DNA from: Methanosphaera sp. BMS
GTDB taxonomy: Archaea; Methanobacteriota; Methanobacteria; Methanobacteriales; Methanobacteriaceae
Reading direction: 5' to 3'
Assembly: GCF_003268005.1 (NCBI RefSeq)
Contig: NZ_CP014213.1
Location: forward strand, 124,001-188,000
Length of the DNA: 64,000 bases
Shown here: positions 1-64,000 of the stretch, piece by piece
Layout of the letters: each line of letters begins with the position of its first letter
Position numbering within the stretch: position 1 is the first letter of the stretch
Notes under the pieces: generated by a model
Databases searched by the model: none
What the model saw: only the letters and a program-made list of their open reading frames with translations
What the model was told of the DNA's origin: nothing
Made by a program: the position numbers and the translations under genes

Positions 1-1729
1 TGTTAAAATTTATGAAGATGTAATTATCCAATGCAATATCATCCATATAAATTGATTCGGAATTCCAATTTCTTATTAAAAAAATCCTATTATACTGACT
101 GACTTTACTTAACTTAATTGTATAATTATAATTCATAATAGTTTTAGACCCATTTTCTGGATTGTACTCGATTGTCTTGGAGTATTTGTCATTATATTGT
201 GTGTATATTTCTATTTTAGTATTGGTATCTGTTGTGTAGCTTCCGTAGTTGTTTAGTGTTTCTGTTGGTGCTTGTGTCTGGTTGTATTTTGTTATGTTGA
301 ATTTTCCCGGCTGATTGGATTGTATGATTATTTTCTGCTGTCCATTGCTCCAGATGTTACTAGCATTCATGATTGTGATTGATGGTCGCTCGTCCGGGTG
401 CTGTACAGGTGTGAAATTGAATACTTTTGATTCGTAAAGCTGAATATCATCCTTTGTATAGTATTTTAGTCGCGTGTTTTTATTTAGATATATTTTATCA
501 TTGTTTTTAGCAGTTTTTACTGTAGTGCTATTTTTTGGATTTGTACCATCTGTTGTATAGTATACTGTGCAGTTTAGTTTGTTGGTACTGAATTGTATTC
601 TTTGTTTGTTGTTTTCCAGTGTTGTCAGTGGTCTTATTGCTGTTATTGGTGGTGTAATTACTTTTTTTGGTTGGTATACTACTAAATCGGATGTGAATCC
701 TTCATTATCCACTAATATTGCTCTTACCTGTGTTTTTATGGATATCATTACCTTGGTGTTGTTAGTCCATGTGTTACTGTTTGTATTTGGTATTGATCCG
801 TTTCGTGTATAGTAGATTGTACCTGCCTTATTTATTTTTACCGTTATGTTCTGGTAGTTGTCACGTACATCAGTAATGTTTTTAATTGTAACCACAGGTT
901 TAACCGCATTCATCCTATAACTATAGACGTTGCTGGTTATTGAGCCGTATACTGATATGAATCTAAGATTTGTATTGTTGTTTATTTCTATTGGTGCAGA
1001 ATACTTGGTGCTGCTGGTTGTTGGCGTGCTGCCATCGGTTGTATAGTATATGCTGGTTGTAGGCAATGTGTATGAAATGTATACCTGTTGCTTTTTGTTA
1101 GCGATTGGTGTTTTATATACTATGTATGGTGTTGAACCTTCACTAAGCTTCATGGATAGCACTGCACCATATTCGCCGTTTGCTTTAACGGCAAAGTACT
1201 TTAAAGTCTTACTTGTATCATAAACAAATGCCTTTGTGTATTTTGTGCTACTAGTTGTTGGATTAGCACCATTTAAAGTATAATAAACAGTACAGTTGTT
1301 CACACCACTAAAAGTAGTATTATATGTGGTGGATGTGAGTTTGCTTAGCACTACCTTTACACTTAAAGCCGTGGTGGTGTTACTTACAATAGCCTGTGTA
1401 TCTCCACTTCCTCTGTTATTAGGACAGTTACGTCTAGTGGAATCTGTGGATTTGTCATCTTCGACTAATTCCTCCTCATCATCATCAATAGTAGTATCGT
1501 TTAATTCTATAATTTCAGAATTTTCAAATCCATCCTCAAAATTATTATCGGGAATAACTTCCACATTATTAATATATTTATCCAGATTCTGTTTTATATT
1601 ATTATCGTAATTTGCAATTGCAGTAGTGCTTATGTTATTATCATTTGATTGGCTGACATCCACTGCACATACTACACTAATACAAGAAAGAATAACAAAT
1701 AAAAACAAGATTATTTTTTTGTAATTAAT
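1..1729 (-). CDS. Adhesin-like surface protein with chitobiase-C-type repeats (3' end outside window)
   Basis: The reading frame is open from a signal-peptide-like start to the left edge of the window, so the C-terminus is missing. The N-terminus reads KKIILFLFVILSCISVVCA, a hydrophobic secretion signal ending in a plausible cleavage site. An acidic linker rich in Asp and Glu follows, then repeats of about 90 residues with cores such as VYYTLNGANPTT, IYYTTDGSTPTT and VYYTTDGTNP. This is the pattern of chitobiase/beta-hexosaminidase C-terminal-like (CHB_HEX_C) repeats, also seen in the giant protein at 12267-21287. An AGGAGG ribosome binding site lies at 1739-1744, but the best-spaced codon (1727-1729) is ATT. 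No ATG, GTG or TTG is available before the signal peptide. The protein is probably exported and exposed at the cell surface. The start remains uncertain. Confidence 0.75.
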   Translation of the reverse strand, partial: MNYKKIILFLFVILSCISVVCAVDVSQSNDNNISTTAIANYDNNIKQNLDKYINNVEVIPDNNFEDGFENSEIIELNDTTIDDDEEELVEDDKSTDSTRRNCPNNRGSGDTQAIVSNTTTALSVKVVLSKLTSTTYNTTFSGVNNCTVYYTLNGANPTTSSTKYTKAFVYDTSKTLKYFAVKANGEYGAVLSMKLSEGSTPYIVYKTPIANKKQQVYISYTLPTTSIYYTTDGSTPTTSSTKYSAPIEINNNTNLRFISVYGSITSNVYSYRMNAVKPVVTIKNITDVRDNYQNITVKINKAGTIYYTRNGSIPNTNSNTWTNNTKVMISIKTQVRAILVDNEGFTSDLVVYQPKKVITPPITAIRPLTTLENNKQRIQFSTNKLNCTVYYTTDGTNPKNSTTVKTAKNNDKIYLNKNTRLKYYTKDDIQLYESKVFNFTPVQHPDERPSITIMNASNIWSNGQQKIIIQSNQPGKFNITKYNQTQAPTETLNNYGSYTTDTNTKIEIYTQYNDKYSKTIEYNPENGSKTIMNYNYTIKLSKVSQYNRIFLIRNWNSESIYMDDIALDNYIFINFN

Positions 1730-2099
1730 AAATATTAGCCTCCTATTTTTTTTCTTTTATCGATTAATAAATAGTTAATCAAGTTATTTTGCTGTTAATT
1801 ACATAACTCAACTTAAAATTCGTTATATCAAAAATGATTAACAACATTAAACATTTTGTCTTAACTTATTAATAAAGATTACCTTTTTAATAAAAAATGA
1901 CACTTTTAAAAAATTGTGGAGGAGGGGGTTTTTAGAGATATATAAGTATACTTAACTGCTAAAACAATTCCAAACATTACTGTGAGTATAATAAGGTAAC
2001 GCCCATATAATCTTGTCACGATGAGTGGCGAATTAGGTATTATATAGGATCTTTTTACTTTCAAGACTATTTTTATATTATCATTATTTAAAATGTTCC
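1730..2099. other. Intergenic region between adhesin and recombinase genes
   Basis: These 370 bases are A+T-rich and hold no convincing reading frame. The AGGAGG site for the leftward adhesin gene is at 1739-1744, and its promoter should lie just to the right. A G-rich stretch around 1917-1931 is unusual for the region. No RNA gene or clear hairpin was recognised. Confidence 0.5.
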
Positions 2100-3152
2100 C
2101 TACATCAATCCTTCAAGCTGTGCTATTTTCTTATTCTTATTGACAATTATCTCTTCCAGTTCCCTTATCTGCTGTTTCAACTGTTTAACTTCCTCAGAGT
2201 CTTCCTCGATTTTCAGATATTCTATCCCCTTCAAATACTGCGACTTTATGTTCTTGTTGGCGTAGGAGTACTTGCTTAAGACCGATTTTACCTTATGACC
2301 TAGGAGCCTGTCAATATCCTCATTGTGTACTCCTGCCAGGGTAAGCTGTGTTGCAAAGAACTTTCTAAGTCCGTGAGGGTGAAACTTGCGGTGGCTGTCT
2401 ATTTTTCCAAAGCCCAATTTGTCATTGTAGTACCTGAATGCCTGATTAATTGCAGGTTTTGTCATGGTAAACAGCAATTCGTCATCACCAAGATCAGTTC
2501 TTGTACTTAGGTATCTTATGATTGCAGTTGTTGACTCGGGTGTGCAGCAGGTGTAGTAGAAGAAGTCTGTTTTTCTTCGATGTACCTTTATTGTCGGTAT
2601 GATATCTGACTTGTTCCACAATTCATCTATTACTTCAGTTATGTCTTCACTTGATGTGTATTCGTCAAGTGAATTCTTGAATTCTCCCACACTAATGTTG
2701 GTTACCTCATTTATTGCACAGCCGCTTGTTGCCATGAATAGTATTATTGCCTTGAGTTGCTTGTTGTTAGTAGTGTTTAGTACCTGTCTTATCTCATTTT
2801 TATTGGGTAGTCTGTCGGGATCGTTTGATTCTCTGACAACGAGTTTTTCGATTGATCCAAGGTCTATTTTTCCGAGTTTGTATAATGCCTTTAAAAGATC
2901 TACCCTCTTGTTTATGGTTGAATTTGCCTTGTCTTCATCTATAAGGTAATCCTTGTAATCTTCTATCAAGTCTCTTATCTTATCAACATCCAATTCCAAT
3001 GTGGAACAGAAACTTTTATCGAGAAATTTAACATAGCTGTTTACTGCTGTTACATATGTCCTGATGGTACTATCAGTTATTGTTTTTCCTTTTCGTCTTG
3101 CCTTTCTGTTTAGACTTTTTGTGATGTATTCATAGTCTTCATCATACTGCAT
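2100..3152 (-). CDS. Tyrosine recombinase/integrase (Xer/phage integrase family)
   Basis: A 350-residue protein with the two-domain layout of tyrosine site-specific recombinases. It has an N-terminal helical DNA-binding domain (about 20-100) and a catalytic domain (about 110-310). Visible catalytic elements are the HxxR box (H260, R263, in HPHGLRKFF), an LGH motif, and a tyrosine in SKYSYAN (Y295, possibly Y297). The first catalytic Arg, normally in a TGLRxxE-like motif, is not seen: the corresponding stretch reads TSGCAINEV with Ala at about 146. A Glu/Lys-rich coiled coil forms the C-terminus (about 315-350). The start is supported by GGAAGGT upstream. It sits between an adhesin gene and a repeat region, so it could invert or integrate local DNA. 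No attachment sites could be identified. It is complete and not obviously decayed apart from the missing Arg. Confidence 0.85.
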   Translation of the reverse strand: MQYDEDYEYITKSLNRKARRKGKTITDSTIRTYVTAVNSYVKFLDKSFCSTLELDVDKIRDLIEDYKDYLIDEDKANSTINKRVDLLKALYKLGKIDLGSIEKLVVRESNDPDRLPNKNEIRQVLNTTNNKQLKAIILFMATSGCAINEVTNISVGEFKNSLDEYTSSEDITEVIDELWNKSDIIPTIKVHRRKTDFFYYTCCTPESTTAIIRYLSTRTDLGDDELLFTMTKPAINQAFRYYNDKLGFGKIDSHRKFHPHGLRKFFATQLTLAGVHNEDIDRLLGHKVKSVLSKYSYANKNIKSQYLKGIEYLKIEEDSEEVKQLKQQIRELEEIIVNKNKKIAQLEGLM

Positions 3153-3660
3153 CTTAAATACCTTCCCATATTTAATTTTTTGTTGAAAGTACTATATAAT
3201 ATTTTACTTACAAGTCTCTTAATAGACTCATAAGAAAGTCCTTTAAAAATATATGAAAAAAATGACCAAAAATTGGGGCAAAAATGAGGAATTTCGACAC
3301 ATTTCAATATCACGAAAATAGCATTTATAACACACCATATGTATATGTAGCAATAGTAAAAATGGTAAGTAGTAAATAATCATAACATCACCCCAACAAA
3401 TTATTACATATCATGATGCGTCCTAAAAAATGCACAAAATTTTGTACGCATACAACCCATTACAAAAAATGAAAATGAAAATTTTTGATGAAAAAAATAA
3501 AAATGATTAAAATAGCATTTTTCATATAAGACATATAGATGAACCATACTCAAAATGATGAAGTAAGAAAAAAAAAACAAAATGAAGGACATGGGTAATA
3601 AAAACAACCAAAATATTATTAAAAAATTATCCTTCCAAGAATTGTTCAGCAAAAATAATT
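3153..3660. other. Low-complexity A+T-rich intergenic region
   Basis: No supported gene. Minus-strand open frames here have no ribosome binding site and encode only Phe/Ile-rich low-complexity peptides. The segment is the upstream region of the recombinase and leads into two repeat arrays. Confidence 0.5.
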
Positions 3661-3785
3661 TTAACTAGTTAATTTATACTTGATATCATAATTATTAAAA
3701 ATAGATTTTACTAATTAAATAATATTTAACCAGTTAATTACTGTTTATGAATTTTATTTTTAAAATTATACTTTACTAGTTAAAT
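3661..3785. repeat. Four dispersed palindromic TTAACTAGTTAA-like boxes
   Basis: TTAACTAGTTAA is a perfect 12-bp palindrome at 3661-3672. Related boxes follow at about 3707-3720 (TTTTACTAATTAAAT), 3726-3738 (TTTAACCAGTTAAT) and 3772-3785 (TTTACTAGTTAAAT). They lie in a gene-free stretch immediately before the 32-bp repeat array. Binding sites for a DNA-binding protein are possible, but chance similarity in such A+T-rich DNA cannot be excluded. Confidence 0.45.
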
Positions 3786-3846
3786 TATATTTTATTGATT
3801 ATTTTTATTTTCAAAAAATTTGATTGTTAAATCATTACTAAATCAG

Positions 3847-4102
3847 CTAAAAATAAGGAATTAATTCCATAAAAATAACTAAAAATAAGGAATTAGTTCC
3901 ATTAAAATAGCTAAAAATAAGGAATTAGTTCCATTAAAATAGCTAAAAATAAGGAATTAGTTCCATTAAAATAGCTAAAAATAAGGAATTAGTTCCATTA
4001 AAATAGCTAAAAATAAGGAATTAATTCCATAAAAATAGCTAAAAATAAGGAATTAGTTCCATAAAAATAGCTAAAAATACAGAACATATTCCAATATATT
4101 TT
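3847..4102. repeat. Tandem array of 32-bp repeats containing a palindrome
   Basis: Seven head-to-tail 32-bp units start at 3847, 3879, 3911, 3943, 3975, 4007 and 4039. A degenerate eighth unit is at 4071-4102. The consensus begins CTAAAAATAAGGAATTAGTT. The core is the 12-bp palindrome GGAATTAATTCC, or the near-palindrome GGAATTAGTTCC in the inner units. The spacing is exact and there is no spacer variation, so this is not a CRISPR array. It resembles iterons or a multi-site operator/centromere-like region, but no replication or partition gene lies beside it. Confidence 0.9.
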
Positions 4103-4112
4103 AGAACATTAA

Positions 4113-4295
4113 TTATAAAAACTTTTTAGATTCTTCCATAAATCCCCCAGCACGTTTAATCTATAATTTAGCAATATTTTCTGTAATACCATCATATGCA
4201 TCATAATCTGCATCTTCACGTATCGATTGAGCTTGTGAAAGATACTTTGCCATATTTCTATCAAATTCACGAGCAATTTCAACACAATCATTCAT
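4113..4295 (-). pseudogene. Remnant of a HEPN-domain gene with an internal TAG stop
   Basis: An ATG at 4293-4295 follows a GGTGAT ribosome binding site. It opens a frame reading MNDCVEIAREFDRNMAKYL and on to NIAKL, where a TAG stop occurs at 4161-4163. The same frame continues IKRAGGFMEESKKFL to a TAA at 4113. The joined sequence of about 60 residues looks like the C-terminal half of small HEPN proteins, which typically end in an A-x-x-F-L-x-x-A-K-like helix. HEPN proteins are often RNase toxins paired with MNT nucleotidyltransferase antitoxins. No MNT gene lies beside it. I call it a 5'-truncated, stop-interrupted relic. The family assignment rests on pattern recognition only. Confidence 0.45.
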
Positions 4296-4368
4296 ACTAT
4301 CACCAAAGAGTATAGTTAATAAATCTTATTTATTAATGAATAATAAATATTTTTATCCTAAAATGAAT

Positions 4369-4392
4369 ATCTCAACCTCTACAGGTTGAGAT
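4369..4392. other. Perfect 10-bp stem-loop
   Basis: ATCTCAACCT at 4369-4378 and AGGTTGAGAT at 4383-4392 form a perfect inverted repeat with a 4-base loop. It lies about 90 bases downstream of the leftward TFB gene and upstream of the HEPN relic. It could be a transcript-end or processing structure for TFB. No long T-tract follows directly. Confidence 0.5.
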
Positions 4393-4482
4393 GGAAAAAA
4401 CTTCAGCAAAAAAATAGATTCACTTATCTAACACACTAAAAATTCTCAAAAAAAAATATTAAATTAGAATCTTACCAAAGAT

Positions 4483-5394
4483 TTAATCCAATATCAAATG
4501 CTCAGTAATCTCATGAAACCTGTTACGTATCGTGACTTCTGTAACACCTGCTATATCCGCCACATCACACAGTGGTTTTCCTTCACCATGGAGTAAACCT
4601 GCAATATATAATGCAGCAGCAGCAACTCCCGTAGGACCATGTTTAATTGTTAGTCCATTTTGAATAGCTTCATTGATTATTTCAATAGCCGTGGATTGAA
4701 CATTATCAGACAAGTTTAATTCACTTGAAAATCTTGGAACATAATCTATGGGACTTATTGAAGGTAGTATAATATGCAATTCTCTTGTCAGGAATCTGAA
4801 TGTTCTACCCACTTCTTTCTTACTTACACGTGACACCTCCACTATCTCATCAAGTGTTCTCGGTTCTTGACATCGTCTGCAGGCTAGATAAAGGGATGCT
4901 GCAATTATTTCTTCAATACTTCTATCTCTGATAAGATTGTTTTCAACAGCATTTATATATATTGTGGATGCTGATTCACGAACTGATCTTGGAAGTCCAA
5001 GTCTTGATGAGTAAAGGCCTAATTCACTTAGTGCAAATGCCAGGCTTTCTGTATCACTATTTTTGCTTATTTTACGTTGCAATTTTCTTAACCTGTACCA
5101 TTGTGCCCTGTTTCTTGAAGGCATATCCTCTCTATAGATATCCTTGTTAGATCCGTCCATCATTGTGGATAATCCGTTATCATTAATTGTGTCTGTTATT
5201 GGAGCATCATCGCTCGTACATTTGTCCCTTTGTTCATGGTCAAATGCTCCCCATTCATGACCATTATCATCTGAATTATAAGCCATTACAAAGCCACAAA
5301 ATCCACAGACAATTTCTTTCAGTTTATGGTCAATGATTGGTTTAGTTGAACCACATTCAAGACAGGAAAGCTCATTTTTATTATTATTCTCCAT
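4483..5394 (-). CDS. tfb: Transcription initiation factor B (archaeal TFIIB)
   Basis: TFB bridges TBP at the promoter and RNA polymerase. The 303-residue protein has an N-terminal zinc ribbon with CLECG and CGFCG cysteine pairs (about residues 11-33), the B-finger/linker region (MPSRNRAQWYRLRKLQ) and two cyclin-like repeats (about 110-205 and 205-300). A helix-turn-helix for BRE contact is near the C-terminus (IAGVTEVTIRNRF). I place the start at the ATG (5392-5394), which has GGTGAT three bases upstream. That gives the usual family length. The open frame could extend 44 codons further to a GTG at 5526 with a Lys-rich tail, but no good ribosome binding site supports that start. The gene appears monocistronic. 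Confidence 0.95.
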   Translation of the reverse strand: MENNNKNELSCLECGSTKPIIDHKLKEIVCGFCGFVMAYNSDDNGHEWGAFDHEQRDKCTSDDAPITDTINDNGLSTMMDGSNKDIYREDMPSRNRAQWYRLRKLQRKISKNSDTESLAFALSELGLYSSRLGLPRSVRESASTIYINAVENNLIRDRSIEEIIAASLYLACRRCQEPRTLDEIVEVSRVSKKEVGRTFRFLTRELHIILPSISPIDYVPRFSSELNLSDNVQSTAIEIINEAIQNGLTIKHGPTGVAAAALYIAGLLHGEGKPLCDVADIAGVTEVTIRNRFHEITEHLILD

Positions 5395-5777
5395 AATATC
5401 ACCATTTTCAATATGAATAGATTCTTTTTGATTTTTTTCATCTTTTTTTGGAGTTCTGGTAGCCTTTGGTTTAGTAGTTTTATTAGTTTTTGATTCGATG
5501 GTTTTAAGTTTATTTTTAGTTTTCACAGGTTTGGAAATTATTTCCTTAGTAACCGTAGGATTTCTTTTTCTTTACCTGCTTAAACGTTTTTTCCTTTTTA
5601 GATTTTTTACCATAATTTTTTCTCCGATTTTTATTTTTGGATGAATATTAATCCAATTAATCTAAAAAAGAAGATTATTCTAACATGACCTGATCTTCTA
5701 TATTACATATTATACTTAAATAAGTAGATATATGTTATAAATTAAAATCTTTAATACGTGAGATAATATCCAAAATT
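5395..5777. other. TFB upstream region with Lys-rich open frames
   Basis: Immediately upstream of tfb, two minus-strand frames read through very Lys-rich sequence. One is in frame with tfb (from 5526); the other contains stretches like KKSKKEKTFKQVKKKKSYGY around 5560-5630. Neither has a clear start signal. They may be leader sequence, or the tail of a decayed upstream gene. I see no other feature here. Confidence 0.3.
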
Positions 5778-6044
5778 TTAGATTGTCATTTCACATATAA
5801 TATTATCAATGCTGTAAGTTAAGATTTTACATGAAAATTTTTGTTTTCCTTTGGGTAGAATTTTTTTTAACCTTGTATTAGAAGGAGGGTTTGTTGTTGA
5901 ATTGAACTTTATTCTCTTCGATTTTGTTTTTCGTTTATATGTTCTGGGTTCTGAATCGTATTGGGTTCTTATACAGTCATCCATAATATTTATAATAATT
6001 TGTTGATTTTCGATGGATTTAATATAATTAATCGGATTAATCAA
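5778..6044 (-). CDS. Small basic hypothetical protein (possibly a gene fragment)
   Basis: An 88-residue open frame starts with TTG. An ATG twenty codons later (MDDCIRTQYD) would give a shorter product. It has a basic middle (TYKRKTKSKRIKF) and a PSNTRLKKILPKGKQKF segment. No ribosome binding site is visible at either start, and I recognise no family. The composition would fit a remnant of a larger DNA-binding or transposase-like gene, but nothing in the neighbourhood proves that. It lies between tfb and glmS, divergent from glmS. Confidence 0.3.
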   Translation of the reverse strand: MINPINYIKSIENQQIIINIMDDCIRTQYDSEPRTYKRKTKSKRIKFNSTTNPPSNTRLKKILPKGKQKFSCKILTYSIDNIICEMTI

Positions 6045-6320
6045 ATAATCATTTTATCAGATGTTTAGACAAAAATAAAACAATCCCCTTTTTTTATCCG
6101 GTTACTCTTTTGGTCATTTGCAGAACTAGACATCTCAATCAATAATATATATCTGATTATATTTTTTATTTTTAACAATTACAGTTTAAGTTGTCACTTA
6201 AGGTGTTTAAAGTTTTTATTTTAAAGGTTATATTAAATATGTAGTGAATAATAATATTATAAGTAAATTTTCAATAAGAGATAATTAAAATAAAAGAATT
6301 AATAGGAAGGTAAAAAAAAT

Positions 6321-8096
6321 ATGTGTGGAATAGTAGGATGTATGCTTAAGGATAACCGAAAAGCAGCTCCAGTATTATTGGACTGTGCAGAAAAGCTTGA
6401 ATATCGTGGTTATGATTCAGTAGGTCTGGCAACATACGATGAAAAGATACATGTAAAAAAGGATGAAGGATATATAGAAAGCGTTGATGAAGCACTGGAC
6501 TTGGCAGATATGCCAGGTAATTATGGAATAGCACACGTAAGATGGGCATCTGTCGGAAAACCGTCTAAACGCAATTCACATCCACATCTTGATGAAGAAG
6601 AAACTGTAGCGGTTGTACACAATGGAACCATTTCAAACTATACGATACTGAAGAATAAACTTATAGGCGAAGGTCATAAGTTCATATCACAAACCGATAC
6701 GGAAGTAATCTCACATTTAATGGAAAAATTTATGGACGAAGGATTGAACTTGGAACATGCACTGCGTAAAACTATAGAATTATTGGATGGAAGCTATGCT
6801 GTTGTTGCAATAAGTAGTAGAGAACCTAACAAAATAGTGGCAACCCGAAAAGATTCGCCTCTTGTACTTGGAGAAAAAAATGAATCATACTATCTTGCCT
6901 CTGACATACCGGCCATGATAAAATATACCAATGACATAATAGAATTAAATAAGGGAGAAATTGTCGTAATTACAAATGAAAAAATGGAGATTCACGATGA
7001 AAATGATAATATCATAGAAAGAAAACCAGTAACAATAGACTGGACTCCTGAAATGGTGGAAAAAAATGACTATGAACATTACATGCTAAAAGAGATATAT
7101 GATCAGCCAGAAGCTGTTAGAAGAACCCTATCCCAGAAGGATAAAATAAGAAAAATCCTGGAGGATATAGGTGATATTGAAAAGATATGCATTGTTGCAT
7201 GTGGAACCAGTTATCATGCGGCTTTAAGTGGAAAGTATATCATCGAATCTGAAGCACGAATTCCTACAAATGTAGTATTGGCATCAGAATTTTCTCATTC
7301 ATTGAATATAATGGATGAAAAAACATTACTAATTGGAATGTCACAGTCAGGTGAAACCGCCGATACTATTAAAGCTTTGAATTCAGTCGAAGGTCCGATA
7401 AAAATGGCAATAGTAAATGTTGAAATATCCGAGATGACAAAAATAGTGGATTACACCATACTTACAAAAGCAGGACCGGAATTATCGGTTGCAGCCACAA
7501 AAACTTACACTGCACAGGTAACGGTAATGTATATGATTGCAGCAATACTGGGAGATAATGAAGAATTATTGAATAAATTAAATAAAGTACCTGAGTATAT
7601 AGATGATATTCTTGAAAACCGTAAAACGATAAAATCCATGGCAAAGACATACTTATATGCCAATGAATTATTCTATATAGGAAAAGGATTTTCATATCCG
7701 ACGGCACTGGAAGCCGCTCTTAAGATGAAGGAGATATCATATATACATGCAGAAGCATACGCTTCCGGTGAACTGAAGCATGGGCCGTTGGCATTAATAG
7801 ACAACAACATGCCGGTAATAACAATAATACCTCCTGGCAAGGATCATAATCTGACATTAAATAGTCTGGAAGAGGTAAAAGCACGCAACTCCAGAATAGT
7901 AACAGTTTGCTCCGAAGATGATGACCTTGTACAGGATAAATCAGAGGAGTGTATCCTGATTAATCCATATGTTGATGAGATTCTTGCACCGCTAGTCTAT
8001 ATTGTAGCATTGCAACTGCTTGCATACTACATTACCATAGAAAAAAAGCACAACCCCGACAGACCAAGAAATCTTGCAAAAACACTGACTGTATGA
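6321..8096 (+). CDS. glmS: Glutamine--fructose-6-phosphate aminotransferase (isomerizing)
   Basis: The enzyme converts fructose 6-phosphate and glutamine to glucosamine 6-phosphate plus glutamate. This is the entry step to UDP-GlcNAc, used by these methanogens for pseudomurein and glycans. The 591-residue protein starts MCGIVGCML; Cys2 is the N-terminal nucleophile of the glutaminase domain (about 1-215). Two SIS sugar-isomerase domains follow (about 275-400 and 445-575), with CGTSYHA, SQSGETADT and ELKHGPLALI motifs. The C-terminus RPRNLAKTLTV is typical of the family. AGGAAGG precedes the start. The gene appears monocistronic, with a possible hairpin terminator downstream. The enzyme acts in the cytoplasm and looks complete. 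Confidence 0.97.
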   Translation: MCGIVGCMLKDNRKAAPVLLDCAEKLEYRGYDSVGLATYDEKIHVKKDEGYIESVDEALDLADMPGNYGIAHVRWASVGKPSKRNSHPHLDEEETVAVVHNGTISNYTILKNKLIGEGHKFISQTDTEVISHLMEKFMDEGLNLEHALRKTIELLDGSYAVVAISSREPNKIVATRKDSPLVLGEKNESYYLASDIPAMIKYTNDIIELNKGEIVVITNEKMEIHDENDNIIERKPVTIDWTPEMVEKNDYEHYMLKEIYDQPEAVRRTLSQKDKIRKILEDIGDIEKICIVACGTSYHAALSGKYIIESEARIPTNVVLASEFSHSLNIMDEKTLLIGMSQSGETADTIKALNSVEGPIKMAIVNVEISEMTKIVDYTILTKAGPELSVAATKTYTAQVTVMYMIAAILGDNEELLNKLNKVPEYIDDILENRKTIKSMAKTYLYANELFYIGKGFSYPTALEAALKMKEISYIHAEAYASGELKHGPLALIDNNMPVITIIPPGKDHNLTLNSLEEVKARNSRIVTVCSEDDDLVQDKSEECILINPYVDEILAPLVYIVALQLLAYYITIEKKHNPDRPRNLAKTLTV

Positions 8097-8142
8097 ATTT
8101 AGAGCTGTATTATAATTCAATACCCCTCTCCACCCAATAAAA

Positions 8143-8166
8143 CTTTTTAACAAAAAAATTAAAAAG
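8143..8166 (+). terminator. Possible hairpin terminator after glmS
   Basis: CTTTTTAA (8143-8150) and TTAAAAAG (8159-8166) form an A/T-only 8-bp stem about 45 bases after the glmS stop codon. Archaeal termination mostly depends on T-runs, so this is only suggestive. Confidence 0.3.
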
Positions 8167-8247
8167 GAATTCTTCCATCCTCTTATTTTATATCAAAAAG
8201 AACATGGTTTTTTTCAAGATTTTAATTTTATAAATCATCCAATGTGA

Positions 8248-8816
8248 TTATCCATCTATTTTTAAACCCATAAACTTTGGATACGGTTCATTGTACTCTT
8301 TTGCCAAAGCACATTGATAAGTATCATAAACTACATAGCTCATGTAAATCAACAGGATTAAACTTACCGACCATAATCGTGTATTGAAATACAAGTCCAT
8401 ACTTAAGTTCCACCTGCCAATAACCAGATAAAAGTGCATTATATCCAAAATTAAACCCATGATAAACTGGATTAACGCTCTTTTATAGAGTTTATTAATT
8501 ACATTTCCAACTCCGACAACAAAAAATATTGAAGCGAATATTGATATTATGGGTGGAATCAATGCATGATAGTTCAAATGAACACTTTCCCTGTTTTTGA
8601 TATAATACGGAGAATTAAAAACCATATTATTGCTAATGTAGCATAAAAACAATAGTTATTAAAGAAAATTCCCCATACTTTTATAAAACTCAAAGGCATG
8701 AAAGAGATATAACCATATTCACTATAGCAATAAGTTTTTAAATCTGCAATGGCAAAAAATGAACAAGTTGTTATACCCATTAAAATCAACCAAGAATCTT
8801 TTTGTTTTATATCTAA
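8248..8816 (-). pseudogene. Decayed third copy of the TM2-like membrane protein gene
   Basis: Two overlapping minus-strand frames together align along their length with the complete membrane proteins at 8848-9444 and 11671-12270. The 5' part (LDIKQKDSW... to about 8600) and the 3' part (about 8650 to 8248, ending YPKFMGLKIDG) are in different frames, so a frameshift lies near 8590-8650. The position equivalent to the ATG of the sister genes reads TTA (8814-8816). A GGAGGTGG ribosome binding site is still present just upstream. The conserved GVGNVINKLYKR and YVVYDTYQC motifs remain. It follows the second membrane gene by about 30 bases. An intact start further inside would give only a truncated protein. 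Confidence 0.7.
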
Positions 8817-8847
8817 ACCACCTCCCCCCAATTTTACAACATATACA

Positions 8848-9444
8848 TTAATTATCAATGTTAAGGCCTGAAAACTTTGGATAATGTTCATCATAATATT
8901 TACATAAAGTACAAATACCCGTATCATAAGTTACATATACTGAATATGAAACCAGTAAAATACCAGAATAAACAATAGCAGTATTACCTATAAACTGATT
9001 GAACGGTAAAGCCCAATAGGAATAACTCCAATAAAAGTACATAACATCAAATACCACTCCCAGAAGTAATTGAACAATACCCCTTTTATATAATCCATTA
9101 AAAATATTTCCCAAACCATAAATAAAGAAAAAAGATGAACAAAATGAAATAATAGTAGGCAGATATTTATAATACAAAGAAAAATTCACCATTTTAATAT
9201 TATTACTTTTGAAAAAGTTATACCCAATAAGAAATAACGCCAATAGAACAACATAACTATTTGTCCAATAAACAATTGTGATTCCAAATATTTTTAAGAA
9301 ATAAACTGGAAGAAATGGTAAATAATATTTAAATAAGCCATCAACGAACAATGGATTTCCTATTTGATTTATCATATAAAATGAATGAACCAACATAACT
9401 ATTAGGAAAAGATCTGCATATGACTTATAACCTTTGAAATCCAT
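8848..9444 (-). CDS. TM2-like multi-pass membrane protein, partner of the orphan C-terminal module
   Basis: A 198-residue protein with four to five hydrophobic segments. The C-terminal half carries SSFFFIYGLGNIFNGLYKRG, which resembles TM2-domain proteins (G-x-G-x-x-Y/F-N-G-x-x-K-R/K-G). It ends KYYDEHYPKFSGLNIDN, nearly the same tail as the paralogue at 11671-12270. The two share the overall pattern (FxKxFGI..YW, GLGNxFN, YSVYVxYDT) but much of the rest differs. Its ATG overlaps the TAA of the upstream gene (TAATG), which implies translational coupling. It could be an immunity protein, a membrane anchor or an assembly factor for the upstream surface module; the sequence does not decide. Confidence 0.75.
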   Translation of the reverse strand: MDFKGYKSYADLFLIVMLVHSFYMINQIGNPLFVDGLFKYYLPFLPVYFLKIFGITIVYWTNSYVVLLALFLIGYNFFKSNNIKMVNFSLYYKYLPTIISFCSSFFFIYGLGNIFNGLYKRGIVQLLLGVVFDVMYFYWSYSYWALPFNQFIGNTAIVYSGILLVSYSVYVTYDTGICTLCKYYDEHYPKFSGLNIDN

Positions 9445-11652
9445 TATAAAATTCCCCCTAAATAATAATCATATATCGAGTCATATCTTCCATTATAATA
9501 AGTATATTCGTCTTCTGTTAAATTTCTCTTACCATTATTATCATAAACAACCATATCAGAATAATCCAAACTTCCACAACGCCCAATTGCAATTCTAATT
9601 ACCTTATTGTTATCTTCCAGTTCCTGTGGAGTATTATATGTTATATTATTATACGCATCATAATCATGCATACTGAAAGATAAATAGCCATCAGTAATTG
9701 CATAATTTTCCATGTTATATGAATTCACATATTCATCTTTGTACAGTTCTTGTTCATCAATTCTATCCCAGTGATGTGCTACAGCCATTGGAATAGCTAT
9801 AACTATTGCTGCAGGAATAAAATTTTCAAAAGTAATAGAACTTAATATTTCAAGTGAAAATGGATTAAGATAACCAAAATAGGACAATAAACCACTTGTT
9901 TGCGTTACTACCCTTACTATGTCCCCATATTCTTCTTTTAAACAAGAATATAATCTATGAGTGTAACCTGGTTGATATATCTCTTTGAGTACTAATTGAG
10001 ATGCTCCGGGGATATAATTTACAAATCCAACTTCATTATCAATTTCATTTAGGAATTCAAATGATGGGCATTCTCTTTGGCTGGAGTGTAGTACTGTGTC
10101 ATCTATTTTGCTGTTGTCTGTTAGTTGTCCTGTGTTTAGATTAAGATATATTGAGATATTTTTGATTGGATCAATTATGAAGTAATATTCATTTATTCTT
10201 CCAGTTAATACTTGGTTGTTGTTTATGCTTTCTGTTATTTCTTCTAGTGTTGATTTGGTTTTGTCGGGTCCGGTTTTGTTTCTTAGTATATTTATTACAT
10301 CTGCTTCTATAACATTTAGCATTGATGTTGTTGAAAAACGATATAACCCTTTGTTTATTGTTTCTCCTTGAATTTGTATTCCCATATCTGGGTTGAATGA
10401 GTGGATAATTATTTTGGATGCATTCACATAGCAAGTTGTGGTAATTGTGCTTGTACGGTTATATGTGACATTGTAGTAGTCTTGGTATTCATTTGCTATT
10501 GAATCGAAGAAATATGCGACAAATAATGATGCTAAGTATGTGTTTTGAATCGGTATTGAGTAATTCGTGTTCAGTGCTTCTTCAATGTCACTTGTTGTGG
10601 TGACTTTATTGGTTATGGTGTATGTTTCTATTGCTCCTGTGTATTTGTAGGTTATGTTTTGTAGTTGTTCTAGTGTTTGGTTGTGTGTTTGTTGTATGCT
10701 TAGTATGTCTTCGTAGTCTTTGTGTGAGAGTGCAAATGATCGGTTGGTGTTTTTGTCGTTGATTGTGACGCTTGTCTTTATTATGTTGGGATTGTATATG
10801 AAGTTATCGAATACCGGTTCACTGTCAACTGTAAATATATCTTTGTTGTTTCGGGTATATTTGATTGTTGGTATATTGTTATTGGTTATTTGATTGTAGG
10901 TACTTGTTGTTATGTCTCCTGTGTACTGGTATTGTCTTGCCAGCTGATATCTTACTGCCAGGTCACTAAAGGTATCGGTTATGCTTTCTAATGGCAGTGT
11001 GTTAGTCTCTATCATTGCAGTGTAGTTGTTGTTTTTGTTGAAGTCTATGCAGTCGACCAGTAATATCTGATTGTTGTTGTGGTTGTATCTTGTCGTGTAT
11101 TCTACCGTGAATTGGTTGATGTTTTCTCGTGTTTTGTCATGGTATTCTATGATTGTTGTCTGGTTTTCTGTGTAGATGAGTATTCCATCTTTTTTCTGTG
11201 GATTTGTGTGGTTTGTTGTCTGTAATTGTCCATCAAATGATATGAGGTAGTCATTTAGTTGCATGTTGTATTTATCATTTGTTACTCCGTTTATGAAGTT
11301 GTATGTCTGATTTGCTAGGACAATATTTACTATACGTATAAACGGTAGCATTACTGTTCCGTTAACTCCTTCTTCTATTATGTATTCGTCCAGTGTGTTG
11401 TTGTATCGTGTTACCTGTGGTAGTGTTATGTTGTGGTAGTTTGCCAGTTCTATTGTGTAGTTTATTGGAGCATACTCTGTCAGTTCATTGTCTGTTGTGT
11501 AGTTGTAGTAGTGTTTGTAGTTGTTCTGGTCTACCAGGAGTATGTTGAGTACTGTTTTGTTGTGTAGTATTATTTTAGTATGATTGTACTTGGGGCTGTT
11601 GGTGGTTGCTATCGTACCGTCTAGGGTATAGTAGATTGTGTGATTGTTGTTT
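9444..11652 (-). repeat. Copy A of a 2.2-kb tandem duplication
   Basis: This segment matches 12267-14472 at a constant offset of 2820 bases over most of its length (2823 near the left end). Many 60-base stretches are identical between 10680-11650 and 13500-14470. A window at about 9720-9960 is strongly diverged, with one codon gained or lost. The right breakpoint is sharp: TGATTGTTGTTT is shared, then the sequences part. Confidence 0.95.
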
Positions 11653-11690
11653 TCTTTTATAAATAATGTATTAATTATCAATTTTAACAC
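9444..11690 (-). CDS. Orphan copy of the giant surface protein's C-terminal module
   Basis: From about residue 13 onward the 748-residue product is nearly identical to residues 2275-3006 of the giant protein (12267-21287). Homology begins abruptly at NNNHTIYYT, right after the stop codon of the preceding membrane gene. The proposed GTG start (11690) lies inside that gene and overlaps its last 20 bases. There is no signal peptide, so the orphan may be untranslated, made internally, or serve as a recombination donor. It starts with a chitobiase-C-type repeat, then has a long Asn/Thr-rich region. A hydrophobic segment (about 577-651) differs strongly from the giant's copy, and a conserved tail ends YDYYLGGIL. 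It is coupled to the membrane gene at 8848-9444. Confidence 0.75.
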   Translation of the reverse strand: MLKLIINTLFIKENNNHTIYYTLDGTIATTNSPKYNHTKIILHNKTVLNILLVDQNNYKHYYNYTTDNELTEYAPINYTIELANYHNITLPQVTRYNNTLDEYIIEEGVNGTVMLPFIRIVNIVLANQTYNFINGVTNDKYNMQLNDYLISFDGQLQTTNHTNPQKKDGILIYTENQTTIIEYHDKTRENINQFTVEYTTRYNHNNNQILLVDCIDFNKNNNYTAMIETNTLPLESITDTFSDLAVRYQLARQYQYTGDITTSTYNQITNNNIPTIKYTRNNKDIFTVDSEPVFDNFIYNPNIIKTSVTINDKNTNRSFALSHKDYEDILSIQQTHNQTLEQLQNITYKYTGAIETYTITNKVTTTSDIEEALNTNYSIPIQNTYLASLFVAYFFDSIANEYQDYYNVTYNRTSTITTTCYVNASKIIIHSFNPDMGIQIQGETINKGLYRFSTTSMLNVIEADVINILRNKTGPDKTKSTLEEITESINNNQVLTGRINEYYFIIDPIKNISIYLNLNTGQLTDNSKIDDTVLHSSQRECPSFEFLNEIDNEVGFVNYIPGASQLVLKEIYQPGYTHRLYSCLKEEYGDIVRVVTQTSGLLSYFGYLNPFSLEILSSITFENFIPAAIVIAIPMAVAHHWDRIDEQELYKDEYVNSYNMENYAITDGYLSFSMHDYDAYNNITYNTPQELEDNNKVIRIAIGRCGSLDYSDMVVYDNNGKRNLTEDEYTYYNGRYDSIYDYYLGGIL

Positions 11691-12270
11691 CTAAGAATTT
11701 AGGGTATGGTTCATTATAACATTTATATAAACTACAAAGATATGTATCATATATAACATATACTGAATATGTTGTCATGAGAATAGTATAAATATGTATG
11801 TTTGTACTTCCAATAAATTCTTCAAAAGGTAAATTCCAATTAATATGCACAAAGTAAAAATTTATTACTGTCAATATTAAACCAATAAAAAACTGAAATA
11901 AGAATCTTTTTTGTAATTTATTAAAATAATTACCAAGACCATTAATAAAAAAAAATGAAGAAAATAATGAAATAAATATCATAGTAAATTCTTTTTTAAA
12001 TGGAAACTTTGCCATATATGTTGATTCGTTTTTAATACGATGACAGATATCTTTAATTAACATAATTCCAAAAATTATTAAAAAATAACCCCAATAACAT
12101 AATATAATTCCAAAACACTTGATAAAAATTATTGGATATATTTTTGGATAACTATTTAATAAAATATTATTAAAAAATGGAAATAACATAGTTAAAAAAT
12201 AAAATGAATATCCTATTATTATAATCAAATATTTATTTAACTTTTGTTTATAAAAATCAATAGTTATCAT
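11671..12270 (-). CDS. TM2-like multi-pass membrane protein, partner of the giant surface protein
   Basis: A 199-residue paralogue of the protein at 8848-9444. It has N-terminal hydrophobic segments, FFINGLGNYFNKLQKR as the TM2-like core, then further membrane segments and a tail ending YPKFLGVKIDN. The ATG (12268-12270) overlaps the TGA stop of the giant gene (ATGA). An AGGTGGG ribosome binding site lies within the giant gene's last codons, so the two are translationally coupled. The stop is followed at once by the orphan C-terminal copy. Pairing with the surface protein, as immunity, anchor or secretion partner, is inferred from context. Confidence 0.75.
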   Translation of the reverse strand: MITIDFYKQKLNKYLIIIIGYSFYFLTMLFPFFNNILLNSYPKIYPIIFIKCFGIILCYWGYFLIIFGIMLIKDICHRIKNESTYMAKFPFKKEFTMIFISLFSSFFFINGLGNYFNKLQKRFLFQFFIGLILTVINFYFVHINWNLPFEEFIGSTNIHIYTILMTTYSVYVIYDTYLCSLYKCYNEPYPKFLGVKIDN

Positions 12271-14472
12271 AAAATCCCACCTAAATAATAATCATATATT
12301 GAATCATATCTTCCATTGTAATAAGTATATTCGTCTTCTGTTAAATTTCTTTTACCATTAGTATCATAGACAACCATATCTGAATAATCTAAATTTCCCC
12401 AACGACTTATTTTTATTCTAATAACCTTATTGTTATCTTCCAATTCCTTAGGATTGTTATATGTTATATTATTATATGCATCATACTCATGCATGCTGAA
12501 AGATAAATAACCATCAGTAATAGAATAATAATTCATATTATTACTTGTTACAAATTCATCTTTCTTCTGTTCCTGTGCAGAAATATTCTCCCAGTGATAA
12601 AATGTATAAATAGGCACAGCCAAAAATACTGTAACTGGTATATGCTCAATAATTATGGAAGAAAGTGCTTGTAGAGATATTGGATTATTAATACCAAAAT
12701 ATTCCAGTACAGGTGGAACAGTTGTGAACAAATATATTTCAAAAATATACTTTTCTTTTATAGAATTATATAAATTAGAAGTGTACCCTGGTTGATATAT
12801 TTCTTTGAGTACTAATTGAGCAGCTCCTGGAATATAATTTACGAATCCAACTTCATTATCAATTTCGTTTACGAATTCGCATGATGGGCATTCTCTTTGG
12901 CTGGAGTGTAGTATTGAGTCATCTATTTTGCTGTTGTCTGTCAGTTGTCCTGTGTTTAGGTTAAGGTATATTGAGATGTTTTTTGCGGGATCAATTATGT
13001 AGTAATATTCATTTATTCTTCCGGTTAGTACTTGGTTGTTGTTTATGCTTTCTGTTATTTCTTCTAGTGTTGATTTGGTTTTGTCGGGTCCGGTTTTGTT
13101 TCTTAGTATATTTATTACATCTGCTTCTATAACATTTAGCATTGACGTTGTTGAAAAACGATATAACCATTTGTTTATTGTTTCTCCTTGAATCTGCATT
13201 CCCATGTCAGGGTTGAATGAGTGGATAATTATTTTGGATGTATTTACATAGCAAGTTGTGGTAATTGTGCTTGTACGGTTATATGTGACATTGTAGTAGT
13301 CTTGGTATTCATTTGCTATTGAATCAAAGAAATATGCGACGAATAATGATGCAAGATATGTGTTTTGTATCCGTGTTGAGTAATTCGTGTTTAGTGCTTC
13401 TTCAATGTCACCTGTTGTGGTGACTTTATTGGTTATGGTGTATGTTTCTATTGCACCGGTATACTGATATGTCATGTTTTGTAGTTGTTCTAGTGTTTGG
13501 TTGTGTGTTTGTTGTATGCTTAGTATGTCTTCGTAGTCTTTGTGTGAGAGTGCAAATGATCGGTTGGTGTTTTTGTCGTTGATTGTGACGCTTGTCTTTA
13601 TTATGTTGGGATTGTATATGAAGTTATCGAATACCGGTTCACTGTCAACTGTAAATATATCTTTGTTGTTTCGGGTATATTTGATTGTTGGTATATTGTT
13701 AGTGGTTATTTGATTGTAGGTACTTGTTGTTATGTCTCCTGTGTACTGGTATTGTCTTGCCAGCTGATATCTTACTGCCAGGTCACTAAAGGTATCGGTT
13801 ATGCTTTCTAATGGCAGTGTGTTAGTCTCTATCATTGCAGTGTAGTTGTTGTTTTTGTTGAAGTCTATGCAGTCGACCAGTAATATCTGATTGTTGTTGT
13901 GGTTGTATCTTGTCGTGTATTCTACCGTGAATTGGTTGATGTTTTCTCGTGTTTTGTCATGGTATTCTATGATTGTTGTCTGGTTTTCTGTGTAGATGAG
14001 TATTCCATCTTTTTTCTGTGGATTTGCGTGGTTTGTTGTCTGCAATTGTCCATCAAATGATATGAGGTAGTCATTTAGTTGCATATTGCATGTCTCTTCT
14101 ATTTCTCCGTTTACGAAGTTGTACGTCTGATTTGCTAGGACAATATTTACTATACGTATAAACGGTAGCATTACTGTTCCGTTAACTCCTTCTTCTATTA
14201 TGTATTCGTCCAGTGTGTTGTTGTATCGTGTTACCTGTGGTAGTGTTATGTTGTGGTAGTTTGCCAGTTCTATTGTGTAGTTTATTGGAGCATACTCTGT
14301 CAGTTCATTGTCTGTTGTGTAGTTGTAGTAGTGTTTGTGGTTGTTCTGGTCTACCAGGAGTATGTTGAGTACTGTTTTGTTGTGTAGTATTATTTTAGTA
14401 TGATTGTATTTGTGGCTGTTGGTGGTTGCTATCGTACCGTCTATTGTATAGTAGATTGTGTGATTGTTGTTT
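12267..14472 (-). repeat. Copy B of a 2.2-kb tandem duplication (within the giant gene)
   Basis: This is the 3' part of the giant surface-protein gene and the counterpart of 9444-11652. The diverged window lies at about 12540-12780. Together with the coupled membrane gene it forms a repeating unit of about 2.8 kb. Confidence 0.95.
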
Positions 14473-17400
14473 CTTTGAAGCATTATTTTATACGTGTTAT
14501 AGTTGTTGTTTTCTTTCTGTATTGTAATATTTACCGGGCTAACCTCATTTCGTGGTGTTCTATAAGTATAAACTGGTGATGATTGATTGTATTGGTTTAT
14601 CACATAGTATTTTAGTTGTGTTAGGTTATTTAATGTCAGTATGCTAGTGCTATTGGCTTGTCTTAGATTTGTCGTATTCAATGGATCTGATCCATCCCTT
14701 GTATAATATATCACAGCATCTTCATCATCACAAACAAATGACACATTCTGATAGCCATCTGTATAAGTAGTTATTGGCTTTACAATAATCAATGGTTTGT
14801 TGATGTCAACTATCCTTATACTTTTGGATACTGTTTCTCCACTTGTTGTTGTTAATGTTATATGTACTGTACTGTTTTCGTTTAGTGTTAGTATTGTTTT
14901 TGGCATGTATGTTTGTGGTGTGTTGTTGTCTACTTGGTATTGTATTGTTCCTGTCTTGTTGGCCATTATTAACAAATTATATGTGGAATCAAAGTTTTTG
15001 TTTAGTGTTGTGTATATTTCTGGGGTTCTGTTATCTGTATCATGACCCATACAAAAGAAATAATCGTGAGATGAAATATAATCCGTAATGATTATAATTC
15101 CATTTGCTTGATAGTAATATGTATCACTTACTATATTGTTGTGTATGTAAAAATACTTTAGAATGTATGATTTTAGGTATATTGTTGTTGTATAACTATT
15201 ATTTTGAGTAATATTTGTTGGATGTAATCTTAAAGTTACAACAGAGCTATTTGTGAAACTACCGTTTGCCGTTGTTGGTGGTTGTCCATTAGTTGAGTAA
15301 TATACAGTATAGTCCTCCGGTGCTGATAAATTAAGTTCAATCGTTTTAATATTGCCCATAAGATTACTATTAATGACATTAATGTTCACAACATTATCAT
15401 CTGTATATTCATATTCACCATATAAAGGATAATAATAGTCATAAGTCAAATTACTATAATAATCCATAGAATCATTATATATTGTGAATACTGTTTTATA
15501 TCGTATGCTATTATACCAGCTTGTTTGCCCTATCACTAATTCCAGGTTATATTCTCCAGGACTCCAAGTATATGGAATACTTTGATTTAGAATAACAGTA
15601 CCATTTGTTACTGTATGTGTTGCTGTGGTTATTCCATTAATCTTAATTGCTACTTGTTCTCCATCAACATTGATATCATCAATGGATTTGACACTGGCAT
15701 TAAGGTATAAACTTTTATTATAAAAAGCATATACTTCACATATGTCTATTTTCATGTCTTTCCTGATAAAGGAGATATTATAGTCCTCTTCTACTCTTGC
15801 CATACTGGAAGTATAGACAACCTGTAGGGGATGCTCGCCGAGAGTATATGAGGAATTAAATGTATAATTTACTATTACTTCACCGTGAACTACACTGGCA
15901 TAGATAACATGACCATTATCGTCTTTCAATGTTTTACCATTAACCTTTATAACAACTTTACCCATATTAACCCCAATTCCATCATCATGATACACAAGCA
16001 CATGAATTTTATTGTTCATGCCACGAACAAATGTATCATTAAGCAAGTGTACAATAATAGTATCATTAATCTCTGAAAGATTATCATCAATTACTGTTAT
16101 AGGGGTAGTGTAATTTATCTCCAAATCATTGTTTATTATCTCAAGATTGTGCTGTCCTACTTCCAACACACCCGCATTAACTAGCATTAATCCACTGTTA
16201 TCAGTACTCACGGTGTATTGTGTGTTGTCCAGTGTCATGTTAAACTGTGTTTGCATTACCGGGTTACCGGTATTGTCTGTTATTATTATATTATATGTGT
16301 CTGTTTTATTGTAGACATGTGTGGTTGGTGTTATGTTAATCTGGTAGTTGCCGTGTATTGTGTTGTTGGTGTATAGTTTTAGTGATGCAAGGTGGATGTG
16401 GTTATCTGTAAATTGCGGATAATCATGGAGGTTTATCCAGTTTATTCCATCACTGCTTACAAGTGAAGCATTCCTGCTTGTATTGTACGTTTTATAGGCT
16501 TTTTCTATCATGTAACCAGTCACATTCTCCTCAAGAGATGTGACCTTAACTACCACATTCAAGGTATCATTCTTTTCTAGCATTATGCATTTATTCAACG
16601 CTATGGTAATATAACCAATTGAATTAATTGTATTGTTTTGTGTGTATTCGAGGTGATTGTTACGGTAGATGTTTATGGTGTAATTGGATTTGTTGAGGTT
16701 GTATATTCCCACGGCGGTTAAATATCCCTCTCCGGTCATATTGTAAGTGTTGTTTATCCATAAGTCCTGTGAATCCAGTGTTGCGTATCCGTCATATGGG
16801 AGTATTCCATTTTGAATAACATTATCATAACATTTAGCTGTATTTATTGGAAATGCTATGTTGTTAATAAATAAACCATCCATTGTGTTGTTGTTTGTGG
16901 TGTATAGTCCTGCAAAGTTGTAATCATAATATGAAACGTGATACGTATCATTAAATATGCTGTCTGTTACAATGAATGCTCCATCACCCACGGGAATGTT
17001 TTCAAAGTTATACCTGCTGTAATTGTCATCCCATCCGATTACTGCGACTGCATGATTCGGAAGATGGAACTCATCATCATGGATGTCACTAATCTCAGTT
17101 GTTTCTTCATTTATGTGAAGGGTGGATACTACAGCACCATATTGATATATGGCTTTTTTAAGTTCCATGTTGTCACTTGTGTTTTGTCTGTTGGAAATAA
17201 ATAGCACATCATTTACATTATAATCACTGTTTTGATTTACGGATAATTGACTGTACATCCAGTAATGATCATTGTATTCATATACCGGGCCAAGTCTGCT
17301 TACAAGATATCCCACACTGCTGACTATATCACATCCCGTGTTAGGTGTCCTGTCGGATTTGAAGATAGCATTTGTTGAAAGGAGGTTTTTCATGTTATTT

Positions 17401-20400
17401 TCTGAAAAATCACATGTAATGTTACTTTGTTTATTGAGTGAATATTCAAGGCAGTCAAGTACGGAAAACGCCCAACAGTTGCCACTGTCTCCCTGATTTT
17501 CAAAATCAACCATCACACCATCATCTCTTATATCATAACTAGTGGGTAGTGTAATATTCTCCAAGTTATAATCTATGTTCAAGTCATCCACATCAACTAC
17601 ATGGGTAGTGTTGGATTCAACAAAGAATGTGATGTTTTTACTGGTTAATTCCTTAAGATTTGTATCCCTGCAACTTAATTTAATATTGTATAATCCATGA
17701 TAACTGGATGGAACATTATAATTTAACAGGTATTTTTCATTACTTACTTTAAAAGTACCAATATATGTATTGTTGATATATGCACGTACTTTACGGTTAC
17801 TTATGAATGTATTGTCCTCTTTCAGTATTTTCACGACAAACTGTATCTTTTCGTTAGGTATGGCTCTTTGAGGTATAGAAACAATGTAAATCTCCTCTGG
17901 TGATATGATCTTAACAGTTTTAAATATATTCAAATCTGTTTCAACATCATTACTGTCAATATAAGTGGCTTTAATTACTATTGAACCAACACTACCTTCA
18001 GTTATTGTAAGATTATATGCAAAAAATCCATCAGTACAGGCAATAACACTTTCCAATGTGTCGTTTATTTCTAATCTAACAGAACCTTCAGTTACATTTT
18101 CATTATACTGATTTTGAATACTTATATTAACAGCTATCGTTCGGTTATTTTTAACAGTACCCGGTACTGTCAGATAAATATTATACTCATCTGTAGAATT
18201 AACCGTTGTTATACTGTTAGGTATATTATTACCTGTTCTGGTGTTGAAATCCGGCTGATTACTGCCCCAGTAATTGGATTCAATAGAATACAAGCCCATA
18301 TCATTCAAATCAATGTTATCACCGATGAAAGTATTGGATTCTACCAACAAATTACTTTCAAATAGGTAAACAGATGAAGTGTCACATTGGCTGTTATCAA
18401 AGAGGTTGTCTTTTATACTGCCAATTGGACTTGACAAAACACATAGCGAGGAAGCGTTATCTGCCGTATTGCCTGTTATGGTATTGTTCACAAGTACGAC
18501 GGGTGAATTAATCACATATACAGCTCCTCCACATTTGTCGGCACTATTATCGGTTAATATTGTGTTTCTAATTGTCAAATCATTAGAGCCTGCCTGTGTG
18601 ATAGCACCACCTACTAATGCACTATTATTACTTAACTGTGAATTATATATAAAGAGTGTACTCTCATCAGAGTATACTGCACCTCCTACTCCAGTATTTG
18701 CATTATTATCCTCAAATACTGTATTGTTGATTAGTATTAATGAATCTTTGGAGTAGATACAGGATGCATGAACAGATGCCGTGTTATTGGTGTAAGTATC
18801 ATTGTTTATTTCCACTACACTGCCGTTTATATAAATACAAGCACCCAGTTGAGTCATATTACTGGTTGTGTAGTTACCGGTTAATGTCTGTATTAAACGA
18901 ACGGGATTATTCAATCCATTACCTGTAAATGTATTGTTTTCCAATATGGTTCGTGAATTATTAATATAAACTGCTCCACCAACCTCAGCATTATTGCAAG
19001 TAAAAACATTACCTGTAAGGGTAACATTATCTGTACCGGTTACTTGTATTGCAGAGCCACTTACAGGAGAATAACTGTTATTAAAGGTATTGTTTGTTAT
19101 ATTTGAACTTCCATCCGTTGCATATATACCTGCTGCCTGCCCGGCTAGATTTTCATAAATAGTATTGCCCGTTAAAGTCATCTCTGCATCATTATAGATA
19201 AATCCGCCCAAATCATTTGCAGTATTGTTTCTTATATAATTATTAGTAAATATGGTTTTATTCACATTCATTATGACACCTGCCTGAAGGCTAGCAGAAT
19301 TATCTTCAAAAGAATTATTTGTAGCATTGAATAGTCCACTGTTATATACTACTGCTGCCATTAACTGTGCATAATTGGAACTGTAAGTACTGTTAAGGGT
19401 ATTTGTTATTCCTTCATTGTAGATTACTCCACCAATTCCGGTTAATTTAATATTTTCATCTGATACTGTCTGATTGACCACGGTAATCTTAGCCTGGTTA
19501 TCCGTGAAATTGGAATTTGAAATTATTGTTGAATCAGTATTGTATAGTACTCCACCATAACCACCATAAATAATATGATTGATGATATTTGTCTGTGAAT
19601 CAATAATAAAATCAACATTATTGCCCGTGAATGTGGAATAGTCTATTGTCAGTGTTTTATCGTTATATAATACCCCGGCAAGAATACTACCACTATTATT
19701 TTCAAAGACACTGCCATTGATATATGTGATGTTGTTGTTGAATAAAACTCCGGCATTATCGGCGAAGTTATCCATATAAATATCATCAGTTATGTTTAAT
19801 AATCCATAATTAACATGTATTCCTGCACCAATAGCGGTATTGTTATAATATGAATTGTTATAGGAGGTTATTGTACCGTAATTGTTAATCACAGATGCAA
19901 TATTTGTGGCGGTATTATTATAGATTGTATTATTGTTTAAGGTAATGTTTCCTTCATTATTATAAATTACAGACCCGTTGGCTGCACTGTTATATTTAAT
20001 GGAATTGTCGGTTAAATTACTAAAGCAATTAGAGTATACAACACCACCAAAGTTGTTGGCTTGATTATTTTTGATTGAGTTCTTGATTAAAGATAAGTTT
20101 CCTTTATTATACACTGCACCACCATTATTGGCTGTATTGTTATGTAAATTGGTGTTTTTAATGGTTAGAGTGGCATCTTCATAATTGTAAACAGTACCAC
20201 CGTTTATTCTGGCAATATTATCATAGATACTAGCATTAATAGTGGATACTGTTGCATTATTAAATATAACTCCACCATTATCAGCAATATTATTGTAAAT
20301 GGTGTCATTGACAATAGTTAAGTTGTACTTTTGATTGTATGCAAATGCACCATTGCTACTGGCACTATTATAACGAATAGAATTATTATACGACTCTAGA

Positions 20401-21287
20401 ATACCCTTAGAATGAATCACTCCACCATTACCTGTGAGTGCTTCATTATGATGAAAAGAACTTTTAAACAAAATAGCCCTACCACTATTTCTAATAGCAC
20501 CACCAAAATCAGCATAATTATACATTACCTGAGAATTTTTAATATATAAATAACCCTCATTAAAAATAGCACCACCAGCATATGCAGTATTATTGACGAT
20601 TACAGAATCATAAATATTTAAAGTTCCATTATTGTCAATAGCTCCACCATTGGATGCACTGTTCATATTCTGTATGGTGATGTTATTCAAAGTCAAGGTA
20701 TATCCATATTTTATTGTTAAAAAATGTTCGGTATCTTCGCCGGTTATTGCATGACCCATAGCATTGATTGTCACATTAGTAATACTTTGATCTGTGCCAA
20801 ACACAATAGGCTGTGTGACAGTGTATATACTAGATCCGCTAAGTGTTATGACAGCACTATCATGATTAGTATCCAAATCATCAAAAGCATCAAGCAATTG
20901 TTCATAATTTAAAACAGTCACATATTTAATGTTATCAGATGAATCGGGATTGCTTTGAATGCCTGCATCAATTCCTCCATTGAGATTAACTGGATTGATG
21001 TTGATACTTGACTCTTCCAAGTCATCATCTTGAACGGTATCCAAGTTAAATGAATCATTGAATACTGCATCGGAATCGGGAACATCATCAATAAAATCAT
21101 CCACAAAATCATCATCCTGACTAAATGAGTAAAAATCAAACTCATCATGCAAAGAATTAGAGTTAATAGCAGACACGTCAACATCTGTATAACTAATTGA
21201 ATCGTTTCCCATAAAACAATCGTTTGCAGAAACAACAGATAATGATAATAACACAAATAATATCATTACCATTATTACTTTTCGCAT
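12267..21287 (-). CDS. Giant secreted adhesin-like protein with papain-family peptidase domain
   Basis: This 3006-residue surface protein starts with a signal peptide (about 1-21, MVMILFVLLSLSVVSAN). AAGGAGGA stands 10 bases upstream of the start. In order it has: an Asp/Ser-rich linker (22-120); parallel beta-helix repeats rich in NNTA and GGAVYN motifs (about 145-1010, closing with NYWG); two Ig-like domains (about 1030-1225); a C1A papain-type peptidase (about 1250-1445) with DSGNCWAFS (nucleophile near C1271) and NHAVAVIGWDD (His near 1412); a lectin-like domain (about 1460-1625); three Ig-like domains (about 1650-1920); chitobiase-C-type repeats (about 1985-2300); and a long C-terminal module. 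The usual Asn-Ser-Trp peptidase motif is replaced by VTDSIF, so activity is uncertain. It could process itself or neighbouring surface proteins. It is coupled to the membrane gene at 11671-12270. Confidence 0.9.
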   Translation of the reverse strand: MRKVIMVMILFVLLSLSVVSANDCFMGNDSISYTDVDVSAINSNSLHDEFDFYSFSQDDDFVDDFIDDVPDSDAVFNDSFNLDTVQDDDLEESSININPVNLNGGIDAGIQSNPDSSDNIKYVTVLNYEQLLDAFDDLDTNHDSAVITLSGSSIYTVTQPIVFGTDQSITNVTINAMGHAITGEDTEHFLTIKYGYTLTLNNITIQNMNSASNGGAIDNNGTLNIYDSVIVNNTAYAGGAIFNEGYLYIKNSQVMYNYADFGGAIRNSGRAILFKSSFHHNEALTGNGGVIHSKGILESYNNSIRYNSASSNGAFAYNQKYNLTIVNDTIYNNIADNGGVIFNNATVSTINASIYDNIARINGGTVYNYEDATLTIKNTNLHNNTANNGGAVYNKGNLSLIKNSIKNNQANNFGGVVYSNCFSNLTDNSIKYNSAANGSVIYNNEGNITLNNNTIYNNTATNIASVINNYGTITSYNNSYYNNTAIGAGIHVNYGLLNITDDIYMDNFADNAGVLFNNNITYINGSVFENNSGSILAGVLYNDKTLTIDYSTFTGNNVDFIIDSQTNIINHIIYGGYGGVLYNTDSTIISNSNFTDNQAKITVVNQTVSDENIKLTGIGGVIYNEGITNTLNSTYSSNYAQLMAAVVYNSGLFNATNNSFEDNSASLQAGVIMNVNKTIFTNNYIRNNTANDLGGFIYNDAEMTLTGNTIYENLAGQAAGIYATDGSSNITNNTFNNSYSPVSGSAIQVTGTDNVTLTGNVFTCNNAEVGGAVYINNSRTILENNTFTGNGLNNPVRLIQTLTGNYTTSNMTQLGACIYINGSVVEINNDTYTNNTASVHASCIYSKDSLILINNTVFEDNNANTGVGGAVYSDESTLFIYNSQLSNNSALVGGAITQAGSNDLTIRNTILTDNSADKCGGAVYVINSPVVLVNNTITGNTADNASSLCVLSSPIGSIKDNLFDNSQCDTSSVYLFESNLLVESNTFIGDNIDLNDMGLYSIESNYWGSNQPDFNTRTGNNIPNSITTVNSTDEYNIYLTVPGTVKNNRTIAVNISIQNQYNENVTEGSVRLEINDTLESVIACTDGFFAYNLTITEGSVGSIVIKATYIDSNDVETDLNIFKTVKIISPEEIYIVSIPQRAIPNEKIQFVVKILKEDNTFISNRKVRAYINNTYIGTFKVSNEKYLLNYNVPSSYHGLYNIKLSCRDTNLKELTSKNITFFVESNTTHVVDVDDLNIDYNLENITLPTSYDIRDDGVMVDFENQGDSGNCWAFSVLDCLEYSLNKQSNITCDFSENNMKNLLSTNAIFKSDRTPNTGCDIVSSVGYLVSRLGPVYEYNDHYWMYSQLSVNQNSDYNVNDVLFISNRQNTSDNMELKKAIYQYGAVVSTLHINEETTEISDIHDDEFHLPNHAVAVIGWDDNYSRYNFENIPVGDGAFIVTDSIFNDTYHVSYYDYNFAGLYTTNNNTMDGLFINNIAFPINTAKCYDNVIQNGILPYDGYATLDSQDLWINNTYNMTGEGYLTAVGIYNLNKSNYTINIYRNNHLEYTQNNTINSIGYITIALNKCIMLEKNDTLNVVVKVTSLEENVTGYMIEKAYKTYNTSRNASLVSSDGINWINLHDYPQFTDNHIHLASLKLYTNNTIHGNYQINITPTTHVYNKTDTYNIIITDNTGNPVMQTQFNMTLDNTQYTVSTDNSGLMLVNAGVLEVGQHNLEIINNDLEINYTTPITVIDDNLSEINDTIIVHLLNDTFVRGMNNKIHVLVYHDDGIGVNMGKVVIKVNGKTLKDDNGHVIYASVVHGEVIVNYTFNSSYTLGEHPLQVVYTSSMARVEEDYNISFIRKDMKIDICEVYAFYNKSLYLNASVKSIDDINVDGEQVAIKINGITTATHTVTNGTVILNQSIPYTWSPGEYNLELVIGQTSWYNSIRYKTVFTIYNDSMDYYSNLTYDYYYPLYGEYEYTDDNVVNINVINSNLMGNIKTIELNLSAPEDYTVYYSTNGQPPTTANGSFTNSSVVTLRLHPTNITQNNSYTTTIYLKSYILKYFYIHNNIVSDTYYYQANGIIIITDYISSHDYFFCMGHDTDNRTPEIYTTLNKNFDSTYNLLIMANKTGTIQYQVDNNTPQTYMPKTILTLNENSTVHITLTTTSGETVSKSIRIVDINKPLIIVKPITTYTDGYQNVSFVCDDEDAVIYYTRDGSDPLNTTNLRQANSTSILTLNNLTQLKYYVINQYNQSSPVYTYRTPRNEVSPVNITIQKENNNYNTYKIMLQRNNNHTIYYTIDGTIATTNSHKYNHTKIILHNKTVLNILLVDQNNHKHYYNYTTDNELTEYAPINYTIELANYHNITLPQVTRYNNTLDEYIIEEGVNGTVMLPFIRIVNIVLANQTYNFVNGEIEETCNMQLNDYLISFDGQLQTTNHANPQKKDGILIYTENQTTIIEYHDKTRENINQFTVEYTTRYNHNNNQILLVDCIDFNKNNNYTAMIETNTLPLESITDTFSDLAVRYQLARQYQYTGDITTSTYNQITTNNIPTIKYTRNNKDIFTVDSEPVFDNFIYNPNIIKTSVTINDKNTNRSFALSHKDYEDILSIQQTHNQTLEQLQNMTYQYTGAIETYTITNKVTTTGDIEEALNTNYSTRIQNTYLASLFVAYFFDSIANEYQDYYNVTYNRTSTITTTCYVNTSKIIIHSFNPDMGMQIQGETINKWLYRFSTTSMLNVIEADVINILRNKTGPDKTKSTLEEITESINNNQVLTGRINEYYYIIDPAKNISIYLNLNTGQLTDNSKIDDSILHSSQRECPSCEFVNEIDNEVGFVNYIPGAAQLVLKEIYQPGYTSNLYNSIKEKYIFEIYLFTTVPPVLEYFGINNPISLQALSSIIIEHIPVTVFLAVPIYTFYHWENISAQEQKKDEFVTSNNMNYYSITDGYLSFSMHEYDAYNNITYNNPKELEDNNKVIRIKISRWGNLDYSDMVVYDTNGKRNLTEDEYTYYNGRYDSIYDYYLGGIL

Positions 21288-22612
21288 AAAAACATATTCC
21301 TCCTTGATAATTTATAATTTTATTTTTAGTCATTAGTTAAGTAATTCTAAAATCGAGTATCCTATTTCAAATAGTTTGAATATTTAAAATAAAGTGTTAC
21401 ATTATTATTTGCTTACATATAATATTGAACGTATTGTTTAAACATCAACATATATCAACAAAAAAAAACAAAAAATTATCAATACAATATTGAAAAATAT
21501 AAACAAATAATCCTTCAACAACAATTCGAACTCAAATACAAATATCACTTAACAAATAAACATATATTCATCATTATATATAAAGATTACATTATTTAAA
21601 CAAACAATAACTAAAAACAACAAATATTAAAAAGCATATAACTATTTGATTGGATTTAAATATTAAAACTATTATTATAAAACCATATCCAAATAATAAT
21701 TTGTCTACTAAAAAATAATCATCATAATCAAAGTATTAAAAAAAATATGCTAAAGTAAAAACAATGACCATTTAATAAATATAAACAATTAAGAGCTATT
21801 GAAATGAATATTCTAAAAAACAGATAAAAAAATGTAATGGGAAACCCATTAACACGAATAAGATAATCTAATGAGAAGAAAAAAAGGACAATATGTAAAT
21901 TGAATTAAAAAAAAGGGATTAGCAACGAAAAAATAGTAAAAACAGTTTATATCATTGTTTGAATCAATAAATGATTGCATTGCTTTGTTATATCAAATAC
22001 TGTGTTTTTTTAATAATCTGCTGTTCTTTCTTACATTTATTATTTGAAATGATTTTCATCGTTATTAACTCATATATTATTTCAAAAAACATTAGGAAAC
22101 ATAAAAAAAGACAGAGTCCTGGTTCTAGATTAGATAATATTTAACAGACAGTTAATCTAAAACAGTTTACATCAGATATCAATATTATCCTACTCTTCCT
22201 GCATAAATGACTATAGAAACCATGAAAATATAGGGGATTACTCAAAGAGAACCTCCCATGAAAGCATATGACAGTTCATTTTACATCTTTCATGATTAAA
22301 CGTTTTTGTTGATTTAAAGACCATAAACATCCTAAAAATTTATAAAATCAGTGAATTTAAGGAAATAAAAAGATATACTACCCATTGATGATTTGTTGAA
22401 TGAAAAAAGTCTTTTAAAACATCTTTTGCTATTAAAGAATTTTATTTCATAGCTTTATAACACATTTAATACTTAATTATAATAAGGAAGTAAAAAAATA
22501 CTATAAAAAATTACTTCCTGAAGAGCAGTAAATTTAAATCTGTTTTAGATAAAAAAATAGTGTATTGGGTGCTTTAAATAGTACTGGTATACTTAATTGG
22601 GAGGAATATCAT
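21288..22612. other. Long non-coding intergenic region with hairpins
   Basis: About 1.3 kb without a supported gene. The ribosome binding site of the leftward giant gene is at 21298-21305, and its promoter must be nearby. Most of the rest is poly-A/T low-complexity DNA. Two perfect hairpins stand out. TAATGGG/CCCATTA (21835-21851) has a 3-base loop. AGGAAGTAA/TTACTTCCT (22485-22519) has a 17-base loop and lies about 95 bases before the vWA gene. A small RNA is possible but not shown. Confidence 0.5.
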
Positions 22613-23263
22613 ATGAACAACAATGAATCTTATACAAAAATGAGAAAGCTTAACTCTTTTGAGGATATAACTAAACATGATGATGAAGAAATTGATTTAG
22701 TATTGTTATTGGATAAGAGTGAATCGATGTGTGATATTGCAGAAGAAACTCTTGTTGGATTTAACTCTTTTATTGAAAGAGAAAAATATGAAAATCCCAA
22801 TATATTAGTTACACTGGTACTGTTTGACAAACAATATAAAGTTTTATACAGTAAAAAACCTATTGGCCGAATAGAGAAGTTAACACGTGAAGATTTTTAT
22901 GCTGATGGCTGCACTGCTTTATATGATGCTATTGGAACAGCTATAAATAATGTTGACAAGTTTGCAGGAAATAAGGTGTTATTTGTAATTACCACTGATG
23001 GATTGGAAAACTCTTCAATGGAATATAACTTCTCTGATATCAATAAACTTATTGAGAACCATAATTGGGAATTCTTATTTATCGGAGCGAACATTGATTC
23101 ATACAGTGAAGCAGGCAAAATCGGCATTACTCCATTACATAGTGCCAATTACACTAAAAGCCAATATGGAGTTAATCGATTATTTAACTCTATATCCCTT
23201 GCCATTAGAAATGTTAGGAATTCACAACCGTTATCCGATAACTGGAAAAGAGATTTGAGCTAA
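22613..23263 (+). CDS. von Willebrand factor A domain protein
   Basis: A 216-residue cytoplasmic protein consisting almost entirely of one vWA domain. The metal-ion-dependent adhesion site is intact: DKSES (DxSxS), the Thr in GCTALYDAI and the Asp in TTDGLENS. vWA proteins of this type mediate Mg-dependent protein contacts, often in stress or chaperone-like complexes. The start at 22613 is chosen because GGGAGG lies just upstream; longer versions lack such a site. The next gene (23344) runs in the same direction after a hairpin, so the two may be transcribed separately. Confidence 0.85.
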   Translation: MNNNESYTKMRKLNSFEDITKHDDEEIDLVLLLDKSESMCDIAEETLVGFNSFIEREKYENPNILVTLVLFDKQYKVLYSKKPIGRIEKLTREDFYADGCTALYDAIGTAINNVDKFAGNKVLFVITTDGLENSSMEYNFSDINKLIENHNWEFLFIGANIDSYSEAGKIGITPLHSANYTKSQYGVNRLFNSISLAIRNVRNSQPLSDNWKRDLS

Positions 23264-23284
23264 ATAATATTACTTAATTAAGAT

Positions 23285-23307
23285 AATCCAAAACAATCTT
23301 TTGGATT
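23285..23307 (+). terminator. Hairpin terminator after the vWA gene
   Basis: AATCCAAAA (23285-23293) and TTTTGGATT (23299-23307) form a perfect 9-bp stem with a 5-base loop, 22 bases after the stop codon. CATCTTTTATT follows. Confidence 0.55.
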
Positions 23308-23343
23308 CATCTTTTATTATTATGATTTATAAATTAATAGGAT

Positions 23344-23685
23344 ATGATTAGAATGAAAGAAAAATACGACGAGAATATAGATGAAATACTGGAAAAGGCA
23401 AGTGATCTTTGTCATGAAGAATGGATGGATTGGACTAAAACCATAAGTGTAGAATTAAATAAGATATTAGGTGTATTAATTAGAAATAAGGAATATTTAA
23501 AGAATAATAAAGGTATTGATAAAGAAGACCTGATTAATAAGAATGATGAACTGATAACTATGATTGAAGATAGACTTGATAGGTGGCAGTCCTACTGGAT
23601 TGATTATAGTGAACTTAGTGATGAGGTTAAGGAATATGATAGAATTTATGCAAGAAAAATATTGGATTTAACTAAGGATAAATAG
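23344..23685 (+). CDS. Small acidic protein with a RyR-like C-terminal motif
   Basis: A 113-residue hydrophilic, mostly helical protein. The C-terminus (RWQSYWIDYSELSDEVKEYDR) resembles the W...Y-x-x-L-S/P-x-x-x-K-x-x-D-R pattern of RyR-like domains. The resemblance is by eye only. No signal peptide or membrane segment is present. A second ATG at 23353 is better spaced from AGGAT and could be the true start. It follows the vWA gene in the same direction and might act with it. Function unknown. Confidence 0.6.
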   Translation: MIRMKEKYDENIDEILEKASDLCHEEWMDWTKTISVELNKILGVLIRNKEYLKNNKGIDKEDLINKNDELITMIEDRLDRWQSYWIDYSELSDEVKEYDRIYARKILDLTKDK

Positions 23686-24157
23686 ATATTTAATCTATTT
23701 ATTGCATTATTAAAGTAAGTTAATTAGTCAAGGGGTATTTTTTAGGTGATAATGGGTTTTTTTAGAGTATTTCAAAGTAACGATTATCATTGAAGTATCA
23801 GAGCATTATGAGAATACCCCCTCATAACCTCCTTAAACAATAGTTAAACTTCGTTAAATATAAGATTATAATTTGATTATATTTGGAGAGTACTAATGTC
23901 AATTTAGATGAAGATGTCCATAAGTATATTAAAGTTTAATCCCATAACTTAATTATTAGGATGACTATGTGAAGTTATTTAGACAAGACATCAATAATTT
24001 TTAAATAATATTATACAACATATAAACCTGTGTGAATCGAATTATAATTTATTAATTCACATTAATATATCACAGATTAAGAATACATGCAATGTTAAAA
24101 GATATGAATAACATGGGATATTTAAAATAAAAAAAAGGAGTTTGGAAAGTTTTACAA
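23686..24157. other. Intergenic region between convergent genes
   Basis: No gene is supported. GGGGTATT (23732-23739) and AATACCCC (23813-23820) form an 8-bp inverted repeat about 80 bases apart, which could mark the ends of a very small relic element. The remaining sequence is A+T-rich without a recognised motif. Confidence 0.4.
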
Positions 24158-25930
24158 CTAAAACGTTCCTCCTCCACCTCCACCGAATCCTCCACCACCG
24201 GAACTTCCATAATTACCGGAATCAGAGTATGATGATTCAACGATTGTACCGAATGAGGATGTTAAATTAGAATATCCACCATTTGAAGCAAACAATACCA
24301 AATTATTGGTCGCTATATCCTTGTCGGATAGTTTCTTTGCACTGATATATCTCTGCAGGCTATCACATGCTTCATTAGCTTTTCCAAGTGCTGCTGCATA
24401 TACCAGGTACTTACCCCATATCTGTACTGATTCTGGGGGATTCTGATCTATTAAACTGTAATCTGTTATGTATTTCCTAAAATTTTGCCATTGTGCATTT
24501 GCAACTCTTCCTTCTTTTGTCCATCTTCCAGGATATGAATTGGGAACAATAACGTATATTATGATTGGTATGGCTAAGAATATTATGAATAGCAAATAGC
24601 GATAATTTTCAAGTATTGGAAGTATTCCTATGAGCATTATGGCAAATATTGTTATTATGATACTTATAATAAATAATATGAATAGTGCCTTGTTGAACAT
24701 TTTTGTTCCTTTATCATCAAAGTAGCGTTTAATCATTGAATCAGATATTGAATCCTGTGCCTTTTTTAGCCAATTATTCTTGAATTCACTGTAATGGTCG
24801 TATGTTTCCTTATCAGCTATACCTGCCAGTGATATGTTATTGTCAGCGTCTTTAAAGCTGTTTAAGTAATCTATAATATCAACTTCATATTCTTCCAAGG
24901 TTGATGTATCCTTATCAGTCACCCGTAGTATTGTATCATCGGGGTTGGAGGATATGATTTTAAAGTATTTGTTGTTAATCAAGTCCAATATTACTGAATT
25001 GAATACTTCTTTATATACCATACCTACATCTACGTAAAAAAGGCCATTTGCCTCTACCGGTTTTAAATCCATTGGAACATCAGATTCATATTCTGCATTG
25101 TAATCAATTTCAACTTCCCTACCATATTTAGCCCATATGATTAATGGTATGATACAATCAAGGACGATTACTATTCCAATCAATTTATAAAACAGGTTTT
25201 CATAGAATATCTTATCAGCATATTTTCTCTGGTCCTCTTCTATTATTGCTTTTGCATCATCATGGATAACTTCAGCATTTTCTGTACTTTTAAAGTATGT
25301 TGTTGGCATGAGTATTCTTTGTTCTAATGTTGTATGTGCTGGTATATTCTCGGCTATTGTCTCCAATTCACCATTAGCATTCCAAGTAGATTGTTTTATA
25401 TGAGTATCCGGATTGTTGAACACTTCGGTCTGTGAATTGGATCCAGGTATTGTTACAATAGTTTTTAGTGTATCTATTTTTGAATCCCATTGACTACCCC
25501 ATGAGGTGTACTGGAAGTCTGCCACGTCATCATATATCTTCAAAGCGTTGTTGTATGTGTATTTATAGATTACTGGGACTTTTTGATTGTTTATCTTTTG
25601 GGTATGTTCCTTATCGTTATACAGCCATACACGTATACGGGTATTTGTACTATTACCACCCAATTCCATATTATTATAGTAGCCGGGCGTTTCTACCGAT
25701 ATATTTGTCACTGATTGATTACCTTTTACCGGTAAATCCCTATATGTACCGTTTACTGAGCCTTTTATGTCCATAATAATTTCCTCTGTTATTACACAGG
25801 ATCCATCATCCCTTACTTCTATATGCTTTGTTGCCTCTGGTATGCTGTAATTTGGCTGAAAAACATATGAAAGTATTAGAAATATGGCTATCAGTATAAT
25901 TATTATGGCGGCTATGTTTTTATAGTTCAT
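24158..25930 (-). CDS. DUF2207 family membrane protein
   Basis: A 590-residue membrane protein with the DUF2207 layout. It has an N-terminal membrane segment (about 4-24) and an extracytoplasmic beta-rich domain (DGSCVITEEI and GTYRDLPVKG motifs, about 30-215). A membrane segment near 245-265 and a cytoplasmic region follow, then two more membrane helices (about 415-465). It ends in a Gly-rich tail (SSGGGGFGGGGGGTF) characteristic of the family. The start at 25930 has AGGTGGG four bases upstream; the GTG nine bases earlier overlaps that site. The role of the family is not known. Monocistronic and complete. Confidence 0.9.
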   Translation of the reverse strand: MNYKNIAAIIIILIAIFLILSYVFQPNYSIPEATKHIEVRDDGSCVITEEIIMDIKGSVNGTYRDLPVKGNQSVTNISVETPGYYNNMELGGNSTNTRIRVWLYNDKEHTQKINNQKVPVIYKYTYNNALKIYDDVADFQYTSWGSQWDSKIDTLKTIVTIPGSNSQTEVFNNPDTHIKQSTWNANGELETIAENIPAHTTLEQRILMPTTYFKSTENAEVIHDDAKAIIEEDQRKYADKIFYENLFYKLIGIVIVLDCIIPLIIWAKYGREVEIDYNAEYESDVPMDLKPVEANGLFYVDVGMVYKEVFNSVILDLINNKYFKIISSNPDDTILRVTDKDTSTLEEYEVDIIDYLNSFKDADNNISLAGIADKETYDHYSEFKNNWLKKAQDSISDSMIKRYFDDKGTKMFNKALFILFIISIIITIFAIMLIGILPILENYRYLLFIIFLAIPIIIYVIVPNSYPGRWTKEGRVANAQWQNFRKYITDYSLIDQNPPESVQIWGKYLVYAAALGKANEACDSLQRYISAKKLSDKDIATNNLVLFASNGGYSNLTSSFGTIVESSYSDSGNYGSSGGGGFGGGGGGTF

Positions 25931-26237
25931 CTTACCCACCTTTTTTTAATTTATTTTAATATAATAATTAATTTAAATAGATTAATTAATATTCTTTTCT
26001 ATGATAAATGTTGAAAATGAAAAAATTCTATCTGAAAATAATCATAAATTCATAAATAATTGTTATATGTTGTTAAATAGAAATAGATGGGTATTCAATG
26101 GGCTAAATAAATGATAAGTTATTTGATAGCATTGTTTTCAACGGGGATTTTCCTATCATTATTTCCCATATTAAGACTTTGATTAATCATCATGAAATAA
26201 TAATTGATGAAAATAAAATTAAAAAATGGATAAGTGT
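25931..26237. other. Intergenic region with a start-less open frame
   Basis: A plus-strand frame from about 26107 to 26320 (NDKLFDSIVF... KIKKWISVYF) is open for about 70 codons. It has no usable start codon or ribosome binding site and overlaps the next minus-strand gene. It may be a gene relic. The DUF2207 promoter should lie at the left end. Confidence 0.3.
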
Positions 26238-26444
26238 TTATTTCCATTGGAATTTCTTAAAATCAATTATATTTTTGATAAAATCTTTTAAAATAAATGG
26301 TTTGGATTTGAAAGTGTGATTATAATCTTTTTGAGAATAATCTTCATTATTTTTTGCTGATTCTTTGATAGCATCAATAAAACCGTCATCATATCCTTCC
26401 TCATAACCTTTTTCATATCCAAGAGAATAATTATCATCACACAA
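26238..26444 (-). CDS. Small hydrophilic hypothetical protein
   Basis: A 68-residue frame starts at TTG, with GGAGATG upstream at reasonable spacing. The N-terminal half has a repeated GY-E/D-x-G pattern (GYEKGYEEGYDDG), found in many small uncharacterised proteins. The C-terminal half is basic. No close family is recognised and the start codon is weak, so this is a tentative gene. Confidence 0.4.
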   Translation of the reverse strand: MCDDNYSLGYEKGYEEGYDDGFIDAIKESAKNNEDYSQKDYNHTFKSKPFILKDFIKNIIDFKKFQWK

Positions 26445-26864
26445 TATTTACATCTCCATCCGGATAACCTCTTGTTATCCTAAAAAATAACTAATTAATT
26501 CAATCACTAAAAGATTAATTATTATAACATAAATTATTACTAATTATAATTATCAACATACTATTATATAAATATTTTCATTATTTCAATTAATTTTCAA
26601 AACAATGTAAAGTATTATATAGTAAATATATAATGATGTTCAATACAGTATAAAAAGATTGGTATTATTTATAAAAATAATTTCACATCACCTTGTAATC
26701 CAAAAATAATGATAAAAAAGCCTAAAAAATAATCAGCAAAACCATTACCACCTCCTTTTAAAATAAATCCTTTAAATCATTTATAAAGAATTTAATATAA
26801 AATATAAATAAAATGACAACATCAAAAAACAAGTAATCGAATAATCAAAGAAAAAGGTGATATT
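26445..26864. other. A+T-rich intergenic region
   Basis: No gene or clear structure is seen. The right end carries the promoter and the AAAGGTGAT ribosome binding site of the phosphatase gene at 26865. Confidence 0.5.
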
Positions 26865-27614
26865 ATGAACAACAAAGAAATAATCCTCCCAAAAAAAGGC
26901 AGATTAATAGTCGTAACAGACATACATGGAAACTATGATAACTATCAAAAATACCTTAAACTATGGAACAAAAAGGATAAAGATTCACATATAGTATTTG
27001 TAGGAGACCTTATCCATAAAACATCCGGCTATGACCAGTCAATTGAAATAATGGATGATATAATAGAAAAAACAGAAAGATATGATAACTTCCATGTACT
27101 ACTGGGAAACCATGAATGGGCACACATCACAAATAATGACATCTACAAAAATGGAAAAAACCAAAAATGGGCCTTTGAAAAACTTATAGAAGCAAAAAAA
27201 GGAAGCATTCAACCGACGCTAGAAAACTATATTGAATTTTTCAAGTCAATGCCATACTTTATCAAAACAGAAAACGGACTCTTCATATCACATAGCGGCC
27301 CGTCAAGAGATATCAAATCAATAAAAGACTACAATAACATATTCGATGAGGACTATGAAAATCACCTATTATATGAATTCCTATGGAACAGACCCGGCGA
27401 CTATACCAAAAGCGATGTGGAAAATTTCCTAGACATTATTGACTCAAACTGCATGATTATAGGACATACAAATGTAAATGGATTTAAAAAAATAGGACCT
27501 CAGATAATAATAACTTCCAGTGAAATGACAGAAAATAAAACATACTTCGACATTGACTTGAAAAGACAGATTAACAATATGGATGAACTGATGGAATACA
27601 TGAAGTTTTTATAG
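26865..27614 (+). CDS. PPP-type metallophosphoesterase
   Basis: A 249-residue calcineurin-like phosphoesterase. The metal-binding motifs appear in order: TDIHGN (about residue 19), VGDLI (about 46), GNHEW (about 83), HSG (about 143) and GHTNV (about 205). This matches the serine/threonine phosphatase and diadenosine tetraphosphatase (ApaH-like) branch, so the substrate could be a phosphoprotein or a dinucleotide. It is cytoplasmic. GGTGAT sits three bases before ATTATG's start codon. It lies alone between A+T-rich spacers and is complete. Confidence 0.88.
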   Translation: MNNKEIILPKKGRLIVVTDIHGNYDNYQKYLKLWNKKDKDSHIVFVGDLIHKTSGYDQSIEIMDDIIEKTERYDNFHVLLGNHEWAHITNNDIYKNGKNQKWAFEKLIEAKKGSIQPTLENYIEFFKSMPYFIKTENGLFISHSGPSRDIKSIKDYNNIFDEDYENHLLYEFLWNRPGDYTKSDVENFLDIIDSNCMIIGHTNVNGFKKIGPQIIITSSEMTENKTYFDIDLKRQINNMDELMEYMKFL

Positions 27615-27735
27615 TAGGGCAGATTTGTCTGAAGAAAAAAATATTTAAAAAAAAGTTCTTTTTTAGATTTTTATAAAATCTGACATTAAATAATTTTATA
27701 TACTAAATATTATATAATTTATATTAGTGATAAAT

Positions 27736-27966
27736 ATGATTGAATCTAATATATACAAAGGTTTTCAAATACATATTCCTAAGGTTATTCGTGAAAAACA
27801 CAAATTAACACTTGAAGATAAGTTAATTTGGGAATCAAGGGATGATGAAATACTTATCAAAGTTAAAAGACAAAGAAATTTGAGTGATTTGGCAAATTTA
27901 GTAACTGCAGATGAAGAATTTGATGCTGTTGAAGTTAAAAAACTTTCTGGGAGGGGTGAACTGTAA
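27736..27966 (+). CDS. vapB: VapB-type antitoxin (AbrB/SpoVT fold)
   Basis: A 76-residue protein whose first 45 residues match swapped-hairpin AbrB DNA-binding domains (KGFQIHIPKVIREKHKL). A short C-terminal tail would wrap the toxin. It neutralises the PIN toxin encoded four bases downstream and probably represses the operon. The ATG at 27736 is chosen because GTGAT (27727-27731) then serves as the ribosome binding site; the same GTG could extend the protein by three residues. Confidence 0.85.
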   Translation: MIESNIYKGFQIHIPKVIREKHKLTLEDKLIWESRDDEILIKVKRQRNLSDLANLVTADEEFDAVEVKKLSGRGEL

Positions 27967-27969
27967 AAT

Positions 27970-28356
27970 ATGATTTTTATAGACTCTTCTTTTTTAATCT
28001 CACTTTTAACTGAAAATGAGAAACGAAATCAGCATTCGGTTGAATTATCAAAAAATATTACAGAACATAGGGTAATAAACAATTTGGTTTTATCAGAAAC
28101 ATTAAATGGAATAAGACGATACAATAAACGAGTAGATTTGAATACAATTTATGAACTGATTACTCAAATATTCGACATTGATTATCTTGGACAAGAGGAT
28201 TATTCTGAAGCAGTAAACAGATATAATTATTATAACGGTGCAATAAATTACTCTGATTGTTTAATATTAAAAAATATGGAGGACAGGAATATAAATAAAA
28301 TTTTAAGTTATGATACTGACTTTGATAAGGTTAAAGGCATCAGAAGAGTATATTGA
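27970..28356 (+). CDS. vapC: VapC-type PIN-domain ribonuclease toxin
   Basis: A 128-residue PIN-domain protein with all four expected acidic residues: Asp5 (FIDSSF), Glu43 (VLSETL), the Asp in INYSDCLIL (about 98), and Asp in SYDTDFD (about 116-118). VapC toxins cut specific RNAs, often tRNA or rRNA, when not bound by VapB. It follows vapB by three bases as a two-gene operon. A 146-bp near-identical copy of its 3' half lies at 32295-32440. Confidence 0.9.
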   Translation: MIFIDSSFLISLLTENEKRNQHSVELSKNITEHRVINNLVLSETLNGIRRYNKRVDLNTIYELITQIFDIDYLGQEDYSEAVNRYNYYNGAINYSDCLILKNMEDRNINKILSYDTDFDKVKGIRRVY

Positions 28357-28840
28357 TGATTAAGAATGATTCCTAAAGCCATGAGTATACTCATAATTAA
28401 TATTCAAAACAGGACAATTGATTTAAAAAGAGCAATTTGTTGACAATGTATGATAATAACCCCATTCTTTTCCTAAAACAGTAATAGGGGATGTTCAAAA
28501 TATGGTTAATTGATTTTGAACAACTCCATAAAAATATTTTTCAGATTATTAATAAAACTCCAATAGAAAAATTATTATTTTAAAAAAGTATTACATCTTA
28601 TTTTTGACGAATTATGTTTTTTTTTCCAAGTTTATCTAATGTTTTTTGCTTTTTTTTGTAATGTATATTAGTATTTTCTGATTTTTTATCTATGTTACGT
28701 ATGTTTTAATTTGGTTATTCAATATAATGAATATAAGAACTATTTTTCAAGAATTATGCTGTTATTATACATTTTTTAATCTTACAGTTATTTTTTGATA
28801 GTTAATCCAGAACGATGCCGAATTTTTTTTAAATAATTTT
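28357..28840. other. Intergenic region after vapBC
   Basis: No gene supported. The sequence contains an inverted repeat (28492-28522, listed separately) and T-rich stretches around 28610-28640 and 28820-28830 that could serve as transcript ends. Confidence 0.4.
28492..28522. repeat. 10-bp inverted repeat
   Basis: TGTTCAAAAT (28492-28501) and ATTTTGAACA (28513-28522) are perfect inverted copies separated by 11 bases. It could be a terminator for vapBC, a protein-binding site, or the end of a relic insertion element. Confidence 0.5.
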
Positions 28841-28911
28841 ATGTACATAAAATACATATAATACATAACATACATTTAATACATATAATACATTTTAAAC
28901 ATAATGTACAT
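28841..28911 (+). promoter_or_regulatory. Repeat cluster in front of the AbrB-TIR pair
   Basis: Two copies of AATACATATAATACAT (28851-28866 and 28878-28893) are flanked by the palindrome ATGTACAT at 28841-28848 and 28904-28911. Such arrays suit a dimeric AbrB-type regulator controlling its own operon. The T/A-rich core also contains TATA-box-like sequence. Confidence 0.5.
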
Positions 28912-28945
28912 AACTATATATATTAAGAAAGACATAGTAAATATC

Positions 28946-29134
28946 ATGAAAAATTATACTGTTAAAGCAAGACAACGATCTGGGACAAATTCAATAGATC
29001 TAACACTTCCTGCCAGTATAAGAAAAGAATACTCCATAAATCATGGAGACATATTTAAAATAATACCCAATATGGAAAATGGCACATTGACATTAACATA
29101 TAAACTAATCTACCAAAATAAGGAAGATAAATAA
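28946..29134 (+). CDS. AbrB-family DNA-binding protein
   Basis: A 62-residue protein (MKNYTVKARQRSGTNSIDLT...) with the beta-alpha-beta pattern of AbrB/SpoVT domains: the LPASIRKEYSI segment, then GDIFKI. An in-frame ATG at 28904 would add 14 residues of Ile/Lys-rich sequence. I prefer 28946 because the domain begins there, although neither start has a strong ribosome binding site. It precedes the TIR-like gene by 23 bases and probably regulates it. Confidence 0.7.
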   Translation: MKNYTVKARQRSGTNSIDLTLPASIRKEYSINHGDIFKIIPNMENGTLTLTYKLIYQNKEDK

Positions 29135-29157
29135 AAACCGCCATAGAGTGAAATAAG

Positions 29158-29622
29158 ATGACAAATGAAACAAAAAATATCTACATCAGTTATAATCATA
29201 CGGACAAATACTTCAAAGACAAATTAAACAAAATAATTGGAGAAAAATATAAAATCACATCATCTCCACAGGAATATTCAATCAAGAATAACATTAATAG
29301 GTACTTTGAACAACTAGAAAACAACAGCGAAGATATAGTAATCGTATTAATAGGTACGGATACATATAAAAGCAAGAATGTTGACTGGGAAATAGAGTAC
29401 GGCCTTAGTCATGACTCCTGCATAATCGGATTATGTCTACCAACAAATGATGACTATAGGAAAAAAACGGTTAATCCCAGCAAACTGCCAATAAAACTAG
29501 TCAACAACCTATATTCAGGATATGCTTCATATTTTGACTGGACAGATAACATTGAAGATTTAGAAGAGTACATTGACATCAGCTATAATCAAAAAATGAA
29601 TAAACATGCCATAATGTTCTAA
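29158..29622 (+). CDS. TIR-like domain protein (MTH538/DUF1863 type)
   Basis: A 154-residue single-domain protein. It starts with IYISYNHTDKYFKDKL, then has an IVIVLIGTDTYKSKNVDWEIEYGL core and a CIIGLCLP strand, as in MTH538 TIR-like domains. TIR domains act as NAD-cleaving enzymes or signalling modules in prokaryotic defence. The catalytic Glu of NADases could be one of the Glu residues in WEIEYG. The pairing with a small AbrB regulator suggests a regulated effector. No second effector or sensor gene of known TIR defence types (such as ThsA) is adjacent. Confidence 0.8.
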   Translation: MTNETKNIYISYNHTDKYFKDKLNKIIGEKYKITSSPQEYSIKNNINRYFEQLENNSEDIVIVLIGTDTYKSKNVDWEIEYGLSHDSCIIGLCLPTNDDYRKKTVNPSKLPIKLVNNLYSGYASYFDWTDNIEDLEEYIDISYNQKMNKHAIMF

Positions 29623-29675
29623 AATCATCAATTTTATCTTATTTTTAAACTCCTTTTTATTTTTCACAAAGAAAG

Positions 29676-30287
29676 TTATCTCCATATAAAAAAAACTTCA
29701 TGGACACAAATGTGTGCTGATAGATATCCGAGTCTCTTGTAGTTAACTAGATTAATGTACTGTGTCCAATTATTATTGCATTTCTTTTTATACTTGCCGA
29801 AATACTTCTTATTAATCCTTTTTCTCTTAATGTCTGCTTCATAAAATGTCTTATTAGATTCCAAAAAACTGCTGAAATATATCTTTTTGTCCTTAACGGA
29901 TTCAGGTATGACTATTGTAGCGTACAATTCAGGATTATAGATGTGGGAAGTGTGAATGTCACCTTCCTTTAAATTCACAGATCCTTCTTTATATACTACA
30001 TTGTCTTTGGAAACATCCAAGCCCATAGCCGATAGTATCACATCAATCAACGGCATCTACAAGTTCATCCTCCAAGAACTTGTTAATAAGCTTATGATCC
30101 AGCTGATAGATACTAGCGAGTAGTCCTCATCCAATACTTTTCCAAACTCATCATAGATGTATAGGTAATTCGTTTCAATGTAACTTTTGATATTATCATC
30201 AATTTTTTCCATATTTATACTCATTGGAGTAGAGTTTTCTCTCGTAACATAATCCTCATCATTCATGATATGATGTTTATAATCCAT
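29676..30287 (-). pseudogene. Frameshifted hypothetical gene
   Basis: Two abutting minus-strand frames look like pieces of one gene. The first (from an ATG at 30285-30287, MDYKHHIMNDEDYV...) continues naturally to about 30135. A third frame then reads SIYQLDHKLINKFLEDELVD (about 30125-30066). A final frame reads VILSAMGLDVSKDN to the stop at 29676. At least two frameshifts are therefore implied. The C-terminal part is basic (KRKRINKKYFGKYKKKC). No family is recognised. It is convergent with the TIR gene. Confidence 0.5.
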
Positions 30288-30525
30288 TTTAGAAATAAAA
30301 AATCATATAAAGCTATTAGCAATGTCAATCATCAACATATTTAATCCGATGACAGGACAAAGAATTTGAGTCAATATTTATTTAATACAATTCTTTTAAA
30401 AAAAATATGGCGTTATATGTATTATGTACAATAAGGCCTTATCAGACATATTTCTTTATTTTAAGGAGTATTCGTTAATATTAATGAAAATTTTTTTTGG
30501 ATATTGCAAAAGTGTATAATGAAAA

Positions 30526-30775
30526 ACTCCAAAACACTCTAACAAAAAACTCCAAAACACTCCAACAAAAAACTCCAAAATACTCCAATAAAAAACTCCA
30601 AAACACTCCAACAAAAAACTCCAAAATACTCCAATAAAAAACTCCAAAACACTCCAACAAAAAACTCCAAAATACTCCAATAAAAATATCAAAAATACTC
30701 CAATAAAAATATCAAAAAATATATAATAAAAAACTCCAAAAATATATAATAGAAAACTCCAAAACACTCCAATGA
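30526..30775. repeat. Tandem array of 23-bp ACTCCAAAA repeats
   Basis: About 250 bases made of the unit AACTCCAAAACACTCCAACAA and variants, with a period of 23 bases (for example CTCC at 30550 and 30573). Each unit holds two ACTCCAA half-units. Copies alternate between CACTCCAACA and TACTCCAATA versions and decay towards the right end. The array ends about 20 bases before the start codon of the ATPase gene, so it occupies the promoter/leader position. It could tune expression by copy number. Confidence 0.9.
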
Positions 30776-30795
30776 TATTATGATGAGGAATAAAG

Positions 30796-32070
30796 ATGGA
30801 AAAAAAATACTTGAAACGATACATGGATGATGACTTAGAAAGATATCTTAGAATGATTGGTGCAATATTGATTGTAGGACCAAAATGGTGTGGAAAAACC
30901 ACAACAGCAGAAAGACACGCCAATAGTATTATTAAATTACAAGACATCAAAAAACAAGAAACCTATAGATTCTGGTCAGAAACAGATCCTTCCAAACTGC
31001 TTGAAGGAGAAAAACCCAAATTAATAGATGAATGGCAAATGGCACCAATACTATGGGATGCTGTGCGAAATAGTGTGGATGAACTAGGCGGGGAAGGATT
31101 ATATATCCTTACTGGTTCAACAGTCGTGGATGAAAATAAAATAATGCATTCAGGAACTGGAAGAATACATAGGGTACTGATGAGGCCCATGAGTTTATAT
31201 GAAAGCCTAGAATCCAATGGAAAAATATCATTAATGGAACTATTTAATAATCCTGAATTGAATATTGATGGAATTACATCGGATTTAACAGTTGAAGAAC
31301 TGATATTTGCCACATGCCGTGGAGGATGGCCTGCATCAGTAACGAAAAAGGATAAAGAAGCACAACTGTTTGTAGCTAAATCATATGTACAAAATATATG
31401 CAATACTGATGTTTCCAAAATTGATGGTGTTAGAAGAAACCCGGATAAAGTACAAAGTCTTCTTAAATCCCTCGCAAGAAATAATTCAACACTCGTTAAA
31501 AACAAAACAATAATAGCAGACGTTAATGCTAATGAAAAGATGAGTAACGGTACATATTACTCATATATCAAAGCACTAAAAGAGTTGTTTGTAATAGAAG
31601 AAATACGAGGATGGTCACCAGATATCAAATCAAAAACCTCCATGAGATCAAAAAACAAAAAAGTCTTCATCGATCCGTCAATAGCGACTGCTTCATTACA
31701 AATGAGTCCTGAAGCGTGCATGGATGATTTATACTTATTTGGTTTCCTATTTGAAAACCTATGTATCAGAGATTTAAGTATATACACAAGCCCACTTGAC
31801 GGAAAAATATATTATTATCATGATAAATCAGACATCGAAATCGATTGTGTAGTTTATTTAAATGATAACCGATATGCATTAATAGAATGCAAATTAGGTA
31901 GTGAAAAAATTAATGAAGGAGCCAAAAACCTATTGAAAATCAATAAGCTAATAGAAGAAAATGATGAACTTAAAAATCCAAGTTTCCTAGCTGTCCTAAC
32001 CGGAGGAGAAATTGCATATACACGCCCAGATGGAGTGAAGGTTATACCAATAGGATGCCTGAAACAATGA
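30796..32070 (+). CDS. AAA+ ATPase with DUF4143 C-terminal domain
   Basis: A 424-residue protein of the archaeal/bacterial AAA_14-DUF4143 family. Walker A is GPKWCGKTT (K34), Walker B is KLIDEW (about 78-82), and sensor-like LTGST is near residue 110. The C-terminal domain (about 215-420) has a PD-(D/E)xK-like core (IEIDCVVYL and ALIECKLG). These ATPases are common in gut archaea and bacteria and their role is unclear; proposals include DNA binding and defence. The start has GATGAGG upstream. It is not in an operon. Confidence 0.85.
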   Translation: MEKKYLKRYMDDDLERYLRMIGAILIVGPKWCGKTTTAERHANSIIKLQDIKKQETYRFWSETDPSKLLEGEKPKLIDEWQMAPILWDAVRNSVDELGGEGLYILTGSTVVDENKIMHSGTGRIHRVLMRPMSLYESLESNGKISLMELFNNPELNIDGITSDLTVEELIFATCRGGWPASVTKKDKEAQLFVAKSYVQNICNTDVSKIDGVRRNPDKVQSLLKSLARNNSTLVKNKTIIADVNANEKMSNGTYYSYIKALKELFVIEEIRGWSPDIKSKTSMRSKNKKVFIDPSIATASLQMSPEACMDDLYLFGFLFENLCIRDLSIYTSPLDGKIYYYHDKSDIEIDCVVYLNDNRYALIECKLGSEKINEGAKNLLKINKLIEENDELKNPSFLAVLTGGEIAYTRPDGVKVIPIGCLKQ

Positions 32071-32294
32071 TAAAACAAAAATAAACAGAACGTGAATTAA
32101 CTAAATAATAATATCCAATAAGTAATATATAATTAACCATAATAAATTCTTAAAATAATATTAAATAAACAAATAATTATAAAATTTAAAATAATTAAAT
32201 ATATTATGGAATTAAGTAAAATTAAAGTAAATATTGGTTAGAATAAGTAAACTAATCCATAAAAATAAGTAAAAATCTTAACTTGACAGCATTG
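32071..32294. other. A+T-rich spacer
   Basis: No gene or clear motif. It precedes the vapC fragment. The whole gap up to 32607 contains nothing else that I can support. Confidence 0.4.
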
Positions 32295-32440
32295 GAACTG
32301 ATTACTCAAATATTCGACATGGATTATCTTGGACAAGATGATTATTCTGAAGCAGTAACCAGATATAATTATTATAACTGTGCAATAAATTACTCTGATT
32401 GTTTAATATTAAAAAATATGGATGACAGGAACATAAATAC
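32295..32440 (+). pseudogene. vapC 3' fragment (partial duplication)
   Basis: These 146 bases match 28153-28298 of vapC with about six mismatches (roughly 96% identity). The frame is still open (ELITQIFDMDYLGQDDYSEA...) and keeps the Asp of NYSDCLIL. It lacks the first two catalytic residues and any start. It shows that a piece of the VapBC locus was copied or that a second locus decayed here. Confidence 0.9.
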
Positions 32441-32607
32441 ACACTGCAATATATGAATACATATAAAATATAAATCATCCTCAATTAAATGATAAAAACA
32501 ACAATTTAAATAAAGGATAGAACTCATCGAATAAAAATAATTAATGTAATTTTATCATTTTTACATGCATTCCAAATGTTTGAAAAATTAAAAAAAAGTG
32601 AGGGTTA

Positions 32608-35022
32608 TTATTTTAAACCCTTATTATATGTGTTTATTTTACAGTTATATACTCTGTTAGTTGGTTTTGTTTGTGTTCCCCACCAATTATTATCACATTT
32701 TACATTTGTTGTTGTTTTTGAGTATGAATCACCATCATTGTATATTTCATATTTTGCCCTTGAATTATAAAGTGTTGAACCACTGACAGATAATGATCCT
32801 AAAAATTGTCCCCGATTAGTGTAAAATATATTTTTTGCTATATTGTCACGAATTCTTGAGTTAGTAATGATAGTTTTTCCAAAATAACCTATTACCATAC
32901 CATTTTTATTATTATTTCCACTAATCATTGAGTTTTTAATTGTTAAATTAGCACAACTCCATAATGCACTAGCATTGTTGTATTTGATTTGCACATCATT
33001 CATGGTGACTTTTCCAGTTAATACCATAATAAATTTATCTGCATTATTGGAAATCTTTCCATTATCATTAATGTTTGATGATGTAATGTCAATAATTGCA
33101 CCATTTCCTAATCCATTATCAGATATAGCATCTTCACCCCTATTTGCAATGTTATATTTAATGTTTATCTTGTAAAATTTCATATAAGGATTATAATCAT
33201 GCTCCCCATAAAAGGTACTTATAGCTCCACCAACATTTCTTGCCGTATTACTGTATAGATTGGACACGTTCATATACAATGTACCGTCATACATTCCTAT
33301 TGCTCCACCACAATCAGCAATGTTGTAATTTAACAGGCAATCAATGATTTTAGTTGTTCCACCATAAATACATAATGCTCCACCATAAGAATTTGATGAA
33401 AAATAATCATTATTACTGAATTGCTGATTTACAATATTTCCATTGAATGTTGAACTTCTGACAGCAAACGTAGACTCACTAATTGAAATAGCTCCACCTC
33501 CACTAACAGCACGATTACCATTGAACTGAGAACTTGTTACAGTAATGTTAGCACCTATAGCCGAAATTGCCCCACCAGACTGATTAGCTTTATTAGAATT
33601 TATAAAACATTTATCAATTAATGTGTACTTACCATAATCAAGTATTGCTCCAGTATCTCCCTCATTTTGAGTAATTTTTGAAGCAAGCAGTGTTATTTTA
33701 CCCCAATTATCAATAAATCCTGCAGTAGATGCTTTGTTAAACATTCCTGTAACATTATTCATTTTTAAATTATCATTGTTCTTTATCAAACTAACTGTTG
33801 CATTATTTGTATTAATTATACAATTGGTTAATTGCATTTGATAATTATTAGTTATAACAGAATGATAAGCTTGATTTCTATTAATGGTTGTATTTGTAAT
33901 AGTCATATAACCATCATTTCTTATCGCTCCTGCATGATGTTCTGCAAAATTATTGTTTATTACAGAATTAGTTATTGTTAAAGAATTTAAGTTAAATATC
34001 GCACCGGATCCCATAGTATATGTATTTAATACACGAGAATTATTAAATAATAATTTCCCATAATTTGCTATAGTTCCACCAAATTGAACACGATATGGTC
34101 CTCCAGGGATTTTATTATACTGTAATATGGTGTTATGTATCTGCATAGTAGCACGATTATAAATTGCACCACCTAATCCTCCTGTATATACATAACTATC
34201 ACTATCCCAACCATCCATTTCACTTCCATTAACTGTATTTGCAGTTATGTTGGAATTTCTTATCACTACAGTACCATAATGGCTATAGATTGCTCCTCCA
34301 AATAATGCATTTCCATTTCTTATATTGGAGTTTGTAATTGTAGCTGTTGCTACATTATATAGTGCTGATCCATTGTATCCTTTGTTTTTTTCAAAGTAAC
34401 ATTTATCCATTTTGAGTGTTCCATAGTTGTTGACTATTGCTTTTTTATTATTTCCACCCTTATTTATACTGTTAGAAATAAAATCAACATTAGTTAATGA
34501 TAATTTACCTTTGTTGGCAAATACGGAACATCTATTGATATTCTTAAACTGTACATTACTTATGCTTAAACTATTTGATGGATTTATGAAAAATAAATCG
34601 TTTACACTTGTTTTTGCTTGAATTATTACTTTTTGTTTATTGTTTGATTTAATTGTGATATTTTTATTTATATCCACTTTTCCCACGTTTGAAATGGTAT
34701 ATGTTCCATCATTTAGTATTATTTCATCATTGTTATTTGCAACGGTTATTGCTTTTGTAATTGTTTTATATGGATTATTATTTAATCCAGTTGCCTTATC
34801 ATTTCCATTCGGACTGACATATATCTTAGATTTTGCAGTTTTTATGTTTTTAGTTTTTTCTTTATTAAGTACAGTAGTATTCTTCTCAATACTATGTACT
34901 TCATGATTAGATACTACAGTATCAGATGTATCTGTATTATCAGCAGCACTTATTGCAGTTAAAGATACCAATAACAATAATGTTACTGAAATAAACAATA
35001 CATATATACTTTTTCTCTTCAT
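32608..35022 (-). CDS. Adhesin-like beta-helix surface protein
   Basis: An 804-residue protein with signal peptide MKRKSIYVLFISVTLLLLVS...AISAAD (about 1-27). The N-terminal segment IYVSPNGNDKATGLNNNPYK (about 67-90) is the usual opening of right-handed parallel beta-helix proteins. About twenty coils follow, with NNTA/GGAIYN-type turns and Ser/Asn/Thr-rich strands. The C-terminus closes with DNNWWGTQ. It lacks the Ig-like and transmembrane anchor domains of larger relatives, so attachment may rest on the short basic tail or non-covalent contacts. GGTGAT precedes the start. Likely a surface adhesin or glycan-binding protein. Confidence 0.88.
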   Translation of the reverse strand: MKRKSIYVLFISVTLLLLVSLTAISAADNTDTSDTVVSNHEVHSIEKNTTVLNKEKTKNIKTAKSKIYVSPNGNDKATGLNNNPYKTITKAITVANNNDEIILNDGTYTISNVGKVDINKNITIKSNNKQKVIIQAKTSVNDLFFINPSNSLSISNVQFKNINRCSVFANKGKLSLTNVDFISNSINKGGNNKKAIVNNYGTLKMDKCYFEKNKGYNGSALYNVATATITNSNIRNGNALFGGAIYSHYGTVVIRNSNITANTVNGSEMDGWDSDSYVYTGGLGGAIYNRATMQIHNTILQYNKIPGGPYRVQFGGTIANYGKLLFNNSRVLNTYTMGSGAIFNLNSLTITNSVINNNFAEHHAGAIRNDGYMTITNTTINRNQAYHSVITNNYQMQLTNCIINTNNATVSLIKNNDNLKMNNVTGMFNKASTAGFIDNWGKITLLASKITQNEGDTGAILDYGKYTLIDKCFINSNKANQSGGAISAIGANITVTSSQFNGNRAVSGGGAISISESTFAVRSSTFNGNIVNQQFSNNDYFSSNSYGGALCIYGGTTKIIDCLLNYNIADCGGAIGMYDGTLYMNVSNLYSNTARNVGGAISTFYGEHDYNPYMKFYKINIKYNIANRGEDAISDNGLGNGAIIDITSSNINDNGKISNNADKFIMVLTGKVTMNDVQIKYNNASALWSCANLTIKNSMISGNNNKNGMVIGYFGKTIITNSRIRDNIAKNIFYTNRGQFLGSLSVSGSTLYNSRAKYEIYNDGDSYSKTTTNVKCDNNWWGTQTKPTNRVYNCKINTYNKGLK

Positions 35023-35588
35023 TTTATCACCTACAATTAGAATTTTTATAGTAAAAAGAAATTAACCATTATTATTTAAAAAAAAAACAATACAATCAGT
35101 TAAATTCACAATAAGTAATGTCTTTATTAATTTACAAGACATTAATTATCTTCCTTACCATAAATATACTTTGTTAAAAAAAATATATTAAACTTATCTT
35201 TTAATTACTTGAAATTGAATTTAAACACAAATTACCGATAATTTTAATAATTGGATGGATTAAAATATGGAATTTATTAAAAGTTTCCAAAAAATAATTA
35301 AATAAAATCCAATGAATTTCACTTCTAAAAATAAATAAATAAATATTTGAGATAATAAAATACTGCTAAAAAAGAATCCGCTCATTTACTATAACTGATT
35401 TCAATTACCCTATTAAACATCAAATCATTCAAAGATAATCAGAATAATAATTATAGAAAACATAGACCTGTTCAAATCAATTTGGAAACAGGACAAAACA
35501 TAATCATTAAAAGCTTAAAACATCAAAATATTATATAACAACGAGAAAATAATATTTTAATCCAATTCAACTGTAAATGTGATTCGTT
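35023..35588. other. Divergent promoter region with an imperfect hairpin
   Basis: A gene-free region between the leftward adhesin and rightward DUF2284 genes. CCTGTT (35467-35472) and AACAGG (35487-35492), extended by CAAAT/ATTTG with a small bulge, form a hairpin about 100 bases before the DUF2284 start. Promoters for both genes should be here. Confidence 0.4.
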
Positions 35589-36161
35589 ATGATTAAAAAA
35601 GAGGATATACCTACCCTATACACTACTGAAGAAATTATAAAAACAATTCCGACAAGCGAATATAAAGAAAAGTATGTTAATTTAAACACTACCATGAGTG
35701 CATGTAGACAATGCCCCAATTACTCTAAAAACTGGGCATGTCCCGAGTTTAAGGAAGATGTGCTGAAATATTGGGATGAATATGACAATCTTGAATTAAC
35801 CCTGACAAAGATCATATTCAAAAAAGATACAATGAACAAACAATATAGTCAAGAAGAACTAATGTTAATAGTCGATAATTCACTATTCAGGCAGAGAAAT
35901 ATATTGATATCCCAGATGGAAGAAAAGGAAAGAAGAATGAATGGTAAATTATTATCGGCGGGCTATTGTGGCCAATGCGATAGATGCTCAAGATTGGATA
36001 ACAAAGAATGCAGATATCCTGATAAATGTCATAATAGCATTGAGTCAATCGGCGGATTGGTTGGTGACACATTAAGTGGAGTATTTGATGAAGAAATTAA
36101 GTGGATTGAAGACTCCAAACTTCCGGAAAACCTGTCATTGCTTATGGGTCTTCTTTACTAA
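35589..36161 (+). CDS. DUF2284 Cys-rich predicted metal-binding protein
   Basis: A 190-residue cytoplasmic protein with clustered cysteines: CRQCPNY...WACPEF (about 38-52) and CGQCDRCSRLDNKECRYPDKC (about 123-143). That pattern defines the DUF2284 family, thought to bind metal or Fe-S clusters. It is common in methanogens and anaerobes. The function is unknown. GTGATT lies just upstream. No operon partner is apparent. Confidence 0.88.
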   Translation: MIKKEDIPTLYTTEEIIKTIPTSEYKEKYVNLNTTMSACRQCPNYSKNWACPEFKEDVLKYWDEYDNLELTLTKIIFKKDTMNKQYSQEELMLIVDNSLFRQRNILISQMEEKERRMNGKLLSAGYCGQCDRCSRLDNKECRYPDKCHNSIESIGGLVGDTLSGVFDEEIKWIEDSKLPENLSLLMGLLY

Positions 36162-36273
36162 AGAAACCTGGAAAATCATCGAGGTTATAGGGCATCAAAT
36201 AGAAATATAACTCATATAATTATGATACAATAAAAATAGTTTTTTAAAAATGAAGATTATCGGAGTAAATATG

Positions 36274-39200
36274 TTATTTACTTACTTTTTTTACCTCATC
36301 CAATAATCTTTTCCTGGCATCTTCACGGTTATGATACCAATCGGTACTCCATACCCTGTAGAAGTTCCATCCTAGATTTTCAAGCACTTCCTGGTGTAGT
36401 CTGTCACGGTCACGGGTTGAATTTGATGAATGATAGGATGGTCCGTCACATTCTATTGCCAGTATGTATTCATCGGGATTATCAGGATTGACAACTGCCA
36501 AGTCTATCCTATAGCTGGCGGTTCCAACCTTTCTTTCAACTGTATAACCCTCTTCAACCAGTACTTCATAGATTTCGTTTTCAAACTCCGATTCCTTGGA
36601 AGTGGCTATCTGTACACCTGCAGGGAATTTTCCCTTGTCGGCGTAGTATAGGAATGTCTTGAATGCATGTAGTCCCTTGTTTGTATTGTCTACTTTCAAA
36701 TCTGTTGACTTGAAGTTGGAGAATACCACACATTGCTCTTTGGCCCTTGTTATCAGTACGTTTAATCTTCTTTCTCCACCATCCTTGTTTAATGGTCCGA
36801 AGTTCATACTTATATGGCCTTTTTCATCAAAACCGTAGCCTGTGCTTATAAGGATGATATCTCTTTCATCACCCTGTATGTTTTCAATGTTTTTGATGAA
36901 GAACTTGTTTGTATCATCAAAGTATGCCTCATAATCACTATTGTCTCCAATTCTATCATCAAGGATTTCTTCAACGGTATTTCTCTGCTTTTTACTGAAT
37001 GTTGCTATTCCTATGGTCTTTTCCATGTTGTACTTGTCAAGAAGTTCAAACAGGTAGTCTATTATCTGTTCTGCTTCCTTTATGTTTCGGGCCGTTCCCT
37101 TTTCATATACTGTGTCCTGATTATATTCCAGTTTAAGTCCCAAGTCATCGGATCTTTTCTGTGATGACGGGAATACGTAGAGCTGATTGTTGTAGAACTC
37201 ATTGTTTGAAACTGCTATCAATGAGTCATGACGGCTACGATAGTGCCATTTAAGCATCTTTGTATTGAATGTGACCTTTGCATGTTCCAGTATACTTTCC
37301 AGGCCCACGGCACTGTATATCTCATCATCCTCATCTATTTCCAGAGAGGAGTCAAAGAATGTTGTTGGCGGCAGCTGTTTGGTATCCCCCATGATCACAT
37401 AGTTTTTACCACGAAGCAATGCCCCCATTGCATCCTCTATCTTTACTTGACTTGCCTCATCGAATATTACGTAGTCAAAGAATGATTCATAGTATTTTGA
37501 GTCCAGATACTGTGCTATGCTCATAGGACTCATCATAAAGCATGGCTTTATATCAGTTATGACATCCTGTGTTTCGGCCAAGGTTTTCCTGATAGGAAGA
37601 TGTCTGGACTTTTTGGATATTTCCTTATTCAATAATCCGAGGCTGGATTGTCTTTCCAGGCTTGAATGTATATCTGGTATCTGTTTGATTACCATGTTAC
37701 GTATACGTTTCCTGTTTAGTTCTATGGTTTTTTTATCGAATTTTCTGAAGTCATTGATTTTCTTGTTATGGATATTGTAGTTGAACTTGTTTAATGAGTC
37801 ATTTACAAATATCTTCTTTAATGCTTCATTTGCATAGTTATATGCAAAGACATCTGTTATATACTCTGATTCTATCTTATCCTGGTGGATTTTGTTTATG
37901 ATGTCGCTTGTGTATTCGTTTGTAAAATCTCTTGAGTATCCATCGAATAATCTGTAGTCATTTATCGTGTCAAAGTTTGAGGTTAATGACTTGATTTGTT
38001 CCTTCTGATTGTCATAGTCGGAGATTTTTATCTTTTTGAATTCCTTACTGTCTGAACGATTTACCTTGGTGTTGATTTTATTGAATGCCTTTTCCAGTTT
38101 ATCCACTTGTTTTACAAGCTTTGACATGGCCCCTTCATAGTATTCAAAGTTTGCCTCCTTGACAAAGTTTACTGTTTTGTCCGTAAAGTATCCGTCACTT
38201 ATGGATGTCTTGAATGTGTCAAATTGATTTAATGAGTTTTTCAATTCATCCGGATTTGACTTATAGGAATTCCAGGATTTGCCGAATATGCCTCTTGCAG
38301 ATTTATCCTCTTTTGTGATTTTTTGTTTGAGTTCTTCCTTCTTAATCAGATTGTTTAAGTCGGCTAAAAATTGTTTGTTGGATATTTGCTTGTAGCCCAT
38401 CTTCTGTTTTAGCTGCTGTAACTGTTTTTTGTATTTGTTTAGCTGTTCATATTCCTTTAGCAGTTGTCCATAGTTCATTGGCTGGCTGCAGTAGGCGTTT
38501 ACCTCATATCTTATATTGTTGTATTCATTTCTATCCTGTGAGAGTTTAATCAGGTCATTGTATATCTGTTCATCATCGGCCATGTAGTTATAATAGCCCC
38601 TGAGCTGGTTTCTAAGGTTCTCGAAGTCCCTGCTTACCAGTCTCATTAGTGAGTTGTTTTTATATTTCTCAAATAGAAGTATCTTGTCTTCTAGGTGTGG
38701 ATCGTTTATAAGGGTTCTTATCGGTGAAGTTTCTATTGATTCATGTATGGCCTTCAAGACGTGTATATTGTCATCCAATGATTTGGAGTATATGTATTCG
38801 TTCTTGAATTTGCTGTTTGCCATTAGCTTGTTTACTTTGATGAAGTTGTTTTTAATTGTTTTTAATGTTTTTATATCGTAACTTTTTGATTGTTTTGCTG
38901 ATAGTTGACTGTAGTTTGTTACATCCTGGATGTATTCCTTCATCTTATCCTTGTATTCATAGTTTTGAAGGTTGTTGGTTATCAGGAACAGTTTCTCCAA
39001 CAACTCTTCACCCGTGAGTTTCTGATAGTTTTCAAGTCCTATTAATTCGCTGATGTCATTGATTTGTCTTTTAAGTTCATCAATATCGGCTACGCTTTCA
39101 TCTACCAGAAATTCAAGACTTGATAATTCGGTGATGTTTAGGTTTGATGTGTCCGTTTTTCTCCAGAAGTTACCTGATACGGGTTTAACCATGTCATACT

Positions 39201-40602
39201 GTTGGGCCAGTGCGGATAGGTTGTCTATTATGCTGTCATATTCCTCAGGTGTTATGTTTTCCACATTGCTTATGTGTACGTTAACGGCGGTTGTGTTTTC
39301 CAGCTTTTTTGAGTACTTGTCATACATTCCTATTAGCTGGTATGTTGTCTTGTTTGACTTTCCGAACTTTTGATACATTATGTTTGCATAGTCATCCAGA
39401 TCCCTTTTGATGTTGTCAAGGTGAGTGTATGTTCTGGAGTAGTCCTCATCTATTGAGCTTAAGGATAATGTTTTTGCCAAGTCCTGCATGAACGCCTTCT
39501 TATTGTAGTTTTCTCCATGTAATTCCAGACAGAAGTCACCCAGTCCTACCTTGTCAAGTCTGCTTTTAACAACGTCAAGTGCTACCTTTTTTTCACTTAC
39601 AAATAGAACTGATTTGTTCAATGCCATTAGCTGTGCTATGATATTTACTATGGTTTGACTTTTTCCGGTTCCAGGTGGTCCTTCAACAACTAAATCGGCA
39701 CCATTTTTTATGTTTTGTATTACTTCCTGTTGGCTTGAATCGGCATCCAGTACGTTATAGATGTCCATTGATTTGGATGAATCATCATAATCCGTTATGC
39801 CTGGCGTGTCGTCATCCTCTTTTTTGTTGAAGTATAATTTTTTTATGTTGTTTTCTTTTATGTTGTCCCATCGGGATAAGTCCAAGTCTTCATACATTGC
39901 CAGTTTTTTAAAGCTGAATATTGACAGGTATACCTCTGAGTTTACTGACCATCCGCTCTTGTTTTTTATTGCTTCCTCTATATTTTCCAGGTACTCCTTC
40001 ATTTCAACTTTGGAGTTTAATGATTCGTAGTCGGGTAGGATAATGTTTATGTCTTTCAAGACATGTTTTAGTGTCGTATTGTATCTTACTTCCTCAAAGT
40101 TCCATGAGACCTTGTATGTGTCGTAATATTTTGATAGCTTTACTGGAATAAGTATTAATGGTGCCTTGGATAACCTGTTTTGATATGATGCATCTTTCCA
40201 TTCCAGAAATCCCAGTGCTAGAAATAGGCTGTTGAATCCTTTTTCTTCTATGGTGGACTTGTTATCCCTGTATAGTTTGATTAATTTTCTGTTTAAAGTG
40301 TTTTTGTCATCGTTTGTCTGGATGTGTAGTTTTGATTCGGATTCATCTGAATCGTCGTCCCATATGTTTTGATGAGTTATGTAAACGGATGCTTCTTCTT
40401 CATCAAATGACAGGAATTTCATTGATTCTTCTTTTAAAACAAGGTTATCAAATAAGTTAAGCATGTTTTCATTTATTATTTCTATACTTTTACTTTTTGA
40501 TGCTGTGAAGTTTAAGAATTTATTTCTTCTGCTTAAATCCAATAAGTTTGTCCTGTACTTATTAATCTCACTAGTTACAACACTAATATCTTTTTCAGCC
40601 AT
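36274..40602 (-). CDS. Very large superfamily 1 helicase with DUF4011 and C-terminal nuclease domain
   Basis: A 1442-residue protein. The N-terminal DUF4011-like region (about 1-230, starting with INKYRTNLLDLSRRNKFLNF) leads into a superfamily 1 helicase. Walker A is EGPPGTGKS (about 305-313), followed by a long coiled-coil insertion (about 400-1000). The DEAS Walker B motif (VIFDEASQ) is near 1049, with GDTKQLPP and INVLITRAK-like motifs after it. The C-terminal domain (about 1345-1440; AIECDGPSYH and RLHQEVLENLGW) resembles Vsr/REase-like endonucleases. Such fusions are associated with DNA processing and anti-phage functions. It is complete and appears to stand alone. Confidence 0.9.
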   Translation of the reverse strand: MAEKDISVVTSEINKYRTNLLDLSRRNKFLNFTASKSKSIEIINENMLNLFDNLVLKEESMKFLSFDEEEASVYITHQNIWDDDSDESESKLHIQTNDDKNTLNRKLIKLYRDNKSTIEEKGFNSLFLALGFLEWKDASYQNRLSKAPLILIPVKLSKYYDTYKVSWNFEEVRYNTTLKHVLKDINIILPDYESLNSKVEMKEYLENIEEAIKNKSGWSVNSEVYLSIFSFKKLAMYEDLDLSRWDNIKENNIKKLYFNKKEDDDTPGITDYDDSSKSMDIYNVLDADSSQQEVIQNIKNGADLVVEGPPGTGKSQTIVNIIAQLMALNKSVLFVSEKKVALDVVKSRLDKVGLGDFCLELHGENYNKKAFMQDLAKTLSLSSIDEDYSRTYTHLDNIKRDLDDYANIMYQKFGKSNKTTYQLIGMYDKYSKKLENTTAVNVHISNVENITPEEYDSIIDNLSALAQQYDMVKPVSGNFWRKTDTSNLNITELSSLEFLVDESVADIDELKRQINDISELIGLENYQKLTGEELLEKLFLITNNLQNYEYKDKMKEYIQDVTNYSQLSAKQSKSYDIKTLKTIKNNFIKVNKLMANSKFKNEYIYSKSLDDNIHVLKAIHESIETSPIRTLINDPHLEDKILLFEKYKNNSLMRLVSRDFENLRNQLRGYYNYMADDEQIYNDLIKLSQDRNEYNNIRYEVNAYCSQPMNYGQLLKEYEQLNKYKKQLQQLKQKMGYKQISNKQFLADLNNLIKKEELKQKITKEDKSARGIFGKSWNSYKSNPDELKNSLNQFDTFKTSISDGYFTDKTVNFVKEANFEYYEGAMSKLVKQVDKLEKAFNKINTKVNRSDSKEFKKIKISDYDNQKEQIKSLTSNFDTINDYRLFDGYSRDFTNEYTSDIINKIHQDKIESEYITDVFAYNYANEALKKIFVNDSLNKFNYNIHNKKINDFRKFDKKTIELNRKRIRNMVIKQIPDIHSSLERQSSLGLLNKEISKKSRHLPIRKTLAETQDVITDIKPCFMMSPMSIAQYLDSKYYESFFDYVIFDEASQVKIEDAMGALLRGKNYVIMGDTKQLPPTTFFDSSLEIDEDDEIYSAVGLESILEHAKVTFNTKMLKWHYRSRHDSLIAVSNNEFYNNQLYVFPSSQKRSDDLGLKLEYNQDTVYEKGTARNIKEAEQIIDYLFELLDKYNMEKTIGIATFSKKQRNTVEEILDDRIGDNSDYEAYFDDTNKFFIKNIENIQGDERDIILISTGYGFDEKGHISMNFGPLNKDGGERRLNVLITRAKEQCVVFSNFKSTDLKVDNTNKGLHAFKTFLYYADKGKFPAGVQIATSKESEFENEIYEVLVEEGYTVERKVGTASYRIDLAVVNPDNPDEYILAIECDGPSYHSSNSTRDRDRLHQEVLENLGWNFYRVWSTDWYHNREDARKRLLDEVKKVSK

Positions 40603-40695
40603 AGTTATCCCAATAAATTATATACATATATCTTTGTTTGTAAAAATATTTAAGATTTGTTTTTTTAATTTAAAACAAATAAAAATAGGTATGGA

Positions 40696-42249
40696 CTATA
40701 AATGTTCCATTATTATAAATAATACCAGTAGTACGATGATTATTATTAAAATTGCAGTCTTATTTGCCATTATCATATCCGTTAGCGATGTGTAATGCTC
40801 ATTATCTGATTCTTCGTTGGATTGGTGGATGCTTGAATCGTAATTGTCAATTATGAAGTCATCAGAATATTCATATTCTTCCCCATTTTTAGTTGTTGAA
40901 TCATTATAAATATCATGGTTACTTCGTTTACCGGTTAAGTCCTCGTAAATATTGTCTTTATCAAGGCCCATTTCATCGGGCATATTCTCCGAGTAATTTT
41001 TGGTATCATCATATGAATCACTTATTTCAATGAAACTGCCGTCATCATGGTACTTTTCATCAATGTTTGAGTTGGTATCTTCATATCCGGTCGTGTCCTT
41101 TTTGGGTGAATCATCAGCCCATTCGCCTGCAAAGTCAAAGTCATCTGATGTGAAGTCACTAGTGAAGCTTTCATTATCATCAGGACTTTTGAGGGGTTCT
41201 TTATCTTCTGATATTGTATAATCATCCACGGCCATATCATCTTTAAGTGATTCATCGAGGAAGTTTATATCATCATTTGCTGAAGTATCTTCAGGTGAGC
41301 TATCTTCAAAATCCAAATACTCGTCAATACATATATCATTATCCGGGGTATGCTGCATATTATCTGAATCTTTGCTTTCATTAAGATCGGATAAATCATT
41401 TGCCGTATCATCGGTAAAATCAAAGTCATCAAATGTAAAATCATCCGTTTCATGGGTGTTATCTTTGAGGTTATTCTCTTTAGTATCATCGTCACTGGAA
41501 AAAGCATCAAAGTCATCCGTAAAAGAAAAATCAGAATCATCAAAAGAAACAGATTCATCATCATCTACTTCAAACAAATCAGTACTGGAAGAATCCATCT
41601 CTTCAAATGTAAAATCACCTGCATTATCATGGTTCTCCCTACTTTGATTATCGTTCATTTCACCATCATTTGAAGAACTATCAAAGTCATCCGTAAAAGA
41701 AAAATCAGATTCATCTAAAGAAACAGATTCATCACCACCTACTTCAAACAAATCAGTACTGGAAGAATCCATCTCTTCAAATGTAAAATCACCACTAATG
41801 TCAATATCCTCTCTGGTATGGGTGGTCTTATCGGATTTTGTAGGAAAGTCTTCCGATATTTCGTCGATTAAGTCACCGTTTATGTCAATATCATCGGATT
41901 TGGACTTTTTATTGATAGCAAAGTCATTGTAATTAAAATCATCTTTTGTAAAATCGTTTTCCATGGTGCTTTCATCACTGAAATCATCCACATTTAGTGA
42001 ATCATCATAATCAAAGTCATCACCGGCGGATTCGTCAAGATTTTCATAGCTAAAGTCATTTCCTGTGGCATCATCAGAATCATTATAGTTGAAGTCGTCA
42101 CTGAAATCAGTTTTTGCCGTGAACGAAAAGTCATCGGTAAATTCAAAGTCATTTTGACTTAAATCTTCGTTTAATTCATATCCACAGTTTGGACAGAATT
42201 TTACATTATCCTGTATTTTATTGGTACAATTAGGGCATTTTCGACTCAA
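40696..42249 (-). CDS. Zinc-ribbon, Asp-rich, tail-anchored membrane protein
   Basis: A 517-residue protein. The N-terminal zinc ribbon CPNCTNKIQDNVKFCPNCGY (about 4-23) is followed by about 460 residues extremely rich in Asp, Ser, Glu and Phe. A repeated block (GDFTFEEMDSSSTDLFEV, then FSFTDDFD) occurs at about 150-190 and again about 45 residues later. A single membrane helix (about 495-513, ILIIIIVLLVLFII) ends the protein, so the acidic part should face the cytoplasm. The start is TTG with GGTGAT upstream. No enzymatic domain is seen. It may be a membrane-bound scaffold. Confidence 0.75.
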   Translation of the reverse strand: MSRKCPNCTNKIQDNVKFCPNCGYELNEDLSQNDFEFTDDFSFTAKTDFSDDFNYNDSDDATGNDFSYENLDESAGDDFDYDDSLNVDDFSDESTMENDFTKDDFNYNDFAINKKSKSDDIDINGDLIDEISEDFPTKSDKTTHTREDIDISGDFTFEEMDSSSTDLFEVGGDESVSLDESDFSFTDDFDSSSNDGEMNDNQSRENHDNAGDFTFEEMDSSSTDLFEVDDDESVSFDDSDFSFTDDFDAFSSDDDTKENNLKDNTHETDDFTFDDFDFTDDTANDLSDLNESKDSDNMQHTPDNDICIDEYLDFEDSSPEDTSANDDINFLDESLKDDMAVDDYTISEDKEPLKSPDDNESFTSDFTSDDFDFAGEWADDSPKKDTTGYEDTNSNIDEKYHDDGSFIEISDSYDDTKNYSENMPDEMGLDKDNIYEDLTGKRSNHDIYNDSTTKNGEEYEYSDDFIIDNYDSSIHQSNEESDNEHYTSLTDMIMANKTAILIIIIVLLVLFIIMEHL

Positions 42250-42391
42250 AAATAATCACCATCATATTCTTTAACTATTATATTTTATCTTGAAGTTCTT
42301 ATTATTATTTATATTCCTTTATTCTTAAAATAATTTCTTAAATCCCATCACACTTCATAATGATTTTTTCACCCAATCTGATTTCAACCGA

Positions 42392-43585
42392 CTAAAAATC
42401 ATATAATGACGTTTGTATAGTCAAATCATTTCTTTCCTCTTTTTTAATGTTTTTTATATAATCCCTATATTCATCCCTCAATACTGCGTATTCTATGAGA
42501 TTAGAGACAAATTCTATCATGTCATCATCATCCATGTACAGTAAGTCGGATACATCCAGTTTTGCCAGTATAAGTTTTGATTTCCTGTCAAACTTTAACT
42601 TTGAATGTTTTTTAATATAAGTTCTTAGACTTTTTTTATCTGTACATCTGTTTAATCCCGTGTTTATTGCACAGTCATGCTTTATGTAAAGGTAATTATC
42701 TTCAAGGGCTGCATGTCTTTCAAGATCCAATTCCAGGCTATTGTGAATAGCATTATTATGTATTCTTGATACCGTAAGTGAGGTATAACTAAGATATTGG
42801 ATGGTTATGTAAATTACGTCCAACTGCCCGTTTAATTTATAATATATTGTCCGGTAATCTGACGTTACTGAAACCGAAAGGCTTATTGTCTGTGTGGATA
42901 TGCCTGCATCCGATTCAAGGAGGGCATTGTCATATCTTATTTCTGGTAATTTATGGGTAGCGTCCATTAATGATTCATATAAATTAATCAAGGGAGCGAT
43001 TAATTCCTCCGGCACATACTCTGACATTACGTTTCGGTCATATATTTTCCCGACAACATTCTTATAATGCAGTCTGCCATAAGAATGTCTTTTATATTTC
43101 TCATCAGTTACTTTTGTAGCGTTATAGTACTTTAATAAGTTATTGTAGGTAATCAGGTTATCATGACTAGTTTTATAGTCATATTCACTTACTTCAAAGA
43201 AATCCAAATATTTGCCGTTTGATAATATGGCAAGTTTTTGATGTGCTAATTCACAGTACTCAAATAACTGATTGTAATCCTTTTGACTTAATTTTTTATC
43301 GAGACTTTTTAATTCAACTACAAGTAAGATGACATTTTTTGACCTTTTTTTACCATAAACCACTATATCCATACGTTTAGCACTGCCTGTTATGCTTACT
43401 TCGGTTTTCATGGCAGAATAGGGCACTTTCATCTTATCATGCAGGAATTCTATGAATTTTTGTCGTACGTATTCCTCCGGGTTTTTTATACGGAGAGTAT
43501 TGTTTAGCTTGTCTATGTAATATTCCTTGTTTTCATGAAGATATATCCGCGGATCATCATATTTATCCAAATTTATTTTAATCAT
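42392..43585 (-). CDS. HSDR_N-type nuclease-domain protein
   Basis: A 397-residue protein. The N-terminal half (about 20-150) has the pattern of type I restriction R-subunit N-terminal (HSDR_N_2) PD-(D/E)xK domains: EEYVRQKFIEFL, then RMDIVVYG and LLVVELKS, then LSNGKYLDFF. The C-terminal half is not recognised. No helicase, methylase or specificity gene is adjacent, so it is not a standard restriction system. The start at 43585 (MIKINLDKYDD) is preferred; a longer frame adds 25 residues with no family support. Confidence 0.75.
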   Translation of the reverse strand: MIKINLDKYDDPRIYLHENKEYYIDKLNNTLRIKNPEEYVRQKFIEFLHDKMKVPYSAMKTEVSITGSAKRMDIVVYGKKRSKNVILLVVELKSLDKKLSQKDYNQLFEYCELAHQKLAILSNGKYLDFFEVSEYDYKTSHDNLITYNNLLKYYNATKVTDEKYKRHSYGRLHYKNVVGKIYDRNVMSEYVPEELIAPLINLYESLMDATHKLPEIRYDNALLESDAGISTQTISLSVSVTSDYRTIYYKLNGQLDVIYITIQYLSYTSLTVSRIHNNAIHNSLELDLERHAALEDNYLYIKHDCAINTGLNRCTDKKSLRTYIKKHSKLKFDRKSKLILAKLDVSDLLYMDDDDMIEFVSNLIEYAVLRDEYRDYIKNIKKEERNDLTIQTSLYDF

Positions 43586-43860
43586 TAACAAACAACCCCT
43601 GATTTTCGATACCCCTACAGCTAATAGTGCTATTATATATGGAAAATGTTCACTTTTCAAGCGGGTGAAATAAAAGGTTTAAGAATATGCGAATTTCCCA
43701 TTTGATTAAATAACCTATCATGCAATAAGTAGAGCTCAATTAAACATTGCGTAAACTATGAGTACTTTAAAAATATAACTCCTACAGTCTATATTTATTC
43801 GAGTCTACTTTTTTGGTTAAATAATAATTTTCATATAGTAGTATATAAATATTATAATAT

Positions 43861-45135
43861 ATGTCTAATAATAATTATGTTCAAAGAGAAAATTTTATAG
43901 CAGAAGTATATCATAACGATGATGATGACGAATTAATAAATACCAAGGAAATACTGAAAGAAAAATACGACTACATATGTAAAAGCATAAAGGATGAAGG
44001 ATATACACTGGAAAATCCAGAATGTAACTTATTTAAAGAATTATTATATGATGACAATGTTGTTGGATTTGTTACCTATGATTATACAAAGGGAGTAGGA
44101 GACTTTTCATTAAATGAAATCTATGTGCTTCCGGAGTATAGGGGAAACAAATACTTCATCAGTGAACTTGAATATATGTTGATGTCCGGTTCAACAGTTA
44201 GCATATATGAACCTACACATAGGATTATCGAGATTCTACTGCAAAATGATCTTGCAAGAAAAATTGACGATAACCTGGTTGTTAGTTCAATAAGCCTTGA
44301 TATCGATGAAGATAAATCCGAATGTACAGTTTCAGATCATGAACTGACTGATAATATGATTCATTCATGTAACCTTTATGATTTGAACATATCTGCATGT
44401 ATATTGCTTGAGGACATCAGCAGCGAGGATACGAATATCATCCATTACAGCAGATGTCTTGATGATGATAACAAGTACTACTCGGCTGGTAGCATTCGTG
44501 AAAACATTGATGATGAATATTTTGAAAATATCAAAAACAGCATCATTGAAAATCATGAAGAATATGTCCAAACATTAATTGAATTGGAAGACAACAAACC
44601 AACAGCAGACTTTGATATTGATGATATAATCGGAAGACCACCAAAATTATCAGAGTATCTTGAAGGATTGATTGCCGAAAAACTCGTTACAAAACAAAGG
44701 GCATTGGATATTCAGGCACAGATGATTGAAGAGTATGATAACGGTTTAATATTACCTGAATCACTTCTTAAAAGATTGGAATACCTGTCCATGGAAGAAC
44801 TCATCAATGAGGACAAGGAAGCCGAAGGATTTGACAGCAGTGCGTTTGATATGAAATGTCCATACTGTGAGTTTCCAACAACACCCATAAACAAGACATG
44901 TGACGTATGCGGCTTTAAATTGGATAACGATATGACACTTAATGCCGCAATACTTGAAGAGATAGAGGATGAACTTAGAGAGAATATAAAGGAAATGAAA
45001 AAAGACGGGCTTTCAGATGCAGAGATAATTGATATTACTAAAGAATTCGGGGATGAAATGAGTACTGGTTCTCCACATGATGAAGAGATAAAAACTATGC
45101 TTTTAGAATTCGTTGAAAGTGAATTAAAGAAATAG
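43861..45135 (+). CDS. GNAT-like protein with C-terminal zinc ribbon
   Basis: A 424-residue acidic cytoplasmic protein. Residues about 55-110 (GFVTYDY... LNEIYVLPEYRGNKYFISEL) resemble the acetyl-CoA-binding core of GNAT acetyltransferases. A second region of unknown type follows. A zinc ribbon (CPYCEFPTTPINKTCDVCGF) is at about 340-360, before a helical acidic C-terminus. No ribosome binding site precedes the ATG, and TATA-like sequence (AGTATATAAATA) lies just upstream, suggesting a leaderless or very short leader. The substrate is unknown. Confidence 0.6.
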   Translation: MSNNNYVQRENFIAEVYHNDDDDELINTKEILKEKYDYICKSIKDEGYTLENPECNLFKELLYDDNVVGFVTYDYTKGVGDFSLNEIYVLPEYRGNKYFISELEYMLMSGSTVSIYEPTHRIIEILLQNDLARKIDDNLVVSSISLDIDEDKSECTVSDHELTDNMIHSCNLYDLNISACILLEDISSEDTNIIHYSRCLDDDNKYYSAGSIRENIDDEYFENIKNSIIENHEEYVQTLIELEDNKPTADFDIDDIIGRPPKLSEYLEGLIAEKLVTKQRALDIQAQMIEEYDNGLILPESLLKRLEYLSMEELINEDKEAEGFDSSAFDMKCPYCEFPTTPINKTCDVCGFKLDNDMTLNAAILEEIEDELRENIKEMKKDGLSDAEIIDITKEFGDEMSTGSPHDEEIKTMLLEFVESELKK

Positions 45136-45155
45136 TATAATTAATTATACTATTT
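45130..45155. terminator. 26-bp perfect palindrome between convergent genes
   Basis: AAATAGTATAATT (45130-45142) followed at once by AATTATACTATTT (45143-45155) is a perfect palindrome without a loop. It includes the TAG stop of the upstream gene, and a run of eight T follows at 45164-45171. The position between two convergent genes suits a bidirectional terminator. Confidence 0.65.
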
Positions 45156-45172
45156 AAGCTAACTTTTTTTTG

Positions 45173-45856
45173 TTAATCGTAAAACGGACACTTATTTTTA
45201 ATACACTCATTATTTAAACTTGAATATTCACATTTTATATCATTCTTTTCCATATGAACATCAAATTCCTGGGACACATAGTCTATTGCAGCGTTTATTG
45301 ATAAAAATGAATCTCTTTTACAGCATCTTGGTCCGCCATGGCTTGCTACTTCATATAAAGCCTTTGATGTCATCATATTACACTTGCTGAATGCCTTTGT
45401 GGCAAGTGGCGTTGAATTTGTTATTATTGATATGAATATCCCCGTACTTACTGCCGCTCCACATGACCCGTAATATCCACAGAAACCTCCCGGTACTTTT
45501 TTTCCGCGTTTAATCATTTCATTTAAGGATTCTTCAAGGTTGATGTCTCCACCGGCATTTTTGTAGGCTGTCAATAGGGATGCTCCTACCAGCACATGGT
45601 GTTCAGGCCCATGCATATGACAGAATGATTCTTTCATAAGCTTGTTTAGTATTTCTATAGGGTTTTTTGATGTTTCATTTAGAAGTTTTGAGTAGATTAC
45701 ATTTATTCCATCCATATGACATTCATTACATACATAATGTCCATTTATACATCGAATATTGGCGGATTCCTCATTTTTACATACAAAACAAGTCATCGGT
45801 TCATCTTCTGTTAGATATTCCACTTTGGCGTTACAGATTAAACATTCATTTATCAT
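45173..45856 (-). CDS. DUF5714 Cys-rich protein
   Basis: A 227-residue protein. An N-terminal zinc-binding region with several CxxC pairs (CLICN, CFVCKN, CNECH; about 4-45) is followed by an Ala/Gly-rich helical domain with conserved Cys and His (GFCGYYGSCGAAVSTG, GGPRCCKR). This pattern matches the DUF5714 family of anaerobes. A possible metal or cofactor enzyme role is inferred. The start at 45856 is chosen over an upstream Met because GGGGGG sits just before it. Confidence 0.78.
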   Translation of the reverse strand: MINECLICNAKVEYLTEDEPMTCFVCKNEESANIRCINGHYVCNECHMDGINVIYSKLLNETSKNPIEILNKLMKESFCHMHGPEHHVLVGASLLTAYKNAGGDINLEESLNEMIKRGKKVPGGFCGYYGSCGAAVSTGIFISIITNSTPLATKAFSKCNMMTSKALYEVASHGGPRCCKRDSFLSINAAIDYVSQEFDVHMEKNDIKCEYSSLNNECIKNKCPFYD

Positions 45857-46014
45857 TGCAGTCCCCCCAATCAAATTACTTTCATTTGAGTATTTGTGAT
45901 AACAGAATATAAATATATTTCTATAGAAAGCTATCAGTATAGTCATATAAGAAGTTATTAATAACTTAAAGGAGATACAGTTAAATCAAATGATAAAAGA
46001 GATGTTGATTTTTT

Positions 46015-46404
46015 ATGAAGGAGATTATTTTTAAACAGATAGGTTATATTAAAAGTCCGTTTGATGATGTTGAGGATGTACCCAAAAGGGTTAGTGATGC
46101 AATGGAGGTTGAGGGAGAACTTGTTGTTTATGAAGAGTATCTTGAGAGCATGGCGGATATGAAGGTTGATGAGGAGTACATGGTTATATTTTACCTGGAT
46201 AAATGTGAAGGTTTTAAACAGACCGTACCGCTTAGAGGTGATGGACCATTGACTTCATTGTTTTCTACAAGGGCTCCCTGCAGGCCAAATCCCATAGGAG
46301 TATCCAACATAATTGTTAAAAAGATTGATGAAAATGTTGTCAAGTTCAATGGTGTTGATATGTTGAATAATACTCCCATACTTGATATTAAAAAGGTTTT
46401 CTGA
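46015..46404 (+). CDS. trmO: tRNA (N6-threonylcarbamoyladenosine-37) methyltransferase, TrmO/TsaA-like
   Basis: A 129-residue protein consisting of the TsaA/TrmO (YaeB-like) beta-barrel domain. It has IGYIKSPFDD at the N-terminus and the signature FSTRAPCRPNPIGVS (about 82-96). The family adds a methyl group to t6A at position 37 of threonine tRNAs, using S-adenosylmethionine. The archaeal form is short, as here. No C-terminal extension is present. A hairpin terminator follows. Confidence 0.85.
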   Translation: MKEIIFKQIGYIKSPFDDVEDVPKRVSDAMEVEGELVVYEEYLESMADMKVDEEYMVIFYLDKCEGFKQTVPLRGDGPLTSLFSTRAPCRPNPIGVSNIIVKKIDENVVKFNGVDMLNNTPILDIKKVF

Positions 46405-46436
46405 TTCTATATACAATACTATCCATTATCATGTGA

Positions 46437-46457
46437 ATGTGTGGAATATCCACACAT
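46437..46457 (+). terminator. Hairpin terminator after the TrmO-like gene
   Basis: ATGTGTGGA (46437-46445) and TCCACACAT (46449-46457) form a perfect 9-bp stem with a 3-base loop, followed by ATCTTTTTCC. It lies about 33 bases after the stop codon. Confidence 0.6.
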
Positions 46458-46505
46458 ATCTTTTTCCAGAATATTTTTCGATATAATTTAAAAATGAATA
46501 AAAAT

Positions 46506-46539
46506 ATAAATATAACATTGTTATAAATATAACATTGTT
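46506..46539. repeat. 17-bp direct repeat in a promoter region
   Basis: ATAAATATAACATTGTT occurs twice in tandem (46506-46522 and 46523-46539), about 20 bases before the start at 46560. Each copy holds a TATA-like sequence and the palindrome AACATTGTT, so it may be a duplicated promoter or operator. Confidence 0.6.
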
Positions 46540-46559
46540 AAGTATTAGGAAGTATACAA

Positions 46560-46958
46560 ATGAAAGACTGGAATGAAGATTACATAAATAATTTAAAAGA
46601 AATAGACAAACACATAAAAGACTCAACAGTAAAATTAAACTATGAATTTATTACAGAACACTACTTTGAAATGTATGAAGTAGCATTAAACGCAGGAACA
46701 ATAATGCCATACAGATTCAACGCAATAGGCCTGGCATATATCGGTGAAGAACACTCAAGACCCACCAAATTCAAAAACTTTGACCCAAAAGTCAAAGAAA
46801 GACTGGTAAAATCATATGCCACAAGAAACGAATTGCAATACAAGTACAAAGACCCGAATATAGATCCAAAGGAAAAATATGAAAAATTTTTAGATAAGGA
46901 AATATACGATTTCATCGAAGAATTTCCACAATTCAAGGACGTAATAATAAACGAATAA
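46560..46958 (+). CDS. Hypothetical cytoplasmic protein
   Basis: A 132-residue charged protein with no signal peptide, membrane segment or recognised domain. It is Lys/Glu-rich with helical ends and a central segment RFNAIGLAYIGEEHSRP. AGGAAG precedes the start. The upstream 17-bp direct repeat suggests regulation. Function unknown. Confidence 0.65.
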   Translation: MKDWNEDYINNLKEIDKHIKDSTVKLNYEFITEHYFEMYEVALNAGTIMPYRFNAIGLAYIGEEHSRPTKFKNFDPKVKERLVKSYATRNELQYKYKDPNIDPKEKYEKFLDKEIYDFIEEFPQFKDVIINE

Positions 46959-47081
46959 TAACCAAAAGCAATTACTGAATTTAACACGTTATCTTGCAGA
47001 AATAGGAAATTAAATAGAAAGGTATTAATACTACATCTAAAATATAATATAATGCAAAATATAAAAGCAGAGGTAAGTTAA

Positions 47082-47336
47082 ATGCCGGAAGAAAAAAATT
47101 TAGTTATCGCATTAATATTATCAGTAATTTTTTCAGGAGTAGGTAACGTATATAATGGCCTTGGAAAAAGAGGATTGATTGAACTGCTTGTTGCAATTGT
47201 ACTGACAATGGCAGCATTTCCAATTGGTCTTATCTGGTGGGCATACGTCTTATATGACACATACGTATGCAACATTGCAGTAAACAACAACCAAGAGATA
47301 CCATTGCTTCTTACCGTTTTTGAAGTAAATGACTAG
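47082..47336 (+). CDS. Small TM2-like membrane protein
   Basis: An 84-residue protein with two hydrophobic segments (about 6-20 and 32-60). The core SGVGNVYNGLGKRGLIEL is a TM2-domain-like signature, related to the C-terminal halves of the membrane proteins at 8848-9444 and 11671-12270. It ends ALYDTYV-type (LYDTYVCNIAVNN), also as in those proteins. AGAGGTAAG lies before the start. It may be a stand-alone relative of the surface-module partners. Function unknown. Confidence 0.75.
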   Translation: MPEEKNLVIALILSVIFSGVGNVYNGLGKRGLIELLVAIVLTMAAFPIGLIWWAYVLYDTYVCNIAVNNNQEIPLLLTVFEVND

Positions 47337-47356
47337 GAGAAAAAAATATTCTCCTA
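47334..47356. terminator. Hairpin terminator between convergent genes
   Basis: TAGGAGAA (47334-47341) and TTCTCCTA (47349-47356) form a perfect 8-bp stem at the end of the TM2-like gene, followed by A and T runs. The gene on the opposite strand ends at 47376. Confidence 0.6.
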
Positions 47357-47375
47357 TAAAAAAAATCTTTTTTTA

Positions 47376-48218
47376 TTATTGCTGGGTTAAGTATTCGGCC
47401 TTTGCCTTAGGTGTCTCAGGCAATAAAGGTTTTGAATAGAAATCCGGATTGTTTTTAATTTCCAATAAGGACTCCTTCATAACAGCTATTCTTTTACTGT
47501 CTGCCGGATGGCTTGAGAAGAAATCAAATTCATTACCCATATTCTGTGAAAAGTTCTTCCAGAACTCAGGTACAACATCAACATTATAACCGGACAGATA
47601 TGCTATAATCAATCCCAGCTTATCTGCCTCCAATTCATGACTTCTACCCCATGGCTGGGTCAACAGATATTGTGAACCCATATTGGCTATACCGGTCGCC
47701 GCTTGAGTTAACTGGCTTGCCCCGCGGATACCAAGAAATTCCAGTATTATACCTATGATATATGATAATGAGAACAATGAATTTTTAGTCTTCTGTACAC
47801 TGGCACTGGTACGTGAATGATCAAGAAGTGCATGTGATACTTCATGAGATAGAACAAATGCCAATTCTTCCTCATTTCTCATGTATTTCAATATACCTGA
47901 GTATACCAATATTTTACCACCAGGATAACAGCATGCATTGGCTATTTCACTATTTACAAGATGTACCTCCCAGTCATAGTAATCCTGAACGTAATCCAAT
48001 CGATTTATCTTTCTAAGATAATCCTGAACAGTATTGATGAGGTTATTGGTTACATTATATACCATTTGTCCCTGAGGTGTCTGATCCAATATTTGATACT
48101 TTTTAATCTCTGTATAATATGCATTATAGCATTGATTCAAGAATTCATCATCATTTATATTATCATAATGCTTTTTACCGGTAAATGGGTTTAAATCACT
48201 TCTACTATCCTTACTCAT
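47376..48218 (-). CDS. M48-family zinc metallopeptidase (paralogue 1)
   Basis: A 280-residue peptidase of the M48 (Ste24/HtpX/BepA-like) family. The zinc site is in AFVLSHEVSHALLDH (HExxH, about 124-128), with the third ligand Glu in HELEADKLG (about 195). No signal peptide is evident; a hydrophobic stretch near 145-160 may touch the membrane. The start at 48218 is preferred because GGAGGT lies a few bases upstream; a longer frame adds a hydrophobic leader without support. It is adjacent to and strongly similar to the next peptidase, so a tandem duplication is likely. Confidence 0.88.
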   Translation of the reverse strand: MSKDSRSDLNPFTGKKHYDNINDDEFLNQCYNAYYTEIKKYQILDQTPQGQMVYNVTNNLINTVQDYLRKINRLDYVQDYYDWEVHLVNSEIANACCYPGGKILVYSGILKYMRNEEELAFVLSHEVSHALLDHSRTSASVQKTKNSLFSLSYIIGIILEFLGIRGASQLTQAATGIANMGSQYLLTQPWGRSHELEADKLGLIIAYLSGYNVDVVPEFWKNFSQNMGNEFDFFSSHPADSKRIAVMKESLLEIKNNPDFYSKPLLPETPKAKAEYLTQQ

Positions 48219-48376
48219 TGGTAGGACCTCCAAAAAATATTTATATATAAATGAAAAAAATAACAATTCATCTTAATTATATTAAGTTTTGTGTTAAAAG
48301 ATATTTATAAGTTATTTGAATTATGTAAAACAGAACAATCAAAAAAAAAGATTAATAATAAGAATATAACAAATGG

Positions 48377-49498
48377 CTATAATTTATTTCCACAATGCAT
48401 ACAATACTTATCCGTTAAAAAGACATGCTTTCCACAGTTTGGACAATGTAACTGTTTTAAATTCAATCCACAACTATTACAGAATTCATCACCTACAGCT
48501 ATCGGATTATCACATCCCGGACACTTATAATGTGCTTGAAAAGTATGCGTTGTAACGTTGGAATTAGACTGATTCTGAGAATGGTTATATCCCTGAGCCT
48601 GAAATTCATTATGTCCTCGAACTTGTGAATCATTATAGCCTTGAATATTTCTTTCAATATTTTTTGTCATATATTCATCCTTCGCCTTGGGCGTTTCGGG
48701 AAGCAATGGCTGTGAAAAGAAGTCCGGCCTGTTATACATATCCATTAGCGATTCCCTCATAACGGCTATTCTTTTTTCATCGGCAGGATGTGTTGAGAAA
48801 AAATCAAATTCATTGGCATTATCCTGTGCAAATCTCTGCCAGAATACTGGAACGCCACTGACATCAAAACCTGCAAGATAGGCTATTATCAAGCCCAGCT
48901 TATCTGCCTCCAATTCATTATCACGACCCCACGGCTGAGTCAAGAGATAATGTGAAGTGGCATTAGCTACATTTACACCGGCTCTTACCAAATCTCCTGC
49001 AGCACCAAAGCCCAACATATCCAACGCTATACTGCCCATCCATGAAGCTGAGGACAAGGAGTTTTTTGTCTGCTCCACACTGGCTCTTGTACGTGAATGA
49101 TCAAGAAGTGCATGTGAAATTTCATGTGACAATACAAAGGCCAATTCCTCAGGATATTGCATATATTCAAGTATACCCGCATAGACCACTATCTTACCAC
49201 CGGGATAACAGCATGCATTGGCTATGCTACTATTTACCAGGTGTACCTCCCAGTCATAGTAGTCAATCACATAATCCATACGATTTATCTTCTGAAGATA
49301 ATCTTCCACGGCACGTATCAATGAAACCGTGATATCAAATACCATTCGACCTGTTTGGGTATTATCAAGAAGTTCATACTGGTTTAATTCGGAATAATAA
49401 GCATTATAACACTCTTCAAGAAATTCATCATCATCTATTGTATCATAATGCCTTTTACCGGTAAATGGGTTTAAATCACTTCTATCATCCTTATTCAT
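48377..49498 (-). CDS. M48-family zinc metallopeptidase with C-terminal zinc ribbons (paralogue 2)
   Basis: A 373-residue paralogue of the previous gene, sharing SDLNPFTGKxHYD at the N-terminus and the HEISHALLDHSRT zinc motif (about 124-128). It differs by a C-terminal extension: a Gln/Asn-rich linker (about 275-325), then two zinc ribbons (CPGCDNPIAVGDEFCNSCG and CPNCGKHVFLTDKYCMHCG). The ribbons may bind a partner. The start at 49498 has GGTGAT upstream. Complete. Confidence 0.88.
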   Translation of the reverse strand: MNKDDRSDLNPFTGKRHYDTIDDDEFLEECYNAYYSELNQYELLDNTQTGRMVFDITVSLIRAVEDYLQKINRMDYVIDYYDWEVHLVNSSIANACCYPGGKIVVYAGILEYMQYPEELAFVLSHEISHALLDHSRTRASVEQTKNSLSSASWMGSIALDMLGFGAAGDLVRAGVNVANATSHYLLTQPWGRDNELEADKLGLIIAYLAGFDVSGVPVFWQRFAQDNANEFDFFSTHPADEKRIAVMRESLMDMYNRPDFFSQPLLPETPKAKDEYMTKNIERNIQGYNDSQVRGHNEFQAQGYNHSQNQSNSNVTTHTFQAHYKCPGCDNPIAVGDEFCNSCGLNLKQLHCPNCGKHVFLTDKYCMHCGNKL

Positions 49499-49731
49499 AA
49501 TCACCATCTTCCATTATACTTATCTTTAACTAAACTCCATTATATAATTTATTCTAAATATTAAAAAAGTATATATATCTCCAAGACATAATAATTCTAG
49601 AGAATTAAAAATAGTAATTCTAAAAAAATATCTATGATTAATTGACAAAATCCATAAAATAATAAAGATATAACCACTAAAATCTTGAAAAAAATTTTCT
49701 AAATCAAATAAATATAAAAAAGGTGAAAACA

Positions 49732-50364
49732 ATGGTTAAATGTCCAAAATGTGGCTTTGATTCACAGGAAGGAAAATTCTGTATCGCCTGTGGTCAGCCA
49801 TTAACCAATATTGATAATCAAAACTACTACCAAAATCCAAACGATGAAAAAATAACATTCAACAATCAAATTGACAATGAAAATTTCCAGAATAATCTGA
49901 AAGAGGATAACGGAAATCTTCAAAATGCAAACAATCCAGTAATGAATGATTACACTCCCCTACGGAACAATCCATCAAATTTACAGGACAACACACCAAT
50001 ACCTAATAATCAGCAGACAAACATGCCCGTTCAAACAAATACCCAAATACAAAAACCATATGATAATCAGGGATTCAATAATCAGGGATATAACCAGGCA
50101 AACGTACCTATAAACCAAAAAAGCAAACTTGTGGGATTTCTGTTGAATTTCTTTATTCCAGGGCTAGGCTATGGATACGTAGACAAATGGAAAGAGGGAG
50201 TAATGATATTTGTAGCCTATTTCGTACTTTCATTTTTAGGATGGATACTCTTAATCATTTTAATAGGAGCCATATTCCTATTGGCAGCATTCATATTATG
50301 GATTTATTCACTGATAAAAACCATGGATATGATCGATAAATACAATAATGGTCTTCCATACTAG
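49732..50364 (+). CDS. Zinc-ribbon/TM2-like membrane protein
   Basis: A 210-residue protein. A zinc ribbon (CPKCGFDSQEGKFCIACGQP, about 3-22) is followed by a long Asn/Gln-rich linker (about 25-130). A TM2-like domain (about 135-200) then starts FFIPGLGYGYVDKWKEG, with two or three membrane helices. The ribbon should be cytoplasmic. The start at 49732 follows AAAAAGGTGA. A role as a membrane sensor or scaffold is inferred only from layout. Confidence 0.75.
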   Translation: MVKCPKCGFDSQEGKFCIACGQPLTNIDNQNYYQNPNDEKITFNNQIDNENFQNNLKEDNGNLQNANNPVMNDYTPLRNNPSNLQDNTPIPNNQQTNMPVQTNTQIQKPYDNQGFNNQGYNQANVPINQKSKLVGFLLNFFIPGLGYGYVDKWKEGVMIFVAYFVLSFLGWILLIILIGAIFLLAAFILWIYSLIKTMDMIDKYNNGLPY

Positions 50365-50605
50365 TTAATTTAAACAATTAACCAACCTTAATTTTTTTTT
50401 TATTGAAAACTTTTTTTAAAAACATATCAATTATAATTCCCACTTAAAAACAGCCCCCATCCATAAAATAAGATTATTTTTAACGTTTAGCCTAAAAACC
50501 TTAATAAAACAAGAAACATTAATTTTATGAAAAATAAAAAAAAATAGTAAAAAAGCAGTTTTTATCGAATAGCCACTGAAATAAAGCGATAAACCTTGTG
50601 TTTAT

Positions 50606-50947
50606 CTAAGCTTTTTCTTTCATTACCCTTATCAATTCACTTAACAGTTCATTATTCCTTTCAATTTTTGAATCAAGATTATCCACGGATGTGCCCAATC
50701 TGTCAATAGCATCAATAACATCATCATTAGATGCATCATTTCCCGAATCAACAATATTTTCGGAAAGTTCATTGATATTTGATTCAATTGAGGCAATATT
50801 TGAAGATATACTGGATTTGTTGGAAAGATTTTCCAATTCCAAATTGTAAAAATCCTTAAGATCCACTCTCATGTCCTCAATAAGTTTAACCATGTAATTT
50901 ACATCACTTCTTATATCATATAAGTTCTCTGTCCACAACATCATCAC
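50606..50947 (-). CDS. Small coiled-coil hypothetical protein
   Basis: A 113-residue hydrophilic protein predicted to be long coiled coil from its heptad-like Leu/Ile spacing (NIASIESNINELSENI, then AIDRLGTSVDNLDSKI). Several Met codons stand at the start (GTG ATG ATG TTG) overlapping a GGTGAT site, so the exact start is uncertain by a few residues. No family recognised. Confidence 0.65.
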   Translation of the reverse strand: MMMLWTENLYDIRSDVNYMVKLIEDMRVDLKDFYNLELENLSNKSSISSNIASIESNINELSENIVDSGNDASNDDVIDAIDRLGTSVDNLDSKIERNNELLSELIRVMKEKA

Positions 50948-51095
50948 CTATATTTCTAGAATTTTATCATTATATTTTAATATTATCCTAATTCTATTTA
51001 ACAATTTTTTTAAATAAGTAACTACAATATTATAATTAGAATATGTACTATTTAATTATTAGTATTCTTAAAATCAAATTAATGGGTGTGAATTT

Positions 51096-51533
51096 ATGAA
51101 CAATAAACATGCATTTGTAATCTTCATTACGGCATTACTATTGATAATATTTACATTTACAGTAGTCTATAACAATGCCGGCGTTGACGTTTTGAATCCA
51201 CAGGTAATTACCAAGACAGTCGATGACAAGACCAGTTACGAGTTGAATTATTCATTAGCAGCCGGAGGTAACTTTAAAGTTTTGGATTGTGAATCAGCGT
51301 ATTATACAAGTGATGATCAGTTTATAGGAAAATCCAGCACAGTCCTTGAAAATATAACCATAGGCGGTATTCCGATGTATGAGAACATTACTATGGAAGA
51401 AAACGCCGGAAATTCAACGCCAAAAAAAGTAAAGATAAGTATATTCAAACAGAAGCTAACTCCAGAACAGAAATTAGCCAATGGAACTTATGCCGTAGAT
51501 GCATTCTATGAAAAAACCTTTGACTTGAAATAG
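51096..51533 (+). CDS. Membrane-anchored extracytoplasmic hypothetical protein
   Basis: A 145-residue protein. The N-terminal hydrophobic segment (about 5-25, AFVIFITALLLIIFTFTVVY) should anchor it, with a soluble beta-rich extracellular part bearing Asn-x-Thr/Ser sequons. No recognised domain. The start is preceded by GGGTGTG and a hairpin terminator follows the stop. Confidence 0.65.
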   Translation: MNNKHAFVIFITALLLIIFTFTVVYNNAGVDVLNPQVITKTVDDKTSYELNYSLAAGGNFKVLDCESAYYTSDDQFIGKSSTVLENITIGGIPMYENITMEENAGNSTPKKVKISIFKQKLTPEQKLANGTYAVDAFYEKTFDLK

Positions 51534-51534
51534 A

Positions 51535-51558
51535 TGAGTGAAAAAAGTTTTTTACTCA
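51535..51558 (+). terminator. Hairpin terminator
   Basis: TGAGTGAAAAAA pairs with TTTTTTACTCA (one-base bulge), two bases after the stop codon of the gene at 51096. Confidence 0.5.
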
Positions 51559-51608
51559 AACATTCCACTTTTTTTAAAGAAATTTAGCCAAATAATTAAA
51601 AAAATTGG

Positions 51609-51842
51609 TTAGTATTGGCTTTCATTATTAATAATATCAATATAATTATGTAAATTTGCAATTATTGATTTATGAGTGTTTCTTTTTTCCAAATCAGAAA
51701 TTACATCATTTATTATTTGTATGATGGCTTCATTTTCTATTTCTAATTTATTCTGATACATATTTGTTAATAGTTTTAGTTTTGTATCATGATATCCCAT
51801 CAGATGTAGAAATACTACTACTTCATATACTATTTGATTCAT
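51609..51842 (-). CDS. Small helical hypothetical protein
   Basis: A 77-residue protein rich in Asn, Ile and Leu, probably all helical (MNQIVYEVVVFLHLMGYHDT...). A GTGGTAA site lies just upstream of the ATG. No family recognised. It stands alone on the minus strand. Confidence 0.5.
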   Translation of the reverse strand: MNQIVYEVVVFLHLMGYHDTKLKLLTNMYQNKLEIENEAIIQIINDVISDLEKRNTHKSIIANLHNYIDIINNESQY

Positions 51843-52088
51843 CTAGTTACCACACAGTTTTGTTTTCAATGATATTATTACAGTTAATGTTTAATTATTC
51901 AATAATAATACTATGTTTTTAGTTAATAATAATTCTTTTGATTTAATGGGATTATTTGAAAAATAATTCCAACTTTGATATTTATAATATCCGTAAAAAT
52001 ATACTCACATTTAAATACTAGTACAACAATATTAAGAAATACTCAAATAATACAATACAATCCACAAGCATATTTACGGAGGAAGCAA

Positions 52089-53537
52089 ATGATATGTGAT
52101 AATTGTGGTCATATAAACCCAAATATAAATAAAAGATGTGATAAATGTGGAAAGGAATTAGAACCTGCTCCACGATATCCAACTGAAAGAAATAAATCAA
52201 CAAATAGAACATATGATAAAAATGAAGGACTTTTTGATGATATTAAAAACCTATCAACAGAAAAGAAAATTATTGGTGTATGCTGTTTAATCTTACTGGC
52301 AATCTTTGCAGTATCATCAGTACTGCCATACAACAATGACAGCACCATCATACCCTACGACAATAATACTACAGACTACGTAACGGATGTAAACAACACC
52401 CCCGAGATAGTTCAAACACCATCAAAAATAAATACAAACATAAATGTTACAGCCAAAAGTCCCGTAAAAAGTGGTGAAAGTACCATCATCAAAGGTTATC
52501 TGCTTGATGAATCAGAAAATCCACTATATAACTGTGAGGTTATAGTCAAAATAGCAAACAATGAGTTCAATATAAAAACAAAACATGACGGAAGCTACAC
52601 CTTGGAGTATAACGATACCGAAAATGGCAGCCAGAACGTTAGTGTCGTATTTGAAGAAAATGCAAATTATCACGGCTGTTACAACAACACATTCTTTGAA
52701 GTTGTAAACAACACCACAAATGACAACAATGATACAAACAACACCACCAGCAATCACACCATATCCAAAAACAACACAGACAACGATACAAAAAACAAAT
52801 CAGATGATGATCACGACAACCATGATACGCATAATTCAATTTTAAGTTGGATATTTGGAAATAGAAATAAACAAAACAATAACCTTACAAACGACGGCAA
52901 TGACAGTACAAACAACACCACAAACCATGGCAATTTAAGAAGCAACCATACAATAAACAATATCAGCGATAATGACAACACCACAGACGATAACCACAAT
53001 AAATCAACCAACAACACTACAACCACGAATAATACAACAAACAGCCTGCATCCTGATGACAACAAAAACAATACCGCCGACGACAACAATAATACAACAG
53101 ACAACCACGATAAAAACAACACTCCCACAAACAATACACACAACAATACGACAGACGATAGGAACAATGATAACCATCATCACGCTGAAAATAACACCAC
53201 ACAATCCCTTAATGATACGGATACATCTAATGACACCAAAACAAGTGATGACAAATCAGATACAAAACTGGATGTGAAAATAGAAAACAACATAACCGAA
53301 AACGAGCCTACAAAAATTAACGGAACATTGGTTGATGAAAACAATACACCTATAGCCAATGCAGTTATAAAAATTAAAATTGACGACAAGGAAGCGATAG
53401 TGCATACTGACAGTCATGGTGAATATTCAATCGAGTACACACCTACAAGTGATGATTCAAAACATGTTGAAGTAATTTATGAAGGTGATGACAAATACTC
53501 CGGCACCCATAAATCAGGTATGATGAGTATCAAATAG
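52089..53537 (+). CDS. Zinc-ribbon membrane protein with Ig-like domains and Asn/Thr/His-rich linker
   Basis: A 482-residue protein. A zinc ribbon (CDNCGHINPNINKRCDKCGK, about 3-22) is followed by a membrane segment (about 58-78, IIGVCCLILLAIFAV). Two carboxypeptidase-regulatory/Ig-like domains (about 110-195 and 390-482; ESTIIKGYLLDESENPLYNC and PTKINGTLVDENNTPIANAV) flank a very biased Asn/Thr/Asp/His linker of about 180 residues, full of NNT sequons. The zinc ribbon should be cytoplasmic and the rest outside, probably heavily glycosylated. The start at 52089 follows GGAGGA; a longer frame is open but unsupported. Confidence 0.8.
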   Translation: MICDNCGHINPNINKRCDKCGKELEPAPRYPTERNKSTNRTYDKNEGLFDDIKNLSTEKKIIGVCCLILLAIFAVSSVLPYNNDSTIIPYDNNTTDYVTDVNNTPEIVQTPSKINTNINVTAKSPVKSGESTIIKGYLLDESENPLYNCEVIVKIANNEFNIKTKHDGSYTLEYNDTENGSQNVSVVFEENANYHGCYNNTFFEVVNNTTNDNNDTNNTTSNHTISKNNTDNDTKNKSDDDHDNHDTHNSILSWIFGNRNKQNNNLTNDGNDSTNNTTNHGNLRSNHTINNISDNDNTTDDNHNKSTNNTTTTNNTTNSLHPDDNKNNTADDNNNTTDNHDKNNTPTNNTHNNTTDDRNNDNHHHAENNTTQSLNDTDTSNDTKTSDDKSDTKLDVKIENNITENEPTKINGTLVDENNTPIANAVIKIKIDDKEAIVHTDSHGEYSIEYTPTSDDSKHVEVIYEGDDKYSGTHKSGMMSIK

Positions 53538-53773
53538 GGCCAAACCCCCAATAACCCCCATGTTTTCCTTTTTTTAGTGATTTTTTGTCCTTTTATTTTT
53601 AATTACGTAGTATGGTTTTAATAATGATTTTTTACGAATTGATAGATTATATCATATTAATTGTAAATTCAAAGGATTAAATGGGAACTTTATTAAATGA
53701 GTATTTTTATATATATTAATAAAAAGTTAAAGTCTGACTTTAATATCCAAAAAATTTAACGAAGGATGATTTT

Positions 53774-54496
53774 ATGAACCAAAGTCAATATTTTGAGTTT
53801 GAAGATAAGAAGTATGATTTTCCATATTACAAGAATAAGGAAATTTTTTCTAAAAAAACCGGACTGATAATGTTATTTAGTGTAATCTTATTTATTATAC
53901 TGTTGTTTGGCCCGGTTAAATTCAAATCTCCCCAGGAAGAGTTAATATTATTTCTAGCCATGATGATACCATTTATTATTGCGACAGGAGGTAAATTAGG
54001 CAGTTTGTTTAAAAGGCCCAGATTAAGTGATCTTAAACTGGTAGTATTGTGTGTGCTGGGTGATTTGTTTTTACTGCTTTTGATAGTAATCATACAAAGT
54101 ATCATAAACACGGTCATACCATTTGATATAACCCATACTACACAAAGCTTTGGAGAATACAGTTCAATTACGGCACTTGCCTTTATTGCATCACTATTTC
54201 AAATCATATCCGAAGAGTTATTCAGAGTGATAATATTTTTAATAATGTTATACCTGATGTACAGATTCACAAAAGACCGTAAGATGTCAATTATGGTTGC
54301 GGTATTTATCAGCCTATTAATATTCGGATTGATGCATGCAAACACTTATGGAAAAATATTATTTTGTATTTTTGTAATGGGATTTGGAACATTTTTCACG
54401 TTGTATCCATATCTGAAGACTAAAAATATATTATTAAGCATTCTAGTACATATGATTTATAATCTGTTAGTGCTGATTGTACAAACTTCACTATAA
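53774..54496 (+). CDS. CPBP-family intramembrane metalloprotease
   Basis: A 240-residue polytopic membrane protein with about seven hydrophobic segments. The CPBP (CAAX protease/bacteriocin-processing, Abi) motifs are present: SEELFRV (EExxxR, about 142), FGLMHAN (about 172) and HMIYN near the C-terminus. Members cleave prenylated proteins or peptides in the membrane, or act in bacteriocin self-immunity. AAGGATGA precedes the start. The next gene follows closely, so an operon is possible. Confidence 0.85.
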   Translation: MNQSQYFEFEDKKYDFPYYKNKEIFSKKTGLIMLFSVILFIILLFGPVKFKSPQEELILFLAMMIPFIIATGGKLGSLFKRPRLSDLKLVVLCVLGDLFLLLLIVIIQSIINTVIPFDITHTTQSFGEYSSITALAFIASLFQIISEELFRVIIFLIMLYLMYRFTKDRKMSIMVAVFISLLIFGLMHANTYGKILFCIFVMGFGTFFTLYPYLKTKNILLSILVHMIYNLLVLIVQTSL

Positions 54497-54526
54497 AGAT
54501 TAAAAAGAAAAAGTAGGAATATTGAG

Positions 54527-54874
54527 TTGATTAAAGTGAACATATTAAATGAATTTAATTTTATGATGCCGACACAATCACCCGATGCAATCGTATTGGA
54601 TGGAAGCATCATCATAATCATAGGATTTGTAGCATTAGCATATCTGTTATATAAGCATAGAAATGAACTGTTTGCTGTTGACACTGGAAGCTATGAAAAT
54701 ACTGTGGATAATGAAAATATTCAAAAGGGCACTGGTGAAAACACAGAATATGCCAACAACACCGTGAACTATAATAGCCAACAAAACACGGCTTACATTG
54801 AAAATGAAGAAAAAGAAAAAGAAAAAGAGTATTACGAGGATACAGAAAAGGAAGTTTTGCTAAATTACAGATAA
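54527..54874 (+). CDS. Small single-pass membrane protein
   Basis: A 115-residue protein with one membrane segment (about 27-42, IIIIIGFVALAYLLY) and a hydrophilic Asn/Glu-rich tail (about 45-115) with a KEKEKE cluster. It starts at TTG, or at a GTG nine bases later; AGGA is a modest ribosome binding site. It follows the CPBP gene by 30 bases and may be co-transcribed. No family recognised. Confidence 0.5.
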   Translation: MIKVNILNEFNFMMPTQSPDAIVLDGSIIIIIGFVALAYLLYKHRNELFAVDTGSYENTVDNENIQKGTGENTEYANNTVNYNSQQNTAYIENEEKEKEKEYYEDTEKEVLLNYR

Positions 54875-54946
54875 TCCATGTTTATATACTCAGACATGAC
54901 AGTTACACAAAAATAGTATCAAAAATCAATCAAAAGGAGATATTAA

Positions 54947-55774
54947 ATGGAAGAATATTCAATAACATGGAAGATTATGAATTTGTTCTGGGTCGTATTC
55001 TCATTCATATTCCTGTTAAATGGTGTTGGTATAATATATGCCGGCCATAAGGCAAACAATAGAAATTGGCTGATAGAGGGAATAATTTACCAGTTGTTTC
55101 CAACATCATTAATATTACTGATAATGATAGATCCGAATTCATCATTCGGTGTTACCTTAAGCGGAATATACCTGTTAACATGGGTTGTATGTATCGTCAG
55201 GACATTCTTTATAGCCAACAATTACTTGAAATACATGAAAAACAAAAACATTGACATGTATAATTCAGGGCAGATTAATCAAAACAACCATCAAACAAGT
55301 TATAACAATCCAAATCAGTCCTATGACATGACGGGTAATGTGCAATACAATAATAGTCCCAACTACAACAACCAAAACCCTGATATTAAGAGCAACCCCT
55401 TGACTGATGAATATGAAATCATCATGAAATCAAACAATTGCAACAATCCCCCCATGGAAAATCCAAGTAAAAACGCGGCTTTTTCAAGGGATAATCAGAT
55501 AAACTTTGACAACGACAATCAGAATACATTAAACAATACTCCAGACAACATTCCAATAGTAAACATTAATACAGCCACAGTTGATGAAATTGCACTTCTT
55601 CCGGCAATGGACATTCAAAAGGCAGAAAAGATAGTTGAACTTAGAAATAATGGTGAAATGATTAATTCATTGGATGATTTGAAACGAAAACTTGATTTGA
55701 ATGATTATCAGGTGAATCAAATGAAAGATTATATTCTCATAACCAGTATGACACAAAGAAGAATAGATCTATAA
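54947..55774 (+). CDS. Membrane protein with C-terminal helix-hairpin-helix motif
   Basis: A 275-residue protein. The N-terminal half has three to four membrane helices (about 8-105), with an NGVGIIYAGHKANNRNW stretch loosely like TM2 proteins. An Asn-rich linker (about 105-205) follows. The C-terminal ComEA-like helix-hairpin-helix (VNINTATVDEIALLPAM, about 207-265) typically binds DNA non-specifically. A membrane protein with a DNA-binding domain could tether DNA, but location of the domain inside or outside is not clear. AAGGAGAT precedes the start. Confidence 0.7.
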   Translation: MEEYSITWKIMNLFWVVFSFIFLLNGVGIIYAGHKANNRNWLIEGIIYQLFPTSLILLIMIDPNSSFGVTLSGIYLLTWVVCIVRTFFIANNYLKYMKNKNIDMYNSGQINQNNHQTSYNNPNQSYDMTGNVQYNNSPNYNNQNPDIKSNPLTDEYEIIMKSNNCNNPPMENPSKNAAFSRDNQINFDNDNQNTLNNTPDNIPIVNINTATVDEIALLPAMDIQKAEKIVELRNNGEMINSLDDLKRKLDLNDYQVNQMKDYILITSMTQRRIDL

Positions 55775-55913
55775 TCCCCAATTTACTTTTTTTGATATTG
55801 TAAAATTGTATAGGCTTTTTTTGCGAAAACTTTTTTACAAGTTTCTAATTTTTTTTCTTAATTTAAACTCGTAATTTACATAATCAGACATATATTTTAG
55901 ATTAAGTTTTCTA

Positions 55914-56350
55914 TTGAATTTTATAATTAAATTTTCACGTTTAAACGGTAAAAGACATTACAGATCAACGATTTATGATTCGATTAATGAGATTCCAATA
56001 AGTGAAAAAATCGTCCGAAACAGATCACCAAATATTATAAAACAATTTATCAAAGAATCATTAGATAATAAACCACTAATAGCAATAACAACTGATTTAT
56101 ATCCTATGTATGGAAATATATTTGATGATTTAAACATAAAACAATAATTATGCATAATACACTTAAGAAGAACATGATATACCAAATTAAAACGATATAC
56201 AAGAGGAAATAAGTTTACAAAATGAAGAAATAGAAAAAACATCCAACAAATTAGACAACTACTATAGAAATACAGATCCAAAAATAATAAAAAACGTTAC
56301 AAAACTAGAAATGGAATATGAAGCTATTTATATTACCAAATGTTTGATTT
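55914..56350 (+). pseudogene. Decayed transposase fragment (DDE type)
   Basis: A frame from 55914 encodes 77 residues, including NKPLIAITTDLYPMYGNIFDDLNIKQ. The pattern of an Asp in ITTD-x-YP followed by a QxC-like H segment is typical of DDE transposases. After the stop, other frames continue with plausible sequence (CIIHLRR, KRYTRGNK, then KLDNYYRNTDPKII), so the gene is frameshifted and truncated at both ends. No terminal inverted repeats were identified. Confidence 0.6.
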
Positions 56351-56489
56351 GACTGATAAAAAAGAAAAAGATAAGATAAGCCTATGAAAATTTACAGCTT
56401 CGTTTTCAATAAATTGTAATTTCAAAAAAAAAAATAATAATCTAACGTTTTTAAAAAGGATAATTGAATGATAATTTAAAAAAAATAGT

Positions 56490-56510
56490 TTGGAAAAAAG
56501 TATTTTCCAA
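56490..56510 (-). terminator. Hairpin terminator
   Basis: TTGGAAAA (56490-56497) and TTTTCCAA (56503-56510) form a perfect 8-bp stem with a 5-base loop, just beyond the stop codon of the leftward gene at 56517. Confidence 0.55.
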
Positions 56511-56516
56511 TAAAAC

Positions 56517-57020
56517 TTATTTTGCTGATTGTAGTACGGAATTTAATGTTTCCGGATTAGGTGCATTAATTTCAACTAATTTACCATCTTTACAATAGTC
56601 AAATGTAACTCCTTCATCGTTTTCTTTGAAAAATCCTTTCTGATTTTCGATTTGTTTTTCTACGCTTGAATTTGAAGGGGTGTAAGTATCACTATTAAAA
56701 TCAGCACCATAGACAACTTTAATAATGATTGAATCATTACCATTATCAAATATTACGGTACTTTTTTTACAATCAGGGAAGTTTTCTCCGGCTTCTTTAC
56801 CAATTTCATCTGCACTTTCATTATGGGTGTATCCGTCAGGAATAACAAATTTGAAGCCTTGAATGTTCACTTCATTGTTAACAACATTTAACTGTCCACC
56901 ATCAGTATTGGAACTTGAACTGGAAGACCAGTTAAAGCTCCATTCATCATCGGCACTTACAGCACTAAATGAAACAAGAACTGCAAGAGCTATTGCTAAT
57001 ATCATTAATAATTTTTTCAT
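56517..57020 (-). CDS. Small secreted protein
   Basis: A 167-residue protein with a clear signal peptide (MKKLLMILAIALAVLVSFSA, cleavage after VSA near 23) and a Ser-rich spacer (WSSSSSSN). A soluble domain follows (about 45-165) with GFKFVIPDGYTHN and KQIENQKGFF. The domain resembles small secreted proteins of unknown role in Methanobacteriales. AGGTGGT precedes the start. No membrane anchor or cell-wall motif is seen. Confidence 0.75.
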   Translation of the reverse strand: MKKLLMILAIALAVLVSFSAVSADDEWSFNWSSSSSSNTDGGQLNVVNNEVNIQGFKFVIPDGYTHNESADEIGKEAGENFPDCKKSTVIFDNGNDSIIIKVVYGADFNSDTYTPSNSSVEKQIENQKGFFKENDEGVTFDYCKDGKLVEINAPNPETLNSVLQSAK

Positions 57021-57235
57021 ATTACCACCTATGTTATAGGATATATTGCTTTAACTATATATAAAATATTCTTATTACTGTCGTGGTATCGTTGGAAAAT
57101 TGATTAACTATTGTGGTTAGATGGCTATATTTTTGGTTGTTTCAATCATTCAAGCCTATTGGATAATGGGAAAACTTTATAATAACTGTGAATTACATTA
57201 ATAAATATCAATATTACAAACGGGAGGTATAACTA

Positions 57236-57637
57236 ATGAGAACAATGCCAAAAATATTGATTATAGCTGGATTAGTAGCTGTATTGCTGTTATTTACGGT
57301 TTATTCAATACAACAGAACAATACAAACAACACCACGAACAATACGACAAATGACACCAATATAACTCTAAATGATACAAATAATACCACCACTAACAAC
57401 ACAACCAGTACTACAACACAGACGAAGAAAACAACCCAAAAAACAAGCAATTCGCAGAAAAAATCAGATGGTAACACGGTATACACAACAGATAATCCGG
57501 AAGATAGTGGTGAATATGAAGGAGTAGGGGAAGCCATATACAGAAACAAGAAAACCGGAAAAATATATACCCAAACCGGTCAGGGAAAACTTCAACGTAG
57601 CCCTGATTTGGATTATTATAATTATCCATCAGAATAG
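57236..57637 (+). CDS. Signal-anchored Asn/Thr-rich small protein
   Basis: A 133-residue protein. The N-terminal hydrophobic segment (about 6-23, ILIIAGLVAVLLLFTVYS) is followed by an Asn/Thr-rich linker with many NNT sequons (about 28-65) and a basic stretch. A short C-terminal domain (GEYEGVGEAIYRNKKTGKIY, about 92-125) closes it. GGGAGGT precedes the start. It is probably an anchored extracellular protein of unknown function. Confidence 0.7.
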   Translation: MRTMPKILIIAGLVAVLLLFTVYSIQQNNTNNTTNNTTNDTNITLNDTNNTTTNNTTSTTTQTKKTTQKTSNSQKKSDGNTVYTTDNPEDSGEYEGVGEAIYRNKKTGKIYTQTGQGKLQRSPDLDYYNYPSE

Positions 57638-57808
57638 AATAATCCTTTTTTTATTCCTTACTTTTTATGAATATATATACATATCTCTTTCTCCTTTGAC
57701 ATAGTCTTTACTCCATTGGAGCCTTCAGAATGTCACACATATTGTGTCTTGTTAAATTATCATTAAAAGTATTTATTTTATTTATTATTTTCATCAATTC
57801 TCTGCTTT
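57638..57808. other. Intergenic region
   Basis: No gene or structure supported. It leads into a transposase-like fragment. Confidence 0.4.
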
Positions 57809-57991
57809 GTTGAAATATTAAAATTAACCTTAAAATCCAAGAACAAAGGCACTCAAACATTGGATTCAGCAAATTTATCAAGACAACAAATACCGGATAA
57901 AATCAGGAAATTCCTAGAACGAATAGAGTATATCTTACCAAATTTAATAAAACATATAAATTACGATGAAATACCCCTTACAAACAATTAA
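57809..57991 (+). pseudogene. Transposase-like C-terminal fragment
   Basis: An open frame without a start reads TLDSANLSRQQIPDKIRKFL, then ERIEYILPNLIKHINYDEIP, then LTNN and a stop. The IPLTNN ending after a helical stretch resembles the IPxTNNxxE region of DDE transposases, where the catalytic Glu would follow. It may be part of the same relic as 55914-56350, or a separate copy. Confidence 0.4.
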
Positions 57992-58160
57992 GTAAATATT
58001 ATAAAATATGTAAACATGTGCTAGATTCTGTTTTATGTAGTGGAAATGATATGGAACATTCTTCTTTTTGAAATCCATATGTCCTTCTCTTTAGAGTCAA
58101 TTGTCTTTCAGCACACTCACCCCCTATTTTATTTAAATATTTGAACAAAAAATACTTATA
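57992..58160. other. Intergenic region upstream of the ATPase gene
   Basis: No gene supported. The sequence becomes very A+T-rich towards a palindromic site at 58161-58182. Confidence 0.4.
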
Positions 58161-58182
58161 TTTATTCAAATAATTGAATAAA
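58161..58182. promoter_or_regulatory. Palindromic TTTATTCAA/TTGAATAAA site upstream of the ATPase
   Basis: TTTATTCAA (58161-58169) and TTGAATAAA (58174-58182) form a perfect 9-bp inverted repeat with a 4-base centre. Related half-sites occur at about 58136 (TATTTGAA) and 58299 (TATTCAAATA). It lies about 155 bases before the ATPase start, a position suited to an operator. Confidence 0.5.
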
Positions 58183-58337
58183 AAAATTTATATATAAAAA
58201 ATCAATAAATAATTATATACAATACATATGTAATTCTAGGAATGAATATAAAATATAAAAAAAGTACCGGTAATATCAAAATAATATTTAATTATTTTTA
58301 TTCAAATAAATGATTTATCTAAATATGGGTGATTAAA

Positions 58338-59789
58338 ATGTTAAATAAAGAGGACATCCTATCCAATATTATCACAGAATACCTAACTGAAATACCAACA
58401 ACAATCAATAAAAACACGTCCAAAAAAAATATCAAATACGAATACCGTAATGAATATTTTGACATTAAAGAAAAAATAGACAACTACCTAGATGACACGG
58501 AAATACATAAACGATTCCTAGTATTACCGGGAATAAGAGGAGTAGGAAAAACAACAATACTATACCAAATATACGAATATCTATTCAAAGAAAAAAACGT
58601 ACCGCTAAACCAAATATTATACATATCATGTGATGACATAAACAATGTACTCGAATGTAATCTCAGAGAAATAATTGAATTATACCTAAAAAACCATCAT
58701 AACACCACCCCTCGAATGCTTAACAAAAAAATATTCATATTAATTGATGAGGCACAATACGATAAAAACTGGGCTCAAATAGGAAAAATAATATTCGATA
58801 AAACAGAAAACATATTCATGATATTCACGGGTTCATCAGCATTAGACCTGGAATATAATCCAGATGCAAAAAGAAGATATAAAAAAATACCAATACCTCC
58901 ATTAACTTACCCCCATCACCTAAAGTTAAGATACAACATACAATTAGATACAAGATTCAAGCAACTCAAAAACTTACTGGAAAAGGGGTGCATAGAAGAA
59001 ACAAAAGATAAGGAAATTGAAATAAAAACTACTCTGATAAATAATATACACTACATGGAAAAAGACTGGGAAGACTACATATTACATGGAGGATATCCAG
59101 TAAACTATAATGAAACAGAACCCCTCGAAATAAGGGATAATCTAGTTGAAATAATAGAAAAAGTGATAAATACCGATATGGAAAAAATTAAAAGCATGTC
59201 AAGAGAAAATCAAACAAATGCAAATAGGATTATCAGATATCTGGCCCTGACAAATTCAAATGAAACATCCATGGATAAAATATCCAAATATATACATACT
59301 TCAATCGCAAATGTCAAAATGATACTGGAAACCCTTGAAAAAACACAAATAATATTCCACATTGAACCCTTTGGAACCTCATCAAAAAGAACACGAAAAT
59401 CATGGAAATACTATTTTGCAACAAGCAGCCTAAAAAATGCATTGATAAATACAATAGGAAATACAAGTAAAAACAAAGCACAATATGAAGGCATATTACT
59501 AGAAAACTTTGTAGCAAGTAACTTATATCAATTCACCACACACGACAAAGGATATGCATTATATTATGACTCCAACAAAAAAGGTAATGTGGACTTCATA
59601 TTACATAATGAATTTATACAAACAATACCCATAGAAGTAGGAAGAGGAAAAAAAGACAACAAACAATTAACCGAAGCCATCAAATACTATAAATCCGAAT
59701 ATGGCATACTCATATCAAACAAGACACAAGAAATTGAAAAAGAAAATAACATAATACATATCCCACCAAAGACATTTGCCCTGTTATAA
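58338..59789 (+). CDS. AAA+ ATPase of the AAA_14/DUF4143 type
   Basis: A 483-residue protein. Walker A is GIRGVGKTT (Lys71), Walker B is FILIDEAQY (about 138-144), and a TGSSALDL sensor segment is near 168. A winged-helix-like region (about 290-345) and a C-terminal nuclease-like domain follow (NVDFILHNEF and IPIEVGRGK, about 415-445). It is related to the ATPase at 30796-32070 but not a close copy. The start at 58338 follows GGGTGAT. The role of the family is not settled. Confidence 0.82.
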   Translation: MLNKEDILSNIITEYLTEIPTTINKNTSKKNIKYEYRNEYFDIKEKIDNYLDDTEIHKRFLVLPGIRGVGKTTILYQIYEYLFKEKNVPLNQILYISCDDINNVLECNLREIIELYLKNHHNTTPRMLNKKIFILIDEAQYDKNWAQIGKIIFDKTENIFMIFTGSSALDLEYNPDAKRRYKKIPIPPLTYPHHLKLRYNIQLDTRFKQLKNLLEKGCIEETKDKEIEIKTTLINNIHYMEKDWEDYILHGGYPVNYNETEPLEIRDNLVEIIEKVINTDMEKIKSMSRENQTNANRIIRYLALTNSNETSMDKISKYIHTSIANVKMILETLEKTQIIFHIEPFGTSSKRTRKSWKYYFATSSLKNALINTIGNTSKNKAQYEGILLENFVASNLYQFTTHDKGYALYYDSNKKGNVDFILHNEFIQTIPIEVGRGKKDNKQLTEAIKYYKSEYGILISNKTQEIEKENNIIHIPPKTFALL

Positions 59790-59842
59790 CTAAGATTATC
59801 CTTGCTTTTTAATATCTTGATAATCTTCGAATAATATATACA

Positions 59843-60316
59843 TACTGTGATGGAACAATAACATTATTACATGCTGATTTGCAAAGAAAATATGCCCAAA
59901 ACAGAGGTGTGATAAAAAATAATTCCTATGCCGGTTATACCTATCATCTTTCACGTATGGTTTCAGGTGCAGAACCCTTGGAAAATGAATATCGTGCCAA
60001 GTTAACCCTCAATAATTGTTATATAGGCAATAATATTTCAGATTAACTTGGTGGAGCAATATTTAACAATGGTGAAGTAAATATAGAAGAGTCAATATTT
60101 AAAAAAAACAGCACACCCCGGTGGGGAGGAGCAATAAGTAACTGTCACGAAGAAGAAATAAGAATTAATGACACGTTACTGGAAAAAAATAGTGCTGGCA
60201 AAAATGGCGGGGCAATATGGTCTAGCGGTAGTACTTATGAATTGGACACCTGTAAATTCGAGGACAACAAACCGAATGATGTTTCTTACGGTTCAATATA
60301 CTTTAAATATGGATAA
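59843..60316 (+). pseudogene. Beta-helix adhesin remnant with internal stop
   Basis: The frame reads YCDGTITLLHADLQ..., then LTLNNCYIGNNISD and a TAA at 60044-60046. It then continues LGGAIFNNGEVNIEESIF, WGGAISN and KNGGAIWSSGS to a TAA at 60314. The GGAI-N-x-x and NNxA patterns are the coils of the beta-helix adhesins at 12267 and 32608. No signal peptide or start is present and the fragment is only about 150 codons. It is a broken remnant of a third or fourth adhesin. Confidence 0.75.
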
Positions 60317-60387
60317 ATTTACAAAGAATTTCTTTTAATATGAATTCAATCTTAATAAGAATAAAAAAATTAATTGGAAAATAATGC

Positions 60388-61095
60388 TTATGCATAATCA
60401 TCCAATTTACTCTTTCTTTCATTTTTTTTAGAAGTATCCTTGTTTTTCATGTCTTTTATTATTTTCTTTATTGATTCCATAGTTGAACCCTTGAATACCT
60501 CCTCAAGTAACAACAACACTTCTTCATAGCTAAATTCCTTCGGATAGGTGGTTTTTTCATAGATTTCCTGCAGGTATTCTTCATAGCCGTCACTTTTTTC
60601 CCTGTATATTTTTCTAAGGTTGCTGATATTTCTTGAATGCAATTTTGATGAGACATACCTTCCCTGATTCAGGTTGTATGAGAATATCTTTATCTCATTT
60701 TCCAATGACTTCTCGACGGAAGGGTATATTATGATAATGGCCTGTCCTTATTTTCCGAGAATACTCTTCATGCTCATCAAGATTATCTCCTGATAACACA
60801 TTATAATGGATTAATTTATATTCATTTTTCCTATAATAATCTAAGCCTTTATCGGATATAATGTAATTATATTCATCATCAATATAATCTGCTATGTCCA
60901 TATCATCCAAGTTAACATTTTGAATTGTTCTATCTATATGTTCCTGTTTATTTCCTGATACTTTCAGATTTTGTTTTCTTAGTATGTCCTTAAGCTGGAG
61001 GATGGTAAATCTATGGATAATGCCTGAAAATTTTCCGGTGATAGATTATCAGTTATGAATTCCTTTTCCAATATCATATCAAATAACTTATCTGC
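60388..61095 (-). pseudogene. Frameshifted gene with a SAP-like domain
   Basis: Three minus-strand frames in sequence form one damaged gene. About 61095-61020 reads ADKLFDMILEKEFITDNL. About 61030-60710 holds a SAP-like helix-turn-helix (FTILQLKDILRKQNLKVSGN), then acidic sequence to HYHNIPF. About 60720-60388 reads ENEIKIFSYNLNQGRYVSSK and ends KSKLDDYA. SAP motifs usually bind A+T-rich DNA. At least two frameshifts are needed, and the original start is not visible. Function unknown. Confidence 0.55.
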
Positions 61096-61195
61096 TTACA
61101 ATTTTCCAAAAACTGCCTGTATATTCACGGCATAGTATAATGTTTCACTCCTAAGCAAAAAAAAAGAATGTTGGAAGATAAATGCATTTTATGTA

Positions 61196-61984
61196 TTATT
61201 CATTCTTTTCTATTAATTTATCTATTTTTTCTTCTAACCGGTTTATCTGATTTTTAAGGTCTTTTATTTCTTCCTCATTTTTTAGTGCAGCCTCTTCTAT
61301 TTGTTCTTTAGTTATATTAAATGATTGTCGATCGTAGATGCTTGATAAGTATGCGGTGAATACTGATACGAACATTACTCCTACAATTATGGTTATTATG
61401 GTGATTGCACGTCCGATTGTACTTGTGGGTGTTATATCTCCATATCCTACCGTTGTGGATGTTATTAGTGTAAACCAGATTCCATCGCCTAGGCTAGAAA
61501 CTGAAGGGTCAAAGAACAATAACAAAATGCTGGATAATGCAGTGTACACTATGAATAGGATAAACAATATATTAAACACTTGATGACTGACAAAGAATCG
61601 TATAATGCCGTTATCCTTAAGATGCCATACACGTACTACTTTTATTATTCTTAAGAATCTGAATAACCTGAATATCATGAAGTAACGGAAGAATATCAAA
61701 TCCAATGGCATTATGCTAATTAGTGTAATGATGTTTTTGTCCGTTATGAAATATTCATGTAATCCCTTATTGCTTGTCTTATAGCCATATATCAAATCTA
61801 TGAATATGATAATGCAGACTATTAAGTCAAATACTAAAAGCAGCCGTTCTGTATGTATGCTGAAGTTGGATACTGCTGATAGGATTATGAATAATAAATC
61901 CAGCACTATGAGTATTACCAGTGTTATGTTTTTTGTTTGACCTAACAGATTCAGGTATTCCTTTTTAATCTTAATATTTTGCAT
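61196..61984 (-). CDS. Voltage-gated-type potassium channel
   Basis: A 262-residue membrane protein with six hydrophobic segments (about 16-210). The S4-like helix RYFMIFRLFRFLRIIKVVRV has regularly spaced arginines. The selectivity filter TTVGYGD (about 178-184) marks a K+ channel. A C-terminal coiled coil (about 225-262) may form the tetramer. It conducts K+ across the cytoplasmic membrane. The start has no strong ribosome binding site. Complete. Confidence 0.9.
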   Translation of the reverse strand: MQNIKIKKEYLNLLGQTKNITLVILIVLDLLFIILSAVSNFSIHTERLLLVFDLIVCIIIFIDLIYGYKTSNKGLHEYFITDKNIITLISIMPLDLIFFRYFMIFRLFRFLRIIKVVRVWHLKDNGIIRFFVSHQVFNILFILFIVYTALSSILLLFFDPSVSSLGDGIWFTLITSTTVGYGDITPTSTIGRAITIITIIVGVMFVSVFTAYLSSIYDRQSFNITKEQIEEAALKNEEEIKDLKNQINRLEEKIDKLIEKNE

Positions 61985-62232
61985 GGGTAATGATTTGTTT
62001 TTTATGGTATTATTTCTTTATTGTTGTTGGAAGTTTGTCCATCTTGACTTGATATATTGTTCATGTTTTGTCGCTTCGTCAACTGGTATGTTGTTTAATT
62101 ATAAAAAGACAGGTGGAAATGATTTTAAATTAACAACTCTATAATTATATGTGTTTATAGTATACATTGAAGGATGTTGGGAATTCATCAGTTGGTTTGA
62201 TATAAAAAAAAGTTTTGAGGGGGTTATTTTTT
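61985..62232. other. Intergenic region
   Basis: No gene supported. It holds the promoter of the channel gene and the transcript end of the acidic protein gene. Confidence 0.4.
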
Positions 62233-62775
62233 TTAATCGTTCATCAGTTTGTCAAGAAATTCATCAATTTTTAATATGTTTTCATCATCCTCTTTCATTT
62301 TAATAGCTGATTCTTCAGTCAGGTAATTGAAGATAAAATCCTCAAAGGAATCCTTGTCCTCTTCATCCAAGATGGTATAGATGAACGTTTTTTCCTGAGT
62401 TAACAGGACATGGTAGTATTCATCGAATATCTTGTTGAAGGTATCCTTACTTATGATATTTAGATCATATTGAAGATTCTTTTCATAGAACTCAAAAAAC
62501 GTCAACAGTAACTCATAGAGATAATTGCGATGATATGTATTTTGGTCTTTGCTGGTTATGTAATCTGCAATAATCTTAACCGAATCGAATATGAACTTTT
62601 CCTCTTCATGAATAATGGTATCATTGGATATGTTGCTGATAATGTCTATGGCCTTTTTTAGGATGGTGATGAGTTTTAGGTCGATATCATTTTCCTGATT
62701 GTTGACATATTCTGGAACCGACAGAATGTAATGGTAGATATAATCACGTACCTTTCTTTCTTTTGTTATAGGCAA
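62233..62775 (-). CDS. Acidic helical hypothetical protein
   Basis: A 180-residue, Asp/Glu/Ile-rich cytoplasmic protein, probably all helical, with no recognised domain. It starts at TTG with GGGGTGA a few bases upstream. It follows the Hsp70-like gene by 270 bases in the same direction and may belong to the same transcript. A chaperone-related role is only a guess from position. Confidence 0.6.
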   Translation of the reverse strand: MPITKERKVRDYIYHYILSVPEYVNNQENDIDLKLITILKKAIDIISNISNDTIIHEEEKFIFDSVKIIADYITSKDQNTYHRNYLYELLLTFFEFYEKNLQYDLNIISKDTFNKIFDEYYHVLLTQEKTFIYTILDEEDKDSFEDFIFNYLTEESAIKMKEDDENILKIDEFLDKLMND

Positions 62776-63045
62776 TTGAATTCACCCCATGATTAAATTG
62801 TTATCTTCAACGATTGTTTTTATATGAATATTGAATATGAGTTTATTATATGTTTTGTAATTGAAGGTGAAGGTTATACTCATTGTTTTGTTTGATTACC
62901 CTTTAATAATTTGGAAGTTTATCCGTGATGATGTAAATTATATTCATCGTCAAAATATTATTATACATCAATGCTATTTAAATCATTATTTCAAATTATT
63001 TCATGTACATATATGTACTTAAAAAAAGGGGAAAAATGATGAAGG

Positions 63046-64000
63046 TTAATTTTTTTGCAATCTATTTTCATAGAATTTATCCTCTTCGTTATCCTCATCA
63101 TCTTTAATTCGGAGATTATCAAGTTGCACTGCAATATCATATATTCTGGAGCAGTTATTGTTTGCAATGGCTTTTCGTCCTTCTTCTTTCAACTCATTTA
63201 CTAACTCTTCATCTTCCTCATTAAAATCACCATAGAGCATTAATGAATTTAACGCTATTTTATTTTGTTCACATGGATCCATAAGATCATCTTTAACTTC
63301 CCTTAAAGCATTTTCAAGTCTATCTATTTTAATGTAGTCATTATTGTCAATAGCTTCATCGAGTTGATTAGAAATTCTTTCAAATTTTTCTTTATGTTCA
63401 TAATTTCCCTTTTCGTCAACTATGCCTTCAACATATCTTTTGAAATATCTGATATCTCTTATTTTATCCTTTTGGCCAAAATAACTTTCAATGTTAATCA
63501 ATAACTCATTAAATTTCTTAATAAGCTTATCAGCTTGGTAGATAGCATCTTCATCATTTTCAGAACGTTCTATGAAATCAGAAATATTCCCAATGAGATT
63601 TTCTTCTTCGATTTGATTGAGGTATGCGTCAATTTTATCATTAACATCCATCCTATTGCATTTGGATTTAATGATTTCATATTTATTCAGGGTATCCTTA
63701 AATTTATCTTTAATCATCTCCGGATCATCAAGAGTATCATATTCATGGATATCAAATTCGAATCTTTCACCGGTATCCAGTATAAAGACGTCAAATTTCA
63801 TATCACGTGATCTGTCAATATCAACGGTAATGGTTATTTCACTATGTTTTGGGATGGAATTTTTAACTTTTTCTCCACCGATTAATAATTCACCGACCAA
63901 TAAATTGTTTGAAGCCCTCCTGGCAGTTCCATTATATAATGGAATTGAAATATAACTGTCTTCATCACCCGCAGTAACCTTACTAGTTGTTTTAAAGACT
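63046..64000 (-). CDS. Hsp70-like protein, C-terminal part (5' end outside window)
   Basis: The frame is open to the right edge, so the N-terminal ATPase domain is missing. The first visible residues (TTSKVTAGDEDSYISIPLYN, then GELLIGG and ITITVDIDRS) match the layout of a DnaK substrate-binding beta-domain (T...S...D-Q-x-x-x-x-I-x-V-x-x-G). A long helical lid region (about 115-315) follows. The sequence is more divergent than housekeeping DnaK and has an acidic C-terminus (KDDEDNEEDKFYEN). It may be an Hsp70-like paralogue rather than DnaK itself. Confidence 0.7.
   Translation of the reverse strand, partial: VFKTTSKVTAGDEDSYISIPLYNGTARRASNNLLVGELLIGGEKVKNSIPKHSEITITVDIDRSRDMKFDVFILDTGERFEFDIHEYDTLDDPEMIKDKFKDTLNKYEIIKSKCNRMDVNDKIDAYLNQIEEENLIGNISDFIERSENDEDAIYQADKLIKKFNELLINIESYFGQKDKIRDIRYFKRYVEGIVDEKGNYEHKEKFERISNQLDEAIDNNDYIKIDRLENALREVKDDLMDPCEQNKIALNSLMLYGDFNEEDEELVNELKEEGRKAIANNNCSRIYDIAVQLDNLRIKDDEDNEEDKFYENRLQKN

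What the first reader, a model, noticed from the sequence alone, without database searches (positions are those of the whole stretch)
8248..14472. Duplicated surface-protein C-terminal module, each copy coupled to its own membrane protein
Seen: the last 730 codons of the giant surface-protein gene (12267-14472) are repeated immediately downstream (9444-11652) as an orphan without signal peptide. Each copy is followed by an overlapping TM2-like membrane gene (ATGA and TAATG overlaps), and a third membrane gene relic follows. Known: orphan C-terminal-plus-immunity cassettes next to a full-length effector are a hallmark of bacterial contact-dependent inhibition and Rhs-type polymorphic toxin loci. 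Inference: an archaeal antagonism or self-recognition system, or a reservoir for surface-protein variation with a matched membrane partner.
Basis: partly seen in the sequence, partly recalled or inferred. Interest (0 to 1): 0.88.

Follow-up and report, generated by a model that had tools for sequence, protein, structure and literature searches.

The report
Swappable surface-protein tails with paired genes
A gut methane-producing archaeon carries giant surface proteins whose extreme tail ends, each welded to its own partner membrane gene, are duplicated, swapped and hypervariable while the rest of the protein is kept identical; this is the layout bacteria use for contact toxins with matching antidotes, but toxicity has not been shown here.

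Summary
The last ~735 codons of the 3,006-aa surface-protein gene (12267-21287, minus strand) are repeated downstream (9444-11652, 91% nt identity) without a signal peptide. Each copy overlaps its own multi-pass membrane gene; a third membrane gene is a frameshifted relic that is intact in a related genome.

A second locus in the same genome (2.53-2.54 Mb) holds another full-length copy. Its first ~2,500 codons are essentially 100% identical, but its tail and partner differ, and two further tail cassettes follow. A related Methanosphaera has the same first partner and orphan junction, then a different tip and partner.

Recombination seams lie in the tail's conserved 'core'. A ~110-aa tip segment is hypervariable (dN/dS ~0.6 against ~0.1-0.2 around it); partners share only 33-39% identity. 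Across the genus, partner type tracks tip type (partial Mantel given core r=0.58, p=4/20000). In other Methanobacteriales some tips pair with TPR proteins instead, once with an orphan tip+partner.

Best reading: a polymorphic effector/partner (toxin-immunity-like) family. No known toxin domain was found; one intact tip has a decayed partner, and single-copy Methanobrevibacter homologues lack partners. New variant of a known kind; function unproven.

The parts
12267..21287 (-). Full-length surface protein, 3006 aa: signal peptide, right-handed beta-helix, papain-like C1 peptidase, Ig-like/CHB_HEX_C repeats, core domain, variable tip
   Evidence: ORF; Pfam Beta_helix, Peptidase_C1 (aa 1247-1422), CHB_HEX_C_1, Fn3_assoc above cut-offs
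12882..14288 (-). Core domain of the tail (tail aa 62-530); contains the identity blocks where copies recombine (e.g. 13445-13737, identical but for one base to the frameshifted cassette M2 of locus 2)
   Evidence: (AF2 pLDDT mostly 70-90); no Pfam/NCBIfam family; no PDB fold match
12552..12881 (-). Hypervariable segment of tip 1 (~110 aa, contains a hydrophobic stretch)
   Evidence: dN 0.38-0.73 here against 0.08-0.21 in the next 94 codons; <=61% nt identity to the other copies over much of it
12270..12551 (-). Conserved last 94 aa of tip 1
11671..12270 (-). Partner membrane protein 1 (199 aa, ~4 TM), ATGA overlap with the full-length gene
9444..11690 (-). Orphan tail (748-aa ORF, no signal peptide): core + tip 2; homology to the full-length gene covers 9444-11652; GTG start inside the end of partner 1, probably a silent cassette
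9729..10061 (-). Hypervariable segment of tip 2
8848..9444 (-). Partner membrane protein 2 (198 aa), TAATG overlap with orphan tail; 39% identical to partner 1; 99% identical copy behind the same tip in genome G112
8248..8810 (-). Partner membrane gene 3, relic without a tail: start codon lost and 2-nt frameshift here; intact (187 aa) in G112
1..1756 (-). N-terminal part of another core-family surface protein (1091 aa) whose core, tip and overlapping membrane partner (264 aa) lie just left of the window

Best explanation
A polymorphic effector/partner locus that works like a contact-dependent toxin-immunity system. The large secreted protein displays a C-terminal tip; the gene overlapping its stop codon makes a membrane protein specific for that tip. 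The two are inherited as one cassette. Shown from sequence: orphan cassettes lie downstream; homologous recombination or gene conversion in the conserved core exchanges tip+partner while the stem is kept identical between loci; tip and partner change in step. Inferred: the tip acts on the membrane of contacted (probably related) cells, the partner protects the producer, and orphan partners widen immunity or are stored specificities.
For: (1) Second locus: stem ~100% nt identical over ~7.5 kb, tail and partner different. (2) Mosaic identity blocks in the core, even in a cassette whose 5' half is frameshifted (M2: identical to the full-length gene over 13737-13445 but for one base, otherwise about 70-85% upstream and mostly 30-60% downstream). 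(3) G112 (Methanosphaera sp. rholeuAM130) has the same partner-1/orphan junction but a different tip and partner; it also carries tip 2+partner 2 at 99%. (4) Tip segment dN/dS ~0.6 between copies against ~0.1-0.15 in the conserved C-terminus; partners only 33-39% identical to partner 1. CDI ionophore immunity proteins likewise share ~30% (PMC11630599). (5) Genus-wide, 18 of 25 core-tail genes are followed within 60 nt by a membrane gene, against 4 of 96 other long ORFs (with four cores re-assigned and the window orphan counted; see report). (6) Tip-partner similarity: Mantel r=0.79, partial given core r=0.58, p=4/20000; same nearest neighbour in 13/19 against 1.0 in shuffles. (7) Partner class switches with tip class: eight loci with glycine-rich hydrophobic tips have multi-TM partners; six loci with other tips have TPR partners. 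One TPR locus has an orphan tip (94%) plus a second TPR partner (89%). (8) Extra partners without tips: window relic; G000 851 kb tandem partner, 76%. (9) Two of the partnerless genes have an in-frame stop inside the tip.
Against: No toxin domain in Pfam, NCBIfam or PADLOC and no PDB fold match. G109 has an open 2850-aa gene and tip but a decayed partner. Methanobrevibacter homologues are single-copy, without a partner, with a well conserved C-terminal end (63% mean identity against 54% for the core). Tip-partner covariation would also be expected of an anchor or chaperone pair. Nothing is known of expression, delivery or toxicity.
Confidence: 0.55

Rival explanations
1. Surface variation without toxicity: the tip is a hypervariable adhesion/recognition or phage-exposed end, and the partner is a dedicated membrane anchor, insertion factor or chaperone that must match it. 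Orphan cassettes are a reservoir for antigenic variation.
For: Hypervariable end on an identical stem, with silent-looking cassettes; co-variation of tip and partner is expected here too; the Thermococcales VARTIG module has the same three open readings (PMC8416519).
Against: Partners without any tip are kept or duplicated. A homologue with pseudomurein-binding repeats (G110) has another wall anchor yet still carries tip+membrane partner. TPR partners for other tip classes do not suit an anchor role.
Confidence: 0.22
2. Signalling pair: the tip inserts in or contacts the cell's own membrane and the partner (membrane, zinc-ribbon or TPR protein) relays a contact signal, so the locus is a variable sensor.
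For: Some partners have zinc ribbons or TPRs; the tip of homologues has a predicted helical hairpin.
Against: No signalling domain or regulator was found among the partner hits; orphan tails without a signal peptide have no role in this model.
Confidence: 0.12
3. Neutral tandem duplication and decay of an adhesin gene, with the membrane gene carried along and no selected pairing.
For: Orphan junctions differ from copy to copy, with truncations and frameshifts; relic partner; a transposase gene near locus 2.
Against: Tip and partner ORFs stay open even where the upstream core is broken (M2); overlap architecture is conserved across species; the pattern recurs with unrelated partner types.
Confidence: 0.08
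4. Assembly artefact: the 100% identical stems at two loci reflect a mis-assembled repeat.
For: Perfect identity over ~7.5 kb; assembly method not visible.
Against: Single 2.87-Mb contig, 99.96% complete; both copies have distinct tails and flanks; mosaic blocks also occur in an independent genome.
Confidence: 0.03

Closest known systems
VARTIG modules of Thermococcales (PMC8416519)
   Same: Large secreted archaeal protein with Ig-type domains and a hypervariable C-terminus, followed by shorter homologues of that C-terminus and by membrane proteins that track its subfamily; likened by its authors to polymorphic toxin systems; no toxin domain found.
   Different: No CARDB domain found here; stem has beta-helix, C1 peptidase and CHB_HEX repeats. 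Exchange is seen within one genome as well as between species, which VARTIG lacks. Partner overlaps the tail's stop codon. Those authors searched other archaea and found no close counterpart.
CDI CdiA-CT/CdiI orphan modules and CDI ionophore toxins (PMC3150448, PMC11630599)
   Same: Full-length effector plus downstream orphan CT/immunity pairs lacking start signals; abrupt change of sequence downstream of a conserved stretch; hydrophobic membrane immunity proteins with ~30% identity within a group.
   Different: No TPS domain, FHA repeats or VENN domain found; archaeal cell; partners are mostly 185-300 aa with several TM, not 72-100-aa hairpins; no toxicity data.
Archaeal polymorphic toxin systems (Makarova et al. 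2019, known only through citations in PMC8416519; paper not held)
   Same: Predicted secreted multidomain protein with a variable C-terminal end and an adjacent immunity gene.
   Different: Those systems mostly carry DNase/RNase domains (PMC8416519); none detected here. Whether that survey already listed these loci could not be checked.
Methanobrevibacter/Methanosphaera adhesin-like proteins (PMC11532034)
   Same: Signal peptide or N-terminal TM, right-handed beta-helix, Ig-like domains, occasional papain-like peptidase.
   Different: That paper's text has no mention of toxins and was not seen to describe a variable tail, partner genes or cassettes (only passages were read).

Membership tests
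Polymorphic toxin system (general) | Conserved N-terminal/stem region with a sharply variable C-terminal end | tested here: met
Polymorphic toxin system (general) | Cognate partner gene immediately downstream, changing with the tip | tested here: met
   (position and covariation; cognate binding not tested)
Polymorphic toxin system (general) | Orphan tip/partner cassettes near a full-length gene | tested here: met
   window 8848-11690; locus 2; G124 C103 orphan tip and L179 orphan tip+TPR
Polymorphic toxin system (general) | Recognisable toxin domain in the tip | tested here: not met
   No hit in Pfam, NCBIfam or PADLOC; Foldseek vs PDB best E 0.04 (whole tail) and 0.47 (tip of a homologue); tip of the window protein modelled with low confidence
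Polymorphic toxin system (general) | Tip toxic, partner neutralises it | not testable with these tools
   needs expression experiments
CDI (CdiA/CdiI) | TPS transport domain / CdiB partner | tested here: inconclusive
   PF05860 absent from the genome, but the control genomes did not ring either; no TPS hit in the protein
CDI (CdiA/CdiI) | FHA repeats and VENN pretoxin domain | tested here: not met
   no such Pfam match at E<=1
Rhs | YD/Rhs repeats | tested here: not met
   no such Pfam match at E<=1
VARTIG | arCOG07710-type Ig protein; Thermococcales only | tested here: not met
   different order of archaea, different domains; arCOG assignment itself not available
TM2 domain (membrane partners) | Pfam TM2 match | tested here: not met
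   no Pfam family for partners 1 and 2 at E<=1
Methanobacteriales adhesin-like proteins | Signal peptide with beta-helix and Ig-like domains | tested here: met
   (signal peptide judged by eye from the N-terminus)

The most novel reading that the evidence does not exclude
A Methanobacteriales-wide family of polymorphic contact effectors, built on one uncharacterised core domain, in which several tip classes pair with different classes of immunity protein (TM2-like, other multi-TM/zinc-ribbon, TPR), and in which intragenomic gene conversion keeps the stem identical while swapping tip+immunity cassettes: an archaeal CDI-like self/non-self system in gut methanogens with membrane-active tips.
Probability: 0.4. 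Interest if true: 0.9.

Novelty: new variant of a known kind. Interest (0 to 1): 0.73.

Why it matters
Contact-dependent antagonism between archaea has been predicted from genomes, but PMC8416519 (2021) notes that predicted archaeal polymorphic toxin systems had not been characterised experimentally. These loci sit in gut methanogens, several with complete genomes, and give testable tip/partner pairs, natural swaps and natural partnerless controls (Methanobrevibacter). If they are effectors, they would be a self-recognition and competition system in methane-producing gut archaea. If not, they are still a clear case of directed variation of an archaeal surface protein with a matched membrane partner.

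Tried and rejected
Rejected: simple full-module duplication (identity is mosaic); chance repeat. Looked for a fold or family for the core and tip: Pfam, NCBIfam, PADLOC, PDB by sequence (only a 26-residue Ig-like match to MpAFP), and Foldseek twice: nothing. AF2 of the tip stays mostly below pLDDT 50 in the window protein. Using Methanobrevibacter homologues gave a low-confidence helical region and a confident small beta domain, without PDB match. TPS domain search in the genome was uninformative because its controls were silent. The genome-contig scan returned only one relative. The Makarova 2019 survey is not in the held library. The TM2 label was not confirmed by Pfam. Sigma-70-type promoter scan gave no excess over shuffles (100 against 103.6) and is not suited to archaea. 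Cognate versus non-cognate co-folding could not be run (single chains only).

Full report
Where it is. The window is part of a single-contig genome of 2,868,093 bases, 99.96% complete. Its nearest held relative with this locus is G112, which is Methanosphaera sp. rholeuAM130 (records MUZY01000238.1 and MUZY01000009.1 match G112's contigs by length and hits). G112 is in the same genus, so the host is a Methanosphaera; which species is not known from the tools.

The 3,006-aa gene 12267-21287(-) has a signal peptide, beta-helix, a papain-like C1 peptidase domain and CHB_HEX/Fn3-type repeats. Its tail is repeated at 9444-11652 (91% nt). Each tail overlaps the next gene, a membrane protein, by ATGA or TAATG. 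The orphan has a GTG inside the end of partner 1 but no signal peptide. The third membrane gene is a relic: start codon lost and a 2-nt insertion relative to an otherwise 98%-identical intact copy in G112.

It is one of two loci. At about 2,527,700-2,542,500 a second full-length gene has the same first ~2,500 codons with only a few differences (window 14,125-21,375 is 99.6-100% identical in every 250-nt block). It then diverges: most of the last 200 codons differ and the partner is 33% identical. Downstream come two more tail copies: M2, frameshifted in its 5' half but with tip and partner open, and M3, with a different small hydrophobic protein.

How the tail is built. Comparison of copies shows blocks of perfect identity in the core (examples on the full-length gene: 14338-14125, 14026-13703, 13642-13445) shared among loci and partly with G112, interrupted by divergent stretches. 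M2 is about 70-85% similar upstream, identical over 13737-13445 apart from one base, and mostly 30-60% downstream. That is the signature of homologous exchange in the core, replacing the tip and partner behind it. Within the tip, ~110 aa (window 12552-12881) are hypervariable: for tip 1 against tip 2, dN 0.38 and dS 0.64, against dN 0.08 and dS 0.66 in the following 94 codons. Partners are 30-39% identical among the three nearest pairs, 33-39% to partner 1.

Natural swap. G112 has essentially the same partner-1/orphan junction sequence but a different tip followed by a different, overlapping partner. Elsewhere it has tip 2, partner 2 and partner 3 next to the same downstream gene (the 591-593-aa ORF, window 6321-8096) as in the window. 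The two genomes therefore differ by gain or loss of a whole tip+partner cassette.

Genus-wide. A profile of the tail (A1) finds a match in 16 of 20 Methanosphaera genomes at E<=0.001, though some of those hits cover only the Ig-like start of the profile. For long ORFs in the fetched loci I asked whether a gene with at least 3 predicted TM starts within 60 nt of the stop. The script's own count was 13 of 21 core genes and 8 of 100 others. Four of the 'others' (L148, L150, L159, L160) carry the core. The window orphan was missed only because partner 2 falls below the hydropathy threshold. Corrected: 18 of 25 against 4 of 96. The correction was made after seeing the list, and several of these loci are homologous between genomes, so they are not independent. 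Of the seven without such a partner, L146 and L147 have an in-frame stop inside the tip and L087 one near its end; G109 has an open tip but a decayed partner, which counts against a strict toxin-immunity reading.

Tip and partner change together. For 19 tip/partner pairs, pairwise similarity correlates (Mantel r=0.79, 0/20000 permutations). Controlling for core similarity in the 15 with enough core, r=0.58, 4/20000. The nearest tip and nearest partner are the same locus in 13 of 19, against 1.0 in shuffles. Shared ancestry of whole loci contributes; the partial test reduces this but cannot remove it.

Beyond the genus. The core occurs across Methanobacteriales and in one genome of another order of the class. 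Eight sampled core proteins with hydrophobic, mostly glycine-rich tips are followed by multi-TM genes; six with other tips are followed by TPR proteins (tip classes were judged by eye). One of the latter (L179, G036) has an orphan copy of its last 69 tip residues (94%) followed by a second TPR partner (89%). G124 C103 has an orphan tip (96% over 141 aa) behind its partner. Thus the orphan arrangement recurs with unrelated tips and partners.

A natural contrast. In Methanobrevibacter-type genomes (g10, genus name inferred) the nearest homologue is a ~1000-aa protein, mostly found once per genome by the protein search. The loci inspected lie between a cobalamin-pathway-like gene and an arsA-like gene, with no partner. 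Its C-terminal end is better conserved than its core (63% against 54% mean identity), the reverse of Methanosphaera (32% against 60%). Variability thus accompanies partner and multi-copy state; it also shows that the core need not be part of an antagonistic system.

What it probably does. The arrangement matches CDI orphan modules, which lack start signals while at least one orphan immunity gene is expressed (PMC3150448), and CDI ionophores with hydrophobic, ~30%-identical immunity proteins (PMC11630599). The nearest archaeal precedent is VARTIG, whose authors could not decide between toxin, immunity and recognition roles (PMC8416519). I put toxin-immunity-like function first (0.55). Duplication, coupling, exchange and covariation are shown; toxicity, immunity, delivery and target are inferred. 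Membership in CDI, Rhs or VARTIG is not claimed.

Noticed in passing
G000:C1:844500-857000 (L148): Another 2382-aa C1-peptidase surface protein with core, a different tip, an overlapping zinc-ribbon membrane partner and a second tandem partner (76% identical) without a tip.
   Followed up: partly
window 1-1756 and G000:C1 118500-126500 (L150): The window's left edge cuts a further core-family gene (1091 aa) with its own overlapping 264-aa membrane partner.
   Followed up: partly
L146 and L147 (G000 371.7 kb and 2246 kb): Two paralogous core proteins each have an in-frame stop at a different place inside the same glycine-rich tip, with a small membrane gene remaining downstream.
   Followed up: no
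L179, L180, L183, L186, L187, L177: Core-family surface proteins of other Methanobacteriales followed directly by TPR-repeat proteins; L179 has tandem partner copies and an orphan tip.
   Followed up: partly
window 47082-47336 and 49723-50364 (+): Two further proteins of the same membrane-partner superfamily (HMM hits) away from any tail module.
   Followed up: no
L092 7216-9397 (G108): Four tandem zinc-ribbon relatives of the membrane partners with no surface protein beside them.
   Followed up: no
L020 7308-8819: A transposase-like gene sits about 0.8 kb upstream of the second full-length copy; the long upstream identity between the two loci ends near this insertion.
   Followed up: no
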